Source: Enterobacter dykesii (lineage in GTDB: Bacteria; Pseudomonadota; Gammaproteobacteria; Enterobacterales; Enterobacteriaceae). From it: a stretch of 64,000 bases of DNA. The stretch covers positions 2,542,001 through 2,606,000 of the forward strand of contig NZ_CP126604.1 of assembly GCF_008364625.2 (NCBI RefSeq), given 5' to 3'. Positions 1-64,000 of this stretch are shown piece by piece. Position 1 is the stretch's first letter, and every line of letters starts with the position of its first letter. A program made the translations under genes and the position numbers. The notes below the pieces were generated by a model. The model was not told the origin of the DNA and made no database searches. It saw only the letters and a list, made by a program, of their open reading frames with translations.

Positions 1-2517
1 GCCGAATCCGGTATGGGTATCGTAGAAGATAAAGTGATCAAAAACCACTTTGCTTCTGAGTATATCTACAACGCCTATAAAGATGAGAAAACCTGTGGCG
101 TGCTGTCTGAAGACGACACCTTCGGTACCATCACCATCGCTGAACCTATCGGCATCATCTGCGGTATTGTTCCGACCACTAACCCAACGTCTACTGCTAT
201 CTTCAAATCACTGATTAGCCTGAAGACCCGTAACGCAATCATCTTCTCTCCACACCCACGTGCTAAAGACGCGACCAACAAAGCTGCAGATATTGTCCTG
301 CAGGCGGCGATCGCTGCTGGCGCACCAAAAGATCTGATTGGCTGGATCGACCAACCTTCCGTTGAGCTCTCCAATGCGCTGATGCATCACCCGGACATTA
401 ACCTGATCCTGGCAACCGGTGGTCCAGGCATGGTTAAAGCCGCATACAGCTCCGGTAAACCTGCGATCGGTGTGGGCGCCGGTAACACCCCTGTTGTTAT
501 CGACGAAACCGCTGACATCAAACGTGCCGTTGCGTCTGTACTGATGTCTAAAACCTTCGATAACGGCGTGATCTGTGCATCTGAACAGTCTGTTGTTGTT
601 GTCGATTCCGTGTACGACGCTGTTCGTGAACGTTTCGCCAGCCACGGCGGCTACCTGCTGCAGGGCAAAGAGCTGAAAGCGGGTCAGGACATTATCCTGA
701 AAAATGGCGCATTGAACGCCGCTATCGTAGGTCAGCCGGCTTACAAAATTGCTGAGCTGGCAGGCTTTACCGTTCCGGCAACCACCAAAATCCTGATCGG
801 TGAAGTGAAAGTTGTCGACGAAAGCGAGCCGTTTGCACATGAAAAACTGTCCCCAACGCTTGCCATGTACCGTGCGAAAGATTTCGAAGACGCGGTAGAG
901 AAAGCCGAGAAACTGGTTGCCATGGGCGGTATCGGTCACACGTCTTGTCTGTACACCGACCAGGACAACCAGCCAGAACGCGTTGCTCACTTCGGTCAGA
1001 TGATGAAAACTGCACGTATCCTGATTAACACCCCTGCTTCTCAGGGTGGTATCGGTGACCTGTACAACTTCAAACTCGCACCTTCCCTGACTCTGGGTTG
1101 TGGTTCCTGGGGTGGTAACTCCATCTCTGAAAACGTTGGTCCAAAACACCTGATCAACAAGAAAACCGTTGCTAAGCGAGCTGAAAACATGTTGTGGCAC
1201 AAACTTCCGAAATCTATCTACTTCCGCCGTGGCTCACTGCCAATCGCGCTGGATGAAGTGATTACTGATGGCCACAAACGTGCGCTCATCGTGACTGACC
1301 GTTTCCTGTTTAACAACGGCTACGCTGACCAGATCACCTCTGTGCTGAAAGCGGCCGGCGTTGAAACTGAAGTGTTCTTTGAAGTTGAAGCTGACCCTAC
1401 CCTGAGCGTTGTGCGTAAAGGTGCTGAGCTGGCTAACTCCTTCAAACCAGATGTGATTATTGCACTGGGTGGTGGTTCCCCAATGGACGCCGCGAAAATC
1501 ATGTGGGTCATGTACGAGCACCCTGAAACCCACTTCGAAGAACTGGCGCTGCGCTTTATGGATATCCGTAAACGTATCTACAAGTTCCCGAAAATGGGCG
1601 TAAAAGCGAAAATGATCGCGGTAACAACCACTTCCGGTACCGGTTCAGAAGTTACGCCATTCGCGGTAGTAACGGACGATGCAACAGGTCAGAAATATCC
1701 ACTGGCTGACTATGCACTGACCCCAGACATGGCTATCGTTGATGCGAACCTGGTTATGGAGATGCCGAAGTCACTGTGTGCGTTCGGTGGTCTGGATGCG
1801 GTAACTCACGCCCTGGAAGCTTACGTTTCTGTGCTGGCATCTGAGTTCTCTGACGGTCAGGCTCTGCAGGCGTTGAAACTGCTGAAGGAAAACCTGCCAG
1901 CGTCCTACAACGAAGGGGCTAAAAACCCGGTAGCACGTGAACGCGTTCACAGCGCAGCAACCATCGCCGGTATCGCGTTTGCGAACGCCTTCCTGGGTGT
2001 TTGCCACTCTATGGCGCACAAACTGGGTTCTCAGTTCCACATTCCTCACGGTCTGGCGAACGCCCTGTTGATCAGCAACGTTATCCGTTATAACGCTAAC
2101 GACAACCCAACCAAGCAGACTGCTTTCAGCCAGTACGACCGTCCGCAAGCGCGTCGTCGTTATGCTGAAATCGCAGACCACCTTGGTCTGAGCGCACCGG
2201 GCGACCGTACTGCCGCGAAGATTGAGAAACTGCTGGCATGGCTGGAAAGCCTGAAAGCTGAGCTGGGTATTCCTAAATCTATCCGTGAAGCAGGCGTTCA
2301 GGAAGCTGACTTCCTCGCTCATGTCGATAAGCTGTCTGAAGATGCATTCGATGACCAGTGTACTGGTGCTAACCCGCGCTACCCACTGATCTCCGAGCTG
2401 AAGCAGATTCTGCTGGATACCTACTACGGTCGTGAATTCAAAGAAGGTGACGTTGCCGCTGTGAAAACAGAAGTTCCTGTCATCAAAGCTGACAAGAAAG
2501 CGAAGAAAAGCGCTTAA
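1..2517 (+). CDS. adhE: Bifunctional aldehyde-alcohol dehydrogenase AdhE, 5' end outside window
   Basis: AdhE reduces acetyl-CoA to acetaldehyde and then to ethanol with NADH during fermentation, as cytoplasmic spirosome filaments. The frame is open from the first base, so the gene starts before the window; 838 codons are present against about 891 in E. coli, so roughly 50 N-terminal residues are missing. The N-terminal half is the acetylating aldehyde dehydrogenase; its likely catalytic Cys is in GVICASEQ (Cys codon at 574). The C-terminal half is an iron-dependent alcohol dehydrogenase with [10 protein letters not shown] and a His-rich metal region ([17 protein letters not shown]). The lysine-rich C-terminus is usual for enterobacterial AdhE. 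A terminator follows at once, so it is the last gene of its transcript. Confidence 0.98.
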
Positions 2518-2533
2518 TTGACCGCAGCAGATG

Positions 2534-2562
2534 AAAAACCCGCCTTATGGCGGGTTTTTTTA
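2534..2562 (+). terminator. Intrinsic terminator of adhE
   Basis: AAACCCGCC and GGCGGGTTT form a perfect 9-bp stem around a TTAT loop, followed by further T residues. It starts about 17 bases after the adhE stop. It also lies downstream of tdk on the other strand, where the run of A gives it some bidirectional character. Confidence 0.9.
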
Positions 2563-2584
2563 TGCCTGAATAATGAGGCGGATG

Positions 2585-3199
2585 TTATTTTCTGTTGTCG
2601 TGCTGAATCGCCGTCAGCGAGCCTACAGCTAGCGCTTCTTTATAATGCTTACGACAGACCGAAACATAGCGTTCATTACCGCCTATCACCACCTGCTCAC
2701 CATCTGCATAAGGTTTCCCGGCCTGGTCGAGGCGAAGCACCATGCTGGCTTTGCGACCGCAGAAGCAGATTGTTTTCAATTCGACAAGCTTATCCGACCA
2801 GGCGAGCAAATACTGGCTACCGGCAAAGAGCTCACCGCGGAAATCAGTACGCAGGCCGTAACACAGCACGGGAATATCGAGCTCATCGACCACCTCTGAA
2901 AGGGCATGAACCTGTTCACGCGTCAGGAACTGGCACTCATCTACCAGAACACAGTGAATGGGCTTAACAGCGTGTTCTGTGCGAATGTCCTCAAACAGAT
3001 CGGTTTTCGGGTTAAACAGTCTGGCAGGCGACGAGAGCCCTATTCTGGAACTTACCTTCCCTGCGCCAAAGCGATCGTCAATTTCAGCCGTATAAACAAC
3101 GCTACGCATCCCCCGCTCCTGGTAATTGTACGAGGATTGCAGCAACGCGGTGGATTTCCCGGCATTCATAGCCGAATAGTAGAAATAAAGTTGTGCCAT
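2585..3199 (-). CDS. tdk: Thymidine kinase
   Basis: Salvage enzyme that phosphorylates thymidine to dTMP with ATP in the cytosol. The 204-residue product matches the E. coli length. It has the P-loop SAMNAGKST near the N-terminus, the DECQFL Walker-B-like segment, the CFCGRKA and CRKHY cysteines of the zinc-binding lasso domain, and the MVLR substrate region. An upstream in-frame start at 3244 would add 15 residues (MNHREYY...) that are not part of the family. MAQLYFYYS at 3199, preceded by a GGGG stretch on the minus strand, is the accepted start. It is convergent with adhE and shares the terminator region. Confidence 0.97.
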
Positions 3200-3675
3200 T
3201 GGCCGTAAAACCCCAATCAATGTGTAATATTCCCGATGATTCATTGTACCATAATTTGTCTGGTCATCAGCGATGTAGCACGCAAGGGAAGCGTTTCAGC
3301 GCGGAGTTCACAACCTTCTTTTTGTGAAAATAGCCCGTTAAAACATGAAGTAAACCCCTTCAATCCGGCCAATATGTTATATGTTCAGCCAAACATAACA
3401 CTGCTTTTTATAGTGGAATCCCCGTTCTTTAAAATTCACTATTTATTAACTATTTCAGTCTTAACATCACGGCGCGGAACTAATACAAAAGGCTGATATT
3501 TCTCCGCCGCAACTATAATTCCTGCGGTAAATGTCACAAAAAAAAGAGGCAATCGGCCGGGTTCAGCCGGGTTAGCTGATAACAAACGAGACTGTGGGGT
3601 GATGAAATTTAAGTTAGCGTAATTAATAATAGCGGCATTATTTAGTATTTTTTGAATTCCTTACATTCCTGGCTA
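3200..3675. other. Gene-free AT-rich region between tdk and hns
   Basis: About 480 bases without a convincing gene. The left edge must hold the tdk promoter and the right edge runs into the hns promoter. Short open frames exist (for example at 3236-3496) but have no recognisable product and no good ribosome binding site. The E. coli chromosome also has a gap of similar size here. I see no repeat or RNA structure in it that I can name. Confidence 0.6.
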
Positions 3676-3704
3676 TTGCACAACTGAATTTATGGCTCTA
3701 TTAT
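3676..3704 (+). promoter_or_regulatory. Sigma-70 promoter of hns
   Basis: A -35 element TTGCAC (3676-3681) and a -10 element TATTAT (3699-3704) are separated by exactly 17 bases. Transcription would start near 3711, giving a leader of about 38 bases, close to that of E. coli hns. The sequence from here to the start codon is nearly the same as I recall for E. coli. Confidence 0.75.
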
Positions 3705-3748
3705 TAGGTCAACAAACCACCCCCCATTATAAGTTTGAGATTACTACA

Positions 3749-4162
3749 ATGAGCGAAGCACTTAAAATTCTGAACAACATCCGTACTCTTCGTGCGCAGG
3801 CAAGAGAATGCACCCTCGAAACGCTTGAAGAAATGCTGGAAAAATTAGAAGTTGTAGTTAATGAACGTCGTGAAGAAGAAAGCGCAGCAGCTGCTGAAAT
3901 CGAAGAACGCACTCGTAAACTGCAGCAATATCGTGAAATGCTGATTGCTGATGGTATCGATCCAAATGAATTGCTGAACAGCATGGCTGCAGCTAAAACC
4001 GGTACTAAAGCCAAGCGTGCTGCACGTCCTGCTAAATATAGCTACGTTGACGAGAACGGCGAAACTAAAACCTGGACTGGCCAGGGCCGCACTCCTGCTG
4101 TTATCAAGAAAGCCATGGACGAACAAGGTAAACAGCTGGACGACTTCCTGATCAAGGATTAA
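3749..4162 (+). CDS. hns: Nucleoid-associated silencer H-NS
   Basis: H-NS binds and bridges AT-rich DNA and silences horizontally acquired genes. The 137-residue protein starts [10 protein letters not shown]. It has the N-terminal coiled-coil oligomerisation domain (about residues 1-65), the central helix with IDPNELL, a basic linker ([10 protein letters not shown]), and the C-terminal DNA-binding domain with the AT-hook-like motif [12 protein letters not shown]. An in-frame start 19 codons upstream lies in the promoter and is rejected. The AT-rich toxin units at 53-59 kb are obvious candidates for H-NS silencing, which is inference. Confidence 0.99.
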
Positions 4163-4178
4163 TCCAGCAGTATTCAGA

Positions 4179-4208
4179 AAAATCCCGCGTAATGCGGGAT
4201 TTTTTTTA
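4179..4208 (+). terminator. Intrinsic terminator of hns
   Basis: AAATCCCGC and GCGGGATTT pair around a short GTAAT loop and are followed by a T8 run, about 20 bases after the hns stop codon. Confidence 0.9.
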
Positions 4209-4311
4209 ACCTAAATTTGGCGCAAACATCCCCTTACATTCTGTCATAAAGCATTATTTGGCAATTTTAATAACTGTACTTAGAGACAGGTTTCAGAAGT
4301 GTTTAGGGCAT

Positions 4312-4344
4312 AAAAAAACCGGTGGGCAGCGCCTCACCGGTTTC
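4312..4344 (-). terminator. Intrinsic terminator of galU
   Basis: On the minus strand AAACCGGTGAGGCGC pairs imperfectly with GCGCTGCCCACCGGTTT around a small loop, followed by a run of T. It ends about 20 bases after the galU stop. A separate hns terminator lies about 100 bases away, so the two convergent genes are insulated. Confidence 0.85.
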
Positions 4345-4363
4345 GGACATATGTAACCGTGGC

Positions 4364-5272
4364 TTATTTCTTAATACCTACGCTCTCTTTGAGCCAGGTT
4401 TTAAATTCTTCACCAAGAGTATTGTGGCGAATACCATATTCAACGAACGCCTGCATATAACCAAGCTTATTACCGCAGTCATGGCTCTTACCTTTCATAT
4501 GGTAAGCCTCAACGGTCTCTTTCTCGATCAGCATATCAATGGCATCCGTCAGCTGAATCTCATCACCCGCTCCTGGAGGCGTTTTAGCCAGCAGAGGCCA
4601 GATTTCAGCGCTCAGGACATAGCGACCTACAACGGCCAGGTTTGAAGGCGCTACGTCGGCTTTAGGCTTCTCTACCACGCCAACCATTGGCACGCTTTCG
4701 CCCGGCTCAAGGTTAACGCCTTTGCAGTCAACCACACCGTATGCCGTCACGTCTTCAACAGGCTCAACCATAATCTGGCTGCTACCGGTTTCGTCGAAAC
4801 GTTTGATCATCTCTGCCAGGTTATCCTGGGAAAGATCGGATTCGTATTCGTCCAGAATTACGTCAGGCAGAATTACCGCTACAGGCTCATCACCTACAAC
4901 AGGATGTGCACACATAACAGCGTGGCCCAGACCTTTAGCCAGGCCCTGACGAACCTGCATAATGGTAACGTGTGGCGGGCAAATAGACTGAACTTCTTCT
5001 AACAGCTGACGCTTAACACGTTTTTCCAGCATGGCTTCAAGTTCAAAGCTTGTATCGAAATGGTTTTCGATAGAGTTTTTAGATGAATGCGTAACCAGCA
5101 CAATTTCGGTGATGCCGGCTGCGATACATTCATTAACGACATACTGGATTAATGGCTTATCAACCAGAGGCAGCATCTCTTTAGGAATTGCCTTAGTTGC
5201 TGGTAACATCCTGGTCCCCAATCCCGCTACCGGGATGACGGCCTTTCTGACTTTCGAATTTAGGGCAGCCAT
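4364..5272 (-). CDS. galU: UTP-glucose-1-phosphate uridylyltransferase
   Basis: GalU makes UDP-glucose from UTP and glucose-1-phosphate for LPS core, trehalose, capsule and galactose metabolism. The 302-residue product carries the nucleotidyltransferase signature [19 protein letters not shown] near the N-terminus, the PLIQYVVNE segment, and [12 protein letters not shown] later in the fold, and ends GIKK as in E. coli. The start is supported by AGGAG eight bases upstream. It lies about 200 bases downstream of rssB on the same strand, as in E. coli, so partial read-through from rssB is possible. Confidence 0.98.
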
Positions 5273-5472
5273 TCAAATTCTCCTGAGCTGTTCAAGTTTT
5301 GAACTTTTATGCAATAAATAACGCGTTGAGTATATCAGCCTCGCCCCGCAGTCCGGGTCTGAAAAGAACGCGTTGCCGATCAATTAGGACAAATACGCAT
5401 GAATCTGGGCAGCGATAGTAGCACTCCCCGTAAAACACAGGTAAAGCAATCTTAAAATTAAGATCCAATTGC

Positions 5473-6486
5473 TTATTCCGTGGACAACATTAAGCGTAGC
5501 CGTCCCCCGGCGCCCCAAATTTGGCACTGCCAGGAGGAACAGCGGTGGCTAATTTGATTAAGATAAGCCGTGCCCAATGTCCCAAGCGGCACACCGTTAC
5601 TCACCTCAATATGATGTTCACCGGTATTCAGTGAAGCGTTGAGACCTGCTGAGACGAGGATCAGATTTTTTAAACCGCTGTGGTAATAGCCGACCAGCAG
5701 CGGGAACTGTCCAGGTAAATTGGCCTGACGAAAAAGCTGGTTTACCTGTTTGAGTAAACTGCCTAACTCCGGCAGCCGTTGTCCCTGATGCGATAACTGT
5801 TCCTGCAACAAACCATTAAATAGCGCGCGAAGAAGCAACGCGGCTAATACGCCATTATCCCCCGCACGGGTGACATCCAGAGAATAAAACGCAAGGTCGG
5901 AATCAGATAATGGTGCGATATCCAGCACGAGTCCCGGCTGGTCAGCCGCCACTAGCTGGCGATAATTTACGCGGCAATGTGAAATAGTTTGCTGTACAGG
6001 CGGCTGAAGTTCTTGCAACAGTTTCGCCGCAGCTGGAGGATCACTCACCAGGGCATCCCAGTCCTGGAAAAGACGCTCCTCTTCCTCTACCCGGGAATTA
6101 AACATATTCGGATAAAGGCACGCTAAGACCGTTTCTCGCAGCCGGTTCAGATCCTTGACCGGTTTAAGCAGAATATCCTGTACGCCAAGACGCAATGCTT
6201 TGGCGATATCCGCCATATTCTCTGTGGCAGAGATCACCAGAATCGGCGTCTGGTTACCTTCGTTACGCAGATGTTCAACCAGCTTCAGTCCATTCATGCG
6301 CGGCATCGCAATGTCGCAAATCATCAAATCGGGCGTAATGCTGATCATTTTTTCCAGGGCGTCGATACCATCTTCAGCCAGTGAAGTGATGGCTCCCAGC
6401 GATGATAACCACGAATCCAGTAGCGATCGGAAAACGGGCTCGTCTTCAACAATCAAAATGTGTTTTCCGGCCAATGGCTGCGTCAT
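5473..6486 (-). CDS. rssB: Response-regulator adaptor RssB for RpoS degradation
   Basis: RssB (also Hnr, SprE) delivers the stationary-phase sigma factor RpoS to ClpXP. The 337-residue protein has an N-terminal receiver domain with the acidic pair ED (VEDEP), the phospho-acceptor Asp in MICDIAMP near residue 58, the switch Ser/Thr in VISAT and the Lys in LLKPV. The C-terminal half is a degenerate PP2C-like phosphatase domain, as in the family. The start is set by GGAGG just upstream of ATG. rssA lies 91 bases upstream on the same strand, the usual rssAB arrangement. Confidence 0.97.
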   Translation of the reverse strand: MTQPLAGKHILIVEDEPVFRSLLDSWLSSLGAITSLAEDGIDALEKMISITPDLMICDIAMPRMNGLKLVEHLRNEGNQTPILVISATENMADIAKALRLGVQDILLKPVKDLNRLRETVLACLYPNMFNSRVEEEERLFQDWDALVSDPPAAAKLLQELQPPVQQTISHCRVNYRQLVAADQPGLVLDIAPLSDSDLAFYSLDVTRAGDNGVLAALLLRALFNGLLQEQLSHQGQRLPELGSLLKQVNQLFRQANLPGQFPLLVGYYHSGLKNLILVSAGLNASLNTGEHHIEVSNGVPLGTLGTAYLNQISHRCSSWQCQIWGAGGRLRLMLSTE

Positions 6487-6577
6487 GGTTCCTCCCCTGG
6501 CTGACAGTAACTAAATAGTGGCATGCGATCGGCACTATCGCCTGTCAGATTTTGCTGAAGTAGTCAAAAAAAGGTGC

Positions 6578-7480
6578 TTAACGTGCGGTCTGCACAAAAG
6601 GCAACAATTCGTCCATTTTCTTTTCGACGGCTAACGAGCCCGCTGCGATGGCGGCCTCAGCCCTATGGAAATCAAGAGTAGAGATTTGCGGACAGTACGG
6701 CTGAATAAGAATATCCGGAGGGTCGCCTGCCATACGATTGCGCTTGAGGCGATTCTCCAGAACCTGGATTGACGTGGTCATGATTTCTATCGCCGTCGGC
6801 GCGGCAACCGAGCGTCGCGCAGCCATACGCCCGATTCTGCCGCGCAGGCGCTCATGCCAGGCCAGTTTCTCGCCCTCGGCATCTTCGCTCTGGAGATTGA
6901 CCGGCATGAGGTCCTGTTGCATCAGGTGGGCGTCGTGCTGCAGGTCGACGGCAATCACGATATCCGCCCCCATTGCACGAGTCAGAGAGATGGGAACCGG
7001 GTTCACGACGCCCCCGTCGACAAGCCAGTAACCGTTGTGTGGGACAGGTGCCATGAGCCCCGGCATGCTGCAGGAGGCGCGCACGGCAAGATGGATATCC
7101 CCTTCGGTTAACCACAGTTCGCGTCCCGTGCTGAGGTTCGTCGCGACGGCGCCGAAGGGCATCTGACAATCCGTGAAGTCTTCGAGAGGCATAACCTGAC
7201 GGAACTGGTTAAAGACGCGTTCGCCGCGCAACAGCCCGCCACGCTGCCACGAGAGGTCCATCAGACGCAGGACGTCCCAGTAGCTGAAGGAACGCACCCA
7301 TGTCTCAAGTTCAGGAAGCTTCCCGCACGCGTAAGCGGAGCCGACAAGCGATCCTATTGAACACCCTGCGACAATATCTACGCCAATGCCCATCTTGTTT
7401 AAGGCATTAATCACGCCGATGTGTGACCATCCCCGGGCTGCACCTGAGCCCAGCGCCAGTCCAATTTTTACCTTTCTCAT
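6578..7480 (-). CDS. rssA: Patatin-like phospholipase family protein RssA
   Basis: A 300-residue patatin-family protein. It shows the oxyanion-hole glycine motif GSGAARGW, the nucleophile elbow GCSIGS (G-x-S-x-G) and the Asp of DGG, which together form the Ser-Asp dyad of patatin lipid hydrolases. Its substrate is not established. I start it at MRKVKIGLALG (7480), the E. coli-like start; an in-frame start at 7522 adds 14 residues outside the family. It is first in an operon with rssB and divergent from ychJ. Confidence 0.95.
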   Translation of the reverse strand: MRKVKIGLALGSGAARGWSHIGVINALNKMGIGVDIVAGCSIGSLVGSAYACGKLPELETWVRSFSYWDVLRLMDLSWQRGGLLRGERVFNQFRQVMPLEDFTDCQMPFGAVATNLSTGRELWLTEGDIHLAVRASCSMPGLMAPVPHNGYWLVDGGVVNPVPISLTRAMGADIVIAVDLQHDAHLMQQDLMPVNLQSEDAEGEKLAWHERLRGRIGRMAARRSVAAPTAIEIMTTSIQVLENRLKRNRMAGDPPDILIQPYCPQISTLDFHRAEAAIAAGSLAVEKKMDELLPFVQTAR

Positions 7481-7594
7481 TAGCCCTGTTTTACTTCCCC
7501 TGGATTCCTGACATAGCGTCAACGCAACAGCTCAGTTAACATAGTGCTACCCGAAGCGTTTTACGCCTTTATTTTTTGTTCCAGGAAGAGAATC

Positions 7595-8053
7595 GTGTCT
7601 CAACTCTGCCCTTGTGGTAGCGCTCTGGAGTATAGCCTATGTTGCCAGCGATATCTGTCTGGCGATCAGGTTGCACCAGACCCGTCACACCTCATGCGTT
7701 CACGTTACACTGCTTTTGTGATCAAAGACGCAGACTACCTGATTAAAACCTGGCATCCCTCCTGCCACGCTGCCGAATTCAGACAGGACATCGAAGCCGG
7801 CTTCGCGAACACGCAGTGGCTCGGCCTTACCGTCTATGATTCCGCAACGGGCAGTCACGTTGATGAAGGTTACGTCAGTTTTGTCGCCCGTTTTAACGAG
7901 AATAATAAACCGGGGGCCATTATCGAGCGTTCCCGGTTCTTAAAGGAAAGCGGGCAGTGGTATTATATTGACGGAACACGCCCACAGTTTGGTCGTAACG
8001 ATCCCTGCCCGTGTGGTTCAGGTAAAAAATTTAAAAAGTGTTGCGGGCAGTAA
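7595..8053 (+). CDS. ychJ: SEC-C motif protein YchJ
   Basis: YchJ is a conserved protein of unknown function. It has 152 residues, a cysteine-rich SEC-C-like zinc motif at each end (LCPCGS...CC near the N-terminus and [15 protein letters not shown] at the C-terminus), and an NTF2-like middle (SRYTAF...LIKTWHPS). The start is GTG at 7595, five bases after AGGAAGAG. The longer ATG frame from 7544 would overlap the rssA promoter region and is not conserved. It lies 46 bases before purU, so co-transcription is possible. Confidence 0.95.
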
Positions 8054-8099
8054 TGCCTGACAACCCAGACTTCGCAAATACAAACAGGATTTCCCGGCG

Positions 8100-8942
8100 A
8101 TGCAATCATTACAACGTAAAGTTCTGCGCACCATCTGTCCCGATCAAAAAGGGCTGATCGCACGAATTACCAACATTTGCTACAAACATGAACTGAATAT
8201 CGTGCAGAACAACGAGTTCGTTGACCACCGTACCGGCCGCTTCTTTATGCGTACTGAACTCGAGGGTATTTTCAACGACACCACCCTGCTTGCCGATCTC
8301 GACAGCGCGCTTCCGGAAGGCTCCGTGCGCGAACTGACCCCAGCCGGTCGACGCCGCATCGTGATCCTGGTGACCAAAGAAGCACACTGTCTTGGCGACC
8401 TGCTGATGAAAGCAAACTACGGCGGTCTGGACGTGGAAATAGCTGCCGTTATTGGCAACCATGAGACGCTGCGCACGCTGGTCGAGCGTTTTGATATTCC
8501 GTTTGAGCTGGTCAGCCATGAAGGCCATACCCGCGAAGAGCACGACGATCTGATGGCCCGGGCCATTGAAGCGCATAACCCGGACTACGTGGTGCTGGCG
8601 AAATATATGCGCGTGTTAACGCCATCCTTCGTGGCGCGTTTCCCGAACAAGATCATCAACATTCACCACTCGTTCCTGCCGGCCTTTATTGGCGCGCGTC
8701 CCTACCACCAGGCCTACGAGCGCGGCGTGAAGATCATCGGTGCGACCGCACACTACGTGAATGACAACCTGGATGAAGGTCCAATCATCATGCAGGACGT
8801 GATTCACGTGGACCATACCTACACGGCCGAGGACATGATGCGTGCAGGGCGTGACGTTGAGAAGAACGTGCTGAGTCGTGCGCTGTATCAGGTGCTGGCG
8901 CAGCGTGTCTTTGTCTACGGCAACAGAACCATCATTCTTTAA
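8100..8942 (+). CDS. purU: Formyltetrahydrofolate deformylase
   Basis: PurU hydrolyses 10-formyl-THF to formate and THF; the formate feeds PurT in purine synthesis and the reaction balances one-carbon pools. The 280-residue product has an N-terminal ACT domain (about 5-85, ICPDQKGLIARI) and a C-terminal formyltransferase-type catalytic domain with HHSFLPAFIGARP and the downstream Asp in NDNLDEGPII. It is nearly collinear with the E. coli protein. The stop codon is 80 bases before the tRNA promoter. Confidence 0.98.
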   Translation: MQSLQRKVLRTICPDQKGLIARITNICYKHELNIVQNNEFVDHRTGRFFMRTELEGIFNDTTLLADLDSALPEGSVRELTPAGRRRIVILVTKEAHCLGDLLMKANYGGLDVEIAAVIGNHETLRTLVERFDIPFELVSHEGHTREEHDDLMARAIEAHNPDYVVLAKYMRVLTPSFVARFPNKIINIHHSFLPAFIGARPYHQAYERGVKIIGATAHYVNDNLDEGPIIMQDVIHVDHTYTAEDMMRAGRDVEKNVLSRALYQVLAQRVFVYGNRTIIL

Positions 8943-9023
8943 TCTTTCGGAAAATGAATTGATTAGCTTTGCACCTTTACGGATAAAAAGCAGGCAAACA
9001 GCTTCATTTACCTAAAGGAATGC

Positions 9024-9058
9024 TTTACAGGGGCGTCTCATTTGATATGATGCGCCCC
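9024..9058 (+). promoter_or_regulatory. Stringent-type promoter of the tRNA-Tyr operon
   Basis: TTTACA (9024-9029) and TATGAT (9046-9051) are 16 bases apart and followed by the GC-rich discriminator GCGCCCC. This matches the layout of E. coli tyrT, the textbook stringently controlled promoter: a GC-rich discriminator makes the open complex sensitive to ppGpp/DksA. The start should be near 9058, about 40 bases before the mature tRNA. Confidence 0.88.
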
Positions 9059-9098
9059 GCTTCCAGCAGGAAGCAGGCCAGTAAAAGCATTACCCCGT

Positions 9099-9183
<85 letters not shown>

Positions 9184-9218
9184 TCTCTCAGCACGACCTC
9201 AAAATTTGAATTACCCCT

Positions 9219-9303
<85 letters not shown>

Positions 9304-9411
9304 TCACTTTCAAACGACTCCAAACCTTACGTGCGCACCATGCATCATGCATTTCCGTAACGGGGAAGCCTTCGTAGGCGCGGCCGCCACCCGGCGACAG
9401 AAGCCAGAAGT

Positions 9412-9855
9412 TTACATCGGCGGCAAACGACGCTTCACCGGTGAACTTTTCACAATCGACGTATTGCACTGGGCATGCTCCGCCAGGCCGTCCAGCAGCA
9501 CATCCAGTTGCTCTATCGAGCGCACCACCAGCCTAATCACAAAGCAATCTTCCCCGGTGACTTTGTCGCTCTCAATACACTCCGGCATCGCCTGAATGTA
9601 TTTATCCACCTTATGCAACAGCCCCGGCAAAGGCCGCACGCGCACCAGCGCCTGCAGGGTATACCCCAGCGCTGCCAGATTCACCCGTGCGCCATACCCC
9701 TGAATCACGCCGCGCTCTTCCAGCCTCTTCAGGCGTTCTGCCGTGCTGGGGGACGTCAGACCGATGCGTCCGCTGAGCACCTTCAACGACATGCGCGCAT
9801 CCTCGACCAGACAGGCTAAAATTTGCCGATCGATATCATCGATAAGGTATTCCAT
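9412..9855 (-). CDS. Lrp/AsnC-family transcriptional regulator
   Basis: A 147-residue one-domain regulator with the Lrp layout: an N-terminal helix-turn-helix (DDIDRQILACLVEDARMS, then LSGRIGLTSPSTAERLKRLEERGVI) and a C-terminal RAM ligand-binding domain (about 65-140, with VRVRP and VTGEDCFVI). The family senses amino acids. The start is ATG at 9855, with AGGTG six bases upstream; the GTG at 9864 falls inside that ribosome site. It is divergent from a DMT transporter gene, so it probably controls that exporter in response to its substrate, which is inference. It is not Lrp or AsnC itself. Confidence 0.9.
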   Translation of the reverse strand: MEYLIDDIDRQILACLVEDARMSLKVLSGRIGLTSPSTAERLKRLEERGVIQGYGARVNLAALGYTLQALVRVRPLPGLLHKVDKYIQAMPECIESDKVTGEDCFVIRLVVRSIEQLDVLLDGLAEHAQCNTSIVKSSPVKRRLPPM

Positions 9856-9962
9856 TCTTTTCACCTAATTTTTAAAAGTGATTTCTTCCTTCAACCTTAT
9901 ATCAATCCTGTAAAACCCGACAGCGATTTTCGACAATAGGGTCATTAATCAGGAGGTGGATG

Positions 9963-10859
9963 ATGCGTGATTTACAAAAAGGCGTCGGGCAGATGAGCCT
10001 GGCGATGTTAATTTCCGGCTCTATCGGCGCGTTTGTTTTGCTCAGCGGTCTGCCGGTGACGGAAGTGGTGTTCTGGCGCTGCCTTATTGGGGCAATAGCG
10101 CTTTTCATTTTTATCCGGGTAAGTCAAAAACCCTTTAGCCCCCTCACCCGTACTACTCTACTGCTGGCTATTCTCGGCGGCGTAGCGCTCGTGGTGAACT
10201 GGCTGCTGCTCTTCGCGGCCTATGAACGGATCTCGATTGGCCTTTCGACCGTGGTGTATAACACCCAGCCGTTTATGCTGGTCCTGATGGGGATGTTTTT
10301 AGGCGAGCGCGTCAGCCTGGTGAAATGGGGCTGGCTATTCCTCGCCTTTGGCGGCGTGGTGATCTTGCTCTCCAGCGAGCTGACCGGCGCGCACGGCGGT
10401 GAATGGCTCGCCGGAATCGGTCTGGCGATGGCCGCGGCTTTCTTCTACGCGGTCACGGCCATTATTGCCCGTAAACTCAGATCCGTTGCGCCGCAGCATA
10501 TTGCCTTTATCCAGGTGCTGGCGGGCGTCGTGATGCTTTTGCCGTTTGCCAGCATGCCGTCATTTTCCGGTGATTTTCCCTGGCCTACCCTGCTGACGCT
10601 GGGCATCGTCCATACCGGCATTATGTACCAGCTGCTCTACAGCGCTATCCAGAAGCTGCCTACGCCCATTACCGGCTCCCTGTCGTTTATCTATCCGGTG
10701 GTGGCGATCGTTGTCGATAATCTGGTGTTCGGACACTCGCTGAACCTGACCCAGCTGGCGGGCGGCGCGCTGATCCTGTTTGCTGCCGCGGGCAATAACC
10801 TGGGCTGGGGCGAAAAAAAACCCCGCGAGTGCGGGGTTGGTATCAAAACGACGAATTAG
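9963..10859 (+). CDS. DMT-superfamily (EamA) transporter
   Basis: A 298-residue inner-membrane protein with about ten hydrophobic helices and two EamA repeats (about 5-135 and 145-280), the architecture of drug/metabolite transporters that often export amino acids or metabolites. The start ATG at 9963 is six bases after AGGAGG; an ATG three bases earlier is too close. Divergence from an Lrp-type gene suggests export of an amino acid, not proven. The last codons (about [14 protein letters not shown]) are written over the nar terminator, and the stop codon overlaps that of narI. Confidence 0.9.
10813..10838 (-). terminator. Intrinsic terminator of narGHJI, inside the DMT gene
   Basis: On the minus strand AACCCCGC and GCGGGGTT pair around a short ACTC loop, followed by T8. 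It starts about 20 bases after the narI stop, so it ends the nar transcript. It lies entirely within the coding sequence of the convergent transporter. Confidence 0.88.
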
Positions 10860-11533
10860 CGGCGGGCGCGCACAATCTGGTATTTGCGCGTCAGGTACTC
10901 CACCGGCGCGCTCCAGATATGCACCAGACGAGAGAACGGGAACAGCACAAACAGCGTCATACCCAGCACAAGGTGAACGCGGAAGATAAACGCCACGCCG
11001 TCCAGGTGCGCGGAGGCTCCGCCGTGGAAGGTCACCACGGACTGTGCCCACCCCACCAGCTTCATCATTTCGCTGCCGTCCATATGCTGCGCCGAGAACG
11101 GAATGGTCAGCAGGCCCAGCGCACACTGCACCATCAGCAGGGAGAGGATCAGGATGTCCGCTGCGGTCGTGGTCGCACGCACGCGAGGGCTGAACAGACG
11201 ACGTTTCAGCAGCAGCAGGCCTCCCACCAGAGTCATCACGCCGCAGGCACCGCCGGCGATCATCGCCATCTTCTGCTTCACCTCAATCGGTAGCCACGCT
11301 TCATACATCCAGTGCGGCGTCAGCATCCCGAGGAAGTGACCGGCAAAAATCCCCAGAATACCGATGTGGAACAGGTTAGAGCCCACATGCATCCCTTTGC
11401 GGTCCAGCATCTGGCTGGAGGCCGCACGCCAGCTGTACTGGCCGTAGTCGTAACGCAGCCAGCTTCCCACCAGGAACACGGTGCCCGCGATATACGGGTA
11501 AATGTCAAAGAAGAACATATTCAGGAAGTGCAT
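10856..11533 (-). CDS. narI: Respiratory nitrate reductase A, cytochrome b subunit
   Basis: NarI anchors NarGH in the inner membrane and takes electrons from quinol through two hemes b. It has 225 residues, five hydrophobic helices and conserved His ligands (for example [11 protein letters not shown]-type segment VGHF/AGHF, and VVTFHGGAS). The start ATG overlaps the narJ stop by one base (TAATG), so translation is coupled. It is the last gene of narGHJI; its stop overlaps that of the convergent DMT gene, and the terminator follows immediately. Confidence 0.98.
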
Positions 11534-12243
11534 TAGTGCCGTCCTCCGTTAGAGATATTCAAATATTGCGGGGCAACCGCGCCGGCAAAGCGACGCTGGT
11601 GAGCGGAGATTTCAGACTCGCCGCAGTTCTGGTCAGCAAAGAATTTCACCTGCTCTTCTTCCCAGACCGCATCCAGCGCCTGTGGGGTATCGTCGCGGGC
11701 TTCATCCGCGATTTTCTCCGCCACTTTTTCACTGTCGACCGCGGCGTTGGCCAGCTTCACCAGCAGATCGAACAGCACCGCATAGCGGCTCTCGCGCTGC
11801 TGAAGACGCGCGCCGAGCAGCGCCAGGATCGGCGCGATGTCCTGCAGACCGCCCAGCGCCTCCTCTTTCGGCAGCTGCGCCAGGTACTCCAGATAGAGCG
11901 GCAGATGGTCCGGCAGTTCGCGGCTGTCGAGCTGCAGGCCGTGCTGTTCATACTGGGCCATCAGGTCCACCATCGCCTGACCGCGGTCGCGGGATTCACC
12001 GTGGACGTGTTCAAACAGCAGCAACGAGGTCGCACGCCCCCGGTCAAACAGCTGGCTGTAGTCCGACTGGGCATCCAGAAGGTCGCGCGCCAGCAGATCG
12101 CGGAGGAAAACGCCAAGCCGCTGGGCATCGTCTTTATCCAGGTTTTCAGATGACGCGAGTGCATCAAAGAGTTCCTGCTGATGCTGCGCAAGCGCAGCAT
12201 CCGGGTACTCGAGCAGACGCGAAACAATGACGAGTTCAATCAT
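11533..12243 (-). CDS. narJ: Nitrate reductase assembly chaperone NarJ
   Basis: NarJ binds apo-NarGH, directs molybdenum cofactor insertion and holds the complex until membrane docking. It is not part of the final enzyme. The 236-residue product is a helical TorD/NarJ family member with the typical YSQLFDRG and [18 protein letters not shown] segments near residues 60-90. ATG overlaps the narH stop as ATGA. The acidic, variable C-terminus is as expected. Confidence 0.97.
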
Positions 12244-13775
12244 TGGTGCGGCTCCGTTTTGCTGGTCACATCCATGGCATCGATGCGGCGGCTGTTGAAC
12301 AGGTTAAATTTGCTGTCTGACCCGTGGCAACCGTCGCCAAAGGTAAAGCCACAGCCATTTTTTTCCGGGAAGGCTTCCCGCGCCAGCTCACGGTGGCTGC
12401 TCGGCACCACGAAACGGTCTTCGTAGTTGGCAATCGCCAGATAGCGGTACATCTCCTGCGCCTGCGCTTCGGTCAGACCGACCTCTTCCAGCGCGCGGGT
12501 ATCGGTCACGCCGTCTACGGTTTCCGCACGTTTGAAGTGACGCATCGCCAGCATACGCTTAAGCGCGAGCAGTACCGGCTGGGTATCCCCGGCGGTCAAC
12601 AGGTTCGCCAGGTACTGAACCGGAATGCGCAGGCTTTCAACGTCCGGCAGGATGCCGTTGCTGCCCAGTTCGCCCGCATCAGCCGCGGACTGAATCGGCG
12701 ACAGCGGCGGTACGTACCAGACCATCGGCAGGGTACGGTATTCCGGGTGCAGCGGCAGCGCGAGCTTCCAGTCCATTGCCATTTTGTACACCGGTGACTG
12801 CTGCGCCGCGTCAATCACGCTCTGCGGCACGCCGTCCTTCAGCGCCTGCTCAATCACCTTCGGATCGTTCGGATCGAGGAACACGTCCAGCTGACGCTGA
12901 TACAGATCCTTCTCGTGCTCGGTGCTGGCGGCGTTTTCAATCGCGTCCGCGTCATACAGCAGCACGCCGAGGTAGCGAATACGGCCTACGCAGCTTTCTG
13001 AGCAGACGGTCGGCATTCCGGCTTCAATACGCGGGTAGCAGAAGATGCACTTCTCAGACTTGCCGCTCTTCCAGTTGAAGTAGATCTTTTTGTACGGGCA
13101 GCCGGTGATGCACATACGCCAACCGCGGCACTTGTCCTGGTCGATCAGCACGATGCCGTCTTCTTCACGCTTGTAGATGGCGCCGCTTGGGCAGGTCGCC
13201 ACGCACGCCGGGTTGAGACAGTGCTCGCACAGGCGCGGCAGATACATCATGAAGGTATTTTCGAACTGACCGTACATCGCCTTCTGCATGTTCTCGAAGT
13301 TCTGGTCTTTGGCGCGCTTCTCGAACTCGCCGCCCAGAATCTCTTCCCAGTTTGGACCGCTGGTAATTTTGTCCATGCGCTGACCGGTGATCAGCGAGCG
13401 AGGACGGGCGATCGGCTGGTGCTTGCTTTCCGGCGCGTTGTGCAGGTTCTGGTAGTCGTAGTCAAACGGCTCGTAGTAATCGTCGATGCCCGGCAGGTGC
13501 GGGTTAGCGAAGATTTTACCCAGCAGCATCGCGCGGTTACCCATGCGCGGCTGCAGCTTGCCGTTGATTTTACGGATCCAGCCGCCCTTCCACTTCTCCT
13601 GGTTTTCCCAGTCGGTCGGGAAGCCGGTGCCCGGCTTGCTTTCCACGTTGTTGAACCAGGCGTACTCCATACCTTCGCGGCTGGTCCAGACGTTTTTACA
13701 GGTGACCGAGCAGGTATGGCAGCCGATGCATTTATCCAGATTCAGCACCATGCCGACTTGTGAACGAATTTTCAT
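12240..13775 (-). CDS. narH: Respiratory nitrate reductase A, iron-sulfur beta subunit
   Basis: NarH passes electrons from NarI to NarG through one [3Fe-4S] and three [4Fe-4S] clusters. The 511-residue product has four cysteine groups: CIGCHTCSVTC near the start, CEHCLNPACVATCPSGA, DKCRGWRMCITGCPYKK and CIFCYPRIEAG...C. In CRGWRMC a Trp replaces one Cys, the mark of the [3Fe-4S] site. The ATG overlaps the narG stop as ATGA and its own stop overlaps narJ. Confidence 0.98.
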   Translation of the reverse strand: MKIRSQVGMVLNLDKCIGCHTCSVTCKNVWTSREGMEYAWFNNVESKPGTGFPTDWENQEKWKGGWIRKINGKLQPRMGNRAMLLGKIFANPHLPGIDDYYEPFDYDYQNLHNAPESKHQPIARPRSLITGQRMDKITSGPNWEEILGGEFEKRAKDQNFENMQKAMYGQFENTFMMYLPRLCEHCLNPACVATCPSGAIYKREEDGIVLIDQDKCRGWRMCITGCPYKKIYFNWKSGKSEKCIFCYPRIEAGMPTVCSESCVGRIRYLGVLLYDADAIENAASTEHEKDLYQRQLDVFLDPNDPKVIEQALKDGVPQSVIDAAQQSPVYKMAMDWKLALPLHPEYRTLPMVWYVPPLSPIQSAADAGELGSNGILPDVESLRIPVQYLANLLTAGDTQPVLLALKRMLAMRHFKRAETVDGVTDTRALEEVGLTEAQAQEMYRYLAIANYEDRFVVPSSHRELAREAFPEKNGCGFTFGDGCHGSDSKFNLFNSRRIDAMDVTSKTEPHQ

Positions 13776-16700
13776 TTTACGCTCTCCTGTACCTGGTCAT
13801 TACCTTCGCCGTCTAACCAGTTAATGTTCTTCATCTTACGTACCACCACGAACTCATCGCGGTTCGATCCAACGGTGCCGTAGTAGTTAAAGCCGTAGGC
13901 CAGCTGCGCATAGCCGCCGATCATGTGGGTCGGCTTCGGCGTAATGCGGGTCACGGAGTTGTGGATCCCGCCGCGCTGCTCGGTAATTTCTGACCCCGGC
14001 AGGTTAACGATGCGTTCCTGCGCGTGATACATCATGGTCATCCCGGCCGGTACGCGCTGGCTCACCACCGCACGCGCCGTCAGGGCACCGTTGCTGTTGA
14101 ACACTTCGATCCAGTCGTTATCTTCGATCTCCAGGTCTTTGGCGTCCGTTTCGCTCATCCAGACAATCGGACCGCCGCGAGACAGGGTCAGCATCAGCAG
14201 GTTGTCGCTGTAGGTGGAGTGAATGCCCCATTTCTGGTGCGGCGTCAGGAAGTTCAGCGCCTTCTCCGGGTTACCGTTCGATTTCGCGCCCATCACGGCT
14301 TTCACGGAGCGGGTGTCGATTGGCGGACGGTAGACCAGCAGGCTTTCACCGAAGTCGCGCATCCACTGGTGATCCTGATACAGCGACTGACGGCCTGACA
14401 GGGTGCGCCATGGGATCAGCTCGTGAACGTTGGTGTAGCCCGCGTTATAAGACACGTGCTCATCTTCCAGGCCTGACCAGGTCGGGCTGGAGATAATCTT
14501 GCGCGGCTGCGCCTGAATATCGCGGAAGCGGATTTTCTCTTCCTCTTTATTCGTCGCCAGGTGCGTATGGTCGCGACCGGTAAACTCGCTCAGTGCCGCC
14601 CAGGCTTTCACCGCCACGTGGCCGTTGGTTTCCGGGGCCAGGGTCAGGATCATCTCTGCCGCATCAACCGCCGTGTTCAGCATGGGCTGGCCTTTCGCCG
14701 GGCCGTCCGCTTTGGTGTAGTTGAGCTTGCGCAGCAGATCCATTTCGCTCTGGGTGTTCCAGGCGATCCCTTTCCCGCCGTTACCGATTTTCTCCATCAG
14801 CGGGCCGATAGAGGTAAAGCGCTCGTAGGTTGCCGGATAGTCGCGTTCAACCGGAATAATGTGCGGCGCGGTTACGCCCGGGATCAGGTCACATTCACCT
14901 TTTTTCCAGTCCTTCACGTCCAGCGGCTGCGCCAGTTCGGCGGCGGAGTCGTGCTGAATTGGCAGGGTCACCACGTCGGTCTCTTTGCCGAGGTGCCCAA
15001 CGCAAACTTCGGAGAATTTCTTCGCGATGTCTTTGTAGATATCCCAGTCGCTTTTCGATTCCCACGCCGGGTCAACGGCCGCGGACAGCGGATGAATAAA
15101 CGGATGCATATCCGAGGTATTCATGTCGTCTTTTTCGTACCAGGTCGCGGTTGGCAGCACGATGTCGGAGTACAGGCAGGTGCTGGACAGACGGAAGTCG
15201 AGCGTCACCACCAGATCCAGCTTGCCGTCGAGACCGTTATCTTTCCACTCCACCTCTTCCGGCTTCACGCCGCCCTGCTTGCCGAGATCTTTCCCCTGGA
15301 TACCGTTTTCGGTACCGAGCAGGTATTTCAGCATGTACTCGTGGCCTTTACCGGACGAGCCCAGCAGGTTGGAACGCCAGATGAACAGGTTACGCGGATG
15401 GTTTTTACCGTTCTCCGGCTGTTCAGCCGCGAAGCGGATGGAGCCATCCTTCAGGGATTTCACGGTGTAATCCACCGGTGACATGCCCGCCTGCTTCGCC
15501 GCTTCCGCAATACGCAGCGGGTTAGTGCCCAGCTGTGGCGCAGACGGCAGCCAGCCCATGCGCTCGGCGCGCACGTTGAAGTCAATCAGGTGGCCGCTGT
15601 AGCGGGATTTATCCGCCATCGGCGACAGTAGCTCCTGCGCGGTGACCGTTTCGTAGCGCCACTGGCTGGAGTGGTTATAGAAGTAGGAGGTGCTGTTCAT
15701 GTGACGTGCCGGACGCTGCCAGTCGAGGGCAAACGCCAGCGGCTGCCAGCCGGTCTGCGGACGCAGTTTTTCTTGGCCGACGTAGTGTGCCCAGCCGCCG
15801 CCGCTCTGACCGACGCAGCCGCAGAAGATCAGCATGTTGATCAGACCGCGATAGTTCATATCGAGGTGATACCAGTGGTTCAGACCCGCACCGACGATGA
15901 TCATCGAACGGCCGTGCGTTTTGTCCGCGTTTTCAGCGAACTCACGGGCGATACGGGTAATGTGCGCGCGTGGCACACCGGTGATCTGTTCCGCCCATGC
16001 CGGGGTGTAGGCCTTCACGTCGTCATAGCCGGTTGCGCAGTTTTCATCGCCCAGACCGCGCTCCAGACCGTAGTTCGCCATGGTCAGGTCATAAACGGTG
16101 GTGACCAGCGCGGTAGAACCGTCGGCCAGCTGCAGGCGCTTAACCGGCAGCTTGTGCATCAGAACGTTTTTCAGTTCGACCTTGTTGAAGTGCTCGGAAC
16201 CTTCGCCGCCGAAGTACGGGAACCCGACCTCGGCGATCTCGTCCTGGCTGCCCAGCATGCTCAGGCGAAGCTCCGTCTCTTCGCCGGTGGTGCCGTTGCG
16301 TTGCTCAAGGTTCCACTTGCCCTTCTCGCCCCAGCGGAAGCCGATAGAGCCGTTTGGCGCCACCAGCTCGCCGTTGCTGTTATACGCAACGGTTTTCCAC
16401 TCAGGGTTATTTTCCTGGCCCAGCGAATCCACCAGATCGGCCGCGCGCAGCGTGCGGCCCGCGGCATAGTAGCCCTCACGCTCTTCCAGCATCACCAGCA
16501 TCGGCATGTCGGTGTAGCGGCGAACGTAGTCGGTGAAGTACTGGCTTGGCTTATCGAGGTGGAATTCACGCAGCATGACGTGTCCCATCGCCATCGCCAT
16601 CGCGGCGTCGGTACCCTGTTTCGGCGCCAGCCACAGATCGCAAAGCTTGGCGATTTCCGCGTAATCAGGGGTGACCGCCACGGTTTTAGTGCCTTTGTAA

Positions 16701-17515
16701 CGGACTTCGGTAAAGAAGTGCGCGTCCGGCGTGCGGGTCTGAGGAACGTTTGAGCCCCAGGCGATGATGTAGCTGGAGTTGTACCAGTCCGCAGACTCCG
16801 GCACGTCGGTCTGCTCGCCCCAGGTCTGCGGAGACGCAGGCGGCAGGTCGCAGTACCAGTCGTAGAAGCTCAGGCAGGTACCGCCGATCAGCGACAGATA
16901 GCGCGCCCCGGAGGCGTAAGAGACCATCGACATCGCCGGGATAGGCGAGAAGCCCGCCACGCGGTCAGGACCGTAGGTTTTAACGGTGTAGACGTTGGAG
17001 GCGGCAATCAGCTCGTTTACCTCTTTCCATGAGGAGCGAACGAAACCACCGCGACCGCGAGCCTGCTTGAAGCTTTTTGCTTTGTCCGCGTCTTCGATGA
17101 TGGACGCCCAGGCATCAACCGGATCGCTGTGCTGCGCTTTCGCCTCACGCCACATTTTCATCAGGCGCTTACGCATCAGCGGGTATTTCAGACGGTTGGC
17201 GCTGTAGAGATACCAGGAGTAGCTGGCACCGCGCGGGCAGCCGCGCGGTTCGTGGTTTGGCATATCCGGGCGGGTGCGCGGATAGTCGGTCTGCTGCATT
17301 TCCCAGGTCACCAGACCGTTTTTAACGAAAATCTTCCAGCTACATGAGCCAGTACAGTTCACGCCGTGGGTCGAACGGACGACTTTGTCATGCTGCCAGC
17401 GCTGGCGGTAACCGTCTTCCCAGTCCCGGTTGGTATCCAGAACCTGGCCGTGCCCATCGGCAAAAGTTTCACCCTTCTGTTTGAAGTAGCGAAACCGGTC
17501 CAAAAATTTGCTCAT
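13772..17515 (-). CDS. narG: Respiratory nitrate reductase A, molybdopterin alpha subunit
   Basis: NarG reduces nitrate to nitrite at a bis-MGD molybdenum centre on the cytoplasmic side, coupled to quinol oxidation in anaerobic respiration. The 1247-residue length matches E. coli. The N-terminus starts MSKFLDRFRYFKQKGETF; the HGVNCTGSCSWK segment supplies His and Cys ligands of the FS0 cluster. The SYIIAWGSNVPQTRTPDAHF region and C-terminal molydopterin-dinucleotide-binding domain are clear. It is the first gene of narGHJI, with an FNR site about 90 bases upstream of the start. Confidence 0.99.
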   Translation of the reverse strand: MSKFLDRFRYFKQKGETFADGHGQVLDTNRDWEDGYRQRWQHDKVVRSTHGVNCTGSCSWKIFVKNGLVTWEMQQTDYPRTRPDMPNHEPRGCPRGASYSWYLYSANRLKYPLMRKRLMKMWREAKAQHSDPVDAWASIIEDADKAKSFKQARGRGGFVRSSWKEVNELIAASNVYTVKTYGPDRVAGFSPIPAMSMVSYASGARYLSLIGGTCLSFYDWYCDLPPASPQTWGEQTDVPESADWYNSSYIIAWGSNVPQTRTPDAHFFTEVRYKGTKTVAVTPDYAEIAKLCDLWLAPKQGTDAAMAMAMGHVMLREFHLDKPSQYFTDYVRRYTDMPMLVMLEEREGYYAAGRTLRAADLVDSLGQENNPEWKTVAYNSNGELVAPNGSIGFRWGEKGKWNLEQRNGTTGEETELRLSMLGSQDEIAEVGFPYFGGEGSEHFNKVELKNVLMHKLPVKRLQLADGSTALVTTVYDLTMANYGLERGLGDENCATGYDDVKAYTPAWAEQITGVPRAHITRIAREFAENADKTHGRSMIIVGAGLNHWYHLDMNYRGLINMLIFCGCVGQSGGGWAHYVGQEKLRPQTGWQPLAFALDWQRPARHMNSTSYFYNHSSQWRYETVTAQELLSPMADKSRYSGHLIDFNVRAERMGWLPSAPQLGTNPLRIAEAAKQAGMSPVDYTVKSLKDGSIRFAAEQPENGKNHPRNLFIWRSNLLGSSGKGHEYMLKYLLGTENGIQGKDLGKQGGVKPEEVEWKDNGLDGKLDLVVTLDFRLSSTCLYSDIVLPTATWYEKDDMNTSDMHPFIHPLSAAVDPAWESKSDWDIYKDIAKKFSEVCVGHLGKETDVVTLPIQHDSAAELAQPLDVKDWKKGECDLIPGVTAPHIIPVERDYPATYERFTSIGPLMEKIGNGGKGIAWNTQSEMDLLRKLNYTKADGPAKGQPMLNTAVDAAEMILTLAPETNGHVAVKAWAALSEFTGRDHTHLATNKEEEKIRFRDIQAQPRKIISSPTWSGLEDEHVSYNAGYTNVHELIPWRTLSGRQSLYQDHQWMRDFGESLLVYRPPIDTRSVKAVMGAKSNGNPEKALNFLTPHQKWGIHSTYSDNLLMLTLSRGGPIVWMSETDAKDLEIEDNDWIEVFNSNGALTARAVVSQRVPAGMTMMYHAQERIVNLPGSEITEQRGGIHNSVTRITPKPTHMIGGYAQLAYGFNYYGTVGSNRDEFVVVRKMKNINWLDGEGNDQVQESVK

Positions 17516-17601
17516 CGGGTATCTCCTGTGTGGAGCCTGTGGCTCTCTAAATCGACATTGCTGATTTGTAGCGAAGGTAACGCCCTGAAAGAGGGGGAGA
17601 A

Positions 17602-17615
17602 TTGATAACGATCAA
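17602..17615 (-). promoter_or_regulatory. FNR-binding site of the narG promoter
   Basis: TTGATAACGATCAA is a perfect TTGAT-N4-ATCAA FNR site. Placed at the class II position (-41.5), it would put the transcription start near 17567, some 50 bases before the narG ATG. That agrees with a -10-like TACAAA around 17570-17575 on the minus strand. The 14-mer is the reverse complement of the site I remember for E. coli narG. It makes the operon depend on anaerobiosis. Confidence 0.88.
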
Positions 17616-17854
17616 GACGAGGAGGGACTTTCCGGGGTGGGGCTACACCAAATACCACCAAAGCGGTATCCTCAAAAATTTCATATCACCATGAAATATA
17701 TAATTATTTTTATTTTATCGTACAAAAAGCCAGTCAAAATTTAACCTCTCAGGTATTAAGGGGTAGACCTACCTGCAAAGCGATGGCGATCGCAGTGCCG
17801 CCGCAGGCGTCTACCGTAAAAGCCGTGAGTATGTTGTAACTATTATTCAGGCTA
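17616..17854 (-). promoter_or_regulatory. Upstream regulatory region of narG with NarL-like heptamers
   Basis: About 240 bases between the FNR site and the narK terminator hold no gene. NarL-type heptamers (consensus TACYNMT, either strand) can be read at AGGTATT (17751-17757) and AGGGGTA (17759-17765), with a further TACCTGC nearby at about 17770. This places a NarL cluster about 190 bases upstream of the predicted start, like the E. coli narG enhancer that loops with IHF. The AT-rich tract at 17690-17720 is a plausible IHF/bending region, but I cannot point to a clear IHF site. Confidence 0.6.
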
Positions 17855-17882
17855 AAAAAAAACGCGGCCCGAAGGCCGCGTA
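17853..17882 (-). terminator. Intrinsic terminator of narK
   Basis: On the minus strand ACGCGGCC and GGCCGCGT pair around a TTCG tetraloop, followed by T9. It begins about 15 bases after the narK stop and separates narK from narG transcription. Confidence 0.92.
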
Positions 17883-17897
17883 AACGGATAATCACAC

Positions 17898-19301
17898 TTA
17901 CTTATTTTTCTTGGTATTTCGGCCATATACCAGCCACGTAATCACAACGCAGGCGATATAGAAGACGAGGAAGACTTTCATGGCACCGGCCGGAGAGCCG
18001 GTCAGGTCCAGAGAGATACCGAACGCTTTCGGGATAAAGAAGCCGCCAATCGCGCCGATGGCAGAGATAAAGCCCAGCGCCGCGGCCGTATCCGTCGCCG
18101 CTTCGCGCATGGCCTGCTCTTCGCTCCCGCCCTGCGCCTTCACGCGATCCATCGTCAGCTTACGGAAGATCACGGAGATCATCTGGAAGGTAGACGCACT
18201 CCCGAGCCCGGCCGTCAGGAACAGCACCATAAACACGCCGAAGAAGGCGATGAAGTTACCGCCCTGTCCGTCAGCGGGCAGCGTCAGGAACAGCAGCGCG
18301 CAGAAGACCGCCATCACGACGAAGTTCACCAGCGTCACGCGGGTACCGCCGAGACGGTCAGAGACCATACCGCCCAGCGAACGCGCCAGGGCACCGATAA
18401 ACGGTCCGAAGAAGGCGAATTGCAGGATCTGAATCTCCGGAAACTGGGTTTTCGACAGCATCGCGAAGCCCGCCGAGAAGCCGATAAACGAACCGAAGGT
18501 GGCCAGATACAGCAGTGCCATCACCCAGAGGTGTCCGCGCTTCAGCACCGGCAGCTGTTCGCTCAGCGACGCCTTCGACGCGGACAGGTCGTTCATAAAG
18601 AACCAGGCTGCGAGGGTGAAGACCACCAGGAAAGGTACCCAGATCCAGGCGGCGTTCTGCAGATAGAGGGAAGAACCATCCGCCTGCTCAACGCCACCGC
18701 CGCCAAAGGCCGCGAAAATAGAAACGGAGATCGCCAGCGGGGCAATGAGCTGCATCACGCTGACGCCCATGTTCCCCAGGCCGCCGTTAATGCCCAGCGC
18801 ACCGCCCTGCTTCGCTTTCGGGAAGAAGAAGCTGATGTTCGCCATGCTGGAGGCGAAGTTCGCGCCCGCAAAACCGCACAGCAGGGAGATAATCACGAAC
18901 ACGCTGAACGGCGTAGAGGTATCCTGCACCGCGAAGCCGAGCCAGACGCAGGGAACGATCATGATACCCGTACTGAACGCCGTCCAGCGACGACCGCCAA
19001 ACACCGGCACCATAAACGCGTAAGGTACCCGCAGCAGCGCGCCTGACAGTGACGGCAGCGCGGTCAGCATGAACAGCTGATCGGTCGTAAACGTAAACCC
19101 GACTTTGGGCAGGTTGACCGCCACCGCGCTAAACAACATCCATACGCAAAACGCTAATAACAAACACGGCACGGAAATCCACAGATTCCGGCTTGCTACA
19201 CGATGGCCGCGCTGTTGCCAGAACGCCGGATCCTCTGGACGCCAGTCTGTAATAACGGCACCCTTTTCCCTTTCGGGAGCGGATGAGTGACTCATAGACA
19301 C
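17898..19301 (-). CDS. narK: Nitrate/nitrite transporter NarK
   Basis: NarK is a major-facilitator protein that brings nitrate in and exchanges it for nitrite during nitrate respiration. The 467-residue product has twelve predicted helices and the glycine-rich nitrate signature of the NNP family (CGFAGANFASSMANIS, and AGLGSASTF in the second half). The start MSMSHSSAPEREKG is on the minus strand, next to the shared narK-narX control region. It is transcribed toward narG but separately terminated. Confidence 0.97.
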   Translation of the reverse strand: MSMSHSSAPEREKGAVITDWRPEDPAFWQQRGHRVASRNLWISVPCLLLAFCVWMLFSAVAVNLPKVGFTFTTDQLFMLTALPSLSGALLRVPYAFMVPVFGGRRWTAFSTGIMIVPCVWLGFAVQDTSTPFSVFVIISLLCGFAGANFASSMANISFFFPKAKQGGALGINGGLGNMGVSVMQLIAPLAISVSIFAAFGGGGVEQADGSSLYLQNAAWIWVPFLVVFTLAAWFFMNDLSASKASLSEQLPVLKRGHLWVMALLYLATFGSFIGFSAGFAMLSKTQFPEIQILQFAFFGPFIGALARSLGGMVSDRLGGTRVTLVNFVVMAVFCALLFLTLPADGQGGNFIAFFGVFMVLFLTAGLGSASTFQMISVIFRKLTMDRVKAQGGSEEQAMREAATDTAAALGFISAIGAIGGFFIPKAFGISLDLTGSPAGAMKVFLVFYIACVVITWLVYGRNTKKNK

Positions 19302-19604
19302 CTCTGATTCTCGAATGATGCTGCAAACATTAGGGTTTTAGGGCGGCGGTAAGTTGATATAAATCAAAGGAAAAGTGGGAGGATTTGCGGCGTAAAATAA
19401 AGCCTCACCCTTAGTGAGTAGGCTAATTCGGTGAAAAAGACGTGGTTTTTCACGGCACTGACGATTCCAGACTACCCCCACCTCCTTCCCCCTACTCCGT
19501 TGGCAATTTAGGGGTAATCCTTTATTGGTATGGGTATACTCCAGGGTATGCACCAGAATAGCGCCATTCCTGCAAGCAGGCCACGTCAGGAGCACGCCAC
19601 CTCT
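19302..19604. promoter_or_regulatory. Divergent narK / narXL control region with FNR and NarL-like sites
   Basis: The 300-base divergent region holds a perfect FNR box TTGATATAAATCAA at 19354-19367, about 55 bases upstream of narK, which fits activation of narK at -41.5. NarL-type heptamers or near matches include TACCCCC (19473-19479) and AGGGGTA (19510-19516), with GGTAT/GGGTA repeats up to about 19557. E. coli has the same arrangement, where nitrate-bound NarL activates narK and modulates narXL. Exact promoter elements for narX are not obvious. Confidence 0.7.
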
Positions 19605-21401
19605 ATGTTAAAAAGATGTTTATCTCCGCTGACGCTCGTGAATCAGCTCGCTCTGATTGTTTTGCTGTCCACCGCCATCGGCGTGACCGGCATGGCGATC
19701 TCCGGCTGGCTGGTACAGGGAGTACAGGGTAATGCGCATGCCATCAACGAGGCAGGCTCGCTACGCATGCAGAGTTATCGCCTGCTGGCGTCGGTTCCCC
19801 TGACGCAGGACGATCGGCCCCTGATTGATGAAATGGAGCGCACGGTCTTCAGCCCCGAACTGGAAAACGCCGCCATCCGCGCCGGTCAGCAATCCCAGCT
19901 TAAAGCCCTTCAGGGCTACTGGCACACCCAGCTGCAGCCAGGGCTGAAACAGGCGCGCAGCACGGAAACCGTTGCGCAGGACGTGGCGGGGTTCGTCTCA
20001 CGCATCGATGCGCTGGTCTCCTCTTTCGACCAAACCACAGAATTACGCATTGACCGGGTGGTGATGGTGCACCGCGCCATGGCGCTGTTTATGGGGCTGC
20101 TGCTGATCTTCACCATCGTCTGGCTCCGCGCGCGGCTGCTGAACCCGTGGAAACAGCTGCTGGCGATGGCCCGCGCGGTGACCGCACGCGATTTTACCCA
20201 GCGCACGCACATCAGTGGGCGCAACGAGATGGCCATGCTCGGCCAGGCGCTCAACACCATGTCGGCAGAGCTCTCCGAGAGCTACTCGGTGCTGGAACAG
20301 CGCGTTCAGGAAAAAACGGCCGGGCTGGAGCAGAAAAACGAGATCCTTTCCTTCCTGTGGCAGGCCAACCGTCGTCTGCACATGCAGGTACCGCTATGCG
20401 AACGTCTCTCTCCGGTGCTGAACGGCCTGCAAAATATGACCCTGCTTCACGACCTTGAGCTGCGCGTCTACGACGTGGAAGACGAAGATAACCATCAGGA
20501 ATTTACCTGTCAGTCGGATATGTCCTGCGATGACAAAGGCTGCCATCTTTGCCCTCGCGGCCTGCCGCCGCTGACGTCCGGCGGCACCACCCTGAAGTGG
20601 CGCCTGACCGACAGCCACACCCAGTACGGTATTCTGCTGGCAACGCTGCCAGCCGGGCGTCACCTGAGCCACGACCAGCAGCAGCTGGTTGATACGCTGG
20701 TCGAACAGCTAACGGCCACGCTGGCGCTCGACAGGCATCAGGAAAAGCAGCAGCAGCTGATCGTCATGGAAGAGCGCGCGACCATCGCCCGCGAGCTTCA
20801 CGACTCGATCGCCCAGTCGCTCTCATGTATGAAAATGCAGGTGAGCTGCCTGCAGATGCAGGATGCAGAGATGCCCGAAAGTAACAAGCAGCTGCTTAGC
20901 CAGATCCGCAACGAGCTGAACACCTCCTGGATACAGCTTCGCGAGCTGCTGACTACCTTCCGTCTGCAGCTGACCGAGCCGGGCCTGCGTCCGGCGCTGG
21001 AGGCCAGCTGTCACGAATTTAGCGCCCGGCTGGGGTTCCCGGTGAAGCTGGACTACCAGCTGCCGCCGCGGTTTGTCCCCTCCCACCAGGCCATACATGT
21101 ACTGCAGATCGCCCGTGAAGCGCTGAGCAACGTGCTTAAGCATTCCGGCGCGACGGCGGTAACGGTCACCGTCAGCCAGCACAACAATCAGGTGAAGCTC
21201 ACGGTTCACGACAACGGCCGCGGCGTGCCGGAAAATGCCGAACGCACTAACCACTATGGTTTAATTATTATGCGAGACCGCGCCCAAAGCCTGCGCGGTG
21301 ATTGCCAGGTTCGCCGGAGAGAGACGGGTGGCACGGAAGTTGTGGTCACCTTTATTCCCGAGAAACCGCTTACAACTGCTCAAGGAGAAACCCATGACTA
21401 A
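19605..21401 (+). CDS. narX: Nitrate/nitrite sensor histidine kinase NarX
   Basis: NarX senses periplasmic nitrate and nitrite and phosphorylates NarL. The 598-residue product matches the E. coli length when started at MLKRCLSPL (19605). An in-frame ATG 25 codons upstream lies in the control region and is rejected. The order is TM1 (about 15-37), a periplasmic four-helix domain with the nitrate P-box [12 protein letters not shown]2 (about 150-175), HAMP, a cysteine cluster ([15 protein letters not shown]), the HisKA_3 box with the phospho-acceptor His in [10 protein letters not shown], and an ATPase domain ([16 protein letters not shown]). narL starts 8 bases before its stop. Confidence 0.97.
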
Positions 21402-22044
21402 TCAGGAACCGGCATCCATCCTGCTGATCGACGACCATCCGATGCTGCGTACTGGCGTGAAACAGCTGGTCAGCATGGCGCCCGATATCACCGTGGTTGG
21501 CGAAGCCAGCAACGGTGAACAGGGTATTGAGCTTGCCGAATCCCTCGATCCCGACCTGATCCTGCTCGATCTGAATATGCCCGGCATGAACGGTCTGGAA
21601 ACCCTCGACAAGCTGCGGGAAAAATCGCTTTCCGGGCGCATCGTTGTCTTTAGCGTGTCAAACCATGAAGAGGATGTGGTCACGGCGCTGAAGCGCGGCG
21701 CGGATGGTTATCTGCTCAAAGATATGGAGCCGGAAGACTTGCTTAAGGCGCTGCAGCAGGCCGCGGCAGGCGAGATGGTTCTCAGCGAAGCCTTAACGCC
21801 GGTGCTGGCCGCCAGCCTGCGCGCCAACCGCGCCACCTCTGATCGCGACGTCAGCCAGTTAACCCCGCGCGAGCGCGATATTCTTAAACTCATTGCCCAG
21901 GGGCTGCCGAACAAAATGATCGCCCGCCGCCTGGACATCACCGAAAGCACGGTCAAAGTACACGTGAAGCATATGCTGAAGAAAATGAAGCTCAAATCCC
22001 GCGTTGAAGCTGCGGTGTGGGTGCATCAGGAACGCATTTTTTAA
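21394..22044 (+). CDS. narL: Nitrate-responsive regulator NarL
   Basis: NarL is a NarL/FixJ-type response regulator controlling narG, narK and other anaerobic genes. The 216-residue product has a receiver domain with the acidic pair IDDHP, phospho-acceptor Asp in LLDLNMPG (about residue 59), and the Lys of YLLKDME. A LuxR-type helix-turn-helix follows ([25 protein letters not shown]). The start MTNQEPASI lies 10 bases after AAGGAG and overlaps the narX stop, giving coupled synthesis. It is convergent with ychO, three bases away. Confidence 0.98.
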
Positions 22045-22047
22045 GGA

Positions 22048-23454
22048 TTACTCCTCCGGCAGAAGCTTCCAGCGCGGGTCGTTGTCCGGTAACGCGACCA
22101 GCGGCTGCACGACGGTCAGCACGATCTCATTGGACGAGACGCGTTGGCCCTTCTCATCTTCCACCACCGCCGACAAGTGCCAGCGGTTTGTCGCCCCTTC
22201 ACTGTCATCCCAGGCAGGCATAATCACGCTCCAGCCGTGACTGCTGTTGCTTTTGGGCGGCGACGTCAGGCTCAGCGCCTGCGTATCCCCCTGCCAGTGG
22301 ATCTGACGAATGCCGTGCGTGCTGCGAACCTGAAGCTTCAGCATAACGGTCTCGCCCCCTTTCAGATCCCACGGCGGCGTCGCCAGCCAGACGGACAGCG
22401 TTTTACGCTGGCGGAACTCCATCACCGGCAGGCTATTGCGCTCCGGCGAGTCGTAGCGGCTTCCGCGCAGGGAGCGCGTGGCGGCGACTTCACCGGCGGA
22501 AAGCTGCTTCACCAGCGGCACGCCAAAACGATAGTTGAGCTTCAGCCCGAGGTTATTCTGGCTCGCGCCACTTTCGCCCTGCTTGTGCGCGGCGGTCAGT
22601 GTGACCAGCGGTACGGGGGTATAGTTAAGCCCCAGATTCACCGCCACCGGATTGTGATAGCCGGTTCCGCTGTTGAAGAGATCGACGTTATCGCCGAAGT
22701 ATTGCTCGAAGCTCACGCTGGTATTCAGATGATGGAACCACGGCAGCCAGGCTTTCGCGGTGACGTCATAGCCGCGCGCCATCCGCTGCTCCTGGACGTC
22801 AGAGCGGTCGCGCCAGCCGGCAAAGGGCTGATAATAGTTTGCTGACAGGCGCAGATTTTCCCCCCACGCTTCTGCACCCAGCCCGGCACGCTGCAGGTTT
22901 TCGTCCAGCAGGTTATCGTAAAAGGTGTTGTAACCCAGCAGCCATTTCCCGGCGATCCAGCGCTGACCGATTCCAGCGTTACTCACCAGACCATCCGTCT
23001 GCTGGGTCAGGCCAAGCTGGCTCCAGCTCAGATAACGGTTGTTATCGTTCCAGGGGATAAACCAGCTCCCGCTGCTGCCGTTAAATTTGCCATCGTTATC
23101 CACCAGTAGGTTCACGCTGGCGTTCCCCCAGGGCGAAAGCCAGGACTCAATCTGCTGGTTCACTTCGCCGCTCACCGCGTCGCGCACCTGGCCAAACGCA
23201 AACTGACGCGCCTGCTCGCCCGTTGTCAGGCCGTTGTCGGTCATGCTGGCCTCACCGAAGGCTTTCGCCATTTCGGCCAGGTGTTTTTCCCCCTCGCCCG
23301 TTGGCGCCGCCATGCCGAGGTCGGGTAAACTATCCCCATTATTATCAAAGGGATTTTGCGCCTGCTGCATAAAGGAATTCGGCGCACCGTGAACGGCTCC
23401 GACCGTAACAAGGGAGAGTAATAACAGCAAACGAATGCGGGACGATACAGCCAT
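22048..23454 (-). CDS. ychO: Invasin-like outer membrane protein YchO
   Basis: YchO (YchP) belongs to the inverse autotransporter/intimin-invasin family. The 468-residue product has an N-terminal signal peptide (RIRLLLLLSLVTVGAVHG), an inverse-autotransporter beta-barrel domain (about 100-320, with GYNTFYDNLL and GLNYTPVPLVT), and one C-terminal Ig-like/Big domain (about 335-455). Unlike true invasins it has no long passenger. ATG at 23454 follows a TTG codon; no strong ribosome site is visible for either, so the exact start is uncertain. It lies 47 bases downstream of nasA on the same strand and could be read from the nas operon. Confidence 0.9.
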   Translation of the reverse strand: MAVSSRIRLLLLLSLVTVGAVHGAPNSFMQQAQNPFDNNGDSLPDLGMAAPTGEGEKHLAEMAKAFGEASMTDNGLTTGEQARQFAFGQVRDAVSGEVNQQIESWLSPWGNASVNLLVDNDGKFNGSSGSWFIPWNDNNRYLSWSQLGLTQQTDGLVSNAGIGQRWIAGKWLLGYNTFYDNLLDENLQRAGLGAEAWGENLRLSANYYQPFAGWRDRSDVQEQRMARGYDVTAKAWLPWFHHLNTSVSFEQYFGDNVDLFNSGTGYHNPVAVNLGLNYTPVPLVTLTAAHKQGESGASQNNLGLKLNYRFGVPLVKQLSAGEVAATRSLRGSRYDSPERNSLPVMEFRQRKTLSVWLATPPWDLKGGETVMLKLQVRSTHGIRQIHWQGDTQALSLTSPPKSNSSHGWSVIMPAWDDSEGATNRWHLSAVVEDEKGQRVSSNEIVLTVVQPLVALPDNDPRWKLLPEE

Positions 23455-23501
23455 CAACGTCGTAAATAAGAACCTGTGTTTATGAATAAACTCCTATTAT
23501 G

Positions 23502-26027
23502 TTAACGCGATAAGCCTTGAAATGCAGTTCTGGCGGACATTTCAGGATTATCCTGAAACAGCCCTTTCAGCTCCGGCACGCAGGAGCCACAGTTCGTACC
23601 ACAGCGCAGCGTCGCCCCCAGCGCGGTGACGGAATCACATCCGCCGACGATCGCCTCCCTTATCGTATTCTCTCCGACGCTGAAACAGCTGCAGATGATG
23701 CGTCCCGGATCAGCCGCCTTCCCGACGCTCTGTCCGTTCAACAAGGCGTGGCGTTCTGCGAGAAGCACGGGTGGGGAATGAAAAGCGGCTTCAATCACCG
23801 CATGCGCCAGCGCCCTTAACGCGGTGCCCTCCCAGAAGCCCAGCATCAGCCGGCCTTCATGCCAGGCCAGCACGCTGCTGCGTTCACCGGTTTGCGCAAC
23901 CTGCAGCTGCCAGCCCTGAGCGCTGGCGTATTCCATTACCCACGACAGCAGCGGTTGATCGCCCGCCACCGTCAGGCGTGAGGCTTTACGCCACCAGTAA
24001 GCCGAAGAGGGCATTTCCGGCCATTCCCGGGCATAGAGTTCCCCCTGCCAGGCGGGCTGCCAGGGCAGGATCCTGACGGCGGTTTGTTTACTCTCCGGCT
24101 GGCCCGAAACCGGATCGCAGCGCCCTTCCACCAGCGCATTCACCTTTCCCTGGCGGGCAAACCCGGCGTTCCAGTGCATCGGGGCAAACGCCTCGCCTTC
24201 CCGTATCCCGTCGCTGATGCGCACTCTTGCCACCATCACGCCGCGCGGCGAGCTGATGCGCGCCAGCTGGCCGTCGCACAGGGAAAAGCGAACGGCGTCT
24301 GCGGGGCAAATCTCAACAAACGGTTCGGCGATATGCTGCATCAGCCTCGCCACGTATCCCGTTCGGGTCATGGTATGCCACTGATCGCGGATGCGCCCCG
24401 AGTTGAGAATCAGCGGGTATAACGCGCTGACCGTCGCGCCGTGCGACAGAGGGTTAACGGGAACGATGTTTCGGCACGGGAAATCCCCCGTCGGCCACTG
24501 CCAGGGCTCAAGCTGATCCCACTCCTCACGGGTTAGCGCAGCCAGTTCATGAAGATTCAATGCCCGCGCGCCGTCATTTTCAAAGGCCGTCAGCGCCGCA
24601 TGTTCGCAAAAAATCTCGTGCGGATGTTGCCAGGTAAAGGCCTCGCCGTAGCCCAGCCGTTTCGCCATCTGGGCGACGATCCACCAGTCCGGCTTCGCCT
24701 CGCCCGGCGCGGGCAGAAACGCGCGCTGGCGCGAAATGCGCCGCTCGGAATTGGTCACCGTGCCGTCCTTCTCTCCCCAGCCCAGCGCCGGAAAACGGAT
24801 ATGGGCGAATCGGCTGGTGTCGGTATCCTTCATCACCTCAGAGATCATCACCAGCGGGCAGCTCGCCAGCGCCTGACACACCGCGTGGCTGTCCGGAAGC
24901 GACACGGCGGGGTTAGTGCCCATGATCCACACCGCCTTCACCTCGCCGCGGGGAATGGCGTCAAACAGCTCCACCGCCATCAGGCCCGGCGTCTGCGCCA
25001 GCCGTTCCGTTCCCCAGAAACGCGCCACCCGCGAGAGGTCGTCCGGCTCAAAGTTCATGTGCGCCGCCAGCTGGTTCGCCAGCCCGCCCACTTCCCGTCC
25101 GCCCATCGCGTTTGGCTGTCCGGTCAGCGAAAACGGGCCGCAGCCCGGACGGTTGAACTTCCCGCTGGCAAGATGAACGTTAATGATGGCGTTACACTTG
25201 TCGCTGCCGCTGGCGGACTGGTTGATCCCCATCGTGTAGAGCGTAATCGCGCGATGCGCGGTGACAAACCAGTCGTAAAAGGTAGCAATCTCCTCTGACG
25301 GAAGGTCGCAAAACGCCGCCACGCGGGCAATCGGCCACTCCTCATCACCCTGGATCAGATTGAGTAACCCGACAAACAGCCCGGCGTCGCTGCCGGGGGC
25401 GAGCGCCAGATGCAGATCGGCTATATCGCAGGTGGCGGTGCGGCGCGGGTCAATCACCACCACCTTCATCTGCGGATTGCTGTGCTTTGCCTGCACCAGC
25501 CGCTGATACAGCACCGGATGCGTCCAGGCCGCGTTCGAGCCAGCCAGCACCACCAGATCGCTGTTTTCCATATCCTCGTAGCCGCACGGCACCACGTCTT
25601 CACCAAAGGCGCGCTTGTAGCCCACCACCGCCGAGGACATGCAGAGCCGGGAGTTGGTATCGATGTTTGCCGCACCGATAAACCCTTTCATCAGCTTGTT
25701 GGCGGCATAGTAATCTTCGGTTAACAGCTGGCCGGAGGCGTAAAACGCCACCGCCTGCGGCCCCCATTTATCGATAATCTCCCGCAGGCGCTCCCCTGCC
25801 GCGTTCAGCGCCTGCGCCCAGTCCACCTCAAGGCCGTCAACGACCGGGCGCAAAAGCCGCCCCTGTAACCCCGTCGTTTCCCCCAGGGCCGATCCTTTCA
25901 CGCACAGGCGGCCCAGGTTCGCAGGATGGGTTTCATCTCCCCGAACGCTGACCGCTTCACCTTCCACGCGGGCGACCACGCCGCAGCCCACCCCGCAATA
26001 GGGGCACGTTGTCCGGGTTTCCGTCAT
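23502..26027 (-). CDS. nasA: Assimilatory nitrate reductase catalytic subunit NasA
   Basis: NasA reduces nitrate to nitrite in the cytoplasm for nitrogen assimilation. The 841-residue protein has an N-terminal [4Fe-4S] motif (CPYCGVGC...C, residues 8-43), the bis-MGD molybdopterin oxidoreductase core (MSSAVVGYKRAFG, GINQSASGSDKCNAI, GQPNAMGGREVGG), a molydopterin-binding domain (about 540-680), and a C-terminal BFD-like [2Fe-2S] domain with ICSCFSV and RCGTNCGSC. The extra BFD domain is typical of the Klebsiella-type NasA, which takes electrons from NasC. Its ATG overlaps the upstream nasB stop as ATGA. It is the last nas gene. Confidence 0.96.
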   Translation of the reverse strand: MTETRTTCPYCGVGCGVVARVEGEAVSVRGDETHPANLGRLCVKGSALGETTGLQGRLLRPVVDGLEVDWAQALNAAGERLREIIDKWGPQAVAFYASGQLLTEDYYAANKLMKGFIGAANIDTNSRLCMSSAVVGYKRAFGEDVVPCGYEDMENSDLVVLAGSNAAWTHPVLYQRLVQAKHSNPQMKVVVIDPRRTATCDIADLHLALAPGSDAGLFVGLLNLIQGDEEWPIARVAAFCDLPSEEIATFYDWFVTAHRAITLYTMGINQSASGSDKCNAIINVHLASGKFNRPGCGPFSLTGQPNAMGGREVGGLANQLAAHMNFEPDDLSRVARFWGTERLAQTPGLMAVELFDAIPRGEVKAVWIMGTNPAVSLPDSHAVCQALASCPLVMISEVMKDTDTSRFAHIRFPALGWGEKDGTVTNSERRISRQRAFLPAPGEAKPDWWIVAQMAKRLGYGEAFTWQHPHEIFCEHAALTAFENDGARALNLHELAALTREEWDQLEPWQWPTGDFPCRNIVPVNPLSHGATVSALYPLILNSGRIRDQWHTMTRTGYVARLMQHIAEPFVEICPADAVRFSLCDGQLARISSPRGVMVARVRISDGIREGEAFAPMHWNAGFARQGKVNALVEGRCDPVSGQPESKQTAVRILPWQPAWQGELYAREWPEMPSSAYWWRKASRLTVAGDQPLLSWVMEYASAQGWQLQVAQTGERSSVLAWHEGRLMLGFWEGTALRALAHAVIEAAFHSPPVLLAERHALLNGQSVGKAADPGRIICSCFSVGENTIREAIVGGCDSVTALGATLRCGTNCGSCVPELKGLFQDNPEMSARTAFQGLSR

Positions 26028-29000
26028 GAGGCCTCCGCACGCATCATCAGGGCATCATTTCCAACCCACACTTTGCCATTTTCAATTTTCACTGGCCAGG
26101 CGCGCACCGCGGGTTCGCCGTTCTCTACCTGACAGCCGTCGCGCAGGCGAATGCGCTGCTTGTAGAGCGGTGAAATCACCACCGGCTCGCCCGCCGCATC
26201 GCCAAGAATGCCGCGTGAAAGCACGTTCGCATCGCCGCCCGGCTCCCGATCGTCGAGGGCGTAAACGGTTTTGCCAAAGCGGAAGAGCGCAATCGGCTTA
26301 CGTCCAAGCCGCGCGCCGATGCCCGCCTGCTCGGGGATATCGTCGATGCCGCAAATTTCCTGCCAGCGCTTGCTTTCATCCGGCGCGGTGTCGTTCACCG
26401 TCGTGCGGAACAGCGCCAGGCGGTTGGGATCGCTGAGCGTGGTCTGCCATTCGCACTGGTAGGTTTCCACCACCCGGGCCATCTCCTGCTCCAGCTCGTG
26501 GGCGATGCCGAGGCTGTCGTTGAGGATCACCTCCCGCAGATAGTCGAGACCGCCTTCCAGGTTGTCCATCCAGGTGCTGGTGCGCTGCAGGCGATCCGCC
26601 GTGCGGATGTAAAACATCAGGAAACGGTCGACGGTGCGGATCAGCGTTTCGTCGTCCAGATCGCTGGCGAAGAGATCCGCGTGGCGCGGCTTCATCCCGC
26701 CGTTGCCGCACAGGTAGAGATTCCAGCCCTTATCGGTGGCGATGACCCCCACGTCTTTACTCTGCGCCTCGGCGCACTCGCGGGTGCAGCCTGAGACCGC
26801 CATTTTGATTTTGTGCGGCGCGCGCAGGCCCTTGTAGCGGTGCTCCAGCCGGACCGCGAGGCCGGTGGAGTCCTGCACGCCGTAGCGGCACCAGGTCGAC
26901 CCGACGCAGGATTTCACCGTGCGCAGGGATTTCCCGTAGGCGTGTCCGGTTTCAAAACCGGCCTCCACCAGCGCCTGCCAGATTTCTGGCAGCTGTTCGA
27001 GGGTGGCGCCAAACAGGTCGATACGCTGTCCGCCGGTGATTTTGCTGTACAGGCTGTAGCGTTTCGCAATCTGCCCGATGGCAATCAGCCCGTCGGCCGT
27101 CACTTCCCCTGCGGGCATGCGAGGCACGATGGAGTATGTGCCGTCCTTCTGGATGTTGGCGAAGTAGCGGTCGTTGGTGTCCTGCAGCGGCAGGTGCGCC
27201 GGTTTCAGCAGATACTCGTTCCAGCAGGAGGCGAGTACCGACCCCACCAGAGGCTTGCAGATCTCGCATCCGTGCCCCTGTCCGTAGCGGCTAATCAACT
27301 GGTCGAAAGTGCGGATATGGTTGACCCGCACGAGGTGGTATATCTCCTGGCGCGAGTACGGGAAGTGCTCGCAAATGTCCTTTTTCACCTCCACGCCCTG
27401 CTCCGCAAGCTGGAACTCCATCACCTGCTTCACCAGCGCGCTACATCCCCCGCAGCCGGTCGCCGCTTTGGTGCACTGCTTAACGGCGCCGATATCCGCC
27501 GCGCCCGCGCTCACCGCCCGGCAGATGTCGCCCTTACTGACGTTATGACACGAACAGATCTGCGCGCTTTCCGGCAGCGCCGCCACGCCCAGCGCTTTTG
27601 GCGCGCTGCCTGACGACGCGGGTAAAATGAGCGTTTCCGGCTCTTTCGGTAGGGCTATCCCGTTGAGCATCATCTGCACCAGCGTGGCGTACTCGCTGGC
27701 ATCGCCCACCAGCACGCCGCCGAGCAGCGTTTTACCGTCGTGGCTGACCACGATTTTCTTGTAGACTTGCTGCGGGCCGTGCGTCCACTGGTAGCTCAGC
27801 GCCCCCGGGGTGCGCCCGTGCGCGTCGCCGAACGAGGCCACGTCCACGCCGAGCAGCTTGAGCTTAGTGCTCATATCCGCGCCGGTGAAGGTTTTATCCT
27901 CACCCGCCAGCGCGGCGGCGGCCACCCGCGCCATCTGATAGCCGGGCGCGACCAGTCCGAAGATTTTCCCCTCCCACAGGGCGCATTCGCCGATGGCCAG
28001 CACGTCCGGATCGGAGGTCTGGCAGCCGTCGTCAATGCAGATCCCGCCGCGTTCGCCGATAGCCAGCCCGCTGCTGCGCGCCAGCGCGTCCTGCGGACGA
28101 ATGCCCGCCGAAAAGACCACCATGTCCGTTTCCAGCTGTTCGCCATCGGCAAAGCGCAGTACCAGCCCGCCGTCCGCGGTGGCGATCTCCGTCGTGGCTT
28201 TACTGGTGTGAACGCCGACGCCCAGCGCCTCGATTTTCTTGCGCAGCATCGCCGCGCCGTCGCTGTCGAGCTGGACCGCCATCAGGTTGGGCGCAAACTC
28301 CACCACGTGGGTTTCCAGCCCGAGCTGCTTCAGGGCATTCGCCGCCTCCAGTCCGAGCAGGCCGCCGCCTATCACCACGCCGCGGCGCGAGCCCGCCGCA
28401 TGTGCAGCAATGCTGTCCAGGTCGTCAAGGGTGCGGTAGACAAAACAGCCCGGCAAGTCGTTGCCCGGCACGGGTGGAACGAACGGGTATGAGCCGGTCG
28501 CCAGCACCAGCTTGTCCCAGTGGGTCTCATGCCCGCTGGCGGTGCGCACCACGCGCGCGTCGCGATCGATAGCGACGATCTGCTGCGACAGGCGCAGCTC
28601 AATGCCGCTGTCGGCAAAGAAATCCCCCTCCACCAGCGAGAGCGACGCCGCGCTGCGGCCGCCAAAATATTCCGACAAATGCACGCGGTCGTAGGCGGCA
28701 TAGCGCTCCTCGCCAAAGACGACGATCTGATACTGCTGATGCAGATTGCGCTTAACGCAGTCTTCGAGGAAATGATGGCCGACCATACCGTGCCCAACCA
28801 CCACCAGAGTAGGTTTTGTCATAGCATTCTGTCCTGCAACCTGCGGTTGCGTAGTGAAACGATCGAACAGCCAGTCCGCGTGGGCGGGCGCAGCCGTTGC
28901 CAGTAAATCGGTAAACGTTGCCGCGCTGCGGCAGTCGCCCATCAGCAGCGCGCCAGCCAGCGCCCCCTGATGGATCAATAAACGACGATAGTGACGGGTC

Positions 29001-30010
29001 AGCGGATCCCATGCGCTCCAGACCACGTCGCCCTCCTGCTCCGCCGCGCGACCGAGGCTGAACAGCTCCACGCCCGTCACCTTGAGGCGCATCCCGCTGT
29101 CGGTCAGGGTAAACGGCGCGGTAGCGTCCCCGGCCAGCCGCGCGGCGAGGATTTCCGCCTGCGCCAGGCAGGGGGCGACCAGGCCAAACGTCTGCCCGTC
29201 AATTTCGCAGCACTCGCCGATGGCGTAGACGTTCGGTTCGGAGGTTTGCATCTGGTGATCCACCACGATGCCGCGCGCGCAGCGAATGCCGCTGGCCTGC
29301 GCCAGCGCGACGCTGGGCTGCACGCCGGTCGCCAGCACCACGCGCAAGGCGGCGACGCGGCGTCCGTTGAGCAGCGTCACGCTATTTCCGCCCACCGCTG
29401 CGATGCCTGAGGCGAACTCACAGCGCACGCCCCGCGCCGCCAGCGCCTCTTCCAGCAGCATTCCCGCCTGCCGATCCAACTGCTGCTCCATCAGCCACGG
29501 GCCGCGATGAACAAGCGTGACGTTGTCACCTGATCGCGCCAGCGCCGCCGCCGTCTCAACCCCGAGCACGCCGCCGCCCAGCACCACCGCCGGACCGGCG
29601 ATCGCCCGAATGGCCCGCGTATCCTCCAGGGTGCGGAACGTGAACACATGCGGCGCATCGCAGCCGGGGATTGGCGGAATAAAGGGCGTTGATCCGGTGG
29701 CAAACACCAGCGCATCCCAGCCCAGCGTGCGGGCGGTGGTTTGCACTTCCCGCGCGTCCACGTTCACGGCGATCGCCTTTTCGCCCCGCAGCACCGTCAC
29801 GCCGCGTTCCTGGTACCAGTCGTCATCCTGAAGGGAGATGTCTGCAGCCTGCTTTTCACCGCCCAGCACCGGCGAAAGCTGGATACGGTTATAGGCATGC
29901 TCCGGCTCGTCACCGATGACGGTGATTGCGAAACAACCGGCAGCACGCGCGGTGAGCGAGGCAATAAGCCGCGTGGCCGCCATGCCATTTCCGATAATGA
30001 CCAGTCGCAT
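26024..30010 (-). CDS. nasB: Fused NasC-NasB: NADH-linked electron transfer protein plus siroheme nitrite reductase with NirD-like end
   Basis: A 1328-residue multidomain enzyme that reduces nitrite to ammonium with NADH and probably also feeds electrons to NasA. Residues about 1-395 are a NasC-like FAD/NAD(P) oxidoreductase (VVIIGNGMA-type start, ATGSTPFIP, VVLGGGVLGVE). From Met397 a second, NirB-type protein begins (VVVGHGMVGHHF) with its own FAD/NAD domains, a BFD [2Fe-2S] segment (CSCHNV...CGGC), and a siroheme/[4Fe-4S] domain with CVGSTWC and CTREC. The last 110 residues are NirD-like but lack Rieske Cys-His pairs. I start it at MRLVIIGNG (30010) after GAGGGGG, 13 bases from the nasD stop. 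In Klebsiella oxytoca nasC and nasB are separate genes as I recall. Confidence 0.92.
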   Translation of the reverse strand: MRLVIIGNGMAATRLIASLTARAAGCFAITVIGDEPEHAYNRIQLSPVLGGEKQAADISLQDDDWYQERGVTVLRGEKAIAVNVDAREVQTTARTLGWDALVFATGSTPFIPPIPGCDAPHVFTFRTLEDTRAIRAIAGPAVVLGGGVLGVETAAALARSGDNVTLVHRGPWLMEQQLDRQAGMLLEEALAARGVRCEFASGIAAVGGNSVTLLNGRRVAALRVVLATGVQPSVALAQASGIRCARGIVVDHQMQTSEPNVYAIGECCEIDGQTFGLVAPCLAQAEILAARLAGDATAPFTLTDSGMRLKVTGVELFSLGRAAEQEGDVVWSAWDPLTRHYRRLLIHQGALAGALLMGDCRSAATFTDLLATAAPAHADWLFDRFTTQPQVAGQNAMTKPTLVVVGHGMVGHHFLEDCVKRNLHQQYQIVVFGEERYAAYDRVHLSEYFGGRSAASLSLVEGDFFADSGIELRLSQQIVAIDRDARVVRTASGHETHWDKLVLATGSYPFVPPVPGNDLPGCFVYRTLDDLDSIAAHAAGSRRGVVIGGGLLGLEAANALKQLGLETHVVEFAPNLMAVQLDSDGAAMLRKKIEALGVGVHTSKATTEIATADGGLVLRFADGEQLETDMVVFSAGIRPQDALARSSGLAIGERGGICIDDGCQTSDPDVLAIGECALWEGKIFGLVAPGYQMARVAAAALAGEDKTFTGADMSTKLKLLGVDVASFGDAHGRTPGALSYQWTHGPQQVYKKIVVSHDGKTLLGGVLVGDASEYATLVQMMLNGIALPKEPETLILPASSGSAPKALGVAALPESAQICSCHNVSKGDICRAVSAGAADIGAVKQCTKAATGCGGCSALVKQVMEFQLAEQGVEVKKDICEHFPYSRQEIYHLVRVNHIRTFDQLISRYGQGHGCEICKPLVGSVLASCWNEYLLKPAHLPLQDTNDRYFANIQKDGTYSIVPRMPAGEVTADGLIAIGQIAKRYSLYSKITGGQRIDLFGATLEQLPEIWQALVEAGFETGHAYGKSLRTVKSCVGSTWCRYGVQDSTGLAVRLEHRYKGLRAPHKIKMAVSGCTRECAEAQSKDVGVIATDKGWNLYLCGNGGMKPRHADLFASDLDDETLIRTVDRFLMFYIRTADRLQRTSTWMDNLEGGLDYLREVILNDSLGIAHELEQEMARVVETYQCEWQTTLSDPNRLALFRTTVNDTAPDESKRWQEICGIDDIPEQAGIGARLGRKPIALFRFGKTVYALDDREPGGDANVLSRGILGDAAGEPVVISPLYKQRIRLRDGCQVENGEPAVRAWPVKIENGKVWVGNDALMMRAEAS

Positions 30011-30023
30011 CAAAGCCCCCTCA

Positions 30024-30812
30024 TTACGCCGCTTTCGGCTGCTTTTCATAGAGGAAATGAAGGATCTGCTGGCGCATGTGGTGATAGCGGCTGTCGTCGG
30101 CAAGCTGCACCCGGTTGCGCGGGCGCGGCAGATCGACGCGCAGGATCTCCCCGACGGTGGCCGCCGGGCCGTTGGTCATCATCAGCACGCGATCGGAGAG
30201 CAGCACCGCCTCGTCCACGTCGTGGGTAATGAGCACGATCGTGGTGTTCAGCGCCTGCTGGATCTGCATCACCGAGTCCTGCAGATGCGCGCGCGTCAGG
30301 GCATCGAGCGCGCCGAAGGGTTCATCCATCAGCAGGACTTTCGGCTTCATCGCCAGCGCGCGGGCAATACCGACGCGCTGCTTCATGCCGCCGGAGATCT
30401 CCCCCGGGCGCTTGTGCAGGGCGTGCCCCATCTGCACGCGGTCGAGATTGTGTTCAATCCACTCCCTGCGCTCCGCCTTGCTCATGCTGTGGCGGAACAC
30501 GTGATCGACCGCCAGGGCCACGTTGTCAAAGCAGGTGAGCCACGGCAGCAGCGAATGGTTCTGGAAGACCACGGCGCGCTCCGGACCCGGCCCGGCGATT
30601 TCGCGGTTATCGCAAATCAGACCGCCTTCCGTCGGCAGGGTAATACCGGCGATGAGGTTCAGCAGCGTCGATTTGCCGCAGCCGGAGTGACCAATCAGGC
30701 TGACGGTTTCGCCCTCGTGGATATCAAAAGAGACGTTCTGCAGCGCCAGAAACTCGCCGCTGGCGGTGGAAAAACGCTGGCTCACGGCCTGGACCTGAAT
30801 TAATGGTTTCAT
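30024..30812 (-). CDS. nasD: Nitrate ABC transporter ATP-binding protein
   Basis: ATPase of the nitrate/nitrite importer. The 262-residue product has Walker A GHSGCGKST, the Q-loop, the ABC signature ISGGMKQRVGIARAL, Walker B VLLMDEPFGALD and a His switch (LITHDVDEA). It belongs to the NitT/TauT subfamily (NrtD/SsuB-like). It lies between the permease gene (10 bases upstream) and the reductase fusion, in the order nasF-E-D found in Klebsiella. The homologue in cyanobacteria is NrtD, so either name may be seen. Confidence 0.94.
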   Translation of the reverse strand: MKPLIQVQAVSQRFSTASGEFLALQNVSFDIHEGETVSLIGHSGCGKSTLLNLIAGITLPTEGGLICDNREIAGPGPERAVVFQNHSLLPWLTCFDNVALAVDHVFRHSMSKAERREWIEHNLDRVQMGHALHKRPGEISGGMKQRVGIARALAMKPKVLLMDEPFGALDALTRAHLQDSVMQIQQALNTTIVLITHDVDEAVLLSDRVLMMTNGPAATVGEILRVDLPRPRNRVQLADDSRYHHMRQQILHFLYEKQPKAA

Positions 30813-30821
30813 ATTCGCTCC

Positions 30822-31700
30822 TTATTTTTCCTGCCAGCTAAAGCGGCGGGCGATCAGCATCAGCCCCTGCTCCAGCAGCAGCCCGACCACGCCAATGATG
30901 ACGATGGCGATGAGAATGTTTTCGACGTTGAGGTTGTTCCACTCGTTCCAGATCCAGAAGCCGATGCCTAAACCTCCGGTGAGCATCTCGGCGGCGACGA
31001 TCACCAGCCAGGCGATGCCGATGGAGAGACGCACCCCGGTCAGCACCGCGGGCAGCACCGCCGGGAAGAGAATGCGGCGCATGATGGTCCACTCGGAAAG
31101 CTGCAGCACCCGGGCCACGTTGAGGTAGTCCTGCGGAATGCGGCGCACGCCTTCGGCGGTGTTGATCACCATCGGCCAGATGGAGCAGATAAAAATGGTC
31201 CAGCTCGACGCGGGCTCCGCTTTCTGGAACAGCAGCAGGCCTATGGGCAGCCAGGCCAGCGGGCTAACCGGGCGTAACAGCGCGATCAGCGGGCCGAACA
31301 TGCGAGAGAAAAAGGTGAAGCGGCCAATCAGGAAGCCGAGCGGGATCCCGGCGAGCGCGGCCAGGCCAAAGCCCACCGCCACGCGCTGTAATGAGGCGAG
31401 CACGTTCCAGCCGATGCCCATATCGTTAGGCCCGTCGCGATAAAACGGATCGGCGAACAGGGTGATGGCGGAATCGAGCGTGCTGAGCGGCGTCGGAAAA
31501 CCTTTGCTGTTAATCGCCGCCAGCTGCCAGAGCACGGCCAGCAGTCCCAGACCGAGAAACGCAGGGATGATGCGCTGAAGGACCGCGTTGATCCGACGCG
31601 CAAACGTCGGCGTACGGCGGCGAACCTGCACCGGAGGCAGGACAATCACCTCCCCACTCTCCGGCGTCTCGTGTGAATTCGTCTTTTGCAGATGCTGCAT
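30822..31700 (-). CDS. nasE: Nitrate ABC transporter permease
   Basis: Inner-membrane permease of the nitrate importer, 292 residues. After a hydrophilic N-terminus it has about six helices (IIPAFLGLGLLAVLW is the first) and the EAA-type cytoplasmic loop in the second half (VARVLQLSEWTIMRRILFPAVLPAVLTGVR), which contacts NasD. It belongs to the NrtB/SsuC family. The start is two bases after the nasF stop, so translation is probably coupled. Confidence 0.94.
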   Translation of the reverse strand: MQHLQKTNSHETPESGEVIVLPPVQVRRRTPTFARRINAVLQRIIPAFLGLGLLAVLWQLAAINSKGFPTPLSTLDSAITLFADPFYRDGPNDMGIGWNVLASLQRVAVGFGLAALAGIPLGFLIGRFTFFSRMFGPLIALLRPVSPLAWLPIGLLLFQKAEPASSWTIFICSIWPMVINTAEGVRRIPQDYLNVARVLQLSEWTIMRRILFPAVLPAVLTGVRLSIGIAWLVIVAAEMLTGGLGIGFWIWNEWNNLNVENILIAIVIIGVVGLLLEQGLMLIARRFSWQEK

Positions 31701-31702
31701 AA

Positions 31703-32950
31703 TCAGGCCCCTTTACGGTGAATGGCGAAACGGCTGGCGTATCCTTCCGGGTCGGTACCGTTCCAGACGGTGCCGTCCATCAATGTGCTGCTGCGCAGTG
31801 GTGAAGTCGGTGTGGTAATGCCCCCCACCGCCGCGGCGGCATCCTGCCAGACCGCCGTCTGGTTAATGCGCTGCGCGATGCCCGCGTAGTCCGGCGCGGA
31901 TTTGAGCAAGCCCCAGCGGCGGAACTGGGTTAAGAACCACATGCCGTCGGAGAGATACGGGTAGCTCACGGCCCCCTCGTTGAAGAAGCGGATCGGGTGC
32001 GCGTCCTGCCAGCGCTGGCCCAGGCCGTTGTCGTACTCGCCGAGCATGCGTCCGGTGAGATACTGTTCCTTGCAGTTGAGCCACGCCCGGCGGGAGAGGA
32101 TCTGCGCGGTCTCGCGTTTGTTTTCCGGGGAGGCTTCGATCCAGCGCGCGGCCTCCATCACGGCGCTCACCAGCGCCCGCGCCGTGTGCGGGTTTTTCGC
32201 CACCCAGTCGCGGCGCGTGCCGAGTATTTTTTCCGGATGGTCGGCCCAGATGGACTGCGACGTGGCGGCGGTAAAACCGATTCGGTCGTTGATGGCCCGG
32301 GCGTTCCACGGCTCGCCGACACAAAAGCCGACCATGTTGCCAATGCGCATGTTCATCACCATCTGCGGCGGCGGCACCACCACCGTGCGCACGTCGTCAA
32401 AGGGGTTAATGCCCGCACTGGCCAGCCAGTAGTAGAGCCACATGGCGTGCGTCCCGGTCGGGAAAGTGTGCGCGAAGGTGTAGGTGCCGGGCGCCTGCTG
32501 CCCAATGAGCTTTTTCAGCCCGTCCAGGTCGCGAACGCCCTTATCCGCCAGATCGCTTGAAAGCGTAATCGCCTGGCCGTTCTGATTGAGCGTCATCAGG
32601 TTCGCCATCTGCTGCGGCTTGCCGGCGATGCCCAGCTCCAGGCCGTACAGCAGGCCGTAGAGAATGTGCGCGGCGTCGAGCTCGCCCGCCACCAGCTTGT
32701 CGCGCACCGCCGCCCAGCTCGCCTCTTTGGTGGGCACGATGGTAATACCGTATTTTTTATCAAAGCCTTTCAGCGCTGCGATAACCACCGGGGCGCAGTC
32801 GGTCAGCGGGATAAACCCGATGCGCACCGTTTCCTGCTCCGGTTTATCCGAGCCTGCCGCCCATGCGGCCTGCATGACACCCGGTAACAGCATTGCGCCA
32901 CTCGCCAGCACGCTGGCCTGCAAAAAACGCCGTCTCGACAAATCCGCCAT
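31703..32950 (-). CDS. nasF: Nitrate ABC transporter periplasmic binding protein
   Basis: Substrate-binding protein of the nitrate importer and first structural gene of the nas operon. Started at MADLSRRRFLQAS (32950) it has 415 residues, with a twin-arginine-type signal (SRRRFLQ, then a hydrophobic stretch ending AAWAAG). The NrtA/SsuA-like fold follows (IGFIPLTDCAPVVIAALKGFDKKYG). An in-frame start at 33001 would begin inside the leader terminator and is rejected. GGAG lies 7 bases before the chosen ATG. Confidence 0.93.
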   Translation of the reverse strand: MADLSRRRFLQASVLASGAMLLPGVMQAAWAAGSDKPEQETVRIGFIPLTDCAPVVIAALKGFDKKYGITIVPTKEASWAAVRDKLVAGELDAAHILYGLLYGLELGIAGKPQQMANLMTLNQNGQAITLSSDLADKGVRDLDGLKKLIGQQAPGTYTFAHTFPTGTHAMWLYYWLASAGINPFDDVRTVVVPPPQMVMNMRIGNMVGFCVGEPWNARAINDRIGFTAATSQSIWADHPEKILGTRRDWVAKNPHTARALVSAVMEAARWIEASPENKRETAQILSRRAWLNCKEQYLTGRMLGEYDNGLGQRWQDAHPIRFFNEGAVSYPYLSDGMWFLTQFRRWGLLKSAPDYAGIAQRINQTAVWQDAAAAVGGITTPTSPLRSSTLMDGTVWNGTDPEGYASRFAIHRKGA

Positions 32951-32971
32951 GACCACTCCTGAAAAAAAACC

Positions 32972-33012
32972 AAAAAAAAAGCGCCCACGGTGCCGAAGCA
33001 CCAGTGGACGCC
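32972..33012 (-). terminator. Attenuator: intrinsic terminator in the nasF leader
   Basis: On the minus strand GCGTCCAC and GTGGGCGC (one G-T pair) plus GGTGC and GCACC pair around a TTCG tetraloop with a single bulged T, followed by nine T. It sits 22 bases before the nasF ATG and downstream of the promoter, so it can block the whole operon. In Klebsiella oxytoca the equivalent terminator is bypassed when NasR binds nitrate or nitrite. Confidence 0.9.
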
Positions 33013-33023
33013 TTTATCCCGAA

Positions 33024-33052
33024 GACGCATGCGCCGCCGTTGGCGCATCGTC
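33024..33052 (-). promoter_or_regulatory. Hexaloop hairpin in nasF leader, likely NasR (ANTAR) target
   Basis: On the minus strand GACGATGCGCC pairs with GGCGCAT(G)CGTC, one G bulged, enclosing the six-base loop AACGGC. Loop positions 1 (A) and 4 (G) fit the hexaloop rule of ANTAR-responsive RNAs. It lies 11 bases upstream of the leader terminator and matches the antitermination hairpin (1:2) known for K. oxytoca nasF. A second, weaker hexaloop hairpin expected upstream is not obvious to me. Confidence 0.85.
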
Positions 33053-33072
33053 AAAAATGGTTAATCCGATAA

Positions 33073-33088
33073 TGCAAAGTGAATGCCA
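33073..33088 (-). promoter_or_regulatory. Sigma-54 promoter of the nasF operon
   Basis: On the minus strand TGGCATTCACTTTGCA fits TGGCAC-N5-TTGCA with one mismatch, and the GG and GC pairs are exactly 10 bases apart. The start would be near 33062, giving a leader of about 112 bases that contains the NasR hairpin and the terminator. This points to NtrC control under nitrogen limitation. I could not identify a convincing pair of NtrC enhancer sites between here and nasR. Confidence 0.85.
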
Positions 33089-33178
33089 GGTTTTAACCCG
33101 CTGTTTCCAGGGCGCTAACCGAACTCCCCTCGCCTGCACGCACCTTAATCAGGCACAAAATGCCCGCTGACCGTGCAG

Positions 33179-34363
33179 CTACTCCTTTGGTATTACCTGC
33201 CATAAATTCTTCACCATCAGCAGCGCGCGGGCGATATCCACCATCCTTTGGTTCTTGTCCATCGCCATTTTGCGCAGCGCCGTCCAGGCCTGTTCCTCAC
33301 TCATATTCTGGTGGGTCATCAGCACGCTTTTCGCTTTATCAATGACTTTGCGCTCTTCAAGCGTGTCGCGCAGCGACGCAAGCTGGCGCGAGAGCTGTTC
33401 TATCTCGCGTGCCTGCTGGCGCACCAGGGTGAGCAACGGTTTTTCCGGATACTGTATCAGCGGATCGTCCCGCTCATCGGCGGGAGGCACGTACTCATCG
33501 TTACGGTAAATACGCTCCTCCACCGCCGTCATCAGATCGGCGATGAGCGTCTCCTCCAGCGTGCGCAGATGCTCAAGGCGCGCGGTTTGCAGAGCAAACC
33601 AGGCCAGAGCGGTAAGGCCATCATCCGCGGCAGGCTGGCGGGTACAGGCTACGCGCCGGAGTTGCTCCGTTTCACGATCGGGCTGGCAGTGCAGGGAAAA
33701 GGTGGTCTGGACGTCAGCATGGCTGTGCGAAAGAAAGATCTCAAAGCAGGCCTGCTGCCCGTCGATGCGGTCAACCAGCCTCTGGCGAGTCACATCATCG
33801 AAAAAGCCCTGCGTGAAGCCAATTGCCCCCAGGGCCCGTTCCTGTCCCGCCAGCTCTTTCCCCTGCATCAGGCTATAAAGGGCAACAAAACGCCCGGCGA
33901 TTTGCGGATCGTCAATGCTGTCATTGAGCTGCGGCACGATACTGAGCAGATGGCGAAGCATGCGGGAGTAATGTTCCATCGCCTGCGGCGCCGTTACCGT
34001 TTGCTGAATAACACCGTCGCGCAGCGCGGGAAGCATATCAAGGTTCTGAAGCGCGCCGCCGATACGTTCACAGACGCTACTTCCCGCTATCGGCGACTGT
34101 TTTTCAAGAATGGCATAAAGTGCAGCGAGGTTTTCATCCACCAGCGCCCGGCTGGCTTTGCATTCGGGGGCGTAAAGCTTACCCTGTGAGCAGAGCCAGA
34201 CGTTGGACGCCCCACGCTCGCACTGTAACATGTGCACCAGTTGGCTAATGCCGTGCACAAGTACGCCCAGCTGTGCCAGCTTGCTGAGCTGCTCCCGGCG
34301 CATCATCCTTGCGCGCTCGAGCCATTCGGCAGCGCCTGGCGAAATGCCAGCCATTAATGTCAT
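33179..34363 (-). CDS. nasR: Nitrate/nitrite-responsive antiterminator NasR
   Basis: NasR binds nitrate or nitrite and then binds the nasF leader RNA to stop termination. The 394-residue protein has an N-terminal NIT sensor domain (about 40-290, including CERGASNVWL near the start) and a C-terminal ANTAR RNA-binding domain (about 325-385: LEERKVIDKAKSVLMTHQN, then EEQAWTALRKMAMDKNQRM). The start ATG at 34363 is preceded by GGAGAG. It lies directly upstream of its target operon, in the same orientation, with its own promoter presumably in the gap to ychN. Confidence 0.95.
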   Translation of the reverse strand: MTLMAGISPGAAEWLERARMMRREQLSKLAQLGVLVHGISQLVHMLQCERGASNVWLCSQGKLYAPECKASRALVDENLAALYAILEKQSPIAGSSVCERIGGALQNLDMLPALRDGVIQQTVTAPQAMEHYSRMLRHLLSIVPQLNDSIDDPQIAGRFVALYSLMQGKELAGQERALGAIGFTQGFFDDVTRQRLVDRIDGQQACFEIFLSHSHADVQTTFSLHCQPDRETEQLRRVACTRQPAADDGLTALAWFALQTARLEHLRTLEETLIADLMTAVEERIYRNDEYVPPADERDDPLIQYPEKPLLTLVRQQAREIEQLSRQLASLRDTLEERKVIDKAKSVLMTHQNMSEEQAWTALRKMAMDKNQRMVDIARALLMVKNLWQVIPKE

Positions 34364-34435
34364 GCTTACTCTCCAGAATAGCGAAACTCGGGAAAGCTAA
34401 GCAATATTCGTGCCTTTCTAAGAACAGGAGTCAAC

Positions 34436-34789
34436 ATGCAAAATATTGTGATCGTCGCCAACGGTGCGGCTTACGGCAGCGAATCCCTTTTCAACAGCCT
34501 GCGCCTGGCGATTGCGCTGCGTGAAAAAGAGAGTGGCCTGGCGTTACGACTCTTTTTGATGTCGGACGCGGTCACCGCGGGGCTGAAAGGTCAAAAACCG
34601 GCAGAAGGCTATAACATTCAGCAGATGCTGGAGATCCTCACCGCGCAAAACGTGCCGGTGAAGCTGTGCAAGACCTGCACCGACGGCCGTGGCATTACCG
34701 GTCTGCCGCTGATTGATGGCGTAGAAATCGGTACGCTGGTTGAGCTAGCCGAGTGGACGCTGTCCGCCGATAAAGTATTAACTTTTTAA
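34436..34789 (+). CDS. ychN: DsrE-family protein YchN
   Basis: A small 117-residue protein of the DsrE/DsrF/TusD-like fold, nearly identical to E. coli YchN, a hexameric protein of unknown function. It has the N-terminal strand QNIVIVANGAAYGSES, the CKTCTDGRGI segment with two cysteines that could take part in sulfur or redox chemistry, and the C-terminus ADKVLTF. AACAGGAG precedes the ATG. It is divergent from nasR, with 72 bases between start codons. Confidence 0.95.
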   Translation: MQNIVIVANGAAYGSESLFNSLRLAIALREKESGLALRLFLMSDAVTAGLKGQKPAEGYNIQQMLEILTAQNVPVKLCKTCTDGRGITGLPLIDGVEIGTLVELAEWTLSADKVLTF

Positions 34790-34836
34790 TAATAAACTCG
34801 TAAAAATATTATTTTCTTATGGACGCGGTTTCAGCA

Positions 34837-34864
34837 TCAAGTTTACCTGCGGGGTTGCCGATAG
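34837..34864 (+). promoter_or_regulatory. Flagellar sigma-28 (FliA) promoter of the chemoreceptor gene
   Basis: TCAAGTTT (34837-34844) and GCCGATAG (34857-34864) resemble TAAAGTTT-N11-GCCGATAA, with 12 bases between the two octamers instead of 11. It starts about 60 bases before the chemoreceptor ATG, where a class 3 flagellar promoter is expected. The near-complete -10 motif makes chance unlikely; the long spacer lowers confidence. Confidence 0.7.
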
Positions 34865-34895
34865 GCATGGAAACAACACAGCAGGTATTTCACTT

Positions 34896-36680
34896 ATGTT
34901 CAGATCGATTCGTGCACGCATCATCGCGACGACGGCAGGCTGTCTGGTCGTCGCCCTTCTCCTTAACACCGTTATCAACTTCCAGGTCACGCGCCAGGAT
35001 AACCAGCAGTCCCAGCGCGATATTCTGACCAGCACCAGCGCCAGCCATAACATGGCGATTGCCGACTGGGTAAAAAGCAAGATGTCGGTGATCGCCTCCG
35101 CGCAGACCGTTGCGCTGAGTGACGACCCGGTTCCGGTGTTTAAACAGCTTGCGCAGGCGGGTGGATTCACCAACGTCTATGTTGGCTACGCCAGCAAAAC
35201 GGCGAAATTCTCTGAACCGGCGGGCGTTCCGGCGGACTATGACCCCACTATTCGCCCGTGGTATCAGCAGGTGGTCAGCACGGACGGTCCGGTTGTCACC
35301 GCGCCCTACGTTGACGCGGGGACCGGTAAACTGGTGGTCACCTTTGCGGTGCCGGTGAAAGAAAATGGCACGCTAAAAGCGGTGGTGGCGGGCGATGTGG
35401 CGATGGACAGCGTGGTGGCTAACGTGCGCGGGATCCATCCAACCCCGGCCAGCAGCGGGCTGCTTCTGAACAGCGACGGCAGCGTGATTGCCGCTAACGA
35501 TCCGGCTCTGACGCTGAAACCGTTTGGTGAGACGATCAAAGGCATTGATTTTGCTGCGCTGAAAAGCGGTAACCTCGTCGACGGAACGCTGAACGACGCT
35601 GAAAAAACCTTCGTGGCGACAGCCGTGCCGGGCACAAACTGGCTGTTAGTCGTCGCGCTCGACAGCGGTGACGCCACCTCCGGCATGCGTTCCCTGCTTA
35701 AAGCCTCGGGGATTTCGCTGGTGATCCTCGCACTGCTGAGCGGCGCCATTGTGCATTTCCTGATTGCCCGCTTGCTCAAGCGCTTGTCCGACATTCGCGA
35801 CGCGATGCACAACATTGCTAACGGGACTAACGATCTGTCCCAGCGCCTGCCGGACAGCGGCGAAGATGAGGTTGCGCAGATTGCGCAGGCCTTTAACGCC
35901 TTCAGCGATAAGCTGTCGGTAGTGATGGTGCAGCTCCGTGACGCCAGCGAATCGGTGAAAAACGCCGCGCAGGAGATTGCCGCAGGTAACCAGGATCTTT
36001 CCGGACGTACCGAGCAGGCGGCATCCAGCCTGCGCGAGACGGCCAGCGCCGTGGAGCAGATCACCGCCTCCGTGACCCAGTCGAATGAATCGGCGGCAGA
36101 AGCGAACGATCAGGCGAGCAAAGCCTCAGCGGCCGCGGCGCGCGGCGGCGAGGTGGTATCGCAGGCGATCAGCACCATGCAGTCCATTGAAGTCGCGTCG
36201 GCTAAAATTGGCGATATCACCAGCGTGATTGACGGCATTGCTTTCCAGACCAACATCCTGGCGCTGAACGCCTCCGTCGAGGCGGCGCGTGCCGGTGAGC
36301 AGGGGCGCGGGTTTGCCGTCGTAGCTGGCGAAGTGCGTAACCTGGCGAGCCGTAGCGCTCAGGCGGCGAAAGAGATCAAATCCCTGATCGATTCCACCAC
36401 CGACAGCGTGGCGACCGGCTCCCGCTACGTGCATCTGGCGGGGGAAAGCATGGATGAGATCCGCTCCAGCATCGGCAGCGTCTCCGGCATCATGCGCGAA
36501 ATCTCCATCGCCACCAGCGAGCAGATGAAAGGGATTCATGAGATCAACCACGCGGTGACCCATCTCGACAGAATGGTTCAGCAGAACGCCGAGCTGGTGG
36601 TGGAATCCGCCGCCGCCGCGGGCGCTCTGCAGAGCCAGGCGGGCGACCTTGCTGAAACCGCAGGCCATTTCCGCATTTAA
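34896..36680 (+). CDS. Methyl-accepting chemotaxis protein with dCache sensor
   Basis: A 594-residue transmembrane chemoreceptor. Order: TM1 (about 8-30), periplasmic dCache domain (about 35-270), TM2 (about 278-298), HAMP (about 300-350), and a methylation/signalling domain with the hairpin tip IDGIAFQTNILALNASVEAA. In the sensor, YDPTIRPWYQ followed by APYVDAGTGKLVVT fits the amino-acid-binding dCache motif (R-x-W-Y, then Y-x-D), so an amino acid ligand is likely; this is inference. The C-terminus AGHFRI has no NWETF pentapeptide for CheR/CheB, so it is probably a low-abundance receptor. E. coli has no gene at this position. Confidence 0.93.
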   Translation: MFRSIRARIIATTAGCLVVALLLNTVINFQVTRQDNQQSQRDILTSTSASHNMAIADWVKSKMSVIASAQTVALSDDPVPVFKQLAQAGGFTNVYVGYASKTAKFSEPAGVPADYDPTIRPWYQQVVSTDGPVVTAPYVDAGTGKLVVTFAVPVKENGTLKAVVAGDVAMDSVVANVRGIHPTPASSGLLLNSDGSVIAANDPALTLKPFGETIKGIDFAALKSGNLVDGTLNDAEKTFVATAVPGTNWLLVVALDSGDATSGMRSLLKASGISLVILALLSGAIVHFLIARLLKRLSDIRDAMHNIANGTNDLSQRLPDSGEDEVAQIAQAFNAFSDKLSVVMVQLRDASESVKNAAQEIAAGNQDLSGRTEQAASSLRETASAVEQITASVTQSNESAAEANDQASKASAAAARGGEVVSQAISTMQSIEVASAKIGDITSVIDGIAFQTNILALNASVEAARAGEQGRGFAVVAGEVRNLASRSAQAAKEIKSLIDSTTDSVATGSRYVHLAGESMDEIRSSIGSVSGIMREISIATSEQMKGIHEINHAVTHLDRMVQQNAELVVESAAAAGALQSQAGDLAETAGHFRI

Positions 36681-36874
36681 TTTTCTTCTGGCGCGGGTTA
36701 ACCGGGTAAAACACGCGCCAGCTGAATGCTTTCAGGTATTTTGTCATTTTTGTTTAAACGTTATGCCATTTTTTGATCAAAATCAGCATCCCACCCCCTC
36801 CCCTTTGGTGTTATGCCATGAGTGAATTGTGAACAATATCACGCTCGGGATGGGCAAAATCGACGGGGTAAAAA

Positions 36875-37114
36875 ATGGCACTGGTGAAGACAAGTTTGAA
36901 ACTGTTTGGCGGGGATACGGTCGTGGTACGTTGCTCAGAACGCTGCCGCATTCATCTCATGAGTTCAAAAGCGCAGAAGCAATCGCAGGCGGATATTCTG
37001 ACGGTGCAGGATGACAAGGCGTGGCTGACCGTGCCTTATACTGGCACCTGGGATGTGCTGATCGACAGCCACAGCCAGTCGCTGGAGCATTCGGTTAGCT
37101 ACGTTGCCGCATAA
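36875..37114 (+). CDS. Small conserved protein, DUF1883-like
   Basis: A 79-residue cytoplasmic protein with no signal or membrane segment. The pattern of GGDTVVVRCSERCRIHLMS, then VPYTGTWDVLIDS, resembles small DUF1883-type beta proteins; function unknown and family assignment tentative. GGGG lies seven bases before the ATG and a strong terminator follows its stop by 5 bases, which supports a real single-gene transcript. It is convergent with chaC. Confidence 0.75.
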   Translation: MALVKTSLKLFGGDTVVVRCSERCRIHLMSSKAQKQSQADILTVQDDKAWLTVPYTGTWDVLIDSHSQSLEHSVSYVAA

Positions 37115-37118
37115 AACG

Positions 37119-37146
37119 AACGCCCGGTTTAGCCGGGCGTTTTTTC
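37119..37146 (+). terminator. Intrinsic terminator between the DUF1883-like gene and chaC
   Basis: AACGCCCGG and CCGGGCGTT form a 9-bp stem with a TTTAG loop, followed by T6 on the plus strand. On the minus strand it follows the chaC stop directly, with a weaker T tract, so it may serve both genes. Confidence 0.88.
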
Positions 37147-37840
37147 AGGCAAAACCCGGACGTAGCGGGTTATTAAGCAGGTTCCCTTCCAGCAGCGCCT
37201 TCACCTTCGCCACCAGCTCATTCAGACAATCGTCCTGCATCCCGAGGCGGGTCAATTCCTGATCGAGGGAGAAGAGATACTGCGCGTTGGTGCCCAGCGG
37301 CCCGCTCGCGGCGGCAATCAACGGGGCAATCACCTGCGTGCGGGTATCCGCTTCATACAGCGGATGGCGCGGGTCCATAATAAACACCAGCGCATTGACG
37401 GTGCGTCCGTCGTCCAGTTCCAGCTTGCACCAGCTCGGCATATAGCAGCCGGTGATCATCTCGCGCTTCCAGAGCAGCGTAAGCTCCTCTTCCAGCGTGG
37501 CATCAGGCAGGCGATACGCCACGCCCGTGGTGCGCCCGCCCTCTTTCAGTGCAAGCATGCGCCCCGGCTGGCACGCGCTACCGCGTCCGGCCGTCAGGCG
37601 CAGGCAAAATGCGCGATGCCAGCCAGGCAGCGTTCCCGTTGCCGATTCGACAAATTCGAGCGCCGGGTTCCACATCAGGGAGCCGTAGCCAAAAATCCAT
37701 ACCGGGCCATCATCCGGGCGGCAGGCAAGCGTGGCAGCGAGCGACGCCGCACGTTGTTCAGCTGACCAGAGAAGCGATTCCTCAATAGCACCAAATGCCG
37801 TCTTACAATCTGCCTTCATTAAGAAATCACGCGTTAACAC
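37145..37840 (-). CDS. chaC: Glutathione-specific gamma-glutamylcyclotransferase ChaC
   Basis: ChaC degrades glutathione to 5-oxoproline and Cys-Gly. With the GTG start at 37840 the protein has 231 residues, as in E. coli. The nucleotide-like glycine motif IFGYGSLMWNP and the catalytic Glu in WKREMITGCY are present. GGAGG lies a few bases upstream of the GTG on the minus strand. A longer ATG frame from 37876 would add 12 residues upstream of this site and is rejected. It lies downstream of chaB on the same strand with a gap of about 180 bases. Confidence 0.95.
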   Translation of the reverse strand: MLTRDFLMKADCKTAFGAIEESLLWSAEQRAASLAATLACRPDDGPVWIFGYGSLMWNPALEFVESATGTLPGWHRAFCLRLTAGRGSACQPGRMLALKEGGRTTGVAYRLPDATLEEELTLLWKREMITGCYMPSWCKLELDDGRTVNALVFIMDPRHPLYEADTRTQVIAPLIAAASGPLGTNAQYLFSLDQELTRLGMQDDCLNELVAKVKALLEGNLLNNPLRPGFA

Positions 37841-38018
37841 TTTACACCTCCGCCACTGCATGCTTCCTTGCGACATCTGTAATTCGCCTTCCCGGCATTT
37901 TTTTGCTGGTCATTTTGCCAGCAGTTAAATAACGATAAGCAATTAGCGGACCAGTTGCAATACAACGGAAGTTCAACCGCCTGAAAAGTCAAAATGAAGG
38001 CAGCGAATCATTTCACGG

Positions 38019-38249
38019 CTATTTCTTTTTATGCCATTTATCGTCGTCTCCTTTCTCATATTCATGTTTTACTGCGGCCCAGGCGACCTTGTGGGCCGTC
38101 TCTTCACGGCTGGCATCATCCCGGCGATCGTCCTTGTCTTTGTACTGATCCCAGGCGCTGTTAAACGCCTCTTTGTAGATATCCTGCGCGTGAGCGGGCA
38201 GCACGTTTTGCACGTTATCCGGTAATTCACGTTTCGCTTTATAGGGCAT
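38019..38249 (-). CDS. chaB: ChaB, putative cation transport regulator
   Basis: A 76-residue helical protein, MPYKAKRELPDNV..., ending DDKWHKKK, nearly identical to E. coli ChaB over its C-terminal half (DIYKEAFNSAWDQYKDK). It has been proposed to regulate ChaA, although the evidence is weak. ATG at 38249 is preceded by a GTG codon in frame and by GAGAGG. It is divergent from chaA across a 270-base AT-rich region. Confidence 0.95.
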   Translation of the reverse strand: MPYKAKRELPDNVQNVLPAHAQDIYKEAFNSAWDQYKDKDDRRDDASREETAHKVAWAAVKHEYEKGDDDKWHKKK

Positions 38250-38519
38250 CACTAACCTCTCTTCTGGTTAAAGAGATAAGTGTGGACGACGATACGCCAT
38301 GGTGCCACCCGACAATAATTTATGAATACATTACATTTTTAATTTATTGTTATTTAATGATTAATAAATAAAAACACCGCATTATAGACATCAAGAATGA
38401 AAATAATGACAAAGGGTAAAATTAAGTAAAAAATAAAGGGTATTTAACAGAGATCTGTTAGTTTAATGACCTCAAAAATCTATCTATAATTACAAGCACC
38501 TGCATTGATGGAGAAGCAC
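38250..38519. promoter_or_regulatory. AT-rich divergent region between chaB and chaA
   Basis: A 270-base stretch, very AT-rich from about 38330 to 38500, must hold the promoters of chaA and chaB. A TATAAT-like sequence (CTATAATTAC at about 38484-38493) is a possible chaA -10. I see no clear operator. The composition suits H-NS binding, which is inference. Confidence 0.5.
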
Positions 38520-39620
38520 ATGACAGCAACACACGAGGCGGTAAAGACCCGCCACAAGGAGACGTCACTCATTTTCCCGGTTCTGGCACTGGCTGTGCTG
38601 CTCTTCTGGGGAAGCAGTCAGTCACTGCCAGTGGTGGTTGGTATCAATATTCTTGCCCTGGTCGGCATCTTAACCAGCGCATTTAGCGTTGTTCGCCATG
38701 CGGACGTCCTGGCCCACCGTCTGGGCGAGCCGTACGGATCGTTAATTCTCAGCCTTTCCGTTGTTATTCTCGAAGTCAGCCTGATTTCCGCGCTTATGGC
38801 GACCGGCGATGCCGCGCCGACGCTGATGCGCGACACGCTCTACTCGATCATTATGATAGTGACGGGCGGCCTGGTGGGCTTCTCTCTGCTGCTGGGCGGG
38901 CGCAAATTTGCGACCCAGTATATGAACCTGTTCGGCATTAAACAGTATCTGATCGCCCTCTTCCCGCTGGCGATTATCGTGCTGGTCTTCCCGATGGCGC
39001 TGCCGGGTGCAAACTTCTCCACCGGTCAGGCGCTGCTGGTCGCCCTGATTTCCGCCGCGATGTACGGCGTGTTCCTGTTGATTCAGACCAAAACGCACCA
39101 GAGCCTGTTTGTGTACGAGCATGAAGATGACGGCGACGATGATGACCCGCACCACGGCAAGCCGTCGGCCCACAGCAGCGCGTGGCATACGGTTTGGCTG
39201 ATCGTACATCTGATTGCGGTGATTGCCGTCACCAAGATGAACGCTAACCCGCTGGAGACGCTGTTAACCGAGCTGAATGCGCCGGTGGCGTTTACCGGCT
39301 TCCTGGTGGCCCTGCTGATTCTGTCGCCGGAAGGGCTGGGCGCGCTGAAAGCGGTGTTGAATAATCAGGTGCAGCGCGCAATGAACCTGTTCTTCGGCTC
39401 CGTACTGGCGACGATTTCACTCACCGTCCCGGTGGTAACGCTGATTGCCTTTATGACGGGCAACGAGCTGCAGTTTGCGCTGGGCGCGCCGGAGATGATT
39501 GTGATGGTCGCCTCGTTGCTGCTGTGCCAGATTTCGTTCTCAACCGGGCGTACCAACGTGCTGAACGGCGCGGCGCATATGGCCCTGTTTATTGCGTATC
39601 TGATGACGATATTTGCGTAA
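38520..39620 (+). CDS. chaA: Sodium-potassium/proton antiporter ChaA
   Basis: ChaA exports Na+, K+ or Ca2+ in exchange for protons and helps at alkaline pH and high salt. The 366-residue product equals the E. coli length when started at MTATHEAVKTRHK (38520), preceded by GGAGA. It has eleven or so helices, the CaCA-type alpha repeats with acidic residues (SLSVVILEVSLISAL and ALLILSPEGLGALKA), and a central acidic/histidine loop (EHEDDGDDDDPHHG) typical of ChaA. A TTG/ATG start 4-5 codons upstream is possible but less well spaced. Confidence 0.96.
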   Translation: MTATHEAVKTRHKETSLIFPVLALAVLLFWGSSQSLPVVVGINILALVGILTSAFSVVRHADVLAHRLGEPYGSLILSLSVVILEVSLISALMATGDAAPTLMRDTLYSIIMIVTGGLVGFSLLLGGRKFATQYMNLFGIKQYLIALFPLAIIVLVFPMALPGANFSTGQALLVALISAAMYGVFLLIQTKTHQSLFVYEHEDDGDDDDPHHGKPSAHSSAWHTVWLIVHLIAVIAVTKMNANPLETLLTELNAPVAFTGFLVALLILSPEGLGALKAVLNNQVQRAMNLFFGSVLATISLTVPVVTLIAFMTGNELQFALGAPEMIVMVASLLLCQISFSTGRTNVLNGAAHMALFIAYLMTIFA

Positions 39621-39640
39621 TTTTATCCGGTGCGGGCTGA

Positions 39641-39676
39641 GGCCCTCACTCCAACCCTCTCCCACAGGGAGAGGGA
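39641..39676 (+). repeat. Short intergenic palindromic repeat downstream of chaA
   Basis: CCCTCTCCC (39655-39663) and GGGAGAGGG (39667-39675) form a perfect 9-bp stem with an ACA loop, preceded by GGCCCTCACTCCAA. This resembles a small palindromic unit that I believe is scattered in intergenic regions of Enterobacter and relatives. It may also help end chaA transcription. The family assignment is from memory and could be checked by counting copies in the genome. Confidence 0.6.
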
Positions 39677-39679
39677 AAA

Positions 39680-39708
39680 CAAAAAACCCGCCGAAGCGGG
39701 TTTTTTTA
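39680..39708 (-). terminator. Intrinsic terminator of kdsA, probably bidirectional
   Basis: AAACCCGC and GCGGGTTT pair around a short CGAA loop and are flanked by A6 and T7 runs, so the element is symmetric. It ends one base before the kdsA stop on the minus strand and lies about 60 bases after the chaA stop. Confidence 0.85.
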
Positions 39709-40572
<864 letters not shown>

Positions 40573-40599
40573 TTATTCAGGTGTGAATCGGAATTAAGA

Positions 40600-41409
40600 T
40601 TAATGCAGTGTAATTTGTTTGTGCGAGATCGCGTTGATCTGCGCACGAATCATTTCGCTAATGGGGTCTTCCGGACACTGCTCGACGAAATAATTCAAAT
40701 CGTTCAGCGCCACGTGCTCACAGTCGAGCTGCGCGTAGATCAGCCCGCGATCGCGAATTTCGTACGGATCTTCCGGGTTGAACTGCAGCAGCACTTCGCT
40801 GGCGCGCAACGCCAGCTCCATCTGACGCTCTTCCATTAACGCAGACTTCAGCGTATCCAGCAGCTTGCGGATCACTTCTGCGTTATCCGCCTCGTCGAGA
40901 TCTTCGTTGAAGAGTTCAGCCACCGGGCTGATATTGCCTTTCAGCCACACGTCCAGCGTATGTTCATCCAGCGTGTCGCCGTTGAAAGGATTAATGAGCC
41001 ACATTTCGCCGTCCAGCCACTCTGCACGCAGGATCATCTGCGTCGGGAAAATGACCGGGACCAGCGGAATATCCAGACGGTGCGCGACCCACAGCAAAAT
41101 AGAGCCCAGCGCCACGGCGCTGCCCTGACGATTTTTTAAGACCTGGTCCAGCCATAACGCGTCAGACAGGCGATACACGCCCCGCGTGTCGCAGAAACCC
41201 CATTCGCCGTAGAAAAGCTCCAGCAGCTTCTCTAATTGCCAGTCTTGCGGGCGAGCCTGATTAATCTCTTCACGCGCCAGGCTGACCAGATTCTCCAGCT
41301 CATCGTAGACAAACTGCGACGTAAAATCGTCGCGAATCATCTCAGAAATCAGGATCATGCCATCGCAAAGCGGCACTTTATTAAATTCGAAATCGGCTAA
41401 GGACCTCAT
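40600..41409 (-). CDS. sirB1: SirB1 family protein (YchA)
   Basis: A 269-residue protein with a transglutaminase-like N-terminal domain (GEWGFCDTRG near residue 70, LGSILLWVAHRLDIPLVPV) and C-terminal TPR-like helices. It is conserved in this operon; reported effects on Salmonella invasion regulators gave the name, and molecular function is unknown. The start ATG overlaps the stop of the short sirB2 relic as ATGA, so it is translated by coupling. It lies upstream of kdsA. Confidence 0.95.
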   Translation of the reverse strand: MRSLADFEFNKVPLCDGMILISEMIRDDFTSQFVYDELENLVSLAREEINQARPQDWQLEKLLELFYGEWGFCDTRGVYRLSDALWLDQVLKNRQGSAVALGSILLWVAHRLDIPLVPVIFPTQMILRAEWLDGEMWLINPFNGDTLDEHTLDVWLKGNISPVAELFNEDLDEADNAEVIRKLLDTLKSALMEERQMELALRASEVLLQFNPEDPYEIRDRGLIYAQLDCEHVALNDLNYFVEQCPEDPISEMIRAQINAISHKQITLH

Positions 41410-41546
41410 GACTTACCCCAGTAACGACTGAGCGAACAATGACGCTCAGGCGCGATAAAACTCAAAACGATGTAGATGATAACGCCAAACAGCTTTTCAG
41501 TCAGCCATGCGCCTTTATCAGTAAATGGCAGATAGCCTGTTTTCAT
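41406..41546 (-). pseudogene. sirB2: Internally deleted sirB2 remnant, 46 codons
   Basis: An open frame of 46 codons reads MKTGYLPFTDKGAWLTEKLF, then GVIIYIVLSFIA, then PERHCSLSRYWGKS. The middle is the conserved segment of SirB2 (YchQ), a membrane protein of about 130 residues in E. coli that occupies exactly this position. About two thirds of the gene is gone on both sides of the segment, leaving one hydrophobic helix. Both junctions with neighbours keep ATGA overlaps: with the prmC stop and the sirB1 start. It could be a dead relic kept for coupling, or a microprotein. Confidence 0.8.
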
Positions 41547-42373
41547 GGCCACTGCCCCAGCGTCAGGCGTTCGTTGCCGCCGTAGTCGCGGCAGGTTTCG
41601 ACAGCGGCGTAGCCAGCTTGCGTAAACAGTGCACGCACGGCTTCTCCCTGCGTCCAGCCATGCTCCACCAGCAGCCAGCCGCCGGGAAGCAAATGTTTAC
41701 GTGACGTTGTCACAATGTGATCGAGATCGGCTAATCCCGCGTTGGCGGCCACGAGCGCCGTCAGCGGTTCGAAGCGCACGTCTCCCTGGGCAAGGTGCGG
41801 GTCATTTTCGTCGATGTAGGGAGGATTGCTGACAATCATCGCAAATGAGCGATTCTCCAGCGCGTTGAACCAGCTGCTATGCAGCACCGTCACGTTGCCG
41901 AGCCCGAGACGTTGCACGTTACGCTGCGCCAGCGCCACCGCATCGGGCATTACATCCACCGCCGTCACCGTACAGTCGGGCCGCTCGGTAGCGAGCGCCA
42001 GCGCGATAGCCCCGGTGCCGGTACCAAGATCGAGAATGCTGCAGGCCGCCGCAGGTAAACGCGCCAGCGCCTGCTCCACCAGACACTCGGTGTCCGGACG
42101 CGGGATCAGCGTCGCCGCCGAGACGTACAGCGGTAACGACCAGAACTCACGCTCACCGACAAGGTGCGCCACCGGCTCGCCGGTTTTACGGCGAGCAAGC
42201 AGCCCGGCGAGCTGCGCTTCCTGTTCCGCGGTCAGTTCGGTTTCGCCAAAAGCCAGCAGATACGTGCGGGCTTTACCCGCCACATGCTCAAGCAAAATCT
42301 CGGCGTCGCGTTTCGGGCTTTCGCTTTCTGAAAGCTCACCGGCAGCCTCGCGTAACCAGCGCTGAAAATCCAT
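41543..42373 (-). CDS. prmC: Release factor glutamine methyltransferase
   Basis: PrmC (HemK) methylates the Gln of the GGQ motif in release factors RF1 and RF2. The 276-residue product has a helical N-terminal domain and an AdoMet-dependent methyltransferase domain with DLGTGTGAIALAL and the catalytic NPPY motif (IVSNPPYIDEND). Its ATG overlaps the prfA stop by one base. It lies directly downstream of its substrate gene, as is usual. Confidence 0.97.
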   Translation of the reverse strand: MDFQRWLREAAGELSESESPKRDAEILLEHVAGKARTYLLAFGETELTAEQEAQLAGLLARRKTGEPVAHLVGEREFWSLPLYVSAATLIPRPDTECLVEQALARLPAAACSILDLGTGTGAIALALATERPDCTVTAVDVMPDAVALAQRNVQRLGLGNVTVLHSSWFNALENRSFAMIVSNPPYIDENDPHLAQGDVRFEPLTALVAANAGLADLDHIVTTSRKHLLPGGWLLVEHGWTQGEAVRALFTQAGYAAVETCRDYGGNERLTLGQWP

Positions 42374-43455
42374 TATTCCTGCTCGGACAGCGCCGCCAGC
42401 TGGTCGGCCTGGTATTCCTGCACGATAGGCTCAATCAGCATATCCAGCTTGCCTTCCATCACTTCGTCCAGACGGTACAGCGTCAGGTTGATGCGGTGGT
42501 CGGTTACGCGGCCCTGCGGGAAGTTGTAGGTGCGGTTACGGTCGCTGCGATCGCCGCTGCCCAGCAGGTTACGGCGCGTAGACGCTTCCGCCTGCTGGCG
42601 TTTCGCCATTTCGGCTGCGTGGATACGCGCGCCCAGCACGGACAACGCTTTAGCTTTGTTTTTGTGCTGGGAACGCTCGTCCTGACATTCGACGACGATG
42701 CCGGTCGGCAGGTGGGTAATACGGATAGCGGAATCGGTGGTGTTAACGTGCTGACCGCCCGCGCCAGAGGAGCGGAACGTATCAATACGCAGGTCCGCCG
42801 GATTGATGTCCGGCAGTTCAGCTTCCGGCAGCTCCGGCATCACCGCAACCGTACAGGCGGAGGTGTGAATGCGGCCCTGAGATTCGGTAGCCGGTACGCG
42901 CTGCACGCGGTGACCGCCGGATTCAAACTTGAGACGACCGTACACGCCGTCGCCGCTGATCTTGGCGATAACCTCTTTGTAGCCACCATGTTCGCCTTCG
43001 TTGGCGCTCATGATCTCCACGCGCCAGCGACGCGATTCGGCGTAGCGGCTGTACATGCGGAACAGATCCCCGGCAAACAGCGCCGCTTCGTCACCGCCGG
43101 TACCGGCGCGCACTTCCACAAACGCGTTACGCTCATCGTCCGGATCTTTCGGCAGCAGAAGCACCTGAAGCTGCTGCTCCATCTCTTCAGAACGCGCTTT
43201 CGCATCCTGCAACTCTTCCTGCGCCATCTCGCGCATTTCAGGATCGTCGAGCATCATCTGCGCGGTTTCGATATCTTCCTGAACCTGTCGCCAGTCGGTA
43301 AAGCATTTAGAAACATCACTTAACTGCGCGTATTCACGCGAGAGCGCGCGAAAACGTTCCTGGTCCGCAATGGTCCCGGCATCCCCGAGCAGCGCCTGTA
43401 CTTCTTCATGGCGCTCGTGCAGAGCTTCCAGTTTAGCGACGATAGAAGGCTTCAT
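42373..43455 (-). CDS. prfA: Peptide chain release factor 1
   Basis: RF1 ends translation at UAA and UAG. The 360-residue product has the PVT-type anticodon mimic region ([18 protein letters not shown]), the catalytic [15 protein letters not shown] (GGQ), and an N-terminal helical domain starting [15 protein letters not shown]. It is 41 bases downstream of hemA and overlaps prmC. Confidence 0.99.
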
Positions 43456-43496
43456 AGGCGTAAGTGCACCTTGTCTTAGAAAATGGGTATAGGGCG

Positions 43497-44753
43497 CTAT
43501 TCCAGCCCGAGGCTGTTGCGCAGAATAGTCAGGCGTTCATCATCCCCGTCACGGGCGGCCTGCTGAAGAGATTTGGTTGGTGCATGGATCAGGCGGTTGG
43601 TCAGTTTCCACGCCAGGTCCTGCATAATCGCATTTGCGTCGCCGCCCTGTTCAAGGGCTGCTAACGCTTTGGCAGTCAGGTCATCACGCACCTGTTCCGC
43701 CTGCCCGCGGTACTCGCGGATGGTCTCGCTGACGCTTTGCGCGCGCAGCCAGGCCATAAACTCACTGGTTTCCTGCTCGACAATGGTTTCCGCCTGAACC
43801 GCCGCCGCTTTACGCTGAGCAAGGTTGTGCGAAATGATGCTTTGCAGGTCATCCACGCTGTAGAGATAGGCGTTAGGCAGCTTGCCCACTTCCGGCTCAA
43901 CATCGCGCGGGACGGCGATATCCACCAGCAGCATCGGCTGATTACGGCGGGACTTCAGCGCACGCTCCACCATCCCTTTCCCGATAATCGGCAGCGGGCT
44001 GGCGGTAGAGCTGATAATAATGTCCGCCTCTTTCAGGCGTTCATCGATGTCGCTCAGGGCTACCACCTCTGCACCCACTTCATCCGCCAGCACCTGCGCG
44101 CGTTCGCGAGTGCGGTTAGCGATAATCATCTTTTTCACTTTATGCTCGCGCAGATGGCGCGCCACAAGTTCGATGGTTTCGCCCGCCCCCACCAGCATCA
44201 CGGTGACGGTAGAAAGGGATTCAAAGATTTGGCGTGCAAGGGTGCAGGCCGCGAAAGCAACAGAAACCGCACTGGCACCAATGTCGGTTTCGGTTCGCAC
44301 ACGCTTCGCCACGGAGAACGACTTCTGGAACATGCGCTCCAGCTCGCTGGCCTTCAGATGTCCTTTTTGCGAATCCGCAAAGGCTTTTTTTACCTGACCC
44401 AGAATTTGCGGCTCGCCCAGCACCAGCGAATCCAGACCGCTGGCGACGCGCATCAGATGGCTGACGGCATCGTTGTCCTGATGCCAGTACAGGCTGTTGC
44501 GCAGCTCGTCTTCATTGAGATTGTGGTAATCACATAGCCAGCGGATCAGCGCTTCGTGCAGGTTGTCCTGCTCTTCCACGCTTAAATACAGCTCGGTACG
44601 GTTGCACGTCGAGAGCACCACGCCACCCTGCACCATAGGCTGTGCAAGAAGGCTATCCAACGCCAGGTCAAGCGTATCCGGCGAAAACGTTACGCGTTCT
44701 CGCAGCGAAACCGGAGCCGTTTTGTGGTTGATGCCGAGTGCTAATAGGGTCAT
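43497..44753 (-). CDS. hemA: Glutamyl-tRNA reductase
   Basis: HemA reduces Glu-tRNA(Glu) to glutamate-1-semialdehyde, the first committed step of tetrapyrrole synthesis. This supplies heme for NarI and siroheme for the nitrite reductase nearby. The 418-residue protein has the catalytic Cys in [12 protein letters not shown] (about residue 50), an NADPH-binding domain ([15 protein letters not shown]) and a C-terminal dimerisation helix. It starts [15 protein letters not shown], a region that in related bacteria controls turnover. It is first in the hemA-prfA-prmC block and divergent from lolB. Confidence 0.98.
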
Positions 44754-44954
44754 GTTGAGCGGGAGTAGTACCAGCGTTAATAAGGTTAGCAGAACGCATC
44801 ATACAGGATGCGCGAGATCAATAAAAGGGACTGCCCCCTTTCGGAGTAATAGGTTACACAACCCTTTGAGATAATTTGAACGTAGACGGTAGCCCCCTTC
44901 GACGCTAGCATTAACAGTTATAACTGCAACGTATCTCAAGGATTTGTCCTCATT
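44754..44954. promoter_or_regulatory. Divergent hemA / lolB promoter region
   Basis: About 200 bases between divergent essential genes. It must hold promoters for both. I cannot assign specific elements with confidence; AAGGATT (44938-44944) provides the lolB ribosome site. Confidence 0.4.
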
Positions 44955-45566
44955 ATGACCCGACTGATTCGCCTGCTGCCGCTGGCAGCACTGGTTCTGA
45001 CCGCCTGTACCGTCACCCAACCAAAAGGCCCGGGCAAAAGCCCTGATTCACCGCAGTGGCGTCAGCACCAGCAGGACGTCCGTAATTTGAACCAGTACCA
45101 GACCCGCGGCGCTTTCGCTTATCTCTCTGACGAACAGAAGGTTTATGCCCGCTTTTTCTGGCAGCAGACCGGTCAGGACAATTACCGCCTGCTGCTGCTG
45201 AACCCGCTGGGCAGCACCGAACTGGAGCTTATCGCCAAGCCGGGTGAAGCGCAGATCACCGATAACAAAGGCCAGCACTATACCGCGACCGATGCCGAAG
45301 AGATGATTGGCAAGCTGACCGGGATGCCAATCCCGCTCAACAGCCTGCGCCAGTGGATCCTTGGCCTGCCGGGTGATGCCACCGACTACACCCTGGACGA
45401 TCAATATCGTCTGAGCCAGGTGAACTACACCCAGAACGGCAAAACCTGGAAAGTGGTGTACAGCGCCTATGACAGCAAGAGCAAACCGTCGCTGCCATCG
45501 AATATGGAACTGACCCAGGGCAGCCAGCGCATCAAGCTGAAAATGGACAACTGGATCGTTAAATGA
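44955..45566 (+). CDS. lolB: Outer membrane lipoprotein receptor LolB
   Basis: LolB accepts lipoproteins from LolA and inserts them into the outer membrane. The 203-residue precursor has a signal sequence with lipobox LTAC (cysteine about residue 17), and the mature part begins [18 protein letters not shown]. The rest is the unclosed beta-barrel, ending LKMDNWIVK as in E. coli. Its stop overlaps the ispE start (ATGATGA). Confidence 0.97.
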
Positions 45567-46432
45567 TGACCCACTGGCCCTCTCCGGCAAAGCTGAACCT
45601 GTTTTTATACATTACCGGCCAGCGTGCTGACGGTTATCACACCCTGCAGACGCTGTTTCAGTTTATTGACTATGGCGACACGATCTCCATTGAACTGCGC
45701 CAGGACGGGCAGATTTGCCTGCTAACGCCGGTCGAAGGCGTGGCGCATGAGGACAACCTGATCGTGCGCGCCGCGCGTCTGCTGATGAAAGCTGCGGCGG
45801 AATCAGGACGTCTGCCCGCGGGAAGCGGTGCGGATATCCGTATCGAGAAGCGCCTGCCGATGGGCGGCGGTCTGGGCGGCGGCTCATCCAATGCAGCCAC
45901 CGTGCTGGTTGCGCTGAACCACCTCTGGGGCTGCGGGCTGTCGCAGGACGAACTGGCAGCCCTGGGCCTGACGCTGGGGGCGGATGTTCCGGTGTTTGTG
46001 CGCGGTCATGCGGCTTTTGCCGAGGGCGTGGGGGAAATCCTCTCCCCGGCTGAACCGCCGGAGAAGTGGTATCTGGTTGCCCATCCTGGCGTGAGTATTC
46101 CGACGCCGGTCATCTTTAAAGATCCTGACCTGAAAAGGAATACCCCGATTCGGTCAATAGAAACGTTATTAAATTGTGAATTCAGCAACGATTGCGAGGA
46201 TATCGCAAGAAAACGTTTTCGCGAGGTTGATGCGGTGCTTTCCTGGCTGTTAGAATACGCGCCGTCGCGCCTGACTGGTACAGGGGCCTGTGTCTTTGCT
46301 GAATTTGACACCGAATCCGCCGCTCGTCAGGTGCTTGAGCAAGCGCCGGTTTGGCTGCATGGTTTTGTAGCACGCGGGATGAACACCTCCCCCCTACAGC
46401 AAGCCATTCTGGCGCAGACTGAGTTTCGGTGA
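45563..46432 (+). CDS. ispE: 4-diphosphocytidyl-2-C-methyl-D-erythritol kinase
   Basis: IspE phosphorylates CDP-ME in the MEP isoprenoid pathway. The 289-residue GHMP kinase has [13 protein letters not shown] at the N-terminus, the ATP loop [15 protein letters not shown], and the C-terminal GHMP segment [14 protein letters not shown]. Two ATG codons (45563 and 45566) are possible; the first aligns best with E. coli. It overlaps lolB and lies 125 bases before prs, which is probably co-transcribed. Confidence 0.97.
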
Positions 46433-46488
46433 CAACGTCACCCTGTTCCAGACGTTGCATCGCGCTCTTTAATACACCGCCTGGATAG

Positions 46489-47505
<1,017 letters not shown>

Positions 47506-47516
47506 TCGAACACGGC

Positions 47517-47545
47517 CAAAAAACCCGCTGCGGCGGGTTTTTTTG
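47517..47545 (+). terminator. Intrinsic terminator of prs
   Basis: AAACCCGC and GCGGGTTT pair around TGCG, flanked by an A run before and T7 after, 12 bases from the prs stop. Confidence 0.9.
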
Positions 47546-47629
47546 TCTCCGGGTTTTATTTGTATGATTAATGCCTCCTTCACCTGCCATTCACATGACA
47601 GATGATGCGCATACGGATGATAGATAATT

Positions 47630-49309
47630 GTGAAAAACGTAGCCTCCTCACATGTTCTGCCCTTTCGCGCCCTCATCGACGCCTGCTGGAAAGAGAAGTA
47701 CAACTCGTCACGCTTTGTCCGTGACCTGATTGCCGGGATCACCGTCGGCATTATCGCCATCCCGCTGGCGATGGCGCTGGCGATTGGCAGTGGCGTTGCG
47801 CCGCAGTACGGTCTGTACACCTCGGCCATTGCCGGGATAGTCATTGCCCTGACGGGCGGTTCGCGCTTCAGCGTTTCCGGCCCGACCGCCGCCTTCGTGG
47901 TGATCCTCTACCCGGTTTCGCAGCAGTTTGGTCTGGCAGGCCTGCTGGTCGCCACCCTGATGTCCGGCGTCTTTTTGATTTTATTTGGTCTGGCCCGCTT
48001 TGGTCGCCTGATTGAATATATTCCCCTTTCCGTGACGCTGGGGTTCACCTCGGGGATTGGTATCACCATCGGAACCATGCAGATCAAGGATTTCCTCGGC
48101 CTGCAAATGGCTCACGTTCCTGAACACTATCTGCAAAAAGTGGGGGCGCTGTTTATGGCGCTGCCGACGACCAATCTGGGCGATGCCGCCATCGGGATTG
48201 TGACGCTGGGCACGCTGATCGTCTGGCCTCGCCTCGGTATTCGTCTGCCGGGCCATCTGCCCGCGCTGCTGCTGGGCTGCGCGGTAATGGCTATCGTTAA
48301 TATGTTCGGTGGTCACGTCGCGACTATCGGCTCGCAGTTCCACTATGTTCTGGCGGACGGCTCACAGGGTAGCGGCATTCCGCAACTGCTACCGCAGCTG
48401 GTGCTGCCGTGGGACATGCCCGGCTCCAGCTTCACCCTAAGCTGGGATTCCCTGCGCGCCCTGCTTCCCGCCGCCTTCTCTATGGCAATGCTGGGGGCGA
48501 TTGAATCCCTGCTCTGCGCCGTCGTTCTGGACGGTATGACCGGCACCAAGCACAAAGCCAACAGCGAACTGGTCGGTCAGGGATTGGGCAACCTCGTCGC
48601 GCCGTTCTTCGGCGGAATTACCGCAACGGCAGCCATCGCCCGTTCTGCGGCCAACGTGCGCGCGGGGGCAACGTCACCCGTTTCGGCGGTTATCCACTCC
48701 GTGCTGGTGATTCTCGCCCTGCTGATCCTCGCCCCGCTGCTCTCCTGGCTACCGCTTTCCGCCATGGCCGCCCTGCTGCTGATGGTGGCATGGAACATGA
48801 GCGAGGCGCACAAGGTGGTGAACCTGCTGCGTCGCGCGCCGAAAGACGACATCATCGTGATGCTGATCTGCATGTCGCTGACCGTGCTGTTCGATATGGT
48901 TATCGCCATCAGCGTCGGGATCGTGCTGGCTTCCCTGATGTTTATGCGCCGCATCGCGCAGATGACGCGCCTCTCCCCGGTTAACGTCGAGGTGCCTGAC
49001 GATGTGCTGGTGCTGCGCGTGATTGGCCCGCTGTTCTTCGCCGCGGCGGAAGGTCTGTTCAGCGATCTGGAGTCCCGCATCGCGGGCAAACGGGTTGTGG
49101 TGCTGAAATGGGATGCCGTACCGGTGCTGGATGCCGGCGGCCTGGATGCCTTCCAGCGCTTTGTGAAACGTCTGCCGGAAGGCTGCGAGCTGCGGGTGAG
49201 TAACCTGGAATTCCAGCCTCTGCGCACCATGGCGCGCGCGGGCGTGCAGCCGATCCCTGGCCGACTCTCCTTCTACCCTAACCGTGAAGCCGCGTTAGCG
49301 GATCTGTGA
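47630..49309 (+). CDS. dauA: C4-dicarboxylate transporter DauA (SLC26/SulP family)
   Basis: DauA (YchM) takes up aerobic C4-dicarboxylates such as succinate, mainly at acidic pH, and is an SLC26/SulP-family protein. The 559-residue product matches E. coli in length. It has about 12-14 helices with the SulP signature region ([31 protein letters not shown]) and a cytoplasmic STAS domain from about residue 440. The start is GTG at 47630 with a weak upstream ribosome site. Its 3' end overlaps the convergent MerR-type gene by 15 bases. Confidence 0.96.
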
Positions 49310-50353
49310 GTGACCTGATGCAGAGAAACGTCTCTGCATCATCACCCCGATCGCCTGCTGGAGCCATGCAAGCACGGCAGGCGTCATCCAGGTTCCTTTC
49401 ATCAGGTGCGGCTCCTGCTGCATGGCAGCGCGAAACTTTTGCTGAGTTTCCGGGCTGGTGCCCGCGTAAGACTGGAACAATGCCAGCCAGTTTTCAGCCA
49501 GCTTTTGCGCCTCCTCCGAGGCGGGATCGGTATTTTCCCGCTGCGCCTGATGCAGTTTCGCCACCAGCGGCGGCCACTCCATCATACGGTCAAAGTAGTG
49601 TGCACGGGTAAAGGCTATCTCTTCGGCAGTGAGATACTTCTCCCATATGCAGAGCTTAGACTCCGCAAACGCGCGCGTGATGTAATCCGTCATCTCCGGC
49701 GTGATGCCGGTCTGCGCCTGCATCTGCGGTTCAACGCTGTGCATCTCGTTCAGCCGGGTGAGAAACTCCGGCTTGCCCGCCGTGTCTTGCTCCAGGCGTT
49801 CCATCCAGCGCGTCGCCAGATCCATCGCCCGCACGTCCGTAGCGGGTATGCGCTGCTCCAGTAGCGTGTTGGCCTCTGCAACCAGCCCTGACCAGATAGC
49901 CGCCAGCGCATCCTTCTGCACCGCAAACGGCAACTGCTGTAACTCTTCTTTGCTAAACCAGCGATCGTACATATTCATTAACTCCAGAGTCTGTAGCCAG
50001 GATTCCAGATCCGGCGTCGCATCGTCGAGAAGCCCGGTTCGCAGCTCCACCAGCCGGTCGCGCAGCGTATGTATGCTGCGCAGCTGTTTATCCAGCAGCG
50101 TGATTTGCGCATCGAGTAGCTCGGTTAACGACAGCGACTCCTGTTCCAGGAAATCCCTGATTTCAGCAAGTTCCAGCCCTGCTTTTGCCAGCGCCTGGAT
50201 CATATGCAGACGCTGGACATCCGCCAGGTTGTATAGCCGGTAACCTGCCGCGCTCCTGGCAGAAGGCAGCAACAACCCTGTTTGCTCATAGTGGTGCAAT
50301 GTCCGCACGGTGATCCCGGCGCGTTTCGCCAGCTCACCCACCTGAATCAACAT
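49295..50353 (-). CDS. MerR-family transcriptional regulator with long effector domain
   Basis: A 352-residue MerR protein. The N-terminal winged helix-turn-helix is clear ([25 protein letters not shown], then [13 protein letters not shown]), followed by a coiled-coil dimerisation helix (about 80-110) and a long helical C-terminus of unknown ligand, possibly TipAS-like. No metal-binding Cys cluster of the MerR/CueR kind is visible, so an organic ligand is more likely. AGGAGC lies upstream of ATG at 50353. Its target is not evident; it overlaps the 3' end of dauA. E. coli lacks it here. Confidence 0.88.
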
Positions 50354-50424
50354 AACTGCTCCTTTTTCTTTGCCAGTGGCGCCACTCTGGAGCCTTACGT
50401 TACGTGAGGGTCAACCCTTGATGC

Positions 50425-50458
50425 AAAAAAAAACGACTCCCTCGGGAGCCGTTTCGGC
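50425..50458 (-). terminator. Intrinsic terminator of ychH
   Basis: On the minus strand ACGGCTCCC and GGGAGTCGT pair (one G-T) around a GA loop, followed by T9, about 15 bases after the ychH stop. Confidence 0.88.
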
Positions 50459-50473
50459 GTTCTTTATCAGGCA

Positions 50474-50749
50474 CTAGCTGTGCTTATGCTGATCGCGACG
50501 ACAGCGTTTGTCGTAGTGGCGCACCCACCAGTATTTATCGCAGACCTCCTCATGTCCGCTCACGCGCGCCCCGGCGAGCCACAATACCGCACCAACGAAG
50601 ATGCTCAATATCGCCCCATGCGCGAAGTATTGCGGGAGGTCAATCTGAGGTAACTGGTTTAAGATGGAATAACCCACGCCGCCTACCATCACGAACAGCC
50701 CCAACCCCATCAGCACGTTACCGAGTAACGAAGCGTTTTTGCGTTTCAT
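50474..50749 (-). CDS. ychH: Stress-induced membrane protein YchH
   Basis: A 91-residue inner-membrane protein with two predicted helices (LGNVLMGLGLFVMVGGVGYSI and AILSIFVGAVLWLAGA) and a polar Cys/His-rich tail ending DQHKHS. E. coli YchH is linked to stress and biofilm, with molecular function unknown. GGAGGTGAC precedes the ATG. It is divergent from pth across about 270 bases, as in E. coli. Confidence 0.95.
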   Translation of the reverse strand: MKRKNASLLGNVLMGLGLFVMVGGVGYSILNQLPQIDLPQYFAHGAILSIFVGAVLWLAGARVSGHEEVCDKYWWVRHYDKRCRRDQHKHS

Positions 50750-51023
50750 GTGTCACCTCCGGAACTTTGGGTTGTCAGGGGAAAAGCCCCTAATCCTTGT
50801 GTGTAAAGTATAGACAACGCCCCTTTTATGAGTTGCGTGAATGATCACAATTACAGATAAGTCCCAAACAAAAGTTTACAAATAAGACTTTGAACAGCTT
50901 GAAATTCTAATTGTTCAAACCAGAAATTATTCGTATTTCGGAGGGGAGATTGCAGAATTTTGTCAAGCGGCGCGCCAGACAGTAAACTACGCGCCAGATC
51001 TGGAACCCATTAGGAATTGAATC

Positions 51024-51608
51024 GTGACGATTAAACTGATTGTCGGCCTCGCCAACCCGGGCGCAGAATATGCGGCCACCCGCCACAACGCCGGGGCATG
51101 GTACGTCGATCTGCTGGCCGAGCGGTTACGTGCTCCCCTGCGTGAAGAACCTAAATTCTTCGGGTATACCTCACGTATTAACCTTGCTGGCGCGGATGTT
51201 CGCCTGCTGGTGCCCACCACCTTTATGAACCTGAGCGGCAAAGCGGTGGCGGCGATGGCGACGTTTTATCGCATCAATCCGGATGAAATTCTGGTCGCCC
51301 ACGATGAGCTGGATCTCCCGCCCGGCGTGGCAAAATTCAAGCTGGGCGGCGGGCACGGCGGCCACAACGGCCTGAAAGACATCATTAGCAGGCTGGGCAA
51401 TAACCCGAATTTCCACCGTTTGCGCGTTGGAATCGGCCATCCGGGCGATAAAAACAAAGTTGTCGGTTTCGTACTCGGTAAGCCCCCGGTTTCAGAGCAG
51501 AATCTGATTGACCAGGCGGTAGACGAAGCGGCGCGCTGCACTGAAATCTGGATGAAAGATGGGTTAACCAAAGCGACAAACCGCTTACACGCTTTCAAAG
51601 CGCAATAA
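51024..51608 (+). CDS. pth: Peptidyl-tRNA hydrolase
   Basis: Pth releases tRNA from peptidyl-tRNA that drops off ribosomes, and is essential. The 194-residue product has the catalytic His in ATRHNAGAW (about residue 20), the Asp of [10 protein letters not shown] (about 93), and the [13 protein letters not shown] loop. The start is GTG with TAGGAATT upstream. It is followed after 126 bases by ychF, and the two are usually co-transcribed. Confidence 0.98.
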
Positions 51609-51734
51609 TCCGCCCGATCCGGCTTTTTTACCGCGCGTCATGCGGGTTACGTGTATAATAGGCGTAGTTATTTACTTTTCATCAATCGGTTAACGTTAAC
51701 GGATTGATTATCAAGATATTAAGGTGATTTAGAA

Positions 51735-52829
51735 ATGGGATTCAAATGCGGTATCGTCGGTCTGCCAAACGTGGGCAAATCCACCCTGTTTAACGCGCTT
51801 ACCAAAGCGGGTATCGAAGCGGCGAACTTCCCGTTCTGTACCATCGAACCTAACACCGGCGTTGTGCCAATGCCGGACCCGCGTCTGGACCAGCTTGCGG
51901 AAATCGTGAAGCCGCAGCGCATTCTGCCAACCACCATGGAATTCGTGGACATCGCGGGCCTGGTAAAAGGCGCGTCCAAAGGTGAAGGCCTGGGTAACCA
52001 GTTTCTGACCAACATTCGTGAAACCGAAGCGATCGGCCACGTTGTGCGCTGCTTCGAAAACGACAACATCATCCACGTTAATAACAAAGTGGATCCGGCT
52101 GACGACATCGACGTCATCAACACCGAGCTGGCGCTCTCTGACCTCGACACCTGCGAACGCGCGATTCACCGCGTGCAGAAGAAAGCCAAAGGCGGCGACA
52201 AGGACGCGAAAGCGGAACTGGCTGCGCTGGAAAAATGTCTGCCACAGCTGGAAAACGCGGGCATGCTGCGCGCGCTGAAAAACCTGACTGAAGAAGACAA
52301 GGCGGCGATCAAATACCTGAGCTTCCTGACCCTGAAGCCAACCATGTACATCGCCAACGTTAACGAAGACGGTTTCGAGAACAACCCGTACCTGGACAAA
52401 GTGCGCGAAATCGCCGCGGCGGAAGGTTCTGTGGTTGTTGCCGTGTGCGCTGCCGTTGAATCCGACATCGCCGAGCTGGACGACGCCGACCGTGAAGAGT
52501 TCATGGCCGAGCTTGGTCTGGAAGAGCCGGGCCTGAACCGCGTAATTCGCGCAGGCTATGAGCTGCTGAACCTGCAGACCTACTTCACCGCTGGCGTGAA
52601 AGAAGTGCGTGCGTGGACCATCCCTGTAGGTGCAACTGCGCCTCAGGCGGCCGGTAAGATCCACACTGACTTCGAGAAAGGCTTTATTCGTGCGCAGACA
52701 ATCGCGTTTGAAGACTTCATCACCTATAAGGGTGAGCAAGGCGCGAAAGAAGCAGGCAAGATGCGTGCGGAAGGGAAAGATTATATCGTTAAAGATGGCG
52801 ACGTAATGAACTTCCTGTTTAACGTCTGA
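51735..52829 (+). CDS. ychF: Redox-regulated ATPase YchF (Obg-like ATPase)
   Basis: YchF is an Obg-family P-loop protein that prefers ATP, binds ribosomes and dampens the oxidative stress response. The 364-residue protein has GLPNVGKST (G1), [19 protein letters not shown] (switch II), a coiled-coil insertion and a C-terminal TGS domain ([21 protein letters not shown]), ending MNFLFNV. Its last 30 codons plus terminator occur again, decayed, at 55090, 56113 and 58197 between Rhs units. Confidence 0.99.
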
Positions 52830-52841
52830 TTCGTCTTGAAT

Positions 52842-52875
52842 GAAAAAAATCCACGCCCTGGCGTGGATTTTTTTA
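52842..52875 (+). terminator. Intrinsic terminator of ychF, symmetric
   Basis: AAATCCACGCC and GGCGTGGATTT pair around a CT loop, flanked by A and T runs, so it can work on both strands. It also lies 8 bases after the stop of the convergent YciI-like gene. The same element recurs at each of the three ychF-like copies downstream. Confidence 0.9.
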
Positions 52876-52883
52876 TTCCGGGG

Positions 52884-53177
52884 TTAAAACACATTTTCTA
52901 ATAGTTCTGTTTTCATGCTGGGTTCAAAGGGAATGATTTCAACAGTCGCAAGCTTTAACGCCTGAAAAGGATCCTCTCGCAAGCGCTCCTCAAGAGAGGC
53001 AAGACTCTCACACTTAGCGAGAATGACCCCACCGTTTCTTGGGTTCCGTCTACCGGACGCCAGGAAAATCACCTCTGCGTACCTTTTTTTAAGCCACTCA
53101 ACATGAGCAGGTATCGCTGCGTCAATCTCTTCGAGTGGTTTGATATAGGTTAAAATGACAATGTAAACCGCGCTCAT
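52884..53177 (-). CDS. YciI-family protein
   Basis: A 97-residue small alpha/beta protein: VYIVILTYIKPLEEIDAAIPAH, then FLASGRRNPRNGGVILAKC, then FQALKLATVEIIPFEPS. This is the YciI-like (dimeric ferredoxin-like) fold, with a conserved His in the first helix, found in enzymes and detox proteins of mostly unknown substrate. It lies against the symmetric ychF terminator, the position held by immunity genes in the other three units. It may be an old resident or cargo of the first Rhs unit. Confidence 0.85.
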   Translation of the reverse strand: MSAVYIVILTYIKPLEEIDAAIPAHVEWLKKRYAEVIFLASGRRNPRNGGVILAKCESLASLEERLREDPFQALKLATVEIIPFEPSMKTELLENVF

Positions 53178-53314
53178 CCTTTGCCTCTTAGCTCTGTTTT
53201 AAACCGCTTGTTGGAACTGCTTATGCAGCCCTCTTTTGCCACCGGTTATTGTTATGATTTTTTGGTGCTTTTGATGTTAATACGCAGGGCCCGATAGAGA
53301 CAACGCGTTACGCT

Positions 53315-53641
53315 TCATATCCAGGAATAAAACCAATCATGCCAGCCGTTTTGCTTTTCCGCATAGCTACAGACCACAACCACTTGCTTTGACAGGTTGA
53401 AAGTTAAGTAATAGAAAGCTGCACCTTCAGGAGGCGCAGACCAAAATAGTTTTTCACCCTGCGCATTGAAGATGGTCAAAACGGTTGGTAATGGCTTTGG
53501 CTCGCTTAACGCAAAGACTAACTGGCGTGTCGAGTCGACCATTGTATAGTCTAAAAATGGCATACTAACCAGTATGTTACGTTCACCACATGCCCATTGA
53601 AGCAGGTCATTTTCTTTAATACAAATGAGATTTTCAATCAT
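53315..53641 (-). CDS. Hypothetical protein in Rhs orphan region
   Basis: A 108-residue acidic, aromatic-rich protein without signal or membrane segments, starting MIENLICIKENDLLQW and ending NGWHDWFYSWI. I do not recognise a family. TGAGG lies seven bases before ATG, which supports translation. Its size, low GC and place beside displaced Rhs tips suggest an immunity protein whose toxin is gone, which is inference only. Confidence 0.65.
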   Translation of the reverse strand: MIENLICIKENDLLQWACGERNILVSMPFLDYTMVDSTRQLVFALSEPKPLPTVLTIFNAQGEKLFWSAPPEGAAFYYLTFNLSKQVVVVCSYAEKQNGWHDWFYSWI

Positions 53642-53852
53642 TGATAAACCTCAAATTACTTGATAACTATAAACCTGCGGGTTACCATCGAGTTTTACAA
53701 AGAAATCAACTCTATAATAATAGTCAACGCACTAAATAAAACGATAACTTTTTTCAAATATTAAAATCTAGAAAAGTTTCAATTTTAAATGAAAGAGCAT
53801 TGTTTAACATTAAATTAATTAACTTTCCACGCACTATAATAAGATATTATCC
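53642..53852. other. AT-rich spacer without recognised gene
   Basis: About 210 bases of strongly AT-rich DNA between two small genes. I find no open frame with support and no repeat. It could hold a promoter or a fully eroded toxin tip. Confidence 0.4.
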
Positions 53853-54071
53853 TTATGAAAAGAAAGGCTTGTTTTTTCCTTCTCTAGTCTGAGTGGCTAT
53901 AATAACCTCATAAGCATCATTTTCACTTTTCTGTGCTTTCAATGCCTCTTCCGGAGTAATTTTCGACTCCTTTTTAATCATAGCAATAGTTCCGGTATCA
54001 TATTGGATAAAATATTCACCATTTCTTTTGATTATGTCAACACCAAAATCTGTAAAAATAACTTCATTCAT
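53853..54071 (-). CDS. Small hypothetical protein in Rhs orphan region
   Basis: A 72-residue protein, MNEVIFTDFGVDIIKRNGEY, then FIQYDTGTIAMIKKES, rich in beta-prone and charged residues. GAGG precedes the ATG by 9 bases. No family recognised with confidence. It resembles small immunity proteins in size and setting; no adjacent toxin in the same unit is obviously its partner other than the tip at 54457, which already has its own downstream gene. Confidence 0.65.
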   Translation of the reverse strand: MNEVIFTDFGVDIIKRNGEYFIQYDTGTIAMIKKESKITPEEALKAQKSENDAYEVIIATQTREGKNKPFFS

Positions 54072-54211
54072 TTTTCACACCTCTATTTATTTATAATTGG
54101 TGTAATCAAAGCATCACCGATAGGTGTTTAATCTATTACGGCCTCAGGGATGCCTCCCGACGTCTTACCACCAGGAATCCAAAAATCTTTGCCAGTTGTT
54201 GATTTAATATT

Positions 54212-54460
54212 TTATTGCCATACATTGAACAACTGCTTCCATATCTGCTGTTCCTCAATTGTAGGGACTCTATAATCCTGAGTCTTTCGCCTATATTTCA
54301 TAAAACATGAATCTATAGCTCGAATAGCCACCATTTTTTCTTTTCGACAATCATCTAAAATAGATTGCATATCCTGTAGACAATTAGAATCAAGAATATA
54401 TTTTTGAAAAAACAGTTCCAGAAAATCTAACACTTCATTATAAGATTGTAAATTTATCAT
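54212..54460 (-). CDS. Putative immunity protein of the unit-4 Rhs tip
   Basis: An 82-residue helical protein starting MINLQSYNEVLDFLELFFQ. Its ATG overlaps the stop of the tip gene (ATGA arrangement) and AGAGGAA lies just upstream inside the tip gene. This tight toxin-then-immunity order is typical of Rhs-CT modules. No named family recognised. The low GC content contrasts with the Rhs core. Confidence 0.65.
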   Translation of the reverse strand: MINLQSYNEVLDFLELFFQKYILDSNCLQDMQSILDDCRKEKMVAIRAIDSCFMKYRRKTQDYRVPTIEEQQIWKQLFNVWQ

Positions 54461-54822
54461 GGTTCCTCTGGCAGAATATCAATCTTGTCGAAATTAATAA
54501 CTCTATTTTCAGCATGCAGCTGTTGAACATTACCTTGGCCGTATTCAGGGTATGCCTTAGTAAACGGTTCAAGTGGCGCTCCTGGTCTATCGCCGAACAT
54601 TCTCGGGGTTCGCACTTGCGGAACACCATTTTCATATAATTGAAGCGTATCAAACTCAGCTCTAAGACGTCCATCACTCCATGATTTATCCAAAGGATCA
54701 AGTGGATTCAATTTATCTGCTCCTTTGATCTGGAATGCATCTCTTACTGTGCGACCGGAGTCTAATTTATCAAAACCAAAACAATTGACTGGTGCGGATT
54801 TGGATTCAAATGTTTTAGGCAC
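54457..54822 (-). CDS. Displaced Rhs C-terminal toxin tip (unit 4)
   Basis: A 121-codon frame (GTG start at 54822) continuing upstream to about 54862 without a stop. It holds an Rhs-type tip, with GADKLNPLDPLDKSW, RLRAEFDTLQLYENG, and TKAYPEYGQGNVQQL. I do not know its activity. It has lost its link to the Rhs core: the adjacent core fragment ends in a stop in another frame (RWRYDI then TGA), and no DPxGL junction is left. It is therefore an orphan tip, probably not expressed as an effector. Confidence 0.6.
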   Translation of the reverse strand: MPKTFESKSAPVNCFGFDKLDSGRTVRDAFQIKGADKLNPLDPLDKSWSDGRLRAEFDTLQLYENGVPQVRTPRMFGDRPGAPLEPFTKAYPEYGQGNVQQLHAENRVINFDKIDILPEEP

Positions 54823-54861
54823 CCATGCGTTAATAGTACCGTCATCCTCAAGATACCTCAG

Positions 54862-55084
54862 ATGTCATAGCGCCAGCGAATGCCGTTCAGCTGCGTCAGG
54901 CGGTTCTGTGTGACCTTCTCAGTAGACCCTTCCAGCGGGTTACCGGCAGCGTCCCGTCCTGAACGAGCAGGCGCCCGGCGCTGTCGTACTGCCAGCGGTA
55001 CCAGCTGAAAGGGTTATCGTCCCGCTCTTCCCGGACCAGGTTATTGCGGTAGTCGCAATCCGAGCAGAGAAACCAGCGGCGCAT
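54862..55084 (-). pseudogene. Rhs core fragment, unit 4, frameshifted
   Basis: Minus-strand sequence matches the Rhs core around YRNNLVREERDDNPFSWYRW and QNRLTQLNGIRWRYDI. Compared with the full gene it lacks a segment between two direct repeats of GGCAGCGT, so the frame shifts within it. Only about 75 codons of core remain. It lies next to the ychF-like copy at 55090, where the join uses a short shared GGTAAAGA-like sequence. Confidence 0.8.
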
Positions 55085-55089
55085 CGCTG

Positions 55090-55198
55090 GGTGCGAAAGG
55101 TAAAGATTACATCATTAAAAATTACGATGTGATGAACTTCTTTTTTTATGTTCGATTTGTTTGAAAGAAAAAAATCCACGATTTAACGTGGATTTTCC
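55090..55198 (+). repeat. Decayed copy A of the ychF 3' end plus terminator
   Basis: Aligns with the last codons of ychF and its terminator: GGTAAAGATTACATCATTAA matches the GKDYIVK codons, GATGTGATGAACTTCTT matches DVMNFL, then TTCGATTTGTTTGAA and a hairpin AAAAAAATCCACG...CGTGGATTTT. The stem has lost part of its GC core. It is shorter at its left edge than copies B and C. It separates units 3 and 4. Confidence 0.88.
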
Positions 55199-55234
55199 CA
55201 ATATACTGAACTAAGTTGTTTAATAAATAAAAAA

Positions 55235-55591
55235 TTATAGCATAAATATGCTATTACTTTCTTTATCCATATCTAGGCTTCCTAACGCTCCAAGATCTAA
55301 AGAATAAATCTCATCAGTACCTTTGCGCAAATTCAAAAAGTACCCAAGATCACCATCTTGACCAATCAATAAAACGTCAGGCTCAACCTCTTGAATTGTA
55401 TATGTATTATTTCTTTCAAGTAAATCAAAACAATTGAAAACATAAAGCTGGTCACCATTTGCTCGTTGAATTTCATAAGAGTCAGTGTCCTTGACGTTTT
55501 CAATCATAAAGCGCTTATATTCAGAAGGTAAAGACATGCGCATGAGTTTTTCAATTTCATTTAGCTGAACAATTAAATCCTGTTTTTCCAT
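55235..55591 (-). CDS. SMI1/KNR4 (SUKH)-family immunity protein, orphan
   Basis: A 118-residue SUKH-fold protein: EIEKLMRMSLPSEYKRFMIEN is the classic SMI1 opening, and DVLLIGQDGDLGYFLNL the middle strand pair. SUKH proteins neutralise nuclease toxins of contact-dependent and T6SS systems. AAGGTAAG precedes ATG. Its toxin tip upstream (55655-55800) is broken by stop codons, so it is an orphan that may still protect against kin carrying the intact toxin. Confidence 0.82.
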   Translation of the reverse strand: MEKQDLIVQLNEIEKLMRMSLPSEYKRFMIENVKDTDSYEIQRANGDQLYVFNCFDLLERNNTYTIQEVEPDVLLIGQDGDLGYFLNLRKGTDEIYSLDLGALGSLDMDKESNSIFML

Positions 55592-55654
55592 ATCAACTTA
55601 CCTTTAAGCCAATAAGTTATATATAAAATAAATATTATTGCTATTAGACTCTCT

Positions 55655-55800
55655 CTATTGATCGAAATATTTATACGAATCCCTAATCGATTTTATTGCC
55701 TGCTGTTTTGGAACACCTGAATCAATCATTTCTTAGTAACTGATATGAAACTCTTGTTTCAGCGTTGCATCCTAATCTCCAGGCGAAGCTCCACGGGTTC
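55655..55800 (-). pseudogene. Decayed Rhs toxin tip, unit 3
   Basis: On the minus strand one frame reads GASPGD, stop, DATLKQEFHISY, stop, EMIDSGVPKQQAIKSIRDSY, then KYFDQ and a final stop. It looks like the C-terminal part of a toxin tip with two internal stops, ending about 65 bases before the SUKH immunity gene. The upstream link to the Rhs core is lost. I cannot name the toxin family. Confidence 0.6.
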
Positions 55801-55857
55801 GCTGAGTAGAACATATATTAGCATATAGACTACCTGATGCGGATTTAAGTAACTTGA

Positions 55858-56105
55858 TTGTTGCGAACCCGCGGCTGGGCGATGATTTCCGTCAGGCGGT
55901 TGTGCGTGACCTTCTCTTCAGATCCTTCAAGCGGGTTACCGTCCCGCTTTTCCTGTACCAAGTTATAGCGGTAGCAGTAATCCCTGCGGCTGATCCCCGC
56001 AGCGATGCCGTCGCCCAAGGCGGTCTTACTCGCTGCGGGGATCAGCCGCCACTGGGGGCTTTTCTCAGGGTAGAGTTGTTCGTCGCGAGTATACTGACAG
56101 CTTAT
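55858..56105 (-). pseudogene. Rhs core fragment, unit 3, heavily deleted
   Basis: Minus-strand translation gives YRYNLVQEKRDGNP, LEGSEEKVTHNRLT and EIIAQPRVRNN, which are separate pieces of the Rhs core (NNLVREERDDNP, LEGSAEKVTHNRLT, EVISQPRDRNK) joined after internal deletions. It is the most eroded of the core copies. Its right edge meets the ychF-like copy B at nearly the same core position as copy C. Confidence 0.78.
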
Positions 56106-56112
56106 TGAAGAC

Positions 56113-56255
56113 AAGGGTAAGCAAGGCGCGAAAAAAGCAAGCAAGCAAGATGCGTGCAGAAGGAAAAAAGAATAGTGTTAAAAATGACTACGTGGTGAAC
56201 TAATTAATTATTTAACATTTTTTTGGATGAAAAAATCCACGCCAGGGCGTGGATT
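56113..56255 (+). repeat. Decayed copy B of the ychF 3' end plus terminator
   Basis: AAGGGTAAGCAAGGCGCGAA matches the KGEQGAK codons of ychF, followed by AAGATGCGTGCAGAAGG (KMRAEG) and a weaker VKDGDVMN region. It ends with the hairpin AAAAAATCCACGCC...GGCGTGGATTTT. An extra GCAA repeat shifts the frame, so it cannot be a functional ychF end. It lies 6 bases from the stop of the next immunity-like gene and separates units 2 and 3. Confidence 0.9.
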
Positions 56256-56260
56256 TTCAT

Positions 56261-56704
56261 TCAGAGATAAACACCCTCTTCTAATGAGTTTTCAGTAAAC
56301 GTTGCTTTTGTAAAGGAAATTAGCACATCTGAACCATGCTTTTTATATTTAACCTCGTAACTACCTGGCTCTAAAGTAATAAACTCGCCTGAAATAGCAT
56401 CTGAATCATCTGGCTCCAGATCTCCGCCAGTGACATCTTCTCCCGCCCCTATGAAAACCTTTCCCGTAGGTACGTTTAAAAATAACGATCCGGTATATTC
56501 ACCAATATCATTTTTAATATCAACTTTATAGTTACCATCATCTCCAAGATTGAGAAATAACACATTCCCTTTATTTATTTCTTCAACTTCATCTTCTGGA
56601 AGACTCCACCAATCTGCATCATCATTTATCCTATGCTTTAATGACATCAAATCATAAATTACTAATGTGGCAGTATCCGTCTGTATATTAATGGATTTAT
56701 TCAT
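56261..56704 (-). CDS. Putative immunity protein of the unit-2 Rhs tip
   Basis: A 147-residue acidic protein, MNKSINIQTDTATLVIYDLM, with SLKHRINDDADWWSLPEDEV and a beta-rich remainder (VPTGKVFIGAGEDVTGGDLE). It begins 10 bases after the toxin-tip stop, with GGGGGG as ribosome site. I do not recognise a named family with certainty; it may fall in one of the small DUF families linked to toxin loci. Partnership with the upstream tip is inferred from position. Confidence 0.72.
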   Translation of the reverse strand: MNKSINIQTDTATLVIYDLMSLKHRINDDADWWSLPEDEVEEINKGNVLFLNLGDDGNYKVDIKNDIGEYTGSLFLNVPTGKVFIGAGEDVTGGDLEPDDSDAISGEFITLEPGSYEVKYKKHGSDVLISFTKATFTENSLEEGVYL

Positions 56705-56714
56705 TTTACCCCCC

Positions 56715-58013
56715 CTACTGAAATATTATTTCACTGATGGCGTCTCCGGGCTGAAGCCCCGCCTTTCTGCCTGCATTTTTCAAAGAACTACCGACACTTT
56801 TATTAATAGTTTCATTCAGCATTTGTAATCTTTGTGTAGGCGAACCTCCAACAATTAAATCAACAGGATGATCAGCGTTTAACTTACTTAGATCAGGTGC
56901 TGAGCCAAACATTTTTTCAAAGCGCGCAGAAACAGCCTGCCTGTAAGAACTTTGCAAAGATGAAATCCTAACCTCATGGGTGCCCGGAGACCAAACTAAC
57001 TCTCCTCGTTGAGCCGCTCGGTTTAAGGCATTCATTTTTTTCATAAACTGTCTTTCAAGGAATTTTCTCTCGGTTGAAGACAGCTTTGTGCTGCTTAAAA
57101 TCTTCGGTTTATTGACAGTTAAGCGGGTACCTCCAGAACACCTACTCAACCCCCACGGATCCACCCACCCCAGCGCATTCGGCGCATACTGGTAAAGGTT
57201 TATCCCCCCCGCCAGCCCTATCGGGTCCTGCTGCGTAAACCGTCCGCAGTCTGGGTCGTAATACCGGAACAGATTGTAGTGCAGCCCTGTCTCACGGTCC
57301 AGGTATTGCCCCTGCATGCGCAGGTTCTGAGAATATCCTGATACCTGCGTCTCGCTTTCCCGCAGCAGCTTGCCCCAGGCGCTGTTTACCCCTTCCCAGC
57401 GCACCTGCCCTTCGATATCCGTCATCCGCTCCGGCGTGCCGTTGGGCTGGCAGTGGAACCAGAAGATCTCCGGAGCATCCACGCCATCAATACGCGCCAG
57501 CGGATCGAAGCTGTCCTGATCGCTGTAGACGTAGGTCAGCGGCACATCCCCGTGCACCTCCTGCAGCAGGCGGAAGCCTTCCCAGACAAACCGGGTGGTG
57601 ACCGGCTTGCCGGTTGGCTGTCCGCCCAGCATCTGCCGTCGCGTTTTGCTGATGCGGCGACCAAGCGGATCGTAGCGGAAGCTTACCTGCGTCTGCGGTT
57701 TGTTGCGGTCCCGCGGCTGGCTGATGACCTCCGTCAGGCGATGTTCGCCGTCGTAGCGGTAGTGCCAGCGGGTCTGGCTGTTATCTTTCTCCACGGTGCG
57801 GCCGTGGATGTCATAGCGCCAGCGAATGCCGTTCAGCTGCGTCAGGCGGTTGTGCGTGACCTTCTCAGCAGATCCTTCGAGAGGGTTACCTGCAGCATCC
57901 CAGCGCCACTGCTCCTGGCCGGGCAGCGTACCGTCCTGAACGAGCAGGCGCCCGGCGCTGTCGTACTGCCAGCGGTACCAGCTGAACGGGTTATCGTCCC
58001 GCTCTTCCCGCAC
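56715..58013 (-). CDS. Orphan Rhs core fragment with intact toxin tip (unit 2)
   Basis: An open frame of 432 codons (first start codon GTG at 58013, without a ribosome site) carries the last part of the Rhs core, nearly identical to the full gene, through the junction PNALGWVDPWGL. It then has a different tip of about 150 residues starting SRCSGGTRLTVNK and containing LNADHPVDLIVGG and a C-terminal NETINKSVGSSLKNAGRKA. Homology extends upstream to about 58197 but with an in-frame TAG near 58157. The tip family is unknown to me. It is probably silent, but could be swapped into the full gene by homologous recombination. Confidence 0.82.
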   Translation of the reverse strand: MREERDDNPFSWYRWQYDSAGRLLVQDGTLPGQEQWRWDAAGNPLEGSAEKVTHNRLTQLNGIRWRYDIHGRTVEKDNSQTRWHYRYDGEHRLTEVISQPRDRNKPQTQVSFRYDPLGRRISKTRRQMLGGQPTGKPVTTRFVWEGFRLLQEVHGDVPLTYVYSDQDSFDPLARIDGVDAPEIFWFHCQPNGTPERMTDIEGQVRWEGVNSAWGKLLRESETQVSGYSQNLRMQGQYLDRETGLHYNLFRYYDPDCGRFTQQDPIGLAGGINLYQYAPNALGWVDPWGLSRCSGGTRLTVNKPKILSSTKLSSTERKFLERQFMKKMNALNRAAQRGELVWSPGTHEVRISSLQSSYRQAVSARFEKMFGSAPDLSKLNADHPVDLIVGGSPTQRLQMLNETINKSVGSSLKNAGRKAGLQPGDAISEIIFQ

Positions 58014-58197
58014 CAGGTTATTGCGATAGTCGTAATCCCAGCGGCGGGACCAGCGGCGCGGCGACGGGCGCTGGGCATTGCCGGTAAAGACGTCCCGGCG
58101 GTGCAGTCGGCCGAGGCGGTCGTACTCGCTGCGGGTGGTCAGCAGCCACGGGGGCTATTCTCAGGGGGGGATATTCGTCGCGAGTATAACGACCGCT
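58014..58197 (-). pseudogene. 5' part of the unit-2 Rhs core fragment
   Basis: The reading frame of the unit-2 core continues upstream of the GTG as WDYDYRNNL, GRLHRRDVFTGNAQ and LLTTRSEYDRL, then meets TAG at about 58157. Beyond that, AGTATAAC and TTCGTCGCG match the core near 60920 before the ychF-like copy C starts. This shows that the unit is a truncated copy of an rhs gene, not a small gene of its own. Confidence 0.75.
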
Positions 58198-58342
58198 AAG
58201 GGTAAGCAATGTGCAAAAAAAGCAAGCAAGATACGTGCGGAAGGGAAAGATTAAGTCGTTAAAGATAGCGATGTGAAGAACTTCTTGTTTAATGTTTGAT
58301 TTGTTTTGAATGAAAAAAATCCACGCCTTGGCGTGGATTTTT
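58197..58342 (+). repeat. Decayed copy C of the ychF 3' end plus terminator
   Basis: TAAGGGTAAGCAATGTGCAA, then GTGCGGAAGGGAAAGATTAA, GTTAAAGATAGCGATGTG and AACTTCTTGTTTAATGTTTG follow ychF codons [23 protein letters not shown]... through the stop. The terminator AAAAAAATCCACGCC...GGCGTGGATTTTTT is well preserved. Reading ychF's frame gives an early stop after frameshifts. It is the best-preserved copy and separates the active unit 1 from unit 2. Confidence 0.92.
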
Positions 58343-58355
58343 TGCGCGTGATCTA

Positions 58356-58829
58356 TCAATAGATGACTAGTTTGCCCGCTGGCCAAGTACCTGACCATCC
58401 ACAGGGCATATGCCCAGCTTCATAAACATTAATTAATCCGTCAAAAAAGAATGGCTCTTGAAGAAAATTACTATACGCATCTTCAAGCAAGTAATTCACA
58501 AGATCCCATTTTAACGTCTCAGTCATTGAGCCTTTCACTGACTCCGGGAGGGTTATTTTTGGGATAATATCATTCTCTACAACATTCTTGGCTTCTTTGA
58601 CCAAAGAATTCCAATATTGATATTTGTTAGTGTGTTTTTTTGCGAGATAACCCGTTATTTCATTACCAGCCGCCAGGGTGGCTCTTTCCCATTCATCGCT
58701 ATTCAGCCCTTTTATAAATAAGCTAAAGGACTGAACTTGTATAACACCAGTGAGTGTCGTTGCCACACCAAGATTAACAAACCAATTAATATTATTTAAC
58801 CTATATATTGCTAACCAGGATATCTTCAT
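58356..58829 (-). CDS. Hypothetical protein downstream of the Rhs immunity gene
   Basis: A 157-residue protein starting MKISWLAIYRLNNINWFVNL, with ATLAAGNEITGYLAKKH and PFFFDGLINVYEAGHMPCGW near the C-terminus. I do not recognise a family. It is in the active Rhs unit, after the SUKH gene, and ends 14 bases from ychF copy C. The N-terminal half is mildly hydrophobic but without a clear signal. It may be a second immunity protein or Rhs accessory protein, perhaps left from an earlier tip. Confidence 0.72.
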   Translation of the reverse strand: MKISWLAIYRLNNINWFVNLGVATTLTGVIQVQSFSLFIKGLNSDEWERATLAAGNEITGYLAKKHTNKYQYWNSLVKEAKNVVENDIIPKITLPESVKGSMTETLKWDLVNYLLEDAYSNFLQEPFFFDGLINVYEAGHMPCGWSGTWPAGKLVIY

Positions 58830-58898
58830 ATTTTAACCTGATTTATTTTACCTAGGAACCTAGGTATGTTCATAACTCCAAGCAGCCATGCTGCTTTA

Positions 58899-58936
58899 TA
58901 ATAAAGCTCTATGAGCTGCGTCACAGAGCTTTATTA
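58899..58936 (-). terminator. Inverted repeat after the SUKH gene, possible terminator
   Basis: TAATAAAGCTCT and AGAGCTTTATTA form perfect 12-base arms around a 14-base loop, about 65 bases after the SUKH stop on the minus strand. The A/T-rich outer arms give a short T tract, so it may be a weak terminator. A second palindrome AGCAGCCATGCTGCT lies at 58881-58895. Confidence 0.5.
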
Positions 58937-59000
58937 ACAATATGAATATCAAAATAACAGCAATCGAATTAAATAAATCGATTAAATTTTTAAGTGTACT

Positions 59001-59483
59001 TTAAGAAAGATCCTCTTCTGCTACTAATTCGTTAACAAAGTTAGCAAATGAATTTGTCAGATATCTTTGAAGTTTTGTGTGATTCTCGTGCATAGTCAAA
59101 TCCTCATCAAAAGAATCTGTAGCAAAATATACAATTGAGTAATTATCTAAATTCAGGCAGAAGAAATTCCCTCCCCAATCATTTGCGAAAGGAAGCAGGT
59201 TTTTAGGAATCACTTCCCTATCCACCATGCTGATATAGCAACCGTCAATTAAAGAGCCAGGGGCATTATTTGTATGACTATTATAAACAAACGGCTTAAA
59301 CGCAGCCACCTCTATTGGCTCAAAATCTTCATCACCGTCCCACCAACTTTTCTCTGGGGTGCCACCATTAAATTGCAGATAATGTGAGACAAAATCATCC
59401 GGAAGAGTAATAGATAATTTATCTTCCGCTTTAGCAATATCTGCACGTCCAATATTTTTTTCACAGTTACTGAAATGATTCAT
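59001..59483 (-). CDS. SMI1/KNR4 (SUKH)-family immunity protein of the active Rhs effector
   Basis: A 160-residue SUKH-fold protein: IAKAEDKLSITLPDDFVSHYLQ, then FNGGTPEK, and LPFANDWGGNFFCLNL, the signature blocks of SMI1/KNR4. It should bind and block the WHH nuclease tip encoded just upstream. I start it at MNHFSNCEKN (59483), 9 bases after GAGG; a GTG at 59498 overlapping the rhs stop is the alternative and would add 5 residues. Either way it follows the rhs gene without a gap large enough for a promoter, so toxin and immunity are co-expressed. Confidence 0.88.
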   Translation of the reverse strand: MNHFSNCEKNIGRADIAKAEDKLSITLPDDFVSHYLQFNGGTPEKSWWDGDEDFEPIEVAAFKPFVYNSHTNNAPGSLIDGCYISMVDREVIPKNLLPFANDWGGNFFCLNLDNYSIVYFATDSFDEDLTMHENHTKLQRYLTNSFANFVNELVAEEDLS

Positions 59484-59494
59484 TGATTTATACC

Positions 59495-62400
59495 TCACTG
59501 GTGACAGTTTGCACGCAATTTTTTCGGGACTCGCCCCTTCAACCAGCCTTTAGAATGAGAAACAGCAATGGCTTCTTGGGAACCATATTTTACGCCAAAA
59601 TATTTCTCGAATTGTGAGACTGAGCCTTTATGTGGGAAAGTAGCTTCATGCGCAGAAGTTTTTACTAATTGCATTGTTGTCCTTCCTGTGGCTGGGTCAA
59701 AATCATCGACATGATGCCATGTATATCCGGTTGCTTCGCTTTTAGAAATACCGGCTGCCTTGAAAGCCTCGGTGAAATCTCTATCTCGAGTTCCTTGCAT
59801 TGTAATAGATACAATATTCTGTTTCGTTCCATTGATAGGGAAAAGATCTGGACTTCCTGTAAAGTCAACTCCCTTTAATGCTAACCCCCACGGATCCACC
59901 CACCCCAGCGCATTCGGCGCATACTGGTAAAGGTTTATCCCCCCCGCCAGTCCTATCGGGTCCTGCTGCGTAAACCGCCCGCAGTCCGGGTCGTAATACC
60001 GGAACAGATTGTAGTGCAGCCCTGTCTCACGGTCCAGGTATTGCCCCTGCATCCGCAGGTTCTGAGAATATCCTGATACCTGCGTCTCGCTTTCCCGCAG
60101 CAGCTTGCCCCAGGCGCTGTTGACCCCTTCCCAGCGCACCTGCCCTTCGATATCGGTCATCCGCTCCGGCGTGCCGTTGGGCTGGCAGTGGAACCAGAAG
60201 ATCTCCGGAGCATCCACACCATCAATACGTGCCAGCGGATCGTAGCTGTCCTGATCGCTGTAGACGTAGGTCAGCGGCACATCCCCGTGCAGCTCCTGCA
60301 GCAGACGGAACCCTTCCCAGACAAACTGGGTGGTGACCAGCTTACCGGTTGGCTGTCCGCCCAGCATCTGGCGTCGCGTTTTGCTGATGCGTCGCCCGAG
60401 CGGATCGTAGCGGAAGCTGACCTGCGTCTGCGGTTTATTGCGGTCCCGAGGCTGGCTGATGACCTCCGTCAGGCGATGCTCACCGTCGTAGCGGTAGTGC
60501 CAGCGGGTCTGGCCGTTATCTTTTTCCACGGTGCGGCCGTGGATGTCATAGCGCCAGCGAACGCCGTTCAGCTGCGTCAGGCGGTTGTGCGTAACCTTCT
60601 CTGCAGATCCTTCGAGCGGGTTACCGGCAGCGTCCCAGCGCCACTGCTCCTGTCCGGGCAGCGTGCCGTCCTGAACGAGCAGGCGCCCGGCGCTGTCGTA
60701 CTGCCAGCGGTACCAGCTGAACGGGTTATCGTCCCGCTCTTCCCGCACCAGGTTATTGCGATAGTCGTAATCCCAGCGGCGGGACCAGCGGCGCGGCGAC
60801 GGGCGCTGGGCATTGCCGGTAAAGACGTCCCGGCGATGCAGTCGCCCAAGACGATCGTATTCGCTGCGGGTGGTCAGCAGCCCCTGAGTGCGGCTGGTCT
60901 CCCGGTGGAGTTCGTCGCGGGTAAAATCGGAGACCGACAGCTTATCAAGAACAATGCTGAGCAGATGCCCGCTGCCGTAGTAAAACTGCTTGAGCTCGCG
61001 GCCGTCGGGCAGCGTGACGGAGGTCCGGTTGCCCAGCGCGTCATACTCCCACGCCAGCTCGCCGTGCTCGCCCGCCTCGCGCGTGACGCGACCGAGCGCG
61101 TCATACTCAAAGGCGAGCTCCTGCTCTGCTTCGGTGGTCCACGCGTCGGCTGCAAGCGCAGGATGCAGCCCAATCCGGCTTAACAGCCCGGACGGCGTGT
61201 AGTGATAGCGGGTCTTCCCCTCCGGCGTGGTGCGGGCGACCAGCTGGCCGCTCGCGCTCCAGGCGAAGGCGTGGGTGATGGCCTCCGGATGACCGGCGGC
61301 AAACGTGCGCGCTATCGTGCGCCCGCAGGCGTCGTAGCGATACTGCGAGGCTACGCCATCGAGCCCTACCTCTTCCAGCAGCAGCGAGTCCGCGCCCCAG
61401 CGGAACTGATATGCTTCGCCGTTTTCGTTTTCCAGGGCAATCAGACGCCCGCGGCTGTCCCAGCGGCGGCGTACCTCTTCACCCTGCGTATTACGGGTGG
61501 CGGTTAAGCGCCCTGCCTCATCATATCTGAACTCACTCTCTTTACCGTCGGCGCCCGCATGCTTCACCGGCAGGCCACGTTCGTTCCATTTGAGCGATTC
61601 CGTCCAGCCTTCCGGGCGATCGAGCTGCACCGGACGCCCTGCGGCGTCGTAGCGATAACGGGTCTCTTCCCCGTCGGCGCCAGTCTCGGCCACCAGCCAG
61701 CCCAGCGGATGGTAGCGGTAGCGGGTAATACGCCCGGAACAGTCCGTCGAACGAACGATCTGCCCGGCCTCGTTATACTCCTGGTAGCGGCTCTTTCCGG
61801 CGGCATCAACCTCTTCAACGACCTGGCCGAACGCGTCCCGGCGCAGCTGCGTGGTCTGCCCCATCGGGTCCACCACGCGCTTCAGCCCGTGATGTTCGTC
61901 GTACCAGAACCGGGTGGCGCTGCCGTCGGCTTCGATAATGGCCGCGGGAAGCGCGCGGTGCTCCAGCCAGGCGGTGGTGCGGGTATTGCCGTCAGCGTCG
62001 ATCTCCTGAACCCGGTTACCCATTTCGTCGTAGACGAAGGTAACGGCATTGCCGAGCGGATCGATGCGGCGCGTCAGAAGCTCGTTGTCGTCCCACTCGT
62101 AGCGCCAGTTTTCACCGCGCTCGTCAACGTAGCGGACAATCAGATTCTGCGCGTTCCAGTAGTGGCGGCGCGTCTGGCCGTCGTAGTGCTCGACGGTCGT
62201 CAGCCCGGCGGCTAAATCGTAGTTAAAGCGGCACCCGTCGCCGGTGCTGGTGCGGTTTTCCACCACGCGCCAGTGATCGAATTTTTTCCAGCGGTATTCG
62301 CTCTCCAGACCGCCAGGCATCCGGTGCCAGACCATCAGCCCGTGCTCGTTATAGCGGTATTCACGCGTCACCACGCCGGAGGCATCCGTCGCGCTCGCCA

Positions 62401-63865
62401 GCTGTCCGCGCGCGTCATAGCCCCACTGCATCAGCGGCCAGGTTTGGCTGCCGTCGAAATGGCTGGCAGCGGTAACGCGCTGCGGGAAACGTTCATCGTC
62501 ATAGCGCAGGGTGACGTCTATCGCCCGCGGCTCGTCGTGAAGGCCGACCAGCCTGCCGTGCTCGTCCCACTCTATCAGCAGCGCGTTGCTGTATTCGTCG
62601 CTGAGGGAGGCCAGACGCAGGATAGATGGATTCGCCCGGGTCGGTTTATACAGACGCCACACCGCACCGTCATCGTCGGCAATCGCCACGTCGCCGTTCT
62701 CATTACGGCGGATGATAATGCCTTCGCTGATGCTGTAAAACGCACGGTCGACAGGCGGCAGTTCAAAGCTCAGCTCGCGCCCGGTTTCATCGAACCAGGT
62801 CGCATTGTTATCTTCCAGCGTGAGATAGCTGTCAAAGATCGTTGCCCAGCCCAGGCCGAACAGCCCTTCGCGGGTGGTCAGGCTGTTGTAGCTGCGCTGC
62901 CAGCGAAGCGGGAAGCGCCCCGGCAGCGAGAAATCGAGCTCGTCGTCGTCATTCAGCACCTTCACGCCGGTGGCGGCGTGAACCGGGTGCGAGGAGCCAA
63001 ACACGGCATTCACCGCCATATCGGCCAGCATCCCGCCGCCGGCCGCCGCCAGCGCACAAGGCATGTTTTTCAGGATCTTACCCGGACGCCCTCGCAGCAG
63101 GGAGAGCGCAATCATCCCCAGCGCCAGACCCGGCGTTTTACCGCTTTTGATATCGCGGACCGTGAGCGTGTCCCCGCCGATGATCACGTTCGGGGAGACG
63201 TCGTCGGAAACGGTGCCTTCGCAGGTGGTGCGATCTTTCGCGCGCACCGCGGGCTGCCCGTTGATAAAGACACTTTTAGAGCCTTCCGCCAGATACTGCG
63301 GCCCGGAGTGCTTTTCGCACGCCACCTTGTCTTCTTCCAGCGGTGAGGTTCCCGCGGCGGCAGAGGCCACGCTCGGCTGCCACATTTCGCTGCCAAACTG
63401 TCCGGCGGCGGAAAGCAGCATGCCCGCGTAATCGGCAAAGCTGCCCGGCGACTGCGGCTCAGGGGACGGCGTATCGGCGGGCGTCAGCGTGCCTGCCGCC
63501 CGCGCGGCGGGGATTGCGTTGGTGAGAACGTTGCTGGAACCAGTAGTGATTTTACCCGCAGGCGACGGCGGGAAAAGCGCATTGCCTAACCCCTCAGCGG
63601 CGTTGCTGATATCGTCGGTGATCCCCGCCACGTTCGCCAGCACGCCACCGATAATCCCGCTTAACAGACAGCTGGATCCAATTGCTGCCACGCCTGCAGC
63701 TGCTGCCCCGGCCCCCAGCAATGGCGCCGCTACGGTTGCTGCTGCGCCTACCGCCGCGCCGATCACCGCATAGGCGGCACCTTCCGCCACAATGCTGGTG
63801 ATGTCAGCAAAAATGCTGGAGTGAATAATCTCGTCGCCCTTACGGGCCGCGTTGTTATCGCTCAT
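59495..63865 (-). CDS. Rhs-family PAAR effector with WHH nuclease tip (T6SS toxin)
   Basis: A 1456-residue Rhs protein. The N-terminus holds a split PAAR domain (NAARKGDEIIHSS, later GSKSVFINGQPAVRAKDRTTC and VIIGGDTLTVRDI) with two hydrophobic stretches between (about 28-100) that need the EagR chaperone. Next are an Rhs pre-core segment (HPVHAATGVKVLNDDDELDF) and many YD/Rhs repeats (about 320-1300) that form the toxin cocoon, closed by the self-cleavage motif PNALGWVDPWGL near residue 1328. The tip, about 130 residues, contains GYTWHHVDDFDPATGRTTMQ, the W-H-H signature of HNH/EndoVII-type DNases. The core is GC-rich and the tip AT-richer. It is the only complete rhs gene of the locus. Confidence 0.95.
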   Translation of the reverse strand: MSDNNAARKGDEIIHSSIFADITSIVAEGAAYAVIGAAVGAAATVAAPLLGAGAAAAGVAAIGSSCLLSGIIGGVLANVAGITDDISNAAEGLGNALFPPSPAGKITTGSSNVLTNAIPAARAAGTLTPADTPSPEPQSPGSFADYAGMLLSAAGQFGSEMWQPSVASAAAGTSPLEEDKVACEKHSGPQYLAEGSKSVFINGQPAVRAKDRTTCEGTVSDDVSPNVIIGGDTLTVRDIKSGKTPGLALGMIALSLLRGRPGKILKNMPCALAAAGGGMLADMAVNAVFGSSHPVHAATGVKVLNDDDELDFSLPGRFPLRWQRSYNSLTTREGLFGLGWATIFDSYLTLEDNNATWFDETGRELSFELPPVDRAFYSISEGIIIRRNENGDVAIADDDGAVWRLYKPTRANPSILRLASLSDEYSNALLIEWDEHGRLVGLHDEPRAIDVTLRYDDERFPQRVTAASHFDGSQTWPLMQWGYDARGQLASATDASGVVTREYRYNEHGLMVWHRMPGGLESEYRWKKFDHWRVVENRTSTGDGCRFNYDLAAGLTTVEHYDGQTRRHYWNAQNLIVRYVDERGENWRYEWDDNELLTRRIDPLGNAVTFVYDEMGNRVQEIDADGNTRTTAWLEHRALPAAIIEADGSATRFWYDEHHGLKRVVDPMGQTTQLRRDAFGQVVEEVDAAGKSRYQEYNEAGQIVRSTDCSGRITRYRYHPLGWLVAETGADGEETRYRYDAAGRPVQLDRPEGWTESLKWNERGLPVKHAGADGKESEFRYDEAGRLTATRNTQGEEVRRRWDSRGRLIALENENGEAYQFRWGADSLLLEEVGLDGVASQYRYDACGRTIARTFAAGHPEAITHAFAWSASGQLVARTTPEGKTRYHYTPSGLLSRIGLHPALAADAWTTEAEQELAFEYDALGRVTREAGEHGELAWEYDALGNRTSVTLPDGRELKQFYYGSGHLLSIVLDKLSVSDFTRDELHRETSRTQGLLTTRSEYDRLGRLHRRDVFTGNAQRPSPRRWSRRWDYDYRNNLVREERDDNPFSWYRWQYDSAGRLLVQDGTLPGQEQWRWDAAGNPLEGSAEKVTHNRLTQLNGVRWRYDIHGRTVEKDNGQTRWHYRYDGEHRLTEVISQPRDRNKPQTQVSFRYDPLGRRISKTRRQMLGGQPTGKLVTTQFVWEGFRLLQELHGDVPLTYVYSDQDSYDPLARIDGVDAPEIFWFHCQPNGTPERMTDIEGQVRWEGVNSAWGKLLRESETQVSGYSQNLRMQGQYLDRETGLHYNLFRYYDPDCGRFTQQDPIGLAGGINLYQYAPNALGWVDPWGLALKGVDFTGSPDLFPINGTKQNIVSITMQGTRDRDFTEAFKAAGISKSEATGYTWHHVDDFDPATGRTTMQLVKTSAHEATFPHKGSVSQFEKYFGVKYGSQEAIAVSHSKGWLKGRVPKKLRANCHQ

Positions 63866-63868
63866 GCC

Positions 63869-64000
63869 TTACACATTCCGGTTGTCGTTTAGCGTCAGAC
63901 TCTGCTTAAGCGCGCTCCAGCGCACCTCGTCCTCTTCGGTGAACGCCCTGAGTGCCGAGAGGGTAAAAATCATCAATACCGGTTTGCCCGGCGTCTGCAC
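63869..64000 (-). CDS. EagR-type Rhs chaperone (DUF1795), partial
   Basis: The last 44 codons of a gene running off the right edge: GKPVLMIFTLSALRAFTEED, then EVRWSALKQSLTLNDNRNV and stop. This matches the C-terminal part of DcrB/DUF1795 proteins such as EagR, which shield the hydrophobic N-terminus of Rhs effectors and load them on VgrG. The stop is three bases before the rhs ATG, the usual eagR-rhs coupling. Confidence 0.85.
   Translation of the reverse strand: MQTPGKPVLMIFTLSALRAFTEEDEVRWSALKQSLTLNDNRNV

Follow-up and report, generated by a model that had tools for sequence, protein, structure and literature searches.

The Rhs locus that converges on ychF in the window (the whole stretch of 64,000 nucleotides analysed here) contains three displaced units between its leading PAAR-Rhs gene and ychF, and degraded pieces of the ychF 3' end, called scars below, lie between the units. 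This pattern is a genuine, genus-wide trace of the growth of Rhs arrays. We consider it likely that the array has grown by the entry of donor ychF-rhs DNA, through core homology on one side and an illegitimate join within ychF on the other, with later homologous re-exchange of units.

The Rhs array of the window and its ychF scars

In the window ychF (plus strand) and the Rhs array (minus strand) form a convergent pair, the parts of which are listed below; numbers preceded by G denote genomes.

51735..52829, plus strand: genuine ychF, the source of the repeated 3' end (364-aa ORF; YchF-GTPase_C, 3.2e-39)
52844..52875, no strand: symmetric terminator 3' of ychF, facing unit 1 (read from the sequence)
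52884..53177, minus strand: YCII-domain gene adjoining ychF, cargo type alpha (PF03795, 7.6e-13)
54212..54460, minus strand: putative immunity gene of unit 1 (position behind the tip; 94% to a gene of G057, dN/dS 0.13)
54457..54822, minus strand: displaced Rhs tip of unit 1 (tip region shares 98% identity over 507 nt with that attached to the full-length rhs of G057)
54861..55082, minus strand: core fragment of unit 1 (81% to own core)
55088..55196, plus strand: ychF scar A, with joint J2 at ~55087 (78%, E 2.7e-18; joint type also in G014)
55235..55591, minus strand: orphan immunity gene of unit 2, SUKH-1 (PF09346, 2e-5)
55858..56091, minus strand: shredded core fragment of unit 2, tip lost (core pieces at 77-94%)
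56113..56257, plus strand: ychF scar B, with joint J1 at 56112/56113 (74%, E 3.9e-19; joint by eye)
56261..56704, minus strand: orphan immunity gene of unit 3, DUF6386 (PF19923, 1.2e-61)
56715..58013, minus strand: displaced core end and tip of unit 3 (open frame, 432 aa; tip flank 97% to G029)
57148..58147, minus strand: core fragment of unit 3 (96% to own core)
58197..58343, plus strand: ychF scar C, joint J1 (87%, E 4.7e-46; far part near native ychF)
58356..58829, minus strand: flank gene of unit 4, cargo type delta (flank matches the DNA next to the genuine ychF of G034 at 90% over 549 nt)
59001..59498, minus strand: immunity gene of unit 4, SUKH-1 (PF09346, 2.4e-19)
59495..63865, minus strand: full-length PAAR-Rhs gene with WHH nuclease tip (PF05488, PF05593, PF03527, PF14414; 1456 aa)

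The leading gene has the composition of a T6SS PAAR-Rhs effector, as the profile search identified PAAR, RHS and WHH nuclease tip regions and a SUKH-1 immunity gene. SUKH proteins are frequently paired with nucleases like the WHH tip. A 640-aa ORF upstream of the array is VgrG-like as judged by eye alone, and the flank gene of unit 4 had no Pfam or NCBIfam match. Behind the full-length rhs gene follow partial core-tip pieces with unrelated tips, the core fragments being 77-96% identical to the main core, and displaced tips occur as attached tips in relatives; this is the arrangement of a Rhs C-terminal displacement array.

The first-pass annotation of this DNA had described four stacked units, each bounded by a decayed copy of the ychF 3' end. 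The three copies were confirmed close to the positions given there and on the same strand as ychF, and three of the four units end in a scar. Each scar corresponds to the final 109-147 nt of the ychF region and includes the terminator, and the alignment of the copies to ychF, which had been suggested as a check, gave 74-87% identity and E-values of 2.7e-18 or better in a whole-genome search, which rules out chance similarity. No fourth copy was found genome-wide at E ≤ 0.001; the other matches were the native ychF gene and hits to the palindromic terminator on the reverse strand. All three scars retain a perfect terminator stem of 10-13 bp. In plus-strand coordinates the core fragment lies to the left and the immunity-type gene to the right of each scar, so that the opposite placement in the first-pass annotation holds in the reading direction of rhs. 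The proposed fourfold order of core, tip, immunity gene and ychF end is complete in three units; in unit 2, between scars A and B, the tip ORF is missing and only an immunity gene and core shreds remain.

Scars B and C have joint J1 in common, as had been proposed, and scar A has a different joint. However, the sequence at which the shared junction had been placed, TTCGTCGCG, is ordinary core sequence, where the main core of the window has GAGTTCGTCGCGGGT; the joint itself, read by eye as CAGCTTAT... followed by AAGGG, lies ~25-30 nt further right. The joint-side words GGTAAGCAA and GCAAGCAAG are shared by scars B and C and occur in none of 60 native ychF genes. The far side of scar C resembles native ychF in the alignment, over a stretch that is short and for which no p-value is given.

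Displaced units 2 and 3 have kept intact immunity genes that evolve under purifying selection, with dN/dS of 0.08-0.21 over seven full-length comparisons: 0.08-0.21 for the SUKH-1 gene of unit 2 (three genomes) and 0.11-0.19 for the DUF6386 gene of unit 3 (four genomes with full-length copies; the G020 copy, in two pieces, was left out). The YCII-domain gene beside ychF gave 0.08-0.27 against six other genomes with stop-free full-length copies. Decay in the window comprises the loss of one tip and the degradation of core pieces; the tip frame of unit 3 is still open. The delta cargo gene is not always kept, being interrupted by a stop in G009 and present in pieces in G007. Considering that immunity genes are kept while a tip is lost and the core decays, the array would record the toxins of past rivals.

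Joints, cargo and matching loci across the genus

In the genus, 61 genomes were searched with 13 candidates scored per genome; G054 gave no match and was left out. The DNA downstream of ychF was read in the other 60, the window's own genome included, for up to 20 kb each (four stretches were shorter; the rhs gene of G029 ran beyond its first stretch, which was later completed). A convergent rhs lies behind ychF in 21 of these 60 genomes, and 12 of the 21 loci contain ychF scars, 27 in all, the one in G007 being without adjoining core. By one rule applied to the 21 loci, 26 of the 33 core fragments that have been displaced lie next to a scar of at least 60 nt and the other seven have no detectable scar. 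The remaining 39 genomes have no second ychF end in the stretch, where matches are of terminator size (~25-40 nt) or missing; among them, G037 carries rhs and a J1-type scar ~42 kb away from ychF, and G040 carries rhs and a 74-nt ychF piece further away.

Six distinct core-ychF joints were recognized, all in one orientation and with different breakpoints. Their coordinates refer to the window's own core and ychF genes:

J1: core ~1430-1470, ychF ~993-1001; G000 (twice), G008, G009, G014, G017, G020, G026, G029, G034, G037
J2: core ~1300, ychF 1028; G000, G014
J2': core ~1399, ychF 1028; G017, G034
J3: core 1125, ychF 688; G026, G027, G029, G034
J4: core 1401, ychF 940; G029, G039
J5: core 1065, ychF 891; G039

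J1 was assigned by position and by eye, in G037 by position alone, and scar G027b and one terminator-only contact in G029 are unclassified. The overlap at the joints is short (0-6 nt by eye), and several joints have no clear automatic split: ungapped split scoring was clear for J1 (G009, G014), J3 and J5, ambiguous for J2, and poor or with the core misplaced for G000B, G026b and the J4 and J2' copies. The joints combine a homologous core side with a non-homologous junction, the arrangement expected of homology-facilitated illegitimate recombination. The six breakpoint pairs in a single orientation argue for non-homologous founding events beside a homologous core, not for an attachment site.

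Comparison of the ychF-rhs interval across the 60 genomes, which the first-pass annotation had recommended, revealed two joints that recur with different cargo, J1 before four cargo types and J3 before three. The idea of an ancestral joint put to use again is borne out by J1, found by position in 10 genomes, and by J3, found in four; units with the same joint also stand in tandem (two with J1 in the window; two with J3 in G027 and three in G029). A deletion of 15 nt (ychF 781-795) is present in five of the eight J3-type copies and in none of 59 native genes (G043 left out), two more copies have a larger deletion spanning 785-795, and the eighth, G029c, has none. The five carriers are G026a (alpha), G034b (beta), G027d and G029a (gamma), which are nearly identical copies, and G027c (partly alpha-like). 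A common deletion across cargo types indicates that these copies descend from one scar, the right-hand neighbour of which was exchanged.

Divergence from the nearest native ychF is greater at the joint side than at the far side in G034b (16% vs 4%, p 0.00055), G026a (15% vs 4%, p 0.0011) and G027c (16% vs 7%, p 0.013), all p-values being uncorrected; in four of the seven J3-type copies the difference was not significant (p 0.1, 0.14, 0.28 and 0.39), and native ychF is itself slightly more variable at the joint side (2.9% vs 2.0%). Native ychF 3' ends were not grouped by adjoining cargo in 18 of the 21 genomes, those for which cargo was typed (p ≥ 0.35 in 10 of 10 windows), and therefore no exchange was detected at the genuine gene.

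The first-pass annotation had proposed that incoming units push older tips toward ychF. This view gained support from collinear units and from orphan tips that are attached elsewhere. Against a reference set of ten single or simple loci, G034 is collinear with G010 from native ychF to core (positions 5692-7159, 93.8%) and with the native locus of G019 (7288-9094, 91.9% over 1.8 kb), and G027 is collinear with the native locus of G049 (7358-9764, 85.8%); each of these three scar-headed segments aligns unbroken, starting inside native ychF, continuing across the immunity gene and the tip and reaching the core. In G014 the match to G019 covers ychF into cargo only (4572-5274, 88.5%), and no whole unit of the window aligned unbroken to any of the ten references. 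For many scars the DNA on the right matches that to the right of the genuine ychF in another species: scar C of the window matches G034 (90% over 549 nt), G014a matches G019 (93% over 578 nt) and G034b matches G010 (93% over 798 nt). The orphan tip region of window unit 1 shares 98% identity with the tip region of the leading rhs gene in G057, and the orphan tips G034c, G029b and G029e match attached tips in G010 (95%), G027 (99.8%) and G039 (99%), respectively.

Growth of the array and alternative explanations

That ychF is a special boundary, as the first-pass annotation could be read, is not supported, given the variety of joints, the scarless core fragments and the repeats of other flanks in other genera. 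Among 21 rhs stretches from other genera, picked for clustered core pieces (a set of 20, two of which overlap, together with G136), three repeat flanks other than ychF near displaced cores (G242, G255 and G146): at least one copy of a non-core segment lies no more than 100 nt from a displaced core piece, and a further copy stands past the last core piece. G281, G168, G087 and G239 have internal repeats whose origin is less clear, and the remaining stretches have no repeats or short ones only. In 20 ychF loci from other genera no ychF scar was found (the G197 stretch is only 2.6 kb long); four of them have an rhs match, reversed in G136 and G256, weak in G269, and single and convergent behind ychF in G159, where no scar or displaced core piece was found. 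A further 80 genome-contig loci showed no match to rhs and no second match to a ychF-like protein. A family-wide search scored only two candidates per genome and could have missed second copies. E. coli arrays were not used because core matches there were short (46 of 5,426 genomes, with 6% of the query covered at best). Taken together, ychF is probably the neighbour that donor DNA ran into and not a chosen boundary, and the sequence caught is probably whatever neighbours the immunity gene.

For the founding of a joint we infer that a donor ychF-rhs fragment would have paired with the recipient rhs core at one end, by host homologous recombination, and that its other end, inside ychF, would have been linked to that core by a non-homologous join; the incoming unit would thereby push the older tip toward ychF. 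The direction of transfer suggested here is from the donor ychF-rhs DNA into the recipient array. In later additions or swaps, core-flanked units and the scar itself could act as homology, which would explain how a single joint came to precede several cargoes; linear DNA could serve in such exchange, or circles as in Jackson et al. Same-joint tandem repeats are easier to obtain through core-flanked cassettes or circles than through simple swaps, and single-unit loci could also stem from the collapse of arrays.

Several other explanations have to be weighed against this one, and the closest of them has the tips travel as small circles of core, tip, immunity gene and ychF end that integrate by a single core crossover (Jackson 2009), the ychF end lying inside the circle because an old joint closed it or because a scar recombined with genuine ychF. 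Both the tandem units with the same joint (J1 in the window, J3 in G027 and G029) and the mosaic scars would then follow from homologous steps only, and in the second step this explanation coincides with the one preferred here. However, it leaves the first joint of each class uncreated, and six joints need non-homologous joining; as a full account it has a substantial chance of being right, though somewhat short of even. It would be rather unlikely, in our judgement, that scars are kept as two-way terminators insulating each unit, with the coding part as a passenger: the perfect stems of all three window scars, despite the lowered identity to ychF, speak for such a role, but a perfect stem of at least 8 bp is kept in only 12 of 26 scars (of the 27, G029c was left out), and in one of these 12, G017b, it is a different sequence.

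Tandem duplication in place of ychF end, immunity gene, tip and core, with subsequent divergence or tip replacement, would yield identical geometry, and the rhs stretch of G281 does contain a 1.9-kb repeat at 96%. Nevertheless, where neighbouring units were compared, their tips and immunity genes are unrelated and match the loci of other species, so plain duplication was rejected and the explanation in general is very improbable. Even less credible, to the point of being nearly dismissed, is the site-specific integration of an island that attaches at the 3' end of ychF, in the manner of islands at tRNA genes. The recurrence at every boundary of the 3' end and terminator of a gene would fit it, but the joints differ (ychF nt 688, 891, 940, 993 and 1028), no recombinase or integrase family was matched among the 10 array ORFs scanned, five of which matched no family at all, and no scar was found in a genome that lacks rhs nearby; on the first two grounds it was rejected.

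Returning to founding by illegitimate joining with later homologous exchange, a further consequence can be suggested. Scarred units (core, ychF tail, immunity gene, tip, core) are homologous at both ends, so that ordinary recombination could insert or swap them in the Rhs loci of different species. It is conceivable, and put forward tentatively, that the ychF tail left by rare, accidental illegitimate grafts has become a left arm that travels with the units as they are exchanged throughout the genus, each scar labelling the rival locus from which a toxin came.

Relation to known systems

Nothing linking ychF, rhs and orphan modules was found in the literature covered, outside which lie preprints and most subscription papers; papers naming both ychF and rhs, judged by title and the beginning of the abstract, concern other subjects. 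The readable scars of donor flanks and their reuse are the addition made here, and no printed account of them was found in that literature. Judging from the available portions of the accounts cited below, the gain of polymorphic toxin units has so far been argued from gene order. Readable joints to a neighbouring gene allow founding events, which create new joints, to be counted apart from reuse, in which old joints receive new cargo; with them likely donors become traceable, and the circle and linear models are open to test.

Displacement of Rhs tips at the C terminus is a known model in which circles arise by core-core recombination (PMC2935791, available in part). The loci described here resemble those of Jackson et al. 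2009 (PMC2935791) in the full-length rhs followed by displaced core-tip pieces, in the exchange among relatives and in the homologous core. They differ in that a piece of the neighbouring gene stands at most boundaries, in six joint classes, whereas flanking-gene scars are not mentioned in the available part of that account. Orphan toxin-immunity modules beside a full-length gene are likewise described, in the portions available, for Acinetobacter CDI (PMC6336857), where illegitimate joining is also invoked, and for Salmonella Rhs (PMC3967940); unlike here, those portions describe no housekeeping-gene scars in either system. The hybrid Aux1 locus of Vibrio cholerae (PMC9711863) similarly combines a homologous crossover, in the chaperone gene, with a join without apparent homology, but as far as the available text goes it represents a single event, joined at the 3' end of the donor immunity gene, and no recurring joint is described.

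The nearest parallel is offered by the T6SS clusters of V. cholerae, for which Kirchberger et al. 2017 (PMC5361080, available in part) proposed homology-facilitated illegitimate recombination. The available part of that account shares two aspects with our results: a homologous anchor at one end with a non-homologous join at the other, and the retention of immunity genes together with the loss of effectors. In the view given there old immunity genes provide protection against kin, and the immunity genes kept in the window fit that view. As far as that text is available, the illegitimate step in V. cholerae was deduced from gene order, whereas in the loci studied here the joints and the donor flank can be read directly and are reused with new cargo.

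rhs loci and immunity genes around ychF

In three genomes, G021 (stretch L057), G136 (L186) and G256 (L187), rhs lies near ychF in the other orientation, and ychF scars, the worn copies of its 3' end, are absent. The neighbour model holds that ychF is caught in donor DNA merely as the next gene, with no special site; these reversed loci offer it a natural control. In G021, which has no convergent rhs at that place, a SUKH gene (oriented 1350-1703) lies directly behind ychF; it shares 92% identity with the orphan immunity gene of unit 2 in the window. The far region of G037 (L222) carries an rhs array with a scar of joint class J1, approximately 42 kb away from that genome's own ychF, as if a large insert had later separated the two or the array had been relocated.

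Repeated segments in rhs stretches of other genera

Segments unrelated to ychF recur near displaced Rhs core pieces in three stretches, and these could be scars left by neighbours other than ychF:
4604-4769, 8087-8231, 9469-9635, G242 (L202)
2998-3516, 7289-7371, 9759-10277, G255 (L213)
4227-4346, 5623-5748, G146 (L214)
The rhs stretch of G281 (L205) contains a 1.9-kb segment twice (2463-4396 and 8567-10502, 96% identity), possibly an in-place duplication.

ORFs accompanying rhs

Similar-looking ORFs of about 355-368 aa occur near three different rhs loci:
5924-6997, minus strand, L096
8757-9863, L213
6227-7294, L214
Upstream of full-length rhs in L096 lies a further ORF:
2586-4508, minus strand, putative VgrG (640 aa)
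Its likeness to VgrG, judged by eye, fits T6SS delivery.
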